Below are positions 1 to 36,907 of a stretch of 36,907 bases of DNA, piece by piece. Both the position numbers and the translations under genes were made by a program. The notes under the pieces are model-generated. The model had not been told where the DNA came from. It did not search any database and was given only the letters and a program-made list of their open reading frames with translations. Source of the stretch: a bacterium (GTDB lineage: Bacteria; UBP13; UBA5359); contig JAQUEL010000008.1 in assembly GCA_028685295.1 (NCBI GenBank), positions 1 through 36,907 of the forward strand, read 5' to 3'. Each line of letters opens with the position of its first letter. Position 1 is the stretch's first letter.

Positions 1-49
1 CTTGGCGTTCACTGGGAGTAAGACAAACATGATATTTGATTTTCGGCAT
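1..49 (-). CDS. IS630-family transposase, N-terminal fragment
   Basis: Read on the minus strand, an ATG at 49-47 opens MPKIKYHVCLTPSERQ and runs off the left edge. A perfect GGAGG lies at 60-56, six bases before the start. The sequence pattern (short basic start, then a beta strand and LTxxER) is how many IS630-type transposases begin, just ahead of their helix-turn-helix region. Only 16 codons are present, so the family call rests on pattern memory and the good ribosome binding site. The DDE catalytic domain would lie outside the window. The gene diverges from everything else here, as expected for an inserted element. Confidence 0.6.
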   Translation of the reverse strand, partial: MPKIKYHVCLTPSERQ

Positions 50-191
50 GGTACACCTCCGCTTTATTAAGCAAAGTATACCATGAAATCTTGCTTTATT
101 ATAGTATTAGTGTTGACAATATACTAGCTATACAGTTAATTATAGCCTCTGTTTTGACAATATTCCTATCGATGGGGATGGCATCAGGATT
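50..191. other. IS end / junction region without a gene start
   Basis: This stretch holds the transposase ribosome binding site (56-60) and then A+T-rich DNA. It must contain the outer end of the IS630-type element, whose exact terminal repeat I could not place. Two short direct repeats are visible: GCTTTATTA at 61-69 and 93-101, and TTGACAATAT at 113-122 and 154-163. From 117 onward the frame of the next gene is already open and encodes plausible protein, so part of this region is probably former coding sequence. Confidence 0.4.
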
Positions 192-548
192 ATGATATCC
201 GGTAGCAATATATCGGCAGCTTCTTTCAAGAGTCATACGAATTTGCAAGCAATTGTTATGGAAAAAAGTAAAGGTTTGAGCTTTATAGAGTCTTTAAGTA
301 AGAACATCTATGGTATCAAAACGGATATGGGTATAATGAGAGAACAAGAGTGCACAATTAAATATATAAATCTGGTTTATACGCAGAAAGCTGATCAAGA
401 CATCAATAAGAATGGTAATACGAGAATGCAGTTAGCATGGAAGTGTTATATTGAACCATCTAGAGATAATAGGAAAATGAAAGCTAAATTTGTGTATATC
501 GACGCTGTTACAGGCAAATACCTCTTTTCAAAAGGAGCAAATGCATAA
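192..548 (+). CDS. Hypothetical protein, probable 3' fragment of a PepSY/YcdB-like gene
   Basis: The ORF has 118 codons and is A+T-rich. The first in-frame ATG is at 192, but no ribosome binding site precedes it. The frame stays open upstream to a stop at 114-116, and that upstream part encodes CFDNIPIDGDGIRIMI. This resembles the 'x-x-GIPVxGDGIxVxI' segment of PepSY/YcdB-type domains. The C-terminus, YIDAVTGKYLFS, also resembles the end of such repeats. I infer that a longer gene lost its 5' end, probably when the neighbouring IS630 element inserted. It is unclear whether the fragment is still translated. The stop codon overlaps the next start (TAATG at 546-550), so the two genes were once an operon. 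Confidence 0.5.
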   Translation: MISGSNISAASFKSHTNLQAIVMEKSKGLSFIESLSKNIYGIKTDMGIMREQECTIKYINLVYTQKADQDINKNGNTRMQLAWKCYIEPSRDNRKMKAKFVYIDAVTGKYLFSKGANA

Positions 549-1072
549 TGCCAAAGCGTATGCAATACAATATTATATCTATTGGACTGCTTCTTTTATT
601 CACTTTGAGTTGTCACGCCATATCAAGATGGCAATGGGAGATTCGAAAAGTATATATAGGTACGAAAAGCGAAGGCACGACAGGAGTGTTATATTTTGGA
701 AATAAAGCTGTTCCGCCTACTCTAACCGAGATTTACACCCCTATAGGTTATTTTCAGTATATTGATAGGGTATGTCTTTGGTCTAATAACGGGGGATGGC
801 GCAAAGCTGGTAGTTTTACATTGGTCACTGATGAAAAGCCATTTTTAGAGAAGTATCAGGATGATGGATTTTATTATTCAAAGAAGCGTTTTAAAGGTAC
901 GCCAAATAATTGGGTTTTCTATCCACAAATGAATCTTTGGCTGGATCCAGAACGACAAACAACCGTTTTTAGTATGTCTTTTTCCAATGTTAAGTGGGCT
1001 TATTCTGGCTGTATAAATGCACAAGAGAAAGTGCAGAAGGTTAAAGAAGATGCTGGTTTGTCAATTGTGTAG
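548..1072 (+). CDS. Secreted hypothetical protein
   Basis: This 174-residue protein is not recognised. The N-terminus is a clear signal peptide: basic MPKRMQ, a hydrophobic core (ISIGLLLLFTL) and a likely cleavage after SCHA near residue 24. A cysteine is present in this region, but the preceding residues do not form a good lipobox. The mature part is rich in Trp, Tyr and Phe and predicted to be mostly beta strands. The start overlaps the stop of the preceding fragment by one base, with AAAGGAG just before it at 530-536, so coupled translation is likely. Base composition is clearly more A+T-rich than the sugar genes downstream, which may reflect transfer. The last codons (LSIV, stop) lie inside a repeat-like motif listed separately. 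Confidence 0.55.
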   Translation: MPKRMQYNIISIGLLLLFTLSCHAISRWQWEIRKVYIGTKSEGTTGVLYFGNKAVPPTLTEIYTPIGYFQYIDRVCLWSNNGGWRKAGSFTLVTDEKPFLEKYQDDGFYYSKKRFKGTPNNWVFYPQMNLWLDPERQTTVFSMSFSNVKWAYSGCINAQEKVQKVKEDAGLSIV

Positions 1073-1104
1073 ACCTGACCCCATAACCGCTTTCCCTTAA
1101 GGGG
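1061..1104. repeat. REP-like motif with adjacent palindrome (candidate)
   Basis: Positions 1061-1082 read on the minus strand as GGGGTCAGGTCTACACAATTGA. I associate this kind of string with the flanks of REP-associated tyrosine (Y1) transposases in several phyla, from memory only. Twelve bases on is the perfect 10-bp palindrome CCCTTAAGGG (1094-1103). The motif contains the stop codon of the preceding gene. No transposase is present here, so at most this is a solitary repeat copy. Confidence 0.3.
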
Positions 1105-1128
1105 ATTATTTGGAAAGGTGGGATCGGA

Positions 1129-2595
1129 ATGAATAGACCGTTGCTTATAATGCCAGCCTTCCTTATGGTATGTTTCTTTGCTTTTTGCAGCGCTATCGCC
1201 TCGGCCGATGTATATAACGTAAAAGATTATGGTGCTGTCGGTGATGGCATAACCGATGATACTTCTGCATTGCAAACGGCTTTAAATGCCGTGCCTGAAA
1301 ATGGTACTCTGTACATTCCCTACGGCATATATCTTACCGGCGCTTTAACCCGAAGCGGGGGCATAAAAATCATGGGCGATCATATGGGAAGGCCCTTGGC
1401 GCCAACTCCGCTCGGCACCGTTCTTAAATTTAACGCTGTTGACGGAACTATGCTTAACTTTTACAATCAACTTAACTTTGTTCTTGAAAACCTTATTCTC
1501 GCCGGCAATAATGCTGCTACCACTCTGGTATTATGCGGTGGTGACAGTTTTAACAATCGTACGCGCCATTGTCTGATAGATCATTGCGAGTTCCGCGATG
1601 CAACGAACGGCCTTGTTTTGGGCGATGTGAAGAGTCTTGCTTATGCCGGTGATGAATTCGTAATAAACAATAGCTTTTTCTATAATTTAACCGGGGTGGG
1701 TATTGATAGCGGAGGGGGATGTGCTAACGGTGAGCGCATAATTGGCAGCAAATTTTCAAACTGTGATACCGATATAATGCTAAGAGACCATTGCCATTAT
1801 TCTATCACCGGATGTACTTTTACTGGATCAGGATCGGCTCATCTTGATATGGATGTCGGCCAAATTTATATCAATGACGGCAATAATTACACTCGTTATA
1901 CTGCTTGGGTCGATTGTGTTAACAGTTGGTTTGAGGGAAGTAAACCTATTTTGCAAAACACCGGTATCAACAGGGCAAAGGCGTTTATCTGTTTAACGGA
2001 TTGTGTGATGATGTCGGCTGCTCAGACGACGCTGTTCAATTTCAGCAATCAGAGCGAATCTACTTTCAATATCAAAGGCGGTATTATATGGGGCGGTCCA
2101 TATAACGTCCAGATGCCGGTAAGTGGGGATACATATGTAGCAATCCGGATTCAGGCCGGGAGAGCCGGTATAGCGCTTACCCCTGTTTACAGCACCAGGA
2201 TAGCAAAAGGGCTCAGCGAAGCGACCCACTCATTCCTGTATTCATATACCGGAGTTACCGGTAATGCCGGCATATCCTATACTACATTACCCTATAGCAA
2301 TAAAAAGTGGTATTTCAATCCTCGGGACTCATTCATAGCCGACGCTGTGCTGAGGGTAGATTGGGATCCTGTTACTACGAACGGTGGCATACAGCTATAC
2401 AATAATGCTACCGGTTCATTGATAGGCAATCCCAGTGTTCCTGGCGTCACTGGAAGAAGGGTCACAGAGATTGACCTGACATCGGCCATGAGCCGGCTTG
2501 CAGTGAAAAATATGGATGATTTGTGTATACAAACTAAAGGTGATGGTTCGATAGCGCCAATAGTTTATTCCATATCTATAGAATATCAATATTAG
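1129..2595 (+). CDS. Secreted pectate-lyase-superfamily (right-handed beta-helix) protein
   Basis: This 488-residue protein starts with a signal peptide of about 26 residues (LLIMPAFLMVCFFAFC, cleavage near ASA). Immediately after comes VYNVKDYGAVGDGITDDTSA at about residues 28-47. This is the signature of the Pectate_lyase_3 (PF12708) start, also seen in phage tailspikes and GH28/GH55-like enzymes. The middle of the protein shows repeated Asn/Gly-rich strands typical of a parallel beta-helix. The C-terminal 150 residues look like a separate beta-sandwich. It is probably exported and acts on or binds an acidic or complex polysaccharide. I cannot assign a substrate, and catalytic residues are not conserved enough to point out. 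The ATG at 1129 follows GGAAAGGTGGGA. The gene stands alone between the hypothetical genes and the LacI gene, and no obvious promoter is seen before it. Confidence 0.8.
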   Translation: MNRPLLIMPAFLMVCFFAFCSAIASADVYNVKDYGAVGDGITDDTSALQTALNAVPENGTLYIPYGIYLTGALTRSGGIKIMGDHMGRPLAPTPLGTVLKFNAVDGTMLNFYNQLNFVLENLILAGNNAATTLVLCGGDSFNNRTRHCLIDHCEFRDATNGLVLGDVKSLAYAGDEFVINNSFFYNLTGVGIDSGGGCANGERIIGSKFSNCDTDIMLRDHCHYSITGCTFTGSGSAHLDMDVGQIYINDGNNYTRYTAWVDCVNSWFEGSKPILQNTGINRAKAFICLTDCVMMSAAQTTLFNFSNQSESTFNIKGGIIWGGPYNVQMPVSGDTYVAIRIQAGRAGIALTPVYSTRIAKGLSEATHSFLYSYTGVTGNAGISYTTLPYSNKKWYFNPRDSFIADAVLRVDWDPVTTNGGIQLYNNATGSLIGNPSVPGVTGRRVTEIDLTSAMSRLAVKNMDDLCIQTKGDGSIAPIVYSISIEYQY

Positions 2596-2634
2596 AAGAT
2601 CATTGAGCAAACTGTAAGGTTTTCTTGCAAGGTA

Positions 2635-2662
2635 TTGACAAGTAGCTTTACGGGTGTATACT
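2635..2662 (+). promoter_or_regulatory. Sigma-70-type promoter of the LacI regulator gene
   Basis: A perfect -35 box TTGACA (2635-2640) is followed after 16 bases by TATACT (2657-2662). Transcription should begin near 2669, only a few bases before the palindrome at 2675-2692. No other comparably good promoter was found before 18947, so this one may drive the whole sugar cassette or just the regulator. Confidence 0.7.
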
Positions 2663-2674
2663 TAGGCTAAGAAC

Positions 2675-2692
2675 ATGCGTGACGTCACACAT
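2675..2692. promoter_or_regulatory. Candidate LacI-family operator
   Basis: ATGCGTGACGTCACACAT is an 18-bp palindrome with 8 of 9 base pairs matching and a central CpG, the usual form of LacI/GalR operators. The inner 10 bp, GTGACGTCAC, are perfect. It begins about six bases after the predicted transcription start, where a bound repressor would block its own promoter. It overlaps the alternative ATG start at 2675 of the regulator gene. Confidence 0.6.
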
Positions 2693-2722
2693 CTATTATC
2701 GGCCCGAAAGGATCATAGGCAA

Positions 2723-3787
2723 GTGGCTACAAGTATAAGAGAAATTGCTATGGAATTGGGAGTATCCAGAACTACGGTTTGGAGAGCTTTAAATGATTTG
2801 CCTCGGGTTGACGAAGATACCAAGGCCAGAGTGCTTCAACTCGCTAAAGAGAAAGGTTATAACAGCGGAGAAGCTACCAGGAAGTTTATTGCTCGTAGAG
2901 TAAGTAATATCCAGTTTCTGGTATATGATTACAAGAGGCTGACGTATCCTTTTTTCTATGAGACGTTAAGGGGCGTGCAGGAAGTATTGTGGCAGTACAA
3001 CTGTAATATCCAGGTTACCAGCGCCAATACGGTTTCTACAGTATCCGGCAGTTGCTTGCCTGATGTCTGCAGCATGAAAAAGAACTTTATCAAGGGCTTG
3101 ATTGTTTTTGGTGTGGATTTGAAGCATGAAGATCTGAAAAGATTAAAAAAATTGCATATTCCATTTATGCTTCTGAATTCCGTACCGAAAGACCTGGACG
3201 ATGACATTTGCTATTTGTATACTGATTATGAAGCTGGTATGTATGCGGCAACTCACCATCTTATACAAATCGGCCATAGGAAAATTGCCTTTATTAATGG
3301 TTCGATGGAACTTCTTGTGGATTATGAGAAGCTCAAGGGATATAGGCGGGCGCTGTATGAAGCAGGGCTGGTTTTTGATAAAGATTATGTAATCAAAGGT
3401 AATTATTCCTGGGAAGATGCATTAAAGATTGCCAGGCAAACTATTGATCGTAATGATCGTCCCACAGCCATAATATGTGCTGATGATACCATGGCTTTAG
3501 GAGCAATTGCTGCTATAGAGGATGCCGGATTGCGCGTTCCTAAAGATGTCGCTGTCGTAGGGTTCAATGATCTTCAATTTGCTGCTATAAGCCGGCCGCC
3601 GCTAACCAGCGTTTCCATTTCTGCGTATAATATGGGGCAACTTGCTGCCAAAATGTTCATGAGTTTGATGGCAGGAAAGAAAACCGAGCCTTGTCATACT
3701 ATTCTTGAGCCTAAATTGGTTGTCCGGGCATCTTGCGGTGCGAAATGCCGGAAAGATAATCTTGCTAATAATAGAAAGATACTTTAA
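2723..3787 (+). CDS. LacI-family transcriptional regulator
   Basis: A DNA-binding sugar-responsive repressor. With the GTG at 2723 the protein has 354 residues and begins VATSIREIAMELGVSRTTVW, the canonical LacI helix-turn-helix placed at the extreme N-terminus. The hinge follows near residues 40-55. The periplasmic-binding-protein-like effector domain starts at about residue 60 (NIQFLVYDY) and ends with the typical blocks ICADDTMALGAI and VPKDVAVVGFND. An upstream ATG at 2675 would add 16 residues, but it lies inside the palindrome and almost on the transcription start, so I prefer GTG (GAAAGGA at 2706-2712 upstream). The gene heads the sugar cassette and is probably autoregulated through the palindrome at 2675-2692. 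The effector is unknown, most likely a mono- or oligosaccharide released by the downstream enzymes. Confidence 0.9.
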   Translation: MATSIREIAMELGVSRTTVWRALNDLPRVDEDTKARVLQLAKEKGYNSGEATRKFIARRVSNIQFLVYDYKRLTYPFFYETLRGVQEVLWQYNCNIQVTSANTVSTVSGSCLPDVCSMKKNFIKGLIVFGVDLKHEDLKRLKKLHIPFMLLNSVPKDLDDDICYLYTDYEAGMYAATHHLIQIGHRKIAFINGSMELLVDYEKLKGYRRALYEAGLVFDKDYVIKGNYSWEDALKIARQTIDRNDRPTAIICADDTMALGAIAAIEDAGLRVPKDVAVVGFNDLQFAAISRPPLTSVSISAYNMGQLAAKMFMSLMAGKKTEPCHTILEPKLVVRASCGAKCRKDNLANNRKIL

Positions 3788-3830
3788 AAGGGAATTTTAT
3801 CGCAGTTAAATGTTGAAGGAGGGTGATGAA

Positions 3831-4580
3831 ATGTATCGTTCGCAAGAGGGCCAAGAGGCAGATGTTATTCCAGTATGCGGAAATCGGCTGGGACGGGATC
3901 GGCTTAGCTCGGATTGTAAATGTGGCTTTACTCTAATTGAACTTTTAGTTGTAATATCAATTATAGCATTACTGGCAGCCATATTATTTCCTGTCTTCGG
4001 CAGGGCCAGAGAGAAGGCCAGGCAAGCTGCCTGTATGAGCAATCTCAAGCAACTTGGCAGTGCGTTTCTAATGTATGCCCAAGATTTTGACGAGATGTTT
4101 CCGATACCCAGCAATACGACGGGAGTGCAAGGGATCAGCTATTACTGGCAGGATCTTATAGCCGGGTATTGCGGCGCCAAAGGTAAATACAATGCTTCTG
4201 CTAACCCAAGATATGTCAATACGGTGTATGATTGCCCGTCATTGGATCCCTTTACCGGTACCGGCGGAGAGAGAGTGATCGGTGATTACGGTGTATGTCA
4301 ACTTTTTTGGCCCTTGTTCCCTAATCCCAGCAGTGGCTTGATCGACACCCGGAATATCACTAATCCGGCCTCAGCCGGCCTCCTGACCGAGGCCAGAGCC
4401 ACCTTTAATTACACCACCGCAAAAGTCGGCGTAACAGGTGAGGATTGGCAGAATAACAGGTTTTTACGCAGCTCACATTCGGATGGTTTAAATATTCTCT
4501 ATTGTGATGGACATGTGAATTGGAAGCGAGCGGTAGTTGGCGACAATCTCAGCAGCATATTCAGGTATGATGCCAAATGA
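3831..4580 (+). CDS. Prepilin-like protein with H-X9-DG domain (DUF1559 type)
   Basis: A 249-residue type II secretion/type IV pilin-like protein. A prepilin peptidase site sits at KCG/FTLIE (about residues 30-35), followed by a hydrophobic helix ([19 protein letters not shown]) and the block [17 protein letters not shown]. Near the C-terminus [14 protein letters not shown] matches the H-X9-DG motif of this processing-associated family. Start choice: ATG 3831 has AAGGAGGG at 3817-3823, while the in-frame ATG at 3810 has none. Such proteins occur in dozens of copies in Armatimonadota and Planctomycetota, often beside extracellular glycosidases, and their role is unsettled. Its stop overlaps the next start by four bases, so it is co-translated with the membrane protein downstream. 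Confidence 0.85.
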
Positions 4581-5809
4581 GCACGATTATTCAGGCCGCT
4601 GAGCGGTCGTCTTACGGTAAGCATATTAATTCTATAGATATATTCAGGGGTCTGACTATATTCATTATGATCTTTGTCAATGATGTTGCTCGTATTGACA
4701 GAGTACCGTGGTGGATGAAGCATATGCCCGGCAATGTGAACGGTATGACGTTTGTCGATGTGGTTTTTCCTGCTTTTCTGTTCATCGTCGGCATGGTTAT
4801 CCCTATAGTAATTGATAAGCGTTTGGCAGGAGAGCTTCCACGTATTGTGATATGGAATAGGATACTCACTCGAAGCTTTAGTCTGCTGATCGTTGGTGTG
4901 TATATGATGAATGCATCCGCTATACAGCCTGCAGCAACGGGCATGAGCAGCAATGTCTGGAAGCTTCTCCTGTTTAGCGGTGTTATGTTGCTTTGGAACC
5001 AATATCCGCGTAGCCGGGATAAAGCATGGCTTATTACGTTATCTCATCTGGCAGGAATAGGAATACTGGTTTTCCTGGCGGTAATTTACAGGGGTGGTGT
5101 GGACGGGAATATCGTTTGGCTGAGAACAGCTTGGTGGGGTATTCTAGGATTGATCGGATGGGCATACCTTTTTACATGCACCGTCTATCTGTTGTGCAAA
5201 AGACTGAAAGAAAAACAAGTTCTTGCTATGATCGGCATGTTAGGGCTTTTTATCCTGATCAAGGTATATGAACAACGCGGCATGATCCCCAGGTTGGATA
5301 TTATTCCGGGAGCGGTTTACATTTATCTTGGGCGTCATATAGCTGCCCCGGCGACAGTTTCCATTGCCGGTGCTATCGTTTCCATGATTATGTTCGGCAA
5401 ATCATCTATAGGGAGTATTAAAAACAGGATCTCAGCGGTCTTGCTCTTTGCTGTGGGATTGTTCACAGTAGGAATCTTTCTGCAGCCTTACGGTATATCT
5501 AAAACCGACTCTACACCCACATGGCTTTTGTACAGCACGGCGATCTGCTGTGCGATCTTTGTCCTTTTATTCTTGCTGGAAATAAAGATGCCGGCAAGAA
5601 ATTGGAAGCTGATTCTATCGGTTGGGAAGAACCCTATGCTGGCATATATCTTACCTCCGTTATGCATACAACCCTTGTTTGCAATGCTCGGTATCGGCAG
5701 CTATCCTGGCGGAGTGTTGACAGGGATTTTTATGTCCTTTGTGTTTACTATGGCAGTAACATTTCTAACCGGATTGCTCTATGAACGTGGTGTAAGCTTA
5801 CGTCTTTAG
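4577..5809 (+). CDS. DUF5009 / HGSNAT-like membrane acyltransferase
   Basis: A 410-residue integral membrane protein with about ten to eleven hydrophobic segments. The N-terminus, [18 protein letters not shown], followed by [17 protein letters not shown], is the hallmark of the DUF5009 / heparan-alpha-glucosaminide N-acetyltransferase-like (NagX, YeiB-related) family. The late block [13 protein letters not shown] also fits. Characterised relatives acetylate terminal glucosamine across a membrane using cytosolic acetyl-CoA, so the likely role is acetylation of an amino sugar in an extracytoplasmic glycan. The substrate is not visible. ATG 4577 overlaps the prepilin-like stop codon (ATGA), implying coupled translation. 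Followed by a 93-base gap before the large glycosidase. Confidence 0.75.
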
Positions 5810-5902
5810 GCCGGCTTGTAACAGGAAGGGTATTGTTTTATGCAGGTGATTGCAGGGATAGCGAAAAATACAAATGTAATACCAAAGAAGGGGTGATTAA
5901 AG

Positions 5903-8900
5903 GTGATTAAAACTGATAGCACTCACTATAAGATGCTGATGGGCATATTGTTTACGGGCATTATTTTGGCGGTATTCAGCTCCATCGGCAGATGTCAGAG
6001 CCTTGATAAGGATATTATCGGCTGGTGGGCATTTGACGAGGGGCAAGGAAGTATCATTGCCGATAAGTCACCTTATGGGAATAATGGTAAGGTACTGGAC
6101 GGCACCTGGACTAAAGGTTGTTTTGGGCAGACAATAAAGTTCGAGGGAGACATGGGTGTTAGAGTGGAAAGCTCTGAAAGCCTGAACTCCCTTACGGATG
6201 CTATGAGCCTGGAAGTTTGGTTCTCTCCCTCTGCTACTATCGGAAGGGATCTTCAGGGTTTTCAGCACCTGGTTAACAGATTCGCCAATAATTCAGGCTA
6301 TGCGTTTAATTTTAGAGAGAAGACCGGTAGACTAGCTTTACTAGCGGGAGATTCTCGGACATATTCATGTGTTACTTCTAAAACCAATCTTTGGGAAGGC
6401 GGTAAATGGTACTATGCTGTCTTTACCTGGGATGGTAAGAGCGGAAAAGTCTACATTAATGGGCAACTGGAAGTAGAGAGCGGGCTGGCCAGAATTGCTA
6501 ACTGGTCGGGAGCAATGTTTATCGGCAGAAAGTTTTACGGCAGTATCGGCGATGTGAAATTATGGAGAAGAGCTCTGATGCCGGAAGAGATTACGAAAAA
6601 TTACAACGATAATAAGAAACTGCTGGCCGGTGGAACGGCTATGGAAAGCAAGAGCGGGAAGAGCAGCGACGGGAGTTGCTCATATGCAAACGTCAAGTTT
6701 TCAGACGTGGATTTCGGTATATCGAAGAGTAGCGGTGCTATACGCTATTACCGGGTTAATGGTAAAGATCCTCTGATCGAGTATATAAGTCTTAATGAGG
6801 GTGATAAGTCTCAGGTCCGATCAGGGGGAAAGTGGACATATGATTGGAGTGATGGCTCCTTATCGATATTACAAGGCATAAAACAGGAAGATCCTATCAT
6901 TGGTACACCGGGGAAAACAAGTATTCCGCTAGCTTTGCCGTTGACGACATTACAGCCGCAGGATGGAGCAATAAAGCTGGCTGCCTCCGGTAAGCTGGAC
7001 AGTTTATGGCGAAAAGATGTAGAGATAAATCAGGGGAAGACAGAGAATATTACCAGGATCAGCTATGAAAGATTGACCTCGAAAGGTACATCAGGGAAAC
7101 CCGTTTCTGTATCGTTTAAGTTGATGCGCTGGCTTGAGGATGAGGATACTCCGATATATATTGAGAATAAAGACGGCCGAAGACAGAAACTGATTGGCGG
7201 AAGCAGCGTTGAAGATGGAAACGTGCTTATCCCATTCTGGAAGCAGGGTCGCATGCTGATGCTCTCGATTGAGCCGTGTGCCAGGATTGACCTCAGTAGA
7301 GTGCAACCGCTGACAGGCGGCAGGATATTGACTTTTTTACCCGGTACGGCTGACCGGTTTACACTTACCATCAGGGATATCAATAACTCCGATATGCTGA
7401 AAGCCGGGTGCTTTGCTTTAAGGGTTAATCAGCATAACGCCGCTGTTCATCTTGAATTAGGGAATACGCCTTTGTTTTCTATTGAAGGCTTTGAAGGTAA
7501 ATACTATCAGTCCTATACAGGCTATGAAAATGATACCTGGTTGTTACAAGCAACACCGGATAATAATGGTTTTAAGGTTTCCGGTAAGGGCAAACTCTTT
7601 TCACCATGGGCTGCGCAAATACGGGGAGAGAGCAGCAGGGTAGAGTTTGGATGGGAAAATTTGGGCAAGAGCGACGAGCCTGGCGGCGTACATATATCTG
7701 TGCCGTATAAGCTTGTAGGCAGCCGTATGGAAATAATATATCCTGATGGAAAAAGCATTAACCGGATGGGGAAGATACCGTTACGTCTAGGTATGGAACA
7801 GCACTTGGGCACTCTTAGATCCGGCACTAAGTTGGTTTTTTACCCTACCAGTACGGAGAAAATTACATTATCCTTACGGGGAGATTTCAGTGCATCCTCA
7901 TACCGTAAAAGCATTAAGGTTTATCATGAACCTTTCGATCTGAGCTATGAGCCGGTGTTTTATCGCGATGTTGATCAAAAAGGAGTGATCTACTCTTTTC
8001 CGCCTGCTGGCTTGCTGTTGGTAACACAAAATACCGGGCCATTTGGAATTACTGCATCATATGAGAGGGCATTTTCGACTGCAAAAGCCGCAGTTGAAAA
8101 AAGCGCTTCCTATAAGGAGTTGCCTGCCAGTGGTATCAAGATAGTTGAGACCCGGGGCGGCTTTGAGGTCTGTAGCCCATTTTGGAAGGTGCAGCATGAG
8201 AAAATATCGGGCGGCGGCATTACCGGCATCAGTTTTCCATATGCATCCGGCAAGAATATCCTCGTTGCCCCGGAAAACATATATATTCAAATCAACGGCG
8301 TAACTTATTCCAACACAGAAGAGAAGAAGCCTCTTATTGAAGCCGGAAAAGAGCATATACGGGTAAAGGGCTTGTTGAAATCCGATAAGGGTGAATCTTC
8401 CGGTGTGGGTTACGAAGCGGTATATACGTATAAGCCGTGGTGCATTGAGCGTGAAGTCTTTTTTCACTTTACTGATGAAAAAACGGTTGAAAAAGTCGGA
8501 GTACTCAAACTTGATTTCGACAGTTTATTGGATCGATGCGGCTATAAACCCGTAGTTGCCATTTTCAAGCGCGCCGTCTTCCCCGGTGCACCGATAACGG
8601 AGGGCAAGACATTGGGATACGGTTTTATATCTCTGTTTGCTCAGGGAGGAGAAGGCATTGATTTTGTACCCGGTGACGATACATACGGATGGCGGTATCA
8701 GATATCTGCCAACAATAATGACGGTTACTGGGCTGTGATAGGCAACGAGGCAGGCGGGCCGTCATTGCTGGTAGAGCCTTATTGCAGAAAGGATAAGCCT
8801 GTAGCTGTAAAGGGTACCAAGCATTACTCGCATTATCTGGGTCTGCCTATGACAGGTAAATACCTGCCGCCACAACATTTCCCTGTAATGTCGACATACA

Positions 8901-10168
8901 AATGGCTCAATGAAAAAGCTTTCAAGGAGTTGGCGGATAACGGTGTTGATATAATTCACCATGGAGGCTATTCGAAAAGCGCTGTGGGAGGAGTCCCTCC
9001 ACAGCCGGAAGAAGTGCCTTCCAAAGATAGAGAATATTTTCAAACGACAAAGCAATGGCCGGTTTGGGGTGACAAATACGGCCTGAAGATTGTGCCTTTT
9101 TATGCTAAAGGCCTGCTGAGCTCGACGGTACCGGCGTATAAGGAGCATGTCGAGGAATGGGCGCGTATGAGACAGAGCAAACAGTTGCCGGTTAAACCTG
9201 ACCCCTATGGTGATTATATGTGCCATAGTGCTAAGGGTTTCAATGACTACTGGCAGCAGACGGTGCTGAACTGGAATCATCTTTTCGGCTGGCAGGGTGT
9301 CTATTATGACTTTGTCTATCCGAGTGGGCCATGCTGGAATCCGCGACATGCTGCACATGAACATCTTGATGTCAGCGGCGTCCTGGAATTCATGGAATGG
9401 ACCCGTAAGAAATTTGACCTTGTCTGGGCTCATACAGGGTATTACCCCACCATTATGCTGGAGAACCTGGCAGATATGCTGTGGGTGGGAGAGGAGCTCA
9501 ATTTCTGGTACAGTAATGACGGCAGGGTCTCTGATTTGGATCAAATGGCCGAGAGTTTCTTACATACGCTTCATACACAGCGGGCTATCGATATACATAC
9601 GGTGTTTTCATGGCAGGTGTTGCCTCAGGAGGGCTTCAAGGCTGACGCCGGGGCTTTCCCCCGCAAGATGAGAATACGCTGTAAAAGCGAAGATGTCGAT
9701 GCCTTTATTTGCAGGCTGTCTCTAAATGGCTTATTCCCTATCATTAGAACGGAAGATATAGGGGCGTTCAATCTTGAGGACAAAATGGCAAGGTTGCATC
9801 CCTGGCTGAAGTTATTTCGTTCATTCAAGGGTATCGATTTCAGCCGGCTTCATTTTGATGATTGGAAAAAACAGGGAGCTATCGTGACCGATAATCCATC
9901 CATCAGAGCAGCGGTGTATTGGAATGATACGGAGGCCTTGCTGGTATTGGCTAATTCTGAGAGCGCTTTGCCGCAGCGCACAACGTTTAAGGTGAATACG
10001 GAAGCTTTGGGGTGGGAAGGCAAAACTCCTTTGAATCTTCTTGAAAGATTGTCCGGTAAGAAGTTATCCGTAAATGGAAGCTTGCTTCGAAATCAGGGTG
10101 TGGTCTTGGAGCTGCCGGGATACGGCTATAAAGTGTACCAATTGAAGCTGGAAACAGGACGAAAATAA
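5903..10168 (+). CDS. Large secreted LamG-domain glycosidase-like protein
   Basis: This 1421-residue protein has a hydrophobic signal peptide (about residues 12-32, ending near RCQS). Next comes a concanavalin A-like LamG domain (about 36-236), with IIGWWAFDEGQG at its start and SIGDVKLWRRALMPEEI at its end. Then follows a long beta-rich region (about 250-990). From about 995 a TIM-barrel-like part resembles alpha-galactosidase-type clan GH-D/DUF6259 proteins. GVYYDFVYPSG includes D1136, a candidate nucleophile, and WVGEELNFWYSNDGR follows near 1195. The end is a small beta domain (about 1334-1421). It probably binds and cleaves an extracellular glycan. The GTG start at 5903 lies in a 10-bp tandem duplication (GGTGATTAAA at 5892-5901 and 5902-5911), so a second, out-of-frame GTG sits 10 bases upstream; AGAAGGGG precedes both. 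The stop overlaps the next ATG by one base. Confidence 0.7.
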   Translation: MIKTDSTHYKMLMGILFTGIILAVFSSIGRCQSLDKDIIGWWAFDEGQGSIIADKSPYGNNGKVLDGTWTKGCFGQTIKFEGDMGVRVESSESLNSLTDAMSLEVWFSPSATIGRDLQGFQHLVNRFANNSGYAFNFREKTGRLALLAGDSRTYSCVTSKTNLWEGGKWYYAVFTWDGKSGKVYINGQLEVESGLARIANWSGAMFIGRKFYGSIGDVKLWRRALMPEEITKNYNDNKKLLAGGTAMESKSGKSSDGSCSYANVKFSDVDFGISKSSGAIRYYRVNGKDPLIEYISLNEGDKSQVRSGGKWTYDWSDGSLSILQGIKQEDPIIGTPGKTSIPLALPLTTLQPQDGAIKLAASGKLDSLWRKDVEINQGKTENITRISYERLTSKGTSGKPVSVSFKLMRWLEDEDTPIYIENKDGRRQKLIGGSSVEDGNVLIPFWKQGRMLMLSIEPCARIDLSRVQPLTGGRILTFLPGTADRFTLTIRDINNSDMLKAGCFALRVNQHNAAVHLELGNTPLFSIEGFEGKYYQSYTGYENDTWLLQATPDNNGFKVSGKGKLFSPWAAQIRGESSRVEFGWENLGKSDEPGGVHISVPYKLVGSRMEIIYPDGKSINRMGKIPLRLGMEQHLGTLRSGTKLVFYPTSTEKITLSLRGDFSASSYRKSIKVYHEPFDLSYEPVFYRDVDQKGVIYSFPPAGLLLVTQNTGPFGITASYERAFSTAKAAVEKSASYKELPASGIKIVETRGGFEVCSPFWKVQHEKISGGGITGISFPYASGKNILVAPENIYIQINGVTYSNTEEKKPLIEAGKEHIRVKGLLKSDKGESSGVGYEAVYTYKPWCIEREVFFHFTDEKTVEKVGVLKLDFDSLLDRCGYKPVVAIFKRAVFPGAPITEGKTLGYGFISLFAQGGEGIDFVPGDDTYGWRYQISANNNDGYWAVIGNEAGGPSLLVEPYCRKDKPVAVKGTKHYSHYLGLPMTGKYLPPQHFPVMSTYKWLNEKAFKELADNGVDIIHHGGYSKSAVGGVPPQPEEVPSKDREYFQTTKQWPVWGDKYGLKIVPFYAKGLLSSTVPAYKEHVEEWARMRQSKQLPVKPDPYGDYMCHSAKGFNDYWQQTVLNWNHLFGWQGVYYDFVYPSGPCWNPRHAAHEHLDVSGVLEFMEWTRKKFDLVWAHTGYYPTIMLENLADMLWVGEELNFWYSNDGRVSDLDQMAESFLHTLHTQRAIDIHTVFSWQVLPQEGFKADAGAFPRKMRIRCKSEDVDAFICRLSLNGLFPIIRTEDIGAFNLEDKMARLHPWLKLFRSFKGIDFSRLHFDDWKKQGAIVTDNPSIRAAVYWNDTEALLVLANSESALPQRTTFKVNTEALGWEGKTPLNLLERLSGKKLSVNGSLLRNQGVVLELPGYGYKVYQLKLETGRK

Positions 10169-10197
10169 TGTTTGTTAACAAGGAGGGGGGCGCAAAG

Positions 10198-12273
10198 GTG
10201 GACGGAAACATCGCGTTGGAAAATGAAAAGCTGAAGCTGGAAGTAGACGGCAGAGGCATAATTGTTACTCTGAAAAACAAGGTTACGGGAAACGATTACA
10301 TCAAAGCGCTTCCCGGAGGAGGCTGGAAGCTGATTTTTTGCGATGGCGACTGCTTGGAGAACCCGGTATACGCCGACAGGCAGCAAGGAATGACAGAGCT
10401 TCTTTCTGACAATCTGTTGAAGGTTGAGTACCCATCAATAACGGCTGATAAAGGAAGGCTGGATATTTCTCTTTGCTATACCATCGAATTGCAGAATGAT
10501 GAGGCGCTATTCACATTTGATCTTTTTAATGGCGAGGATGTAGAGATCACGGAAGTATGGTTCCCGTGGATTAAGGGGATTATCGCTCTGGGAAACAACC
10601 CGGCGGATGATGCGTTGCTTCTGCCCGAGGCCTGTGGTCGGCGCCTGAATAATCCGTTGTGCGGCATAAGGGATTATCATTCTGAATATCTGGGCCCGGA
10701 TGAGAACGGAACAGCCTATTCGATTATTTATCCGGGTGAAGCCTCCATGCAATGGCTCAGCCTGTCCAACAACAGGGAAGGTCTCTATATGGCTTCCTAT
10801 GACGATTCCTTTCAAAACACCTGTATAAGCGCAATAGTACACCCGGAAAGCGAATTAAATCTCTCACTGGCTTTTACCAAGTATCCCTTTATCAAAAAAG
10901 GAGAGAGCTGGAAAAGCGCTCAATTTGTGCTTTCACTGTTATCCGACAGCTGGCATGCAGGCGCCAGAAAATATAGAGCCTGGGCTGAGAAGACCTGGTG
11001 GAAGTGCCCGCAACCATTGGATTGGGTCCGGGATATGAGCGGATGGCAACGAACATTTCTCAAGCACCAGTATGGGGAAGAATTACATCGTTATTCCGAT
11101 ATCCCGGAGATTCATCAGGCAGCCTGCAGCGGTGATATAGATGCACTGATGCTTCTGGGCTGGTGGTCGGGAGGGTTTGATAACCGCTATCCGGAGTATG
11201 AAATCGAGCCGGCGGCAGCGGCGGAATTACGCTCTTACATAGATGGGGTACATGAACAGGGCGGCAAAGTAATTCTTTATACCAATGGACGCCTGATCGA
11301 TATAGCCACGGATTTTTATCGTCGTATCGGACACAGGATCAGTCTTAAGGATATCGATGGTAATGAATACAGGGAGCACTATAAGTTTTGGGGAGCCGGC
11401 ACACTCTTAAAGGCGTTCGGATATAAATCTTTTGCTATAGCCTGTCCTGAAGCGGCTGAGTGGCTTCAGGTTCTCAAAGAACAGGGTGAGCAATGTATAG
11501 CATTGGGAAGCGATGCCGTCTTCTATGATCAATTGGGCGGCGCCGTCTTCCCCTATCCCTGCTTTGACGACTCACATCGGCACAGCAATCCTAATGCCGT
11601 CGCTGGATCCGGAGGGGCTGCTATATTGAAAGAACTCTCAGCCTATTTCAAAGATAAGTATCCTCATATAGCCTTGGGAGTAGAGCTTGTTACCGATGTC
11701 TTTGGGCAATATGCCGATTTTATTCATGGTTGCGGCCGCAGCTTTTTCTATGAACCCATGGCTTTTCCGGAGATGTTTCGCTATACCTTCCCTGAATATA
11801 TTATGTCCAATCGGGGATGGCGGGATGAGATGCAGTATATCAAACATGCCAATTATGCATTTATAAATGGTTTCAGGTTTGATGTTGAGATTTATCGCTG
11901 TCGAGCTACGTTGAAGGAGATGCCTGATTATTCCGCTTACCTGACAAAATTGAATGCTGTCAGAAGAAGATATGCGGATACTCTGCTGCACGGCAGGTTT
12001 ACTGATAAAGACGGGTTGGATCTTAGTTGCATTGCTGCTGATAAAGTTGCTGTCAGAACGTACAGAAATGCAGGTAAAATGGCTTTGATCGCCTGGAACA
12101 GATCTGATTGCCCGGTACGGATGGACTGGTTGGAGAGAATCGCTCCGGGCTTTGGAATAAAGGAAATCATGGTTATCGATCATTCGGCATGCGAGAAGGC
12201 GGACATAAATATTAATAATATGGATCTAAATGCAGATCAGATGGTGGTATGTATATATGATGAACAGAGGTAA
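10198..12273 (+). CDS. DUF6259-like glycoside hydrolase
   Basis: A 691-residue protein from GTG 10198; the strong AGGAGGGGGG at 10181-10190 favours this over the overlapping ATG at 10168. It has no signal peptide and is probably cytoplasmic. The N-terminal 250 residues form a galactose-mutarotase-like beta-sandwich (LEVDGRGIIVTLKNKVTGND). The rest is a TIM barrel of the DUF6259 type, related in layout to GH36/clan GH-D enzymes. Candidate catalytic residues are D444 in AVFYDQLGG and E496 in ALGVELVTDVFG, by position only. It is the intracellular partner of the large LamG protein, whose C-terminal barrel is of similar type. Substrate is unknown; the neighbours point to a mannose- or galactose-containing oligosaccharide. 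Confidence 0.7.
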   Translation: MDGNIALENEKLKLEVDGRGIIVTLKNKVTGNDYIKALPGGGWKLIFCDGDCLENPVYADRQQGMTELLSDNLLKVEYPSITADKGRLDISLCYTIELQNDEALFTFDLFNGEDVEITEVWFPWIKGIIALGNNPADDALLLPEACGRRLNNPLCGIRDYHSEYLGPDENGTAYSIIYPGEASMQWLSLSNNREGLYMASYDDSFQNTCISAIVHPESELNLSLAFTKYPFIKKGESWKSAQFVLSLLSDSWHAGARKYRAWAEKTWWKCPQPLDWVRDMSGWQRTFLKHQYGEELHRYSDIPEIHQAACSGDIDALMLLGWWSGGFDNRYPEYEIEPAAAAELRSYIDGVHEQGGKVILYTNGRLIDIATDFYRRIGHRISLKDIDGNEYREHYKFWGAGTLLKAFGYKSFAIACPEAAEWLQVLKEQGEQCIALGSDAVFYDQLGGAVFPYPCFDDSHRHSNPNAVAGSGGAAILKELSAYFKDKYPHIALGVELVTDVFGQYADFIHGCGRSFFYEPMAFPEMFRYTFPEYIMSNRGWRDEMQYIKHANYAFINGFRFDVEIYRCRATLKEMPDYSAYLTKLNAVRRRYADTLLHGRFTDKDGLDLSCIAADKVAVRTYRNAGKMALIAWNRSDCPVRMDWLERIAPGFGIKEIMVIDHSACEKADININNMDLNADQMVVCIYDEQR

Positions 12274-13702
12274 ACCCGTATGCGGCCTGCTGACGCTGGG
12301 CAGTCGCAGGTTCATAAAGCATGAAGTGGGCAAGGAAACGCCGCGAGGCACCTATCTTCACCGTATTGAAGATGCGGCCGATGAAATGAAGCGGAAGCTC
12401 TCTGCGGAGCTGAAAATAGTGGATGCCGGAATGATCACTGAGACGGAGGATGTAACAAAGGCGCTCAAATTGTTTGTTAACGAAGATGTAGACTTTGTAC
12501 TGACTACTTTCATGTCCTGGTCTGAGGATTTTACCTGGGTAAGATTTTTGCGTGATGTGCCTGATTTGCCGCTGGTATTTTATTTGCCGGTGGAAGAAAA
12601 GGGCTTTGAAAATGCCGTGTCCGAGGATGACTTTGCTCAGTTTCTGGTCGCCGGCGGCCTGGTAGGTATGCTGGAAGGGTCCGGTTCACTGAAGAGATTA
12701 GCCAAAAGGGCAAGAACGATTGTTGGAAGCGGAGAGGAGGCTTTGGAACGTATAAGAGCCTTTGCTCGTGCCGCAAAGGCCAGAGGTGTTCTCAAGCGAG
12801 CCAGATTCGGCCTCTTACAGAGCTTCAATGAAGTTATGTGGTCTACCTATGTGGATCCTTATCAATTCTTCAATCGCGTAGGTCCGGAACTGATGTTTAT
12901 CTCCTTTGATATCCTGAACGAGCACATCGATGCCGTAGACGACGGGGACGTCAAGTCTTATATTGAACGACTCAAGGCATGCTACAAGGTTGACGAAGAG
13001 ATTGACCGGCTGAAGTTCTTTGCAGCGGCAAAAGCTTCCATAGGTATAGCAGCTCTGGCAAAGGATATGGATCTTGATGCGCTGGTCCTCAATGACATAG
13101 ATTCGCAACTGCACAAGAAAGTAGGCTTAAGGCCCGGTTTTTACCATGAGAGTTTTAACGAGAGGGGCTCCGTCCTGGTGCCGGAAGGTGATGTGGGAAC
13201 GGCGCTTGCCTGCCTGGCTTTGAAGATCATGACCGGGAAGCATATAGGCTTTATAGAGCCGTTTTATATAGACGCGCCGCATAATCGTTTTTGTGCCGGC
13301 CATGCCGGCCCTTTTGATCATACGGATGAACGCTTCAGAGAAAATGTTGTGATTGCACCGGATGCCAGATATGAAAAGGCGCCGTATAAGTTTGCCGGAG
13401 CTCCCTTTGCTTGGCACAGAATACCCCCCGGTCCTATGACTATGGCTCATTTTTCGGAATGCAAGGGTGACTATAAAGTCATTTGTACAATCGTTGATTC
13501 TTTGCCCGGCCGGCACATTATTAAAGGCTATTCGCATTCAGTATTTGAGCCTAGAGTGAAGGTGGAAAAGCTCTTCGAGGATATTATTGAAGCTGGTGCC
13601 CATCAACATTTTGCCCTTGTCGAAGGTGATGCCCTGTCCGAACTGAAGGAATGGGCTTATATCAATAATTTTGATTATCATTACATTGCAGAGGAGAAGT
13701 AA
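12257..13702 (+). CDS. L-fucose isomerase-like protein
   Basis: A 481-residue protein from ATG 12257 (12260 also possible; GGTGG at 12243-12247). The start overlaps the preceding gene by 17 bases. The C-terminal half shows the FucI/AraA superfamily layout: VLVPEGDVGTALACLALKIM with a candidate metal Glu, then EPFYIDAPHNRFCAGHAGPF with candidate metal Asp and a His-Gly pair. Last comes GRHIIKGYSHSVFEP and the terminal block GAHQHFALVEGDALSEL. True enzymes interconvert aldoses and ketoses with Mn2+. Relatives with this architecture in sugar operons are mostly uncharacterised. The metal ligands look largely present here, unlike in the paralog at 30185. Confidence 0.75.
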   Translation: MMNRGKPVCGLLTLGSRRFIKHEVGKETPRGTYLHRIEDAADEMKRKLSAELKIVDAGMITETEDVTKALKLFVNEDVDFVLTTFMSWSEDFTWVRFLRDVPDLPLVFYLPVEEKGFENAVSEDDFAQFLVAGGLVGMLEGSGSLKRLAKRARTIVGSGEEALERIRAFARAAKARGVLKRARFGLLQSFNEVMWSTYVDPYQFFNRVGPELMFISFDILNEHIDAVDDGDVKSYIERLKACYKVDEEIDRLKFFAAAKASIGIAALAKDMDLDALVLNDIDSQLHKKVGLRPGFYHESFNERGSVLVPEGDVGTALACLALKIMTGKHIGFIEPFYIDAPHNRFCAGHAGPFDHTDERFRENVVIAPDARYEKAPYKFAGAPFAWHRIPPGPMTMAHFSECKGDYKVICTIVDSLPGRHIIKGYSHSVFEPRVKVEKLFEDIIEAGAHQHFALVEGDALSELKEWAYINNFDYHYIAEEK

Positions 13703-13703
13703 A

Positions 13704-15551
13704 ATGAGTTTTATGACTAATCCACACCCTTTTGAAGACAGAAAGGCGATAAATCATCCGAAGCTTTCCGATGAAGCCGTCAATGCTCTTGTCAGCGGAG
13801 AGAACGATGTTCTGTCCTTCATCAAAGAACTGGTGCGAAAAAATATTTCTTCCACTATGCCGGTCTTCAGGCTGGCTCTGGACGGCTACATCGGCATTGA
13901 CTGGGAAGTGATAATCTCCAAGCTAAGGGAAGCGCTGGAGGAAGACGGCTACAGGGTTCTGCTTCTCGATGCCGCTGCGCTTTATAAGGCTCCTTCTGAG
14001 ATGGAGATTACAGTCAACTCGTTATTGCCGGTGGACCCCGTTCGTGATCCTGTATCTTTGTTCGGCAGATTGTATACCGGGCAATTAGAGGATCTTCTCG
14101 ATGATGCAGCCGTTGCCAGGGCTAAAAACGCATTGTCGGTTTGCGAGCAGGCGGATGGCAAGGTAAAGGAGGTCATCATCTGTTACGGATGCGGCAGCGC
14201 CAATGATTATTTGGTATCAAGCTATGATACCGTAGTCTATCTTGACCTTACCCGCAAGGAGATCAGTCACAGAGTAAACAATGGATGCGTAAAAAATCTT
14301 GGAGACAATGAATCCTCTCGCGAAAAAAGTTATATTTTCAGGCGGTTGTATTATATCGATTATCAGGTGCTTGATAATCTGCGAAAAAGATTGCTTGAAG
14401 AGGGGAACATAGATTTTTATGTGGATGCCAATATCCCCGAGAAGCCAAAGCTATTGTCGCGGAAAATGCTTAAAGGGATTATGGAAGCGCTGGTAAGATA
14501 TCCGGTCAGGGCAAAGCCCGTTTACATACCAGGAGTCTGGGGAGGGCAATGGATTAAGAAGTTACGCTGTCTGCCGGAAGAAATGGTGAATTGTGCCTGG
14601 AGCTTTGAAATGATACCGCCTGAAGTGAGTGTTCAGGTGGCCGTTGGCGGAAACTTCATCGATATTCCGTTTAACTTGTTTGCGGCGGCTGAAGCTGTAA
14701 ATCTCATGGGTGAAGAGTGTGTCAGGGAATTCAAGGGAACCTTTCCCATACGTTTTAATTATGATGATACGATGGGTGGTGGGCATATGTCCATACAGGT
14801 GCACCCTCATGCTTCATATATTATAGAGAATTTTGGCGAACAATTTCAGCAGGATGAGAGCTATTACGTAGTGACAACAACGGAAGATGGGTCGGCCAGA
14901 ACCCATATGGGGTTGCGAAACGACGCGGATAAGAATGAATTTTTCAAGGAGGCCCGGCAATCGGAAAGAGAAATGACGCCGGTGGAGTATGAAAAATACA
15001 TCAACTACATACCGAGTCGTGTGGGAGATCAGTTCCTTATTCCGGCGGGTACGGTACATAGTTCCGGACGCAATCAGGTAGTGCTTGAAATAGGTAGTTG
15101 CACCGTAGGCTCTTATACGTTCAAGCTTTATGACTATTTGCGAAGTGACTTGAACGGCAAGCTTCGCCCCATTCATACTTGGCACGGCGAGCGAGTTCTT
15201 CAGGAAAATCGTCGAGGGGATTGGGTTGCCCGGAACTTGCGCCAGGATCCCCGGCTTGTCAGGGAGGGAGACGGCTGGGCGGAGTTTATCATAGGTGAGC
15301 GTGAAGATATATTCTTCACACTGCACCGCCTGGAATTGGAAAGGAGCATAGAGGATGCAACCGCGGGAAAGTTTCACGTCCTCTGTCTGGTAGAGGGAGA
15401 TAGTGTGCTGATAAGCTCCAAGGAACATAGCGAGCGCAACTTCCGCCTGGATTTCAGCGAAGTGGTTGTTATACCTGCATGCTTCGGCAAATACCTGATT
15501 GAGAATTTGGGAAATCAACCTTGCAAGTTGACCAAGACCCTTCTGAAGTGA
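13704..15551 (+). CDS. Kinase-like domain fused to class I mannose-6-phosphate isomerase
   Basis: A 615-residue protein. ATG 13704 follows GAGGAGAAG at 13691-13699, two bases after the previous stop. Residues from about 260 form a class I phosphomannose isomerase: PVYIPGVWGGQWIKK, the zinc motif SIQVHPH (Gln, His), a Glu in QQDESYYVV, and the His of LIPAGTVHSSG. The usual catalytic TYR of ManA appears as TFKLYD, so activity may be altered. Residues about 1-240 resemble a uridine/phosphoribulokinase-like fold (VFRLALDGYIGIDWEVIISK, then RVLLLDAAALYK, later EVIICYGCGSANDYLVSSYD and TVVYLDLTRKEISHRV). The P-loop GxxGxGK[S/T] is replaced, so it is probably a pseudokinase or regulatory domain. The isomerase would convert mannose 6-phosphate to fructose 6-phosphate, closing a mannose pathway with the ROK kinase and GH130. 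Confidence 0.75.
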   Translation: MSFMTNPHPFEDRKAINHPKLSDEAVNALVSGENDVLSFIKELVRKNISSTMPVFRLALDGYIGIDWEVIISKLREALEEDGYRVLLLDAAALYKAPSEMEITVNSLLPVDPVRDPVSLFGRLYTGQLEDLLDDAAVARAKNALSVCEQADGKVKEVIICYGCGSANDYLVSSYDTVVYLDLTRKEISHRVNNGCVKNLGDNESSREKSYIFRRLYYIDYQVLDNLRKRLLEEGNIDFYVDANIPEKPKLLSRKMLKGIMEALVRYPVRAKPVYIPGVWGGQWIKKLRCLPEEMVNCAWSFEMIPPEVSVQVAVGGNFIDIPFNLFAAAEAVNLMGEECVREFKGTFPIRFNYDDTMGGGHMSIQVHPHASYIIENFGEQFQQDESYYVVTTTEDGSARTHMGLRNDADKNEFFKEARQSEREMTPVEYEKYINYIPSRVGDQFLIPAGTVHSSGRNQVVLEIGSCTVGSYTFKLYDYLRSDLNGKLRPIHTWHGERVLQENRRGDWVARNLRQDPRLVREGDGWAEFIIGEREDIFFTLHRLELERSIEDATAGKFHVLCLVEGDSVLISSKEHSERNFRLDFSEVVVIPACFGKYLIENLGNQPCKLTKTLLK

Positions 15552-15559
15552 GGTATCGT

Positions 15560-16504
15560 ATGCCTTCTAATACCAGAAACAGGCGGCAAGGCAGGCATAA
15601 TTATGCTGTGGTGCTGGATGTAGGCGGCACCTTCGTTAAATCGGCTGTGGTTGCCTCGAACGGCACTCTATTACCGGAAACCTATCTAAAATTACCAAGT
15701 ATCTCCGATGGAACAGCAGACGAGATTATGGGATGCCTTGCGGAAACGATACGAATGGCTTTGTATCGGGCAGATATTCAGAAGCTGCCTGTCTGCGGCA
15801 TAGGCTTATGTATACCCGGACCGTTCGATTACAATGCCGGAATCAGTTTCATGCGCCATAAGTTCAAGGCTATTCGGGGATTAAAGCTCAGGCAGGCGCT
15901 GGCAGAGCGATTATGTATAAGCAAAGAGACAAGTATATGCTTTGAGAGCGATGCACATGCATTTCTGTTGGGAGAGGTATGGAAGGGTAATGCTCAGGGA
16001 GCAAAACGAATAACAGCTGTTACGCTTGGAACGGGATTAGGGGCAGCTTTCGTGAGTGACGGAAAGATACTGCGCCGTGACTCCCGGACACCACTTCACA
16101 GCATATGGAGTTTGCCATATGAAGAGGGCATAGTTGAAGATAGGATCTCCAGAGAAGGTATCATTGCCAGGTATAAAGAACTGCGCGGAGAAGCCTCATG
16201 TAAGCAAATAGACGTTAAAGATATAGCCCATTTGGCAGCAAAAGAAAAAGATATGGCAGGCTTGCAGGTGTTCGAAGAGATCGGTTGTATTCTGGGAGAT
16301 GTTCTGGCACCGCTTCTTGAAGACTTCCAAGCGGAATGCCTGATACTGGGCGGTCAGATTTCAAAGGCCTTCCCGCTGTTTTCGTCACCCTTGCAGGCAA
16401 AACTTGAGAAGATAGATACTTTAAAAGTTATTACCCGTGGTAAGGCGATAGATGGCAGCCCCCTTTACGGCATGGCTAAGCTGGTTTTTGATAATATGCT
16501 ATGA
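15560..16504 (+). CDS. ROK-family sugar kinase lacking the zinc motif
   Basis: A 314-residue cytoplasmic kinase. ATG 15560 has GTGAGG at 15548-15553, six bases upstream; the previous gene stops at 15551. The ATP-binding start YAVVLDVGGTFVKSAVV, the GIGLCIPGPFD block, the catalytic-base region CFESDAHAFLLGEVW and the phosphate motif VTLGTGLGAAFV are all present. The family's CxCGxxGCxE zinc-binding sequence is absent: its place is taken by PLHSIWSLPYEEGIVEDRIS. This defines a non-zinc ROK branch, members of which include kinases for various hexoses. In this operon the natural guess is phosphorylation of mannose, or of the ketose made by the fucose-isomerase-like protein, at C6 or C1. Confidence 0.8.
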   Translation: MPSNTRNRRQGRHNYAVVLDVGGTFVKSAVVASNGTLLPETYLKLPSISDGTADEIMGCLAETIRMALYRADIQKLPVCGIGLCIPGPFDYNAGISFMRHKFKAIRGLKLRQALAERLCISKETSICFESDAHAFLLGEVWKGNAQGAKRITAVTLGTGLGAAFVSDGKILRRDSRTPLHSIWSLPYEEGIVEDRISREGIIARYKELRGEASCKQIDVKDIAHLAAKEKDMAGLQVFEEIGCILGDVLAPLLEDFQAECLILGGQISKAFPLFSSPLQAKLEKIDTLKVITRGKAIDGSPLYGMAKLVFDNML

Positions 16505-16532
16505 AAATAAGGAAATTTATGAGGTGAACCGT

Positions 16533-17780
16533 ATGCGTAAATTACTATGGACAATTACATTGCTTGTTCTGGGTTTATCGGTAGGGTGCGGCTCTAAATC
16601 CGAAAAAATTATAGTCAAGTATGAAAATTGGGAGAGTCTTCCCTCTCAAATTGCTTTACACCAGGCGGTGGTCGATGCCTTTAATGCCGGACAGGAAGAA
16701 ATTTATGTAAAGCTTGTGCCGGTGCAGGGGGGGCCGGACAAGATCAAAGTGGAAATTGCCGGGGGCCTCGCACCGGATGTATTTTACTGGGGAGATAATA
16801 TGCTGCCGCCGCTGGCTGAAAAGGGAGCGGTATTTGATATCTCTGGTTTTATCAAAGAGAGCAAGCTGGATCTTACTCAGTATTATCGTCCTTTGCTGGA
16901 AAGTCTCAGCTATGGCAAAGCTGTTTATGGGTTACCCATATATTTCGGCACAACCGCTCTGGTATATAACAAAAATTTATTCGATGCTGCGAGCTTGTCG
17001 TATCCCCATGCCGGTTGGACATGGGATGATTTCAGAGTGACTGCCAGGAAGCTAACTAAGCATGAAAAGGGCAAAGCGTCGCAATTTGGTGCTCTGCTAC
17101 CCAGTCCCCTGGATGTTGTGTACAGCTTTGGAGGCAGCCTTTTTGATACCGAAGGCAAAAATTGCCTTGCAAACAGCAAGGAAACTATCTCTGCACTAAA
17201 GTTTTTACAGGCTTTGCAAAACACGGATAAATCACTGCCCTCGCGATCTCAGCTCGAAGGAGAAGATAAATATAAAAGTGCATTACAGATGTTTATGACC
17301 GGAAGGGTGGCCATGCTTTTAGCCCCTTCTTTTCTGCTGTCGCCTCTGAGTGATATAAAATCGTTCTCCTGGGATGTGGCTCCGTTGCCATTAAACTCTG
17401 ACAGAAAAAGGATAACTACTTTTTCGACTGGTACATTGCATATATCCTCACAAAGCAAAGTAAAAAGAGCTGCCTTTAAATTTATGAAATTTGCCTGCGG
17501 ACCGGAAGGCACGACTATCCTCGGAAAAGGGAGAAATTGCATTCCGCCTATCCCTGAAGTGGCCGACAAGACTTTTAAAATGCCTCCACCCGAGCATATA
17601 GGTATTTATGCCGATGCTTTGCATACTGCCAGACCTGTTCCTAAGATCGCCTGGTTCAATGAGTATATCACCTCTGTGTATAAACCGGAGATGGATCTGT
17701 TTTTACTGGGAAAACAGAGCGCAAAGCAAACCGCGGATAATTTAAAAAGAGAAGGGATGCATTTTATCGAAAAGAGGTAA
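16533..17780 (+). CDS. ABC sugar transporter solute-binding lipoprotein
   Basis: A 415-residue extracellular substrate-binding protein of family 1 (MalE/UgpB type). ATG 16533 has GAGGTG at 16521-16526. Signal region: LLWTITLLVLGLSVGCGSKS. The Cys after SVG is the likely lipidated residue, although the -3 position is Ser rather than Leu. The block IKVEIAGGLAPDVFYWGDNM, the later ALQMFMTGRVAMLLAPSFL and AAFKFMKFACGPEG are standard for the family. No permease or ATPase gene lies anywhere in the window, so it must borrow a transporter encoded elsewhere. It presumably captures the oligosaccharide made by the secreted enzymes. Confidence 0.9.
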   Translation: MRKLLWTITLLVLGLSVGCGSKSEKIIVKYENWESLPSQIALHQAVVDAFNAGQEEIYVKLVPVQGGPDKIKVEIAGGLAPDVFYWGDNMLPPLAEKGAVFDISGFIKESKLDLTQYYRPLLESLSYGKAVYGLPIYFGTTALVYNKNLFDAASLSYPHAGWTWDDFRVTARKLTKHEKGKASQFGALLPSPLDVVYSFGGSLFDTEGKNCLANSKETISALKFLQALQNTDKSLPSRSQLEGEDKYKSALQMFMTGRVAMLLAPSFLLSPLSDIKSFSWDVAPLPLNSDRKRITTFSTGTLHISSQSKVKRAAFKFMKFACGPEGTTILGKGRNCIPPIPEVADKTFKMPPPEHIGIYADALHTARPVPKIAWFNEYITSVYKPEMDLFLLGKQSAKQTADNLKREGMHFIEKR

Positions 17781-17788
17781 TATGAATT

Positions 17789-18781
17789 ATGAACGACAAT
17801 ATTATTGCACCTAGGCAAAAGAGTGTTGCCATACCCTGGGAGGAGCGGCCGCAGGGGTGCTCCGATATCATGTGGCGTTCAGAACGTAATCCGGTAATTC
17901 CCCGAGACCTTATACCAGTCTCCAACAGCATCTTCAACAGTGCCGTTGTTCCTTTTAGGGATGGGTATGCAGGAGTCTTTCGCTGTGACGATAAGAAGCG
18001 CGACATGCGATTGCATTTCGGCAGAAGCAGAGATGGTATAGCCTGGGAGATAGAACCACAGCCTATAGTTTTTGAATCTGAAGACGAAGAAATAGGAAAA
18101 TTTCAATATGCGTATGATCCAAGGGTTTGCCGGCTGGAAGATCGCTACTATATAACATGGTGCAACGGATATCACGGGCCAACCATAGCCATAGGCTATA
18201 CTTATGATTTCAAGCGCTGTCGTCTGCTGGAGAATGCCTTTCTGCCCTATAACAGGAATGGAGTTCTGTTTCCACGCAAGATCAAAGGCAAGTTTGCCAT
18301 GCTGAGCCGCCCCAGCGATACGGGGCATACCCGTTTCGGGGATATCTTCTACAGCGAAAGCCCCGATATGATTTACTGGGGGCGACACCGTTTTGTCATG
18401 GGTCCCGTAGGAGAGGGGTGGCAAAGCACCAAAATAGGAGCCGGTCCCGTGCCTATAGAGACGGAAGAGGGCTGGCTGCTGATATATCATGGAGTTTTGA
18501 ATTCTTGTAACGGCTTTGTATATAGTACCGGGGCTGCTTTGCTGGATTTGGAAGAGCCATGGAAGCTTATTCATAGAACGGCTCCGTATATCTTATCACC
18601 ACAGACACTCTATGAGTGCGTAGGCGATGTGCCCAATGTCGTCTTCCCCTGCGCTGCGCTCCATGATAAAGCAACCGGGCGGATAGCCGTCTACTATGGA
18701 GCAGCCGATACGGTTACCTGCCTGGCATATACCAGGATTGACTGGCTGCTGGAGTTTGTAAAATCCAACAGCATTATCTGA
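17789..18781 (+). CDS. GH130-family glycoside phosphorylase
   Basis: This 330-residue protein has a five-bladed beta-propeller layout. The N-terminal [10 protein letters not shown] and [20 protein letters not shown] blocks and the catalytic [20 protein letters not shown] (D110) match GH130. [10 protein letters not shown]-like residues close the protein. Characterised members cleave beta-mannosides with phosphate, yielding mannose 1-phosphate; a few are hydrolases. It starts eight bases after the binding-protein stop; AAGAGG at 17771-17776 serves as a somewhat distant ribosome binding site. An out-of-frame ATG at 17782 opens only ten codons. It is the last gene of the LacI cassette and the strongest clue that the substrate contains beta-linked mannose. 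Confidence 0.85.
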
Positions 18782-18800
18782 TATTTACTCGAATGTCGGG

Positions 18801-18878
18801 AGCTTAGGGGCCAGGTTTTGCGATTTGAAGCAAGGCATAGCAGAATAGCCGTATGGCCAAACCTGGGCTGGACGAGCT
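18801..18878. other. Compact foldable element (three-way junction) of unknown function
   Basis: CCAGGTTT (18811-18818) pairs perfectly with AAACCTGG (18859-18866). Inside, TTGC (18818-18821) pairs with GCAA (18830-18833), and directly after it GGCATA (18834-18839) pairs with TATGGCC (18852-18858) with one bulged G. The arms abut with no linkers. AGCT at 18801-18804 and 18875-18878 could extend the outer stem after an internal loop. No run of T follows, so a simple Rho-independent terminator is unlikely. It lies between the GH130 stop and the SpoIID promoter. It may be a structured RNA, a 3'-end processing signal or a small inverted-repeat element. Confidence 0.4.
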
Positions 18879-18946
18879 GTTTAAAGAAACGACAAGGAAT
18901 ACAAGGAATAGGGGGCGGAACTGTTATTTTGCAAATTGAGCCTCTT

Positions 18947-18975
18947 TTGTCATCTTTGGGGTATAGAGGTATAAT
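18947..18975 (+). promoter_or_regulatory. Sigma-70-type promoter of the SpoIID-domain gene
   Basis: TTGTCA (18947-18952) and a perfect TATAAT (18970-18975) are separated by 17 bases. Predicted transcription start is near 18982, which leaves a leader of about 38 bases before ATG 19020. It marks the beginning of a new transcription unit after the sugar cassette. Confidence 0.7.
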
Positions 18976-19019
18976 CTCTTGTATTGACCGGCAATGATGC
19001 TAAAGCGGAGATCGAACCG

Positions 19020-20510
19020 ATGCGATATAGAGCCCATATTATTCTAACGGCTGCAATAATGATAGAGTTACTTAGCGGTGCTGCATGGAGGTGGGGTGTC
19101 TTATATCTTTTGGGCGTTATCATATATACGGGGGTTTCATATCGACGGGAAATAAATATAAGAATGGTGGTAACTGCTCTGGCTGTTGCAGGCACGATCC
19201 TATCTACAGCAGCTGCCGGTTTTTCCGAGCCTGAGCGTATGATAAGAATCGGATTAGGCAAGAATTTGTCGAGCGTAACATTATCCGCTTCAGATTGGCG
19301 TCTTTATGACAGTATCAATCAGGATCCTGTGCTGAGTGGCAGGGGAGAGATCACTTTTCAGGCTGTAATGGCGACAGAGGCTTCAGCAGATGCAAATGCA
19401 GAAGGCGGCATAAGCACCGAAGGAGCAATTATCAAGAGTGTATCCGCAGCCGGAATCTGCAGCAGGAGCGGTCCCTTTCGTCTGCTTCCGGGCGGTCCTA
19501 ACCAGGTAATGGTTTATGCCGGCAAGCGCTATCGTGGTTTGGCGGAGGTCCGGTTGAACGGAAAGGGACAGTTGGCTATTATAAATGTACTGCCGTTGGA
19601 GCAGTATCTTTATGGTGTCATCAACTGCGAGATGCCGGCAGGCTGGAGTGCTGAGGCCCTCAAAGCCCAGGCGGTGGTGGCCCGCACCTATGCCTTGAAG
19701 AATGCCGGCAAGCATCAGGTGGAGGGCTTCAATCTTTGCAGCGACGTACATTGCCAGGTTTATGGTGGGCTGGACCGTGAACACCCCAATGGTATCAGGG
19801 CTGTGCGTGAAACAGCGGGAGAGATCCTGGCCTGGAACGGGCAGCCGATAGATAGTGTCTTCCACGCTTCCTGTGGCGGCTATACGGAGGATGCCGCCAA
19901 CGTCTGGGCAGGGGAAGTGCCCTATCTTAAAGCGGTTCCCTGCAGTACCGACGATCCGGCTTCTTTAAAATTTCCTCTCGATTCCCTTTATCGTGAATTC
20001 GTTCTTATCGGGCCCTGGCTCTCAGATTACCCGCAGGCTCTCTGTCGTCGTTCCAGAGTTTACCGCTGGCGTCAGGTTCTGACTATGCCCCAAGCGGAGA
20101 AGCTGCTGAGAGATAAGGTGCCGCTGTTATCAGGGCGTAACGGAACGGGAAAACTGATGGATATCCGGGTAACGGAACGCAGTCCGGCCGGAAGGGCTAC
20201 CGCTGTGGAGGTAGTCTGCAATAACGGTAATTATAAGGTGGAGCGTGACCGGATACGGTCCTTTTTAGGAGGACTTAAGAGCACCCTCTTTATTATTAGA
20301 ACTGTATATGATAAGGAAGGTCGCGCCCGTGCTTTCGGCTTTGAAGGCGGCGGCTGGGGACATGGCGTGGGCCTTTGTCAGACTGGAGCTGATGGATTGG
20401 CGCGTGCCGGCTGGAAGTACGATGCTATACTGAAGCATTACTATCAAGGCGTTTCTTTGGTGAAGCCTGATGCAGGAGGCGAAGAGTGTCCGGTATTCCC
20501 CAAGTCTTAG
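19020..20510 (+). CDS. SpoIID/LytB domain protein, membrane-anchored
   Basis: A 496-residue protein from ATG 19020 (CGGAG at 19006-19010; an upstream TTG at 18984 sits on the transcription start). Three hydrophobic helices come first (about residues 5-23, 25-41, 49-69), then an external part with a SpoIID domain. Signature blocks are EQYLYGVINCEMPAGWSAEA, LKAQAVVARTYALKNAGKH and the VFHASCGGYTEDAANVW motif. The last block contains GGGWGHGVGLCQTGADGLAR, also typical. SpoIID proteins are lytic transglycosylases cutting denuded peptidoglycan. Outside spore formers the family is widespread and probably acts in cell-wall remodelling, so its presence does not imply sporulation. Its end overlaps thiD by 25 bases. 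Confidence 0.9.
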   Translation: MRYRAHIILTAAIMIELLSGAAWRWGVLYLLGVIIYTGVSYRREINIRMVVTALAVAGTILSTAAAGFSEPERMIRIGLGKNLSSVTLSASDWRLYDSINQDPVLSGRGEITFQAVMATEASADANAEGGISTEGAIIKSVSAAGICSRSGPFRLLPGGPNQVMVYAGKRYRGLAEVRLNGKGQLAIINVLPLEQYLYGVINCEMPAGWSAEALKAQAVVARTYALKNAGKHQVEGFNLCSDVHCQVYGGLDREHPNGIRAVRETAGEILAWNGQPIDSVFHASCGGYTEDAANVWAGEVPYLKAVPCSTDDPASLKFPLDSLYREFVLIGPWLSDYPQALCRRSRVYRWRQVLTMPQAEKLLRDKVPLLSGRNGTGKLMDIRVTERSPAGRATAVEVVCNNGNYKVERDRIRSFLGGLKSTLFIIRTVYDKEGRARAFGFEGGGWGHGVGLCQTGADGLARAGWKYDAILKHYYQGVSLVKPDAGGEECPVFPKS

Positions 20511-21259
20511 CTTTTGGCGGCACAGACAGCAGTGGCGGCAGCGGATTATCAGCAGATCAACGAGCGGTTAGAGATGGTGGCGGGTATCTGTTCGGTATAG
20601 TGACGGCGGTAACGGCTCAGGGGCCGGCAGGCGTGGCCTCGGTAATTCCTATATCTGCAGAAGGCGTACGGGATCAGGCTGAAGCTATTCTTAAGGAGGG
20701 CTTGCGTCCCGATGCAATAAAGTGCGGTATGCTGGTGAATGCTGCTGTTGTATCGACTGTGGCCGATATCATTGCCGAATACTCTTTATCAAATCTGGTG
20801 TTGGATCCGGTGATTTTATCGACTTCCGGACGATGCTTGCTGGACGGCGAGGGTATAAAGATGCTCAAACAAAGGCTTTTGCCTCTAACGACGCTGGTTA
20901 CTCCCAACATACCTGAGGCTGAATGGCTGACTGGAGTGCAGATCAGGAAAGAGGATGATATGCATCAGGTTATCTCCATTTTGATGAAGCACGGAGTGCA
21001 GGCAGTATTGCTCAAAGGCGGACATGCAACCGGCGACGAGGTAATGGATATTCTCTATGACGGCACCGGTTTTCAGCGCTATCTTCATCGGCGTCTGCCC
21101 GGCAATCCCCGAGGCACCGGCTGTACTCTGGCTTCAGCTGTGAGTGTCCGTCTGGCAGGGGGTATGGAGATGGCGACAGCGGTATTCCAAAGCTTGGACT
21201 ATATGCAGCAGGTTATATCCACTGCAGCAGATATAGGGGGAGTAACGGTTCTAACGTAA
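20486..21259 (+). CDS. thiD: Hydroxymethylpyrimidine/phosphomethylpyrimidine kinase
   Basis: A 257-residue ribokinase-fold enzyme that phosphorylates HMP and HMP phosphate in thiamine synthesis. Diagnostic blocks are FGGTDSSGGSGLSADQRAV at the N-terminus, AIKCGMLVNAAVV, VLDPVILSTSGRCLL and the anion hole/base RGTGCTLASAVSVRLAGG. The length is normal for ThiD. It starts at GTG 20486 with GAGGCGAAGA directly upstream, inside the end of the SpoIID gene, so the two are translationally linked. No other thiamine gene is nearby. A pyridoxal-kinase-like specificity cannot be excluded from sequence alone. Confidence 0.85.
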   Translation: MSGIPQVLAFGGTDSSGGSGLSADQRAVRDGGGYLFGIVTAVTAQGPAGVASVIPISAEGVRDQAEAILKEGLRPDAIKCGMLVNAAVVSTVADIIAEYSLSNLVLDPVILSTSGRCLLDGEGIKMLKQRLLPLTTLVTPNIPEAEWLTGVQIRKEDDMHQVISILMKHGVQAVLLKGGHATGDEVMDILYDGTGFQRYLHRRLPGNPRGTGCTLASAVSVRLAGGMEMATAVFQSLDYMQQVISTAADIGGVTVLT

Positions 21260-21285
21260 CGGCGGGTACGTATTATGCAAAGAAC

Positions 21286-21324
21286 GACTCTCATGTATAA
21301 TTCGGCAGGATAAGAGAGTCTTTT
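21286..21324 (+). terminator. Possible terminator after thiD
   Basis: GACTCTC (21286-21292) pairs perfectly with GAGAGTC (21314-21320), followed by TTTT. The 21-base loop is longer than usual and the T run is short, so this is weak as an intrinsic terminator. The loop also contains TATAAT (21296-21301), which may be a -10 box for the next gene. Confidence 0.35.
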
Positions 21325-21363
21325 GTTGAAATCTATCTTATAAAGGTAAAGGAGAAAGTTTTA

Positions 21364-22437
21364 GTGAGAGCAATGATATTGGCCGCCGGCATCGGATCAC
21401 GCCTGGATCCCCTGACCAGCGGCCTTCCCAAACCTATGGTTCCTATCGCCAATCGGCCGGTTATGGAGCATATTCTGAATCTTCTATCTGATCAGGGTGT
21501 GGACGAAGTTATAATAAACCTTCACTATCTGCAGGATAGTATTGAGGAGTATTTCGGAGATGGTTCTTCTCTGGGGATGAAGCTGATTTATTCTCGGGAA
21601 AAAAAGTTGATGGGCACGGCCGGCGGCTTGCGCCGGGTGGGAGATTTCTTTAACGATACCTTTATAGTCATAGGCGGCGATGATCTGACTGCCATGCCCG
21701 TATCAAAGGTAGTGGAGCATCATCGACAAAACGGGGCTCTGGCTACTATCGCCCTGTCGGAAGTGGAGGACCCTTCCAATTTCGGTATTGTGGTTATCGA
21801 TGACGATGGGCGCATTGAGCGTTTTCAGGAGAAACCGGAACCGGAGGAGGCTTTCAGCCGTCTGGCCAATACGGGAATTTACGTTTTTGAACCGGAGATA
21901 ATGGATTATATTCCGGAGAACGAGTTTTATGATTTTGGACGTCAGGTCTTTCCTGATCTATTGAAGCAAGGTGCGCCGTTTTACGGATTGGCGCTTAAGG
22001 ATTATTGGTGTGATGTCGGCACGCTCAGGCAGTACAGAGACGCCAATTACGATGTCCTGGGGGGCAGGTGCCCGGTAAATGGCTATGAAGGTATCTCTGG
22101 AAAGACTAAAGTCGCCGAAGGAGCCATTATTTCGGAACCGGTGATTTTGGGACCGGGAACAGTAGTGGAAACTGGAGCATTCATAGGTCCCGATACGGTT
22201 ATAGGTGCCGGCTGTCGGATAGCTTCCGGCGCCGTAATCAGCGCTTCCGTACTCTGGGAGAATTGCAATATTGAGGCGGAGGCCAGGCTTGACGGGTGTG
22301 TTCTGGGCCGGAACTGCACTGTAGGCCGGAGAGCCGTTATAGGCTCAATGGCTGTTTTGGGAGACGACTGCCTGGTAAATGCAGGAAACAGAGTGGGACC
22401 GGAATCCAGGGTGGCTGCCGGAACCGTAGTCAAATAG
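21364..22437 (+). CDS. Sugar-1-phosphate nucleotidyltransferase (GDP-mannose pyrophosphorylase-like)
   Basis: A 357-residue protein. GTG 21364 has AAAGGAG at 21348-21354 upstream. Residues 1-235 are an NTP_transferase domain: AMILAAGIGSRLDPLTSGLP, KPMVPIANRPVMEHIL, the GGDDLTA metal region, EKPEPEEA and NTGIYVFEPEI. From about 245 a left-handed beta-helix of hexapeptide repeats follows (GPGTVVETGAFIGPDTVIGA and on), as in mannose-1-phosphate guanylyltransferases and related NDP-sugar synthases. The exact sugar is not certain. GDP-mannose is attractive, since the GH130 enzyme 3 kb upstream should yield mannose 1-phosphate, but the genes are in different transcription units. Confidence 0.8.
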   Translation: MRAMILAAGIGSRLDPLTSGLPKPMVPIANRPVMEHILNLLSDQGVDEVIINLHYLQDSIEEYFGDGSSLGMKLIYSREKKLMGTAGGLRRVGDFFNDTFIVIGGDDLTAMPVSKVVEHHRQNGALATIALSEVEDPSNFGIVVIDDDGRIERFQEKPEPEEAFSRLANTGIYVFEPEIMDYIPENEFYDFGRQVFPDLLKQGAPFYGLALKDYWCDVGTLRQYRDANYDVLGGRCPVNGYEGISGKTKVAEGAIISEPVILGPGTVVETGAFIGPDTVIGAGCRIASGAVISASVLWENCNIEAEARLDGCVLGRNCTVGRRAVIGSMAVLGDDCLVNAGNRVGPESRVAAGTVVK

Positions 22438-22503
22438 CTTTTTAGGCTGAAGGAGGGTATTGAGGATTGCAATCATTCAGGCCGGTTTAAAAAGGTGGTA
22501 GTA

Positions 22504-22512
22504 TGATATAAT
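22504..22512 (+). promoter_or_regulatory. Extended -10 promoter of the SAM-cycle operon
   Basis: TGATATAAT (22504-22512) combines a perfect TATAAT with the TGn extension, and no convincing -35 box precedes it (TTTAAA at 22486-22491 is 15 bases away). The start of transcription would be near 22519, giving a leader of about 135 bases before the kinase gene. Confidence 0.55.
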
Positions 22513-22518
22513 ATATCC

Positions 22519-22653
22519 TGTTATTGAATAATTTACTCCTAAGGCAAGTAGATAGAGAGAGGCTTAAGGCATGTAGCCATGGCACAGGGTAGTAGTGCTT
22601 GAGCGTAAATTTCGTCAATCTTTAGCCTTCAGATTTATTTACGTGAGGTTGTT
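22519..22653 (+). promoter_or_regulatory. Structured 5' leader of the SAM-cycle operon, candidate riboswitch
   Basis: The leader can fold into a three-way junction. P1 is GCTTAAG (22562-22568) with CTTGAGC (22598-22604), seven pairs including one G-U. P2 is CATG (22570-22573) with CATG (22578-22581). P3 is CAC (22583-22585) with GTG (22595-22597). A second hairpin pairs GTAAAT (22605-22610) with ATTTAC (22637-22642), with AATC/GATT inside it, and ends two bases before the ribosome binding site GAGG (22645-22648). Its loop contains GCCTT (22625-22629), which could alternatively pair with AAGGC at 22566-22570 or 22541-22545, giving a switch or pseudoknot. I do not see the conserved core of the SAM-I riboswitch or of known SAH riboswitches. 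The function is inferred from position before kinase-ahcY-metK. Confidence 0.45.
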
Positions 22654-23589
22654 ATGTCGCTCCTGGTTATAGGCTCAATTGCTCTGGATACGGTACGGAC
22701 ACCATTCGGCATAGTAGAGGATGCCCTGGGAGGTGCCGCAGTGTATGCCTCCTGCGCCGCTTCTTTCTTTACCGATGTGGCTATCGTTGGTGTGGCCGGA
22801 AGGGATTTCCCCTCTCAGCATACGGAATTTCTTTTCTCTAGAAATATAGACCTTTCCGGTCTGGAGATAGCCGACGGGCAGACCTTTCGCTGGTCGGGAC
22901 GCTATGATTTCGATTTGAACCTGGCTCATACGCTGCAGACACAGCTTAACGTGTTTGCCGATTTCAGGCCCATACTGGGGCAGGAACAGCGTCAGGCCCC
23001 CTATGTGTTCCTGGCTAATATGGACCCGGAAATTCAGCTGCATATTCTGGATCAGTTGGAGAACCCGGAACTGATAGCCTGCGATACCATGAATTTCTGG
23101 ATAGACGGCAAACCGGAGGCTCTCAGGCAGGTTGTTTCAAGATCGGATATTCTGTTTATCAATGATGCCGAGGCTCGTCAGCTGTGTAATACTCCTTCTT
23201 TGATCAAAGCTGCCAGAGAATTGCATAATATGGGCCTGCGGGCAGTGGTAATTAAAAAGGGCGAGCACGGCTCGATGATGTTATGCGATGAAGGCTTCTT
23301 TGCTGCGCCCTCCTACCCTCTGGAGGAAGTCAGAGATCCCACCGGCGCCGGTGACAGCTTTGCCGGCGGGTTTATGGGATATATTGCTTCCGAGCATGAT
23401 TACGGCACAGATTCCCTGCGTTGTGCCGTTATTTGCGGCAGCGTAGTGGCCGCTTACAATGTCGAGGAATTCAGCCTGGATAGAATAAAGCGGCTGGATT
23501 GTAATGATATAGCCGTCCGTTTCAATGAGTTTAAGCACCTTTCCACCTTCGAATCTCCCGGTGCGCTGCTATCTGTTAGTCTGGAGTAA
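22654..23589 (+). CDS. PfkB-family kinase, probable adenosine kinase of the SAM cycle
   Basis: A 311-residue ribokinase-fold kinase. It begins SLLVIGSIALDTVRTPFG, followed by EDALGGAAVYASCAAS; near the C-terminus VRDPTGAGDSFAGGFMGYIA carries the anion hole and catalytic Asp. ATG 22654 has GAGG at 22645-22648. The next two genes are S-adenosylhomocysteine hydrolase and methionine adenosyltransferase. Removal of adenosine drives the hydrolase forward, so phosphorylation of adenosine to AMP is the simplest role. The same kinase-ahcY-metK neighbourhood occurs in several bacterial phyla. Sequence alone would also allow a sugar substrate. Confidence 0.8.
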   Translation: MSLLVIGSIALDTVRTPFGIVEDALGGAAVYASCAASFFTDVAIVGVAGRDFPSQHTEFLFSRNIDLSGLEIADGQTFRWSGRYDFDLNLAHTLQTQLNVFADFRPILGQEQRQAPYVFLANMDPEIQLHILDQLENPELIACDTMNFWIDGKPEALRQVVSRSDILFINDAEARQLCNTPSLIKAARELHNMGLRAVVIKKGEHGSMMLCDEGFFAAPSYPLEEVRDPTGAGDSFAGGFMGYIASEHDYGTDSLRCAVICGSVVAAYNVEEFSLDRIKRLDCNDIAVRFNEFKHLSTFESPGALLSVSLE

Positions 23590-24882
<1,293 letters not shown>

Positions 24883-24922
24883 TCAACAGAACCGGAACAC
24901 CTAAACAGGAGGCTTAAAGCAA

Positions 24923-26128
24923 ATGGATATATCATCTAAAGGTTGTTATCTCTTTACTTCCGAATCAGTAACGGAGGGCCATCCGGATAAAATGGCCGAT
25001 CAGATATCGGATACTGTTTTGGATGCAATTATAGCTAAGGATCCCTTGGCCAGAGTGGCCTGTGAGACCTTGCTGACCACCGGATTGGTAATGGTTGCCG
25101 GGGAAATTACCACCGGTTGCTATGTGGATATACCCGAGATTGTTCGGCGTACCATCGGCGAGATAGGCTATACCAGAGCCAAATATGGCTTTGATAATGA
25201 AACCTGTGGAGTTCTGGTATCCATCAAGGAGCAATCCACCGATATTGCCATGGGTGTAGATAAATCTTTTGAAGCCAAGGGCGGCGAGGTGGTGCATGAA
25301 GATCTGGAAGCTCTGGGGGCCGGGGATCAGGGGTTGATGTTCGGCTATGCCACCAATGAAACAGAAGAGCTGATGCCCATGCCCATCAGCCTGGCGCATA
25401 AGCTGGCTCAACGCCTGGCAGAGGTGCGTAAAGACGGCACTATGCCCTACTTGCGCCCGGACGGCAAATCCCAAATTACTATTCGTTATGAGAACCATCG
25501 TCCGGTAGAGATCGATTCCGTGCTCATAGCCGCTCAGCACTGTCCTAAGGAGAGCTGGGAGAAAATCCGGGATGACGTTATAGAGAACGTCATTAATCCA
25601 GTACTGCCGAAGGAAATGATCTCAAAGAGCATCAAATACTATATCAATCCTACAGGACGCTTTGTTATCGGCGGCCCGCAGGGCGATACCGGCCTGACCG
25701 GGCGAAAGATTATCATTGATACTTATGGCGGTATGGCCCGACACGGCGGCGGAGCCTTCTCCGGCAAGGACCCCACCAAGGTAGATCGTTCAGCCGGATA
25801 TGCCGCCCGCTGGGCTGCCAAGAATGTGGTGGCTGCCAGGCTGGCAGAACGCTGTGAAGTTCAACTGGCCTATGCCATCGGTATAGCCAGGCCTCTTTCC
25901 ATCATGGTAGATACCTTCGGCACCGGGGCCATAGATGATTCCCACATTGCCGCCCTGATAGAGAGCAACTTTGATTTGCGGCCGGGAATGATTATCAAAG
26001 AGCTGGACTTGAGACGCCCGATTTACAGGCAAACGGCAGCCTATGGGCACTTCGGCCGTCCCGACCTGGACCTGCCCTGGGAGCGTACCGACAGAGCCGC
26101 CGAATTGAGGCGACAGGCAGGGTTGTGA
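24923..26128 (+). CDS. metK: S-adenosylmethionine synthetase
   Basis: A 401-residue cytoplasmic enzyme that makes S-adenosylmethionine from methionine and ATP. Hallmarks are [20 protein letters not shown] at the N-terminus, the [12 protein letters not shown] signature, and the second signature [20 protein letters not shown]. Length and domain order are standard. ATG 24923 follows ACAGGAGG with normal spacing. The stop overlaps the comF start (GTGA), so comF is co-translated. Confidence 0.97.
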
Positions 26129-26835
26129 GCCTTGCGGAAATAATTGCCACACTATGGGGAGGGATTCTATCCCTCCTCTTCCCTTCCGTGTGCCTTTTAT
26201 GCGGGCGAGCTGGAGAGACATTATGCCGCAGTTGTTTGATGAAGCTGCCTCGGCTGGAAGGGATGCCCTGTCCCGGCTGCGGCTTGCCTGGCGACGGCAC
26301 ACTCTGTCCACATTGCCGGAAAGATAATCCGCCCTATTCTTCGGCATTGGCAGCGGCTCCTTACGCAGAACGCTGGCGGGAGCTTATTCATAAATTTAAA
26401 TACTGCAAGCATCCGGAGCTGGCCGGCCCGCTGGGACGCTATCTGGCTGAGTTTCTGGAAGATTATCTATCAGAAGCAAAGATCGATCTGGTTACCTCCG
26501 TGCCGTTGCACGCAGAACGTTTGCAAGAGCGCGGTTACAATCAGGCCGAACTACTGGCCCAAGCCCTCTGTACTATCAGTGGCAAGCTGCCGTATAAGCG
26601 TACTCTGACCAGAGTAAAGCCGTCCCTGCCGCAACATACCCTGAACAGGAAGGAACGGCACGCCAACCTCAGGCAGGCCTTCAGTCCATTGCCGGAAGCA
26701 TTGCAAGGCGGGGAAAGGGTTTTATTGGTAGACGACGTCATGACCACCGGCGCTACCATTCATGAGTGCTCCGCATGTCTGCTCAAGGCCGGGGCATCCG
26801 CAGTCTACGCGGCAACTCTGGCCAGGAAGTTATGA
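26125..26835 (+). CDS. comF: ComF-family protein (phosphoribosyltransferase-like)
   Basis: A 236-residue protein starting at GTG 26125, overlapping the metK stop by four bases. The N-terminus carries zinc-finger-like cysteine pairs (CLLCG, CRSC, then CPGCG and CPHC, within residues 22-68). The central [20 protein letters not shown] and the PRPP-binding loop [14 protein letters not shown] (about 193-206) are the ComF/ComFC signature. Members are needed for DNA uptake in competent bacteria, where ComFC acts with the ComFA helicase at the cytoplasmic face. Many genomes carry it without known competence. Here it closes the SAM-cycle transcription unit, with no other competence gene in view. Confidence 0.9.
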
Positions 26836-26956
26836 GATATCGTATATATCGTTAAGCTAGTGGCATGTTTTCTCAATCCGCCTTATTTTTGCCATGCGCG
26901 TATCCGACGTTCCATATTGCCGTCATCGGCCCCTTACCGCTGAGCCGTATAATTGC

Positions 26957-26984
26957 TTGACGGTCGGCAGGAATGTGTTATAAT
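26957..26984 (+). promoter_or_regulatory. Sigma-70-type promoter of the DeoR cassette
   Basis: TTGACG (26957-26962) and a perfect TATAAT (26979-26984) are separated by 16 bases. The transcription start is expected near 26991, essentially at the ATG of the DeoR gene. It is the only good promoter seen between comF and the right edge, so it probably drives all seven genes of the cassette. Confidence 0.75.
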
Positions 26985-26999
26985 GTTCGTTATGAACAT
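26983..26999. promoter_or_regulatory. Candidate operator overlapping the DeoR promoter
   Basis: ATGTTC (26983-26988) and GAACAT (26994-26999) form a perfect inverted repeat with a 5-base spacer. It overlaps the last two bases of the -10 box and covers the predicted transcription start, an ideal place for autorepression by the DeoR protein encoded immediately downstream. Confidence 0.55.
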
Positions 27000-27759
27000 A
27001 AACAATACATCGAACAACAAGGCAGTTAATAATGGTTTGCGTGATTTCAAGCAATTACGCCAGGATAAGATATTAGCTCTTCTCGATGAAATGGGGAAGG
27101 TGCATGTTAAAGCCCTGGCTGTAGAATTCAGCGTTGATCCTATCACTATCAGGCGAGATCTGGAAGAATTAGCGCTACAGAACCTGCTTATCAGGACACA
27201 CGGCGGTGCTGTCAAGACACGTTTGATAGATAGAGAGTTCAGCTATATAGAGAAAGAACAGAAGGATGTCGATCTTAAGACAAAGGTAGCAAAGAAGGCT
27301 GCAGCTTTGATAGAGAACGGTGATTCTGTTTTTTTTGATACAGGTACTACTGCCAGAGCTGCCTTTTTGGAATTACCCGCCGAAATATCGTTGACTATAG
27401 TTACTAATAATTTGGTGATAGTCATGGATAGCCTGTACCGGGATAATTACAGAATTATTGTTCCGGGAGGGGAATTGAACACTGTTTCACCCGATCTCTA
27501 CGGAGCTTTAACATTGAGCAATCTCAAGGATATTTATGTGAACAAGGCCTTTTTCGGTTGTGATGCCTTCGATAACGATAGTTTCTACACTGCAGATCAT
27601 AAATCGGCTGAAACAATCAAGGTGATGCATAAAAATTCATCTCAAAGTTTTCTTCTGGCCGACAGTGCAAAATACGGCAGCAAGGGGCTGGTCAGAGTTA
27701 TGAGCATGAAAGAGGTCTGCCTGATAACGGATGATATAAAGCTAAATAAACATTGTTAA
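26992..27759 (+). CDS. DeoR/GlpR-family transcriptional regulator
   Basis: A 255-residue repressor. The N-terminal DeoR helix-turn-helix is complete (RQDKILALLDEMGKVHVKAL, then FSVDPITIRRDLEELALQNL and RTHGGAV). The sugar-phosphate-sensing DeoRC domain follows, with its DTGTTARAAFLELP phosphate-binding motif (about 109-122) and IVTNNL. Start: the in-frame TTG at 26953 is upstream of the promoter's -35 region and can be dismissed. ATG 26992 lies at the predicted transcription start, so translation would be leaderless. A TTG near 27037 is a weaker alternative. The effector is probably a phosphorylated sugar made by the PfkB kinase downstream. Confidence 0.9.
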   Translation: MNINNTSNNKAVNNGLRDFKQLRQDKILALLDEMGKVHVKALAVEFSVDPITIRRDLEELALQNLLIRTHGGAVKTRLIDREFSYIEKEQKDVDLKTKVAKKAAALIENGDSVFFDTGTTARAAFLELPAEISLTIVTNNLVIVMDSLYRDNYRIIVPGGELNTVSPDLYGALTLSNLKDIYVNKAFFGCDAFDNDSFYTADHKSAETIKVMHKNSSQSFLLADSAKYGSKGLVRVMSMKEVCLITDDIKLNKHC

Positions 27760-27792
27760 CCGATAGATTTAATTATTGATGGAGGTCATCTC

Positions 27793-30129
27793 ATGCTGTT
27801 ACGCTATGATCATGATAAAGCTGCCTTCATTCTTGAAAAAGGCGGGGTATCGCTGTTCCAATGGCAAGTATCGCTTGAAGCCGATGGGGTGGAACGGTTT
27901 GGAAGGCACAGTGTGACGGAAACAAAGAAGGGCTTTCTCTGCCGGATAGATTTGGTAGAGGCCGGCCTTGAATGGGTGATTGATTTCGATACCAGTCCTG
28001 ATAATGGGATTGGTATCACTTCGGTAATCCGTAATAGCGGCGCTAAGCCGGCCAGCCTGGGCAGAGTCAATATATGCAAAGCGGCGGATATCGTAAACTT
28101 CGGCAAGCCCGAAGAGGATATCGTGCAATTGATGTTACCTTCAGGACAACACCTTCGAGACGTACAACTAATAAAATCTTCGGATGCTGATCGCGAAAGC
28201 AACATAAAAATGCTTCTTTTCAATCGCAGTCGTCAGCAAGCTATGTTGATAGGTTTTATATCATTCCAAAGTATGGCAACGAAAGTCATTTATGACTATG
28301 ACAATCTGGCGGGGATAAGAAATCTGACTGCGTACTGTGACCTGGCAGGTTTCCACCTGATTCCTGGAGAGAGGATCGAAACGGAGAAGTTCAATCTTGC
28401 CTTCAGCACTGATCCTTATCAATTGCTCGAAGATTGGGCTGATAATGTAGCTGACGTATACCATCCCAAATTTATAAGTAAGCCTGTACTCGGCTGGATC
28501 GGAGGGGCCTGGGTCCGTGGTAATGCGAAAGAGAGTACGGAAGCGATTGCCATTGGAAATGTTGATGCTGTCAATAAACGTCTTAAGGGTTTCGGATTTG
28601 AATACTGCTGGATAAGCATTGCCAATCTGGAGGGAGGAAATCCCGGTGATTGGCTGGCCTGGAATAGGAATAATTTACCATCTGGTAGCGAGCAGCTAAT
28701 CAAAGAACTTCGCCGCAGAAATTTTAAACTCGGTCTTTGGTGTGGTCCGTTTTACATAAGTTCGGCTTTGAAGCGGTTGATAAAAGAGCTTAAGGCTAAG
28801 GGAGCACTGCTTAAAGGCTCTGACGGAGAGCTGATAGTGGCTTATCACAGGTGGGCGCATGGTGATGCCGGCAAGCTTCCTTTGGAGAAGCGCCCTGAGC
28901 TTTATGCCCTGGATCCAAGTCACCCGGATAACCTGAAGTTTATCCGTAAGGTTTTCGAGACATATCGGAAATGGGGAGTACGTTACTATATGCTGGATTT
29001 CCTTGAGGCGGGAGCAGGTAATATCAGCCGCTTTCCCTATTCAAAGCATTGCGATGAATTGAAGATTGCCGGACCGGAGATCTACACTGCTTTTATGCAG
29101 GAGATCCGCCAAGCTGCCGGAGAGGAGACCTTTATCCTGGGCAGCACAGGGCCGACGATTCATAATGCCGGACTGTTGGATGCCGTTAGAACCGGCAATG
29201 ATTTTGGAGAAGGCCGGCAGATCAGACCAAACTCTTTTTTTTACCCTGCCAGTTATGTAATCAATAATATGGAGTTCTGGACCGGGCCGCAGTGGGCTCT
29301 GACCAATCAGGCATCCTCTTATTACACCCATGGAAAGCTGTATCAGAACGATGCCGGTAATGTGCTGACGGTAGACAAGCCGATTCCTTTGTCGCATGCC
29401 CGAATCAACGCCACTATTCATGCCTTTACAGGCAGTTCCAGTATGCTCGGCGACGATATTCGTCATATTTCAGAAGGACGGCTTGAACTGATTAAGAAGA
29501 CGCTGCCGAGAAGCCCTATAGCGGCTTTCCCAGTGGATCTTTTCGATCGTTGCAATAATACCTGTCCATCTATTTTCCATCGTAAGATAGAGAAGCCCTG
29601 GGGCACTTATGATGTAGTAGCCTGTTATAACTTCAGTCAAAAGTATAAAGAGGTGGAATTGGATTTGCATAGATTGAAGCTTGATTCGGCAAAGCAGTAT
29701 CTGCTTTGGGAATTCTGGAACGAAGAGTATATGGGGCGAATTTCCGAAACATTGCACCTTTCCCTTCCTCCTCTTACGGTAGGGGTATATCGATTGGCCG
29801 AGTATATAGACCGTCCTGTAATTTTAGCCACGGACATGCACTTGTTAATGGGTGAGATGGAACTGGCGCAAGTAGATTGGAACGAGAAGAATATGGTTCT
29901 GAGCGGCCGGGCCATCCGGCCTGCTGGAGAAGAGGGTAGTCTTTATATTCATGTGCCCGATAACCTGTGTGTCAAAAATATAGAGGACTGCTACATCAGT
30001 AAGGATGCTCGGGATAATTCGCTGGTGGTTCGCATAAAACTTAATTTTACAGATGAGAGCAGAGAATGGCGGATTGAATTTGAGCAACTATCTGAAGTTT
30101 TGGATATGAATAAACTTAATTTGGCATGA
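27793..30129 (+). CDS. GH36-like (alpha-galactosidase-type) glycoside hydrolase
   Basis: A 778-residue protein without signal peptide, so intracellular. ATG 27793 follows GGAGG. The first 230 residues are a beta-sandwich. The TIM barrel starts near GWIGGAWVRGNAKES and includes FKLGLWCGPFYISSALKRLI. The nucleophile candidate is D402 in YYMLDFLEAG and the acid/base candidate D470 in AVRTGNDFGEGR, both placed as in GH36/clan GH-D enzymes. A C-terminal beta domain ends with the expected carbohydrate-associated fold. It presumably removes an alpha-linked galactose or related sugar. It begins the catabolic part of the DeoR cassette, 33 bases after the regulator. Confidence 0.75.
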   Translation: MLLRYDHDKAAFILEKGGVSLFQWQVSLEADGVERFGRHSVTETKKGFLCRIDLVEAGLEWVIDFDTSPDNGIGITSVIRNSGAKPASLGRVNICKAADIVNFGKPEEDIVQLMLPSGQHLRDVQLIKSSDADRESNIKMLLFNRSRQQAMLIGFISFQSMATKVIYDYDNLAGIRNLTAYCDLAGFHLIPGERIETEKFNLAFSTDPYQLLEDWADNVADVYHPKFISKPVLGWIGGAWVRGNAKESTEAIAIGNVDAVNKRLKGFGFEYCWISIANLEGGNPGDWLAWNRNNLPSGSEQLIKELRRRNFKLGLWCGPFYISSALKRLIKELKAKGALLKGSDGELIVAYHRWAHGDAGKLPLEKRPELYALDPSHPDNLKFIRKVFETYRKWGVRYYMLDFLEAGAGNISRFPYSKHCDELKIAGPEIYTAFMQEIRQAAGEETFILGSTGPTIHNAGLLDAVRTGNDFGEGRQIRPNSFFYPASYVINNMEFWTGPQWALTNQASSYYTHGKLYQNDAGNVLTVDKPIPLSHARINATIHAFTGSSSMLGDDIRHISEGRLELIKKTLPRSPIAAFPVDLFDRCNNTCPSIFHRKIEKPWGTYDVVACYNFSQKYKEVELDLHRLKLDSAKQYLLWEFWNEEYMGRISETLHLSLPPLTVGVYRLAEYIDRPVILATDMHLLMGEMELAQVDWNEKNMVLSGRAIRPAGEEGSLYIHVPDNLCVKNIEDCYISKDARDNSLVVRIKLNFTDESREWRIEFEQLSEVLDMNKLNLA

Positions 30130-30184
30130 GACGACGGTTATAGCCGTCCTTATCTCCTAGATGAACTGAAGGAAGGGCGAGATT

Positions 30185-31543
30185 ATGCAAACTCCACCGA
30201 TACGAGTCTGCTTCGTCGGCTTCGGCGAGATCAATACGCCGCGCGATATCATCGAAGAAAAGTGTCTGTCAGCTGAAAAACGTTTGGCCGGACTGGGTTT
30301 GGAAGTAGTGCGCACCGACCCGGTCAGCGATGACCCAGCCGGCCGGGAGGTGGAGCGGGCTAGGCTGGATTTGGCAGGCCAGGAGTTTGATCTATTGATA
30401 ATCTGCATTGCCGGCTGGATACCGTCACATACGGTGATGCGCTTGATAGATGGCTGGTCGCACAAACCTATGCTGCTTTGGGGCCTGAGCGGCTGGCAGC
30501 AGGGAGAACGCTTTGTGACCACAGCTGCACAGGCAGGCACAACCGCTTTGCGTCGGACTATGCAGGATATGGGGATTCGGTTTAAATACGTCGTAGATTA
30601 TATGGACCGGGAGCCGGACGATCGGCCTATTCTCTCCTTCGCCCGGGCGGCTCAGGCCGCTGCCCGCCTGCGTCATGCCCGAGTGGGTACGATGGGTTGC
30701 CGGGATATGAATCTTTACGCCACGTTGCATGATGGCATTAGTTTACGTCGAAGTATCGGACCGGAGATAGAGAGCTTTGAAATGCTGGAGATGGTGCAAA
30801 GAGGACAGAGCCTGGACGTCGCCGATGTAAAGGCAACGGTGCAACGTATGAAAGAGAGCTGGCAGTTTGTTCAGCCGGCAGATGAAGCTAGCCTGATCAA
30901 AGCTGCAGAGCTCTATCTGGCTGTCAAAAGCAAAGCTGCCGAGCGTGGTTATGAAGCCCTTTCGCTGATAGACGTTGACGGCGTTAAAAAGCTACTCGGC
31001 TTTCCACCTGCTCCGGTCTTTATGCTGCTGAGCGAGGACGGGTTGTACACCATACCGGAGAACGATGTTCCAGGGGCCATTACTCAGTTGATGACTGGAT
31101 ACGTTACCGGCCAGATTGCTGCTTACATGGAGATCTATGAATTCAGTCGTCGAGGCGTGCTGATCGGCGTGCCGGATTATATCCCAGCTGAGATAACTGA
31201 CGGCCCGATCAGGGTATTGCCTACCGCTTTCGGTCATCTGGGTCAGGGCTTGTTGAACATCTCTCAGGTGCGTACCGGACGAGTTACCCTAGCCCGCCTG
31301 CTTTGTACAAATGGCGCCTACAGTTTACATCTGGCCACAGGCATTGCAAAGCGGCCGCAATCCTGGGAGGAGGCCGGTTGGGCGCCTCCGGCACCACAAT
31401 TACCCAGTTTACAGGTAGAACTGGACAGCGCCGTTGAGGAGTTTGTTCAGCAGGTTGCAGGGCAACATTATATCCTTTCTTATGGTGACAACTGTAGAGA
31501 ACTGACAGATCTTTGCCGCTTACTTAACGTTGAGGTGCTGTGA
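30185..31543 (+). CDS. L-fucose isomerase-like protein, divergent metal site
   Basis: A 452-residue protein with the FucI/AraA-type layout: Rossmann-like N-terminal half (IRVCFVGFGEINTPRDIIEE, VGTMGCRDMNLYATLHDG) and an isomerase-like C-terminal half. IPENDVPGAITQLMTGYVTG aligns with the metal-Glu helix. The following ligand region reads MEIYEFSRRGVLIGVPDYIP instead of the usual Asp and His-x-Gly, and the terminal GQHYILSYGDNC replaces HQHF. A metal-dependent isomerase reaction is therefore doubtful; it may bind a sugar or catalyse a different step. AAGGAAGG precedes ATG 30185. The gene is a distant paralog of the one at 12257, in the matching operon position after a glycosidase. The next gene overlaps its stop. 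Confidence 0.7.
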   Translation: MQTPPIRVCFVGFGEINTPRDIIEEKCLSAEKRLAGLGLEVVRTDPVSDDPAGREVERARLDLAGQEFDLLIICIAGWIPSHTVMRLIDGWSHKPMLLWGLSGWQQGERFVTTAAQAGTTALRRTMQDMGIRFKYVVDYMDREPDDRPILSFARAAQAAARLRHARVGTMGCRDMNLYATLHDGISLRRSIGPEIESFEMLEMVQRGQSLDVADVKATVQRMKESWQFVQPADEASLIKAAELYLAVKSKAAERGYEALSLIDVDGVKKLLGFPPAPVFMLLSEDGLYTIPENDVPGAITQLMTGYVTGQIAAYMEIYEFSRRGVLIGVPDYIPAEITDGPIRVLPTAFGHLGQGLLNISQVRTGRVTLARLLCTNGAYSLHLATGIAKRPQSWEEAGWAPPAPQLPSLQVELDSAVEEFVQQVAGQHYILSYGDNCRELTDLCRLLNVEVL

Positions 31544-32760
31544 TGAAAACTAGCGACGGCCTGGTAAATATGGCAAACGCTATTCTTCCCGAAAAGCTTA
31601 TATCTTATGACGTTACGGTGGCCGGCTATATCAGTGTTGATCTGACGCCGGCTTGGCATGAGCGGCTTTGCTTTTCCTCCTTCAGTGAGCTGCTGCAGCC
31701 AGGACACCTTATTGAAATGGCTGAAATGGAGATAACGCCGGGAGGTGCTGTAGCCAATACCGGCCTGGCTCTGCAGCGCTTCAGGCGTGTCGTTTACTTG
31801 AATGGTTTGGTAGGCTATGACCTATTAGGAGATTTTATCATCCGGCATTTACAACGACAAGGCGTTGCCGAAGGTATTAGGCAGACTGACCGGGCTGCCA
31901 CTGCCTACGGAGTAGTTATAGCCCCTCCCGGGCTGGATAGGATCTTTCTTGAACACGTTGGCTGTAACGCTGTCTTCGGCACTGAAGATATTGATTGGCT
32001 GGCTGTAGAGAAAAGCCGTATCTTCCACTTCGGTTATCCACCGCTGATGCCGTGCTTATATTCCGATGGCGGAATCGAACTGAGCTCTATCTTCCGGCGG
32101 GTGCAGGAGGTAGAAACGATTGTCTCTCTGGATATGACTCTGCCGGATGCCGGCAGCCCGGCCGGACGGATTGACTGGCCTGCATTTATGGAACAGGTGT
32201 TGCCGGCCGTGGATATCTTCGTGCCGAGCATCGAAGAACTTCTTTATACCATGAGGCCGGACCGTTACGCGCAATTACAGGCTGATTACGGCAGCCACGA
32301 TATTCTGGAAGCCATACCCTTAAGCTGGTATAGCGAATTAGGAGATAAGATTATCGGCTTGGGGGTAAAAGTGCTGATGATAACAGCTGGATCGCGAGGG
32401 GCCTATCTGCAAACAGGAGATATAGATAATTGGAAGGCCGCTGCCAAACTGAAACTAAAAAGCGGCAACTGGAGCCGGCGACGCCTGTGGGCATCGGCCA
32501 TGCCGGTAGATCTGCGCCGCCAAATCAACGCCACTGGAGCCGGAGACTGTGCCGTAGCCGGGCTGCTGGCCGGACTGCTTGAAGGGATGCGGATAGAAGA
32601 AGCTGCTGGCTGTGCCATGCTGGCTGGTCGGGATAATCTCTATGGACTCGACGCTCTTAGCGGTCTGCCGGACTGGCCGGGAATAATCGCTGAATTAGAG
32701 GCTGTCAAAGGTATTTTTGTATTCGAAACAGAGAAAGATTTCGGGAAGGAAGAGTACTAA
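31543..32760 (+). CDS. PfkB-family sugar kinase
   Basis: A 405-residue ribokinase-type kinase. ATG 31543 overlaps the previous stop (TGATG) and has GAGGTG five bases upstream; a GTG at 31540 is the alternative. The motif TPGGAVANTGLALQRF near residue 67 and the C-terminal INATGAGDCAVAGLLAGLLE with the catalytic Asp are clear. At 405 residues it is longer than typical ribokinases (about 310). The extra sequence is at the N-terminus and around residues 240-320 (IPLSWYSELGDKIIGLG, KLKLKSGNWSRRRLW). It probably phosphorylates the monosaccharide produced in this cassette, and that product could be the DeoR effector. Substrate is not inferable. Confidence 0.85.
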   Translation: MKTSDGLVNMANAILPEKLISYDVTVAGYISVDLTPAWHERLCFSSFSELLQPGHLIEMAEMEITPGGAVANTGLALQRFRRVVYLNGLVGYDLLGDFIIRHLQRQGVAEGIRQTDRAATAYGVVIAPPGLDRIFLEHVGCNAVFGTEDIDWLAVEKSRIFHFGYPPLMPCLYSDGGIELSSIFRRVQEVETIVSLDMTLPDAGSPAGRIDWPAFMEQVLPAVDIFVPSIEELLYTMRPDRYAQLQADYGSHDILEAIPLSWYSELGDKIIGLGVKVLMITAGSRGAYLQTGDIDNWKAAAKLKLKSGNWSRRRLWASAMPVDLRRQINATGAGDCAVAGLLAGLLEGMRIEEAAGCAMLAGRDNLYGLDALSGLPDWPGIIAELEAVKGIFVFETEKDFGKEEY

Positions 32761-32762
32761 TT

Positions 32763-34130
32763 ATGTCGAAAAGATTGCCATGGTGGAAAGAGGGATATGA
32801 TTTCTCACAACTGCCGAAGATGAAAACGGGAAGTCCCGGGCCGGAGTCACGGCGCTTGCACGCCAGGGCTGCTGGTATCATCAAGGGGCTATCGTCGCAG
32901 GTTAAATTACATCCGGTATGCTTCAAAGAAGGCTTCGGCGTCGTTCTGACCGACGTGGACGGCAATCGTTATATTGATTTTTCTTCCGGCATATATGTAA
33001 CTACGCTGGGACATTGCCATCCCAAAATTTCCGAAGCGGTGGCGCGGGCGGCTCGAACTATGATGAATTGTCACGACTTTACTACTCCGGTGAAGGTTGA
33101 ATTACTGGAAAAGATGGTGCGAATTCTGCCGGAAGGCATCAACGGTATCCAGCTTTATGATTCCGGCGCTACCGCTGTGGAAGCGGCGTTACGGGCTGCC
33201 AGGGCTTATACCGGCAAGCATGAATTTCTTGGCTTTATGATGGATTTTCATGGCAAAACCGGGCATGCCGTCAGTTTGGCTAAAATGAACAGCGCCAATG
33301 GGGCAGGTAGAGCGCAAGGCTTTTACATGGTACCCAAGCCTTATCCTTATCGCCCGCTATTCAAGAGAACGGATGGCAGCATAGATACAGATGCTTACAT
33401 TGATTACTATGAATATTTTCTGGCCAATGCCACTACAGGGCAGGTGGCAGCTTTTATTGCCGAACCCATTCAGGGATGGGGCGGTTCGGTGATTCCACCG
33501 GATGACTTTTATTCTAAGCTTAAAAAGTTCTGTCAAAAGCATGATATGTTGCTTATAGCTGATGAAGTACTCACTGGTATGGGTCGTACCGGCAAGTATC
33601 TAGCCATGGAACATTGGGATGTGACGGCTGATATCAGCACCTTGGGTAAGGGCTTTGGCAACGGTTTTCCGGTAACGGCCATGGTAGCCGATGAGAGGAT
33701 TAAGGATGCCTTCGAGAAGATCTCCGCCTCTACCAGCTATGGCGGCAACCCCATGGCTTGTGCCGCTGCCCTGGCTTCCATTGAGGTGATAGAAGAAGAG
33801 TGCCTGTTGGAGAACGCCCTCAGGCTGGAGGATTACTTTATCAAGCGAATGGAGAAGATGAAGAGAGAACATAAGATAATAGGCGATGTCAGAGCCAAAG
33901 GATGTCTGCTGGGCATAGAGATGGTCAGAGATCAGCAGAGCAAAGAGCCCTTTGATGAAGCGGGAAAGATGGTCTATGCCAAAGCCTTTAGAAAAGGACT
34001 GGCCTGGGTGCCGGCCGGGCATATCCTGAGGCTGTCGCCGTCAATCATTATGGATAAAGAGGTTGCCGCCAAAGGTATGGATATAGTGGAAGAAGCCATC
34101 TATGAAACAGAGAAGGAATTAGGCTATTAA
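32763..34130 (+). CDS. Class III PLP-dependent aminotransferase
   Basis: A 455-residue pyridoxal-phosphate enzyme. Visible landmarks are GNRYIDFSSGIYVTTLGHCH, the cofactor-phosphate region YDSGATAVEAALRAARAYTG, and IAEPIQGWGG. LLIADEVLTGMGRTGK carries the PLP-binding Asp, and the Schiff-base lysine is K296 in STLGKGFGNGFPV. Relatives include 4-aminobutyrate, ornithine and dialkylglycine enzymes. In an otherwise sugar-related operon, a keto-sugar or keto-cyclitol, or an amino donor produced from it, is the likely substrate. ATG 32763 lies two bases after the kinase stop and no strong ribosome binding site is seen, so it is probably translated by coupling. Confidence 0.9.
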   Translation: MSKRLPWWKEGYDFSQLPKMKTGSPGPESRRLHARAAGIIKGLSSQVKLHPVCFKEGFGVVLTDVDGNRYIDFSSGIYVTTLGHCHPKISEAVARAARTMMNCHDFTTPVKVELLEKMVRILPEGINGIQLYDSGATAVEAALRAARAYTGKHEFLGFMMDFHGKTGHAVSLAKMNSANGAGRAQGFYMVPKPYPYRPLFKRTDGSIDTDAYIDYYEYFLANATTGQVAAFIAEPIQGWGGSVIPPDDFYSKLKKFCQKHDMLLIADEVLTGMGRTGKYLAMEHWDVTADISTLGKGFGNGFPVTAMVADERIKDAFEKISASTSYGGNPMACAAALASIEVIEEECLLENALRLEDYFIKRMEKMKREHKIIGDVRAKGCLLGIEMVRDQQSKEPFDEAGKMVYAKAFRKGLAWVPAGHILRLSPSIIMDKEVAAKGMDIVEEAIYETEKELGY

Positions 34131-34131
34131 T

Positions 34132-35262
34132 ATGAAGATATATAATGTTGGCCTGATAGGAGCCGGATTCATGGGACGTACTCATGCCTGGTGCTGGAAT
34201 TCATTGCCCTACTTCTATGCCGGACGTGACTACAAATGCTGTCTTAAGGGCATCTGCACCTCAAGTCTGGAAGCAGCCCGGAATGCCCGGGAAGAACTAG
34301 GCTTTATGCGAGCCTACGCCGATTTTCAGACTATGATAGACGACCCAGGGATCGATATTATTGACATTGCCTTGCCCAACAACGTACATAAAGAGGCTCT
34401 CCAAGCTGCTGCTAAAGCCGGCAAAGTTGTCTATTGTGACAAACCGCTGACCGGGAATCTGGAAGAAGCCATACAACTGGAGAAAGAATTGAAAGACCCT
34501 GACAGCCTAGGCCAGATGGCGTTGCAGTATCGCTTTTATCCGGCTACTATGCGTGCCAGGCAACTGGTAGAGGCTGACGAGATAGGCAAGATAATCAGCT
34601 TTAGGGCCGCCTATCTTCACTCCGGCAATGTAGCCGAGGGCAAGCCGATGCACTGGAAAGATACCAGGGCCGCCGGCGGAGGCGTGCTCTGCGATATGGG
34701 CACTCATATTATCGATCTTCTGACTTGGCTGTGCAATGCTCCATTATCCCGGATATATGCTCTACAGAAGACCCTGTATGCCAATCGTCCTTCCCATAGA
34801 GATCCAGCGGTTATGGCTCGGCAGGATACCGATGACATGACTCTTATGGCTGTCATGCTGGATGGCGGCGCTATTGGGAGCATCGAAGCTTCCAAGATAG
34901 CTACCGGCTGTCAGGACGAACTTCGTTTTGAGATCCACGGCAGCCGGGGAGCACTGCGCTTCAATCTGATGGAACCAAACTATCTCGATTTCTTCAGTTC
35001 TTCCGACCCAGAGGCTCCGCTGGGAGGGCTTTCCGGCTTCAAGAGGATACATTGCGTGCAAAGATATGAATCTCCAGCTCTCTTTCCCGGCTCCAAATTC
35101 TCCATCGGCTGGCTACGGGGCCATTTGCATTGCCTCTATAGCTTTATCTCTGCCCATCATGTTGAGCAACCCTTCCAGCCATCCATTAAGCGCGGTATAG
35201 AACTGGAGAAGATGATAGCTGCAGTGGAGAAGAGCGTTGCTGATAACAAAGAAGGAATTTAA
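34132..35262 (+). CDS. Gfo/Idh/MocA-family oxidoreductase
   Basis: A 376-residue NAD(P)-dependent dehydrogenase. The Rossmann start YNVGLIGAGFMGRTHAW binds the cofactor, YCDKPLTGNLEEA contains the catalytic K104, and GGGVLCDMGTHIIDLLTWL holds the His/Asp substrate pair typical for inositol and hexose dehydrogenases. It starts one base after the aminotransferase stop, so the two are tightly coupled. Oxidation of a sugar or cyclitol hydroxyl to a ketone followed by transamination (or the reverse) is a coherent pair of steps. Direction and substrate are inferred only from neighbourhood. Confidence 0.9.
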   Translation: MKIYNVGLIGAGFMGRTHAWCWNSLPYFYAGRDYKCCLKGICTSSLEAARNAREELGFMRAYADFQTMIDDPGIDIIDIALPNNVHKEALQAAAKAGKVVYCDKPLTGNLEEAIQLEKELKDPDSLGQMALQYRFYPATMRARQLVEADEIGKIISFRAAYLHSGNVAEGKPMHWKDTRAAGGGVLCDMGTHIIDLLTWLCNAPLSRIYALQKTLYANRPSHRDPAVMARQDTDDMTLMAVMLDGGAIGSIEASKIATGCQDELRFEIHGSRGALRFNLMEPNYLDFFSSSDPEAPLGGLSGFKRIHCVQRYESPALFPGSKFSIGWLRGHLHCLYSFISAHHVEQPFQPSIKRGIELEKMIAAVEKSVADNKEGI

Positions 35263-35282
35263 TAGCTGAAAGGAGGAAGGAT

Positions 35283-36764
35283 ATGCATGAAAATAGATTG
35301 TTGATTGGATGGGGCAGAGCGGATATAACGCCGGATAAGCCTGTATTGATCTCCGGGCAGTTTCATGCTCGGGTTTCCGAGGGAGTAGCCGATGCTATTA
35401 CTGCAACCGTGTTGGTTTTGCAGTTGGAGAGAGAACATTTGGTGATGGTGAGCTGTGATTGCGTCTGTATCCCTGATGTTCTGCGTGATGATGTTCGCTT
35501 GCGTCTAGCTGCGATCCACCCTGATATAGATCCGATGAAGGTTGTTCTTCATGCTACACATACGCATACCGGCCCTGAGTTTCGCGTTGAATGTCCCTTT
35601 AGCGAAACCGGTATCGATCTCGACGTTATGCCGATTGAGGAATATGTTCACTTTGCTACTGAACGCATTGTTGAAGCGGCGGCTAAAGCCTGGGAAACCC
35701 GGGTGCCGGGTAAGATCGCCTTTGGGCAGGGCTATGCCGTCATCGGGCATAACCGCCGCTGGGTGGATGTTGATGGCAACTCCACAATGTATGGCAATAC
35801 CGATACCTCTCTATTCAGCCATATCGAGGGTTACGAAGATCATAGCATCGGCGTTTTGGCCACGCGCAACCTCAAAGGTGTGTTGACCGGACTGGTAATT
35901 AATGTTCCTTGTCCATCTCAGGTAAGCGAGGAAGAGTATCTTTTAAGTGCCGATTACTGGTGCGAGACCCGGGCGGAACTGCGACACCGCTTCGGGGAGG
36001 ACTTATTTATTCTGGCCCAATGCAGCGCGGCCGGTGATCAGTCGCCTCATATTATTTTCAACAGGCTGGCAGAAGAACGCATGCTTAGGCTGAAAAAATG
36101 TACCCTTCGTCAAGAGATCGCTCTTCGCATTGCTGATGCTGTTACAACTGTGCTAAATTGTTTAGAGACCGAGTTTGACGATGCTCCCGTTTTGATGCAC
36201 CATGTAGAAATGGTGGACCTGGCATTAAATGTATTGACTAAAAGCGACGCTGAATTTGCCAGAATGGAGGCCGATAAGTTTAGTAAACAATATCGGAAAG
36301 CGAAGAAGGAATTAGAGATCAATCCTGAAATACGAGAAAAGCCGCGCTGGTATTTTGCCGTTACCTACGCTTATAGGCGTATGAAATGGTATCAGGGTGT
36401 AGTTGAAAGGTTCGAAGCACAGAAGCGCCAAAAAAAGCTACCGGTGGAGATCCATGTTATTCGATTAGGGGAGGTTGTTTTTACAACAACTCCTTTTGAA
36501 TATTATCTTGATTTCGGCATCTATATCAAGGCTCGTAGCCAAGCAGTTCAGACATTTCTTATACAGCTTGCCGGTCAAGGTACGTATGTTCCCAGCCAGC
36601 GTTCGGTATTGGGTGGTGGCTATGGGTCTGTTCCGGCCAGCAATCATGTCGGACCGGAGGGAGGAAGACAGCTTGCACAGACAATTGCGATGGTTATTAG
36701 AAACCTTTGGTCGGACAATAAAGATTATAGTGTACCCCAAAATTCGGACAGTGAGTCAAGGTGA
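35283..36764 (+). CDS. Neutral-ceramidase-like metallohydrolase, 3' end replaced by IS sequence
   Basis: A 493-residue protein from ATG 35283 (AAAGGAGGAAGG upstream). It has no signal peptide. It resembles the N-terminal catalytic domain of neutral/alkaline ceramidases (PF04734): GWGRADITPDKPVLISGQFH, then VVLHATHTHTGPE with a zinc His, and QCSAAGDQSPH. The second zinc-His block (usually ACHPT) reads NVPCPSQVSEEE, so the metal site differs and a ceramide substrate is unlikely. Family relatives in saccharolytic bacteria may cleave N-acyl or similar bonds. The last ten codons (VPQNSDSESR) lie in the terminal repeat of the IS3-type element at 36731, so the natural C-terminus is probably lost or altered. 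Confidence 0.75.
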   Translation: MHENRLLIGWGRADITPDKPVLISGQFHARVSEGVADAITATVLVLQLEREHLVMVSCDCVCIPDVLRDDVRLRLAAIHPDIDPMKVVLHATHTHTGPEFRVECPFSETGIDLDVMPIEEYVHFATERIVEAAAKAWETRVPGKIAFGQGYAVIGHNRRWVDVDGNSTMYGNTDTSLFSHIEGYEDHSIGVLATRNLKGVLTGLVINVPCPSQVSEEEYLLSADYWCETRAELRHRFGEDLFILAQCSAAGDQSPHIIFNRLAEERMLRLKKCTLRQEIALRIADAVTTVLNCLETEFDDAPVLMHHVEMVDLALNVLTKSDAEFARMEADKFSKQYRKAKKELEINPEIREKPRWYFAVTYAYRRMKWYQGVVERFEAQKRQKKLPVEIHVIRLGEVVFTTTPFEYYLDFGIYIKARSQAVQTFLIQLAGQGTYVPSQRSVLGGGYGSVPASNHVGPEGGRQLAQTIAMVIRNLWSDNKDYSVPQNSDSESR

Positions 36765-36907
36765 TGTAGAGGTCCATAATATATTGGACTGTTGTAATTC
36801 CAAGCCGGCAGAAGCAAGCAGATAGCGCAGTGGAGGCTGCTTGTCCGGCAAGCCCCGATGGGGCTTCTCCGTATTATACCACAGCAGGTAATCCATCAGG
36901 CCGTAGT
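36731..36907 (-). mobile_element. IS3-type insertion sequence, one end
   Basis: The element enters from the right edge. TGTACCCCAAAATTCGGACA at 36731-36750 (reading outward, TGTCCGAATTTTGGGGTACA) has the look of an IS terminal inverted repeat, lies five bases from the transposase stop, and interrupts the end of the ceramidase-like gene. The exact boundary and target duplication cannot be set with only one end visible. Confidence 0.6.
36756..36907 (-). CDS. IS3-family transposase (integrase core), C-terminal fragment
   Basis: Minus-strand frame, open from the right edge to a TGA at 36758-36756, 50 codons. It reads YGLMDYLLWYNTEKPHRGLP and continues to LELQQSNILWTSTSP. The LxDYLLWYNTxxPHxxL block is characteristic of the end of the rve integrase core of IS3-type OrfB transposases, after the third catalytic acid. 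The rest lies outside the window. Confidence 0.8.
   Translation of the reverse strand, partial: YGLMDYLLWYNTEKPHRGLPDKQPPLRYLLASAGLELQQSNILWTSTSP

Follow-up and report, generated by a model that had tools for sequence, protein, structure and literature searches.

A seven-gene operon with an isomerase, kinase and ceramidase-fold core that recurs across bacterial phyla: possible catabolism of an amine-bearing sugar

Which compound is handled by a bacterial operon that places a ceramidase-like protein and an aminotransferase among genes of sugar breakdown? The question is raised by a cassette of seven genes near one end of the window (the whole stretch of 36,907 nucleotides analysed). A preliminary description of this DNA suggested catabolism of an N-acylated amino sugar or amino-cyclitol glycoside, or its synthesis, and knew of no described pathway with this gene set. 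The literature search agrees: no paper describing the set was found within a scope that left most subscription journals outside, so that novelty is not proven, and neither IolB-dependent inositol catabolism nor sulfoglycolysis fits.

Organization and boundaries of the operon

Seven open reading frames, all complete and on the forward strand, lie within 26992–36764. Gene order is DeoR regulator, GH36-like glycosidase, isomerase (ISO), PfkB kinase, aminotransferase (AT), dehydrogenase (GFO), ceramidase-fold protein (CER). Intergenic gaps, in the same order, are 33, 55, −4, 2, 1 and 20 bases. A sigma-70-like promoter, TTGACG-16-TATAAT, is present at 26957–26984 (+); it is the top site of the region in a consensus scan (11/12 matches), and TG precedes the −10 element. 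The earlier picture of seven genes behind one promoter, with gaps from an overlap to 55 bases, is thus confirmed. Only 7 bases separate the promoter-like site from the ATG at 26992, which implies either a leaderless message or a DeoR start slightly further in.

The regulator, encoded at 26992–27759 (+), is assigned to the DeoR family by Pfam DeoRC and HTH_DeoR. An inverted repeat, ATGTTC-N5-GAACAT, at 26983–26999 is the sole such site in the window. It overlaps the −10 end of the promoter and the DeoR start codon and, judged from the sequence, is a plausible candidate for a DeoR operator serving autoregulation. Similar palindromes occur in the DeoR–AT intergenic region of one other locus (L062) and upstream of GFO–AT in a genome of the same genus (G002). 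An operator kept across phyla, as these two cases suggested, is rejected: over all AT loci the palindrome is not enriched relative to control windows.

Relative to a sister species (G001), synteny at the nucleotide level is 88–91% over 7406 to 26837 and ends 2 bases past the ComF-like gene that precedes the cassette. The same site in the sister species holds an AraC–DegT–CER–TIM-barrel–GFO cluster instead. On the other side, the 3' end of a transposase gene present in multiple copies (36764–36907, −; rve_3-like by translation and a weak Pfam hit), a flanking element outside the pathway, abuts the 3' end of the CER gene and leaves the conserved part of CER intact. This fragment has 8 matches in its own genome, several of them at contig ends. 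The synteny break on the left and the insertion sequence on the right indicate that the cassette is a discrete, lineage-variable unit. Neither AT nor ISO was found in the plasmid records searched. The G + C content of the cassette genes is 0.41–0.55, near that of their surroundings.

Properties of the encoded proteins

Family assignments are confirmed for all seven proteins. DeoR, PfkB, Aminotran_3 and GFO pass Pfam cut-offs; the GH36-like assignment is supported by phmmer, and the isomerase-like and ceramidase-like ones by AF2 models and Foldseek matches.

The GH36-like glycosidase (27793–30129, +) has no Pfam family match. It is related to Thermotoga maritima GalA (1zy9; phmmer E 1.1e-14), and its D402 and D470 align on the Asp residues of GalA that are presumed, for GH36 and clan GH-D, to be the nucleophile and the acid/base. 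Both catalytic Asp are kept.

ISO (30185–31543, +) is an aldose-ketose isomerase of the AraA/FucI fold according to AF2, Foldseek, profile search and alignment. The AF2 model has a pLDDT of 91; its Foldseek matches are L-arabinose isomerase (TM 0.83) and L-fucose isomerase (TM about 0.8). The putative metal-binding residues E292, E316 and H428 are invariant in an alignment of 48 orthologs and correspond, by alignment and spacing, to the residues taken here to be the FucI/AraA metal ligands. Fold and ligands are thus common to these enzymes and ISO, but identity is about 16%, no Pfam match is obtained, and ISO forms a separate family situated beside a kinase. Its top NCBIfam match, the sulfoquinovose isomerase SftI, scores 46.7 bits against a cut-off of 700 bits. 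The adjoining PfkB-family sugar kinase (31540–32760, +; Pfam PfkB) has the GAGD motif and the catalytic D336.

AT (32763–34130, +) is a class-III aminotransferase according to Pfam, NCBIfam and alignment, with 339.7 bits for PF00202 (Aminotran_3) and the PLP lysine K296 present. It lies below every NCBIfam equivalog cut-off for class-III subfamilies, GABA, acetylornithine and others (best 367 against 552 bits). Orthologs are 60–67% identical across phyla. Class-III aminotransferases act more often on terminal amines.

GFO (34132–35262, +) is a Gfo/Idh/MocA dehydrogenase by Pfam, NCBIfam and similarity. It is nearest to levoglucosan and scyllo-inositol/L-glucose dehydrogenases, yet below the NCBIfam cut-offs; the levoglucosan dehydrogenase model gives 221 bits (equivalog cut-off 650) and outscores iolG, and the genomic context of levoglucosan dehydrogenase differs. 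The pairing of dehydrogenase and transaminase noted earlier does recur, but with another dehydrogenase. In many AT loci the neighbouring gene is that of the usual GFO partner. AT genes remote from ISO often adjoin a GFO of this one subfamily, and DeoR, a kinase and another isomerase are frequent companions there, CER an occasional one. Across 50 genomes with ISO, AT occurs with the usual GFO in 12 and alone in 8, the GFO alone in 3 and neither in 27 (P 3e-4). The usual subfamily was not found in the window's genome, where the levoglucosan-dehydrogenase-like GFO holds its slot. The window-type GFO is also present in the sister species; its subfamily is accessory.

CER (35283–36764, +) has the neutral ceramidase fold. 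The Pfam score is subthreshold (PF04734, neutral/alkaline ceramidase, 24.3 bits; gathering score 32.1). The AF2 model (pLDDT 93) is matched by Foldseek to neutral ceramidases only (2zxc: E 2e-22, TM 0.64). The fold, HxH, Glu, Tyr and the GDxP-like motif are common to CER and the neutral ceramidases of Pseudomonas aeruginosa (2zws/2zxc) and human (4wgk), but those enzymes have 630–670 residues and CER has 493, at 16% identity. In an alignment of 73 homologs nearly all retain the HxH, the GDxP-like motif, Glu406, Tyr435 and Tyr447. In 58 of the 73, the window's CER included, a CPxQxxE-like motif takes the place of the CHP-type motif, which carries the second zinc His (H204 of ceramidase). Of the four zinc ligands that ceramidases are presumed to use (His, His, Glu, Tyr), CER thus keeps HxH, Glu and Tyr and lacks the full set. 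The window-type protein belongs, on its sequence motifs, to a distinct subfamily with a predicted change of the metal site. The replacement of a zinc-ligand His makes the amide cleavage proposed earlier for CER uncertain. Some members have signal-peptide-like N-termini; those in tight ISO operons, including the window's, are mostly without. A second cluster of the same genome encodes a GH84-like hexosaminidase, a CER of the same subfamily, a DegT sugar aminotransferase, a GFO and a sugar-binding protein.

Distribution of the core genes

A profile search of GTDB genomes with ISO gives 80 loci, and neighbourhoods were counted over 82 ISO loci. The phyla and classes represented are Planctomycetota, Bacteroidota, Clostridia, Spirochaetota, Armatimonadota, WS1, Verrucomicrobiota, Kiritimatiellae, TA06 and others. 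In 63 of the 82 loci the gene directly beside ISO encodes a PfkB or FGGY kinase. A CER homolog is present in 58–60 of the 82, within 5 kb in 54, at a median distance of 1.55 kb. AT orthologs are found in 36 of 39 non-clostridial ISO genomes tested. Of 386 genomes around the window's own, 4 (three genera) carry ISO, and all four are among the 8 with AT and the 8 with this CER subfamily (ISO–AT co-occurrence P 8e-8; genus level 3e-6).

The conserved core is therefore ISO, a sugar kinase and CER, plus AT in nearly all non-clostridial carriers. The survey, proposed earlier as a check, shows these genes to be associated and their orthologs not to be scattered independently; their co-occurrence across phyla rules out an accidental series of common sugar genes. 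Conservation of the full cassette is borne out for this core, which recurs in distant phyla, but not for the seven-gene set. GH36 adjoins ISO only in the congeneric genome G002 and in one Clostridial MAG (L104) and is accessory. With GH36 and the window-type GFO both accessory, the seven genes together represent one local variant of a more widespread system. Other phyla have complete versions: G392 has the order DeoR–AT–GFO–CER–symporter–ISO–PfkB–aldolase, and Chitinophagaceae the order sugar porter–ISO–PfkB–AT–CER–aldolase–SusC.

Two types of loci are distinguished. ISO loci of the PfkB type have AT and often an aldolase of the DhnA/LacD type. Those of the FGGY type (Clostridia) have TIM, SIS, YjbQ and FSA-type aldolase genes. 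YjbQ/TIM/SIS genes stand beside ISO in none of 41 genomes with AT versus 17 of 30 without (P 1e-8) and, within Clostridia, in 0/5 with AT versus 17/27 without (P 0.015); these P values are not adjusted for common descent, and incomplete MAGs make up many of the genomes. The 17 Clostridial loci retain CER or its trunk genes, have YjbQ/TIM/SIS instead of AT, and belong to genomes from which AT is absent.

Proposed pathway and alternatives

The reading favoured here, tentatively and at a probability of roughly 0.4, is that DeoR controls the operon and that its enzymes break down a sugar with an amine group, probably N-acylated, the amine being most plausibly on a secondary carbon, e.g. C3. Substrate, amine, direction of AT and GFO, order of steps, reaction of CER and all activities are predictions. 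The GH36-like enzyme would release the sugar from an alpha-glycoside. CER would remove the acyl group or cut an analogous bond. Transfer of the amine by AT to a 2-oxo acid would yield a keto sugar, and GFO would reduce its ketone to give a neutral aldose. ISO would convert the aldose to a ketose, PfkB would phosphorylate it, and an aldolase (DhnA/LacD type in relatives, outside this operon) would split the ketose phosphate into glycolytic trioses. A dehydrogenase and a PLP aminotransferase, NtdC and NtdA, make 3-amino sugars (PMC8788734); by analogy, the AT–GFO pair would run in the reverse sense, towards deamination. The second CER cluster of the genome, with DegT, GFO and GH84, supports an N-acyl amino sugar. 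Against this reading stand the altered metal site of CER, which makes amidase activity doubtful on sequence grounds, a GFO unlike the usual partner of AT, the commoner action of class-III aminotransferases on terminal amines, and an operon itself without aldolase. The Clostridial loci without AT imply either that some carriers dispense with the amine step or that both modules act downstream of ISO. Taken over all phyla, the picture is comparably tentative: the substrate of this undescribed pathway would be an amine-bearing sugar, a CPxQxxE-like ceramidase-fold enzyme would act on a sugar, and AT–GFO and YjbQ/TIM/SIS would be interchangeable modules.

The altered metal site, a departure from the amidase ceramidases, counts in favour of an uncommon neutral sugar (e.g. 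an L-sugar, deoxysugar or heptose), a reading that is somewhat unlikely but has to be weighed. ISO, kinase and aldolase would then form the trunk, CER would be an esterase, lactonase or other hydrolase, and either AT–GFO or YjbQ–TIM–SIS would process the C3/C4 aldolase product. The mutual exclusion of AT and YjbQ/TIM/SIS is as expected of alternative modules, and TIM and SIS families usually work on phosphorylated sugars; an aminotransferase, however, is an odd route for aldehyde disposal in fermenters, and the parallel CER–DegT–GFO–GH84 cluster is left unexplained. Sulfoglycolysis (sulfo-EMP, sulfo-TAL) likewise combines an isomerase, a PfkB kinase and a LacD-type class-I aldolase or FSA-type transaldolase, and SftI, ISO's best NCBIfam hit, is distantly like it. 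A related route for sulfoquinovose or another C6-modified glucose is nevertheless very improbable: the SftI score is far below its cut-off, the cassette has no sulfoquinovosidase but a different glycosidase, and AT and CER are foreign to the pathway.

The two remaining readings are both improbable. In amino-cyclitol or inositol catabolism GFO would oxidise inositol and AT would interconvert inosose and inosamine. GFO does resemble scyllo-inositol and inositol dehydrogenases, and a Gfo/Idh/MocA dehydrogenase is shared with the iol genes and the rhizopine moc genes, but it is the levoglucosan rather than the iolG model that scores higher; ISO, class-III AT and CER are no part of these systems, and the known routes give an isomerase and a sugar kinase no role. 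IolB (PF04962) is not found in the window's genome (99.99% complete) or in two further genomes with ISO, G002 and G263. The standard inositol pathway is rejected as incomplete in the window's genome, and the amino-cyclitol proposed earlier is weakened by the same absence. Synthesis of an amino sugar or an azasugar-like compound, the other sense first allowed for, is little supported, although known pathways use dehydrogenase–aminotransferase pairs to make 3-amino sugars (PMC8788734): the cassette has no nucleotide-sugar or glycosyltransferase genes. Catabolism is favoured by ISO beside a kinase, by the aldolase in complete relatives, and by the sugar importers, SusC and DeoR/AraC regulators that relatives carry.

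Comparison with known systems and significance

The kanosamine operon (ntdCAB/kabCAB) resembles the cassette in a dehydrogenase and a PLP aminotransferase acting on sugar C3, but is biosynthetic and without ISO, PfkB and CER. GnnA/GnnB and WbpB/WbpE are further pairs of this kind; the aminotransferases of all three systems are of families other than class III. The Luteolibacter L-glucose/L-galactose cluster is rejected as a match, the gene set being absent there. Nothing usable came from literature searches on ceramidase-like proteins in sugar clusters, on YjbQ in connection with sugar catabolism or on T. maritima TM0413 (IolN).

Gut Clostridia, Bacteroidota, Planctomycetota, Spirochaetota, Armatimonadota and candidate phyla all carry the core, which suggests that the substrate is probably common. 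Several orphan families become testable together: an isomerase family without Pfam entry, an AT more than 60% identical across phyla, the ceramidase-fold proteins whose metal site is altered, and YjbQ. The YjbQ/TIM/SIS module, if correctly placed, would supply a metabolic setting for the orphan family YjbQ.

Neighbouring loci in the window

A second sugar locus lies 5' of the cassette, at 5903-18781. It encodes a LamG protein (1421 aa), a DUF6259 protein, a ROK protein, a GH130 and a sugar-binding protein, together with a paralog (12230-13702) that shares 26% identity with the cassette's AraA/FucI-fold isomerase. The locus is kept in the sister species, G001, at ~88% DNA identity. The left end of the window (1129-5806) carries a pectate-lyase-like protein, a LacI-type regulator, a DUF1559 pseudopilin-like protein and a DUF5009 membrane protein. 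The 3' end of a multi-copy transposase (36764-36907) adjoins the stop codon of the ceramidase-fold gene (CER); contigs C117, C73 and C32 of the same genome have matching sequence at their ends.

Related gene sets

A paralogous cluster, represented by L026 (contig C9 of the window's own genome, 2-6626) and L199 (3988-12159), combines a CER from the subfamily seen in the cassette with a DegT aminotransferase, a Gfo/Idh/MocA dehydrogenase and three TIM-barrel proteins that resemble xylose isomerase. GH84-like and sugar-binding proteins are encoded near it in the window's own genome. In G001, this cluster occupies the site held by the cassette in the window.

Some Clostridia possess a YjbQ-TIM-SIS-FGGY kinase-isomerase-FSA-CER module (L063, L064, L071, L073, L074, L079 and L093, among others), which may point to a metabolic role for the orphan YjbQ family. 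Among the isomerase-locus genomes compared, every one with this module lacks the class-III aminotransferase.

UroD-like proteins and several extra Gfo/Idh/MocA dehydrogenases accompany the aminotransferase or isomerase in several phyla (L051, L139, L142, L145, L173, L178). A family of 660-750 aa proteins without a Pfam match, perhaps another glycosidase, adjoins CER or the isomerase at L070, L091, L097, L108 and L128.
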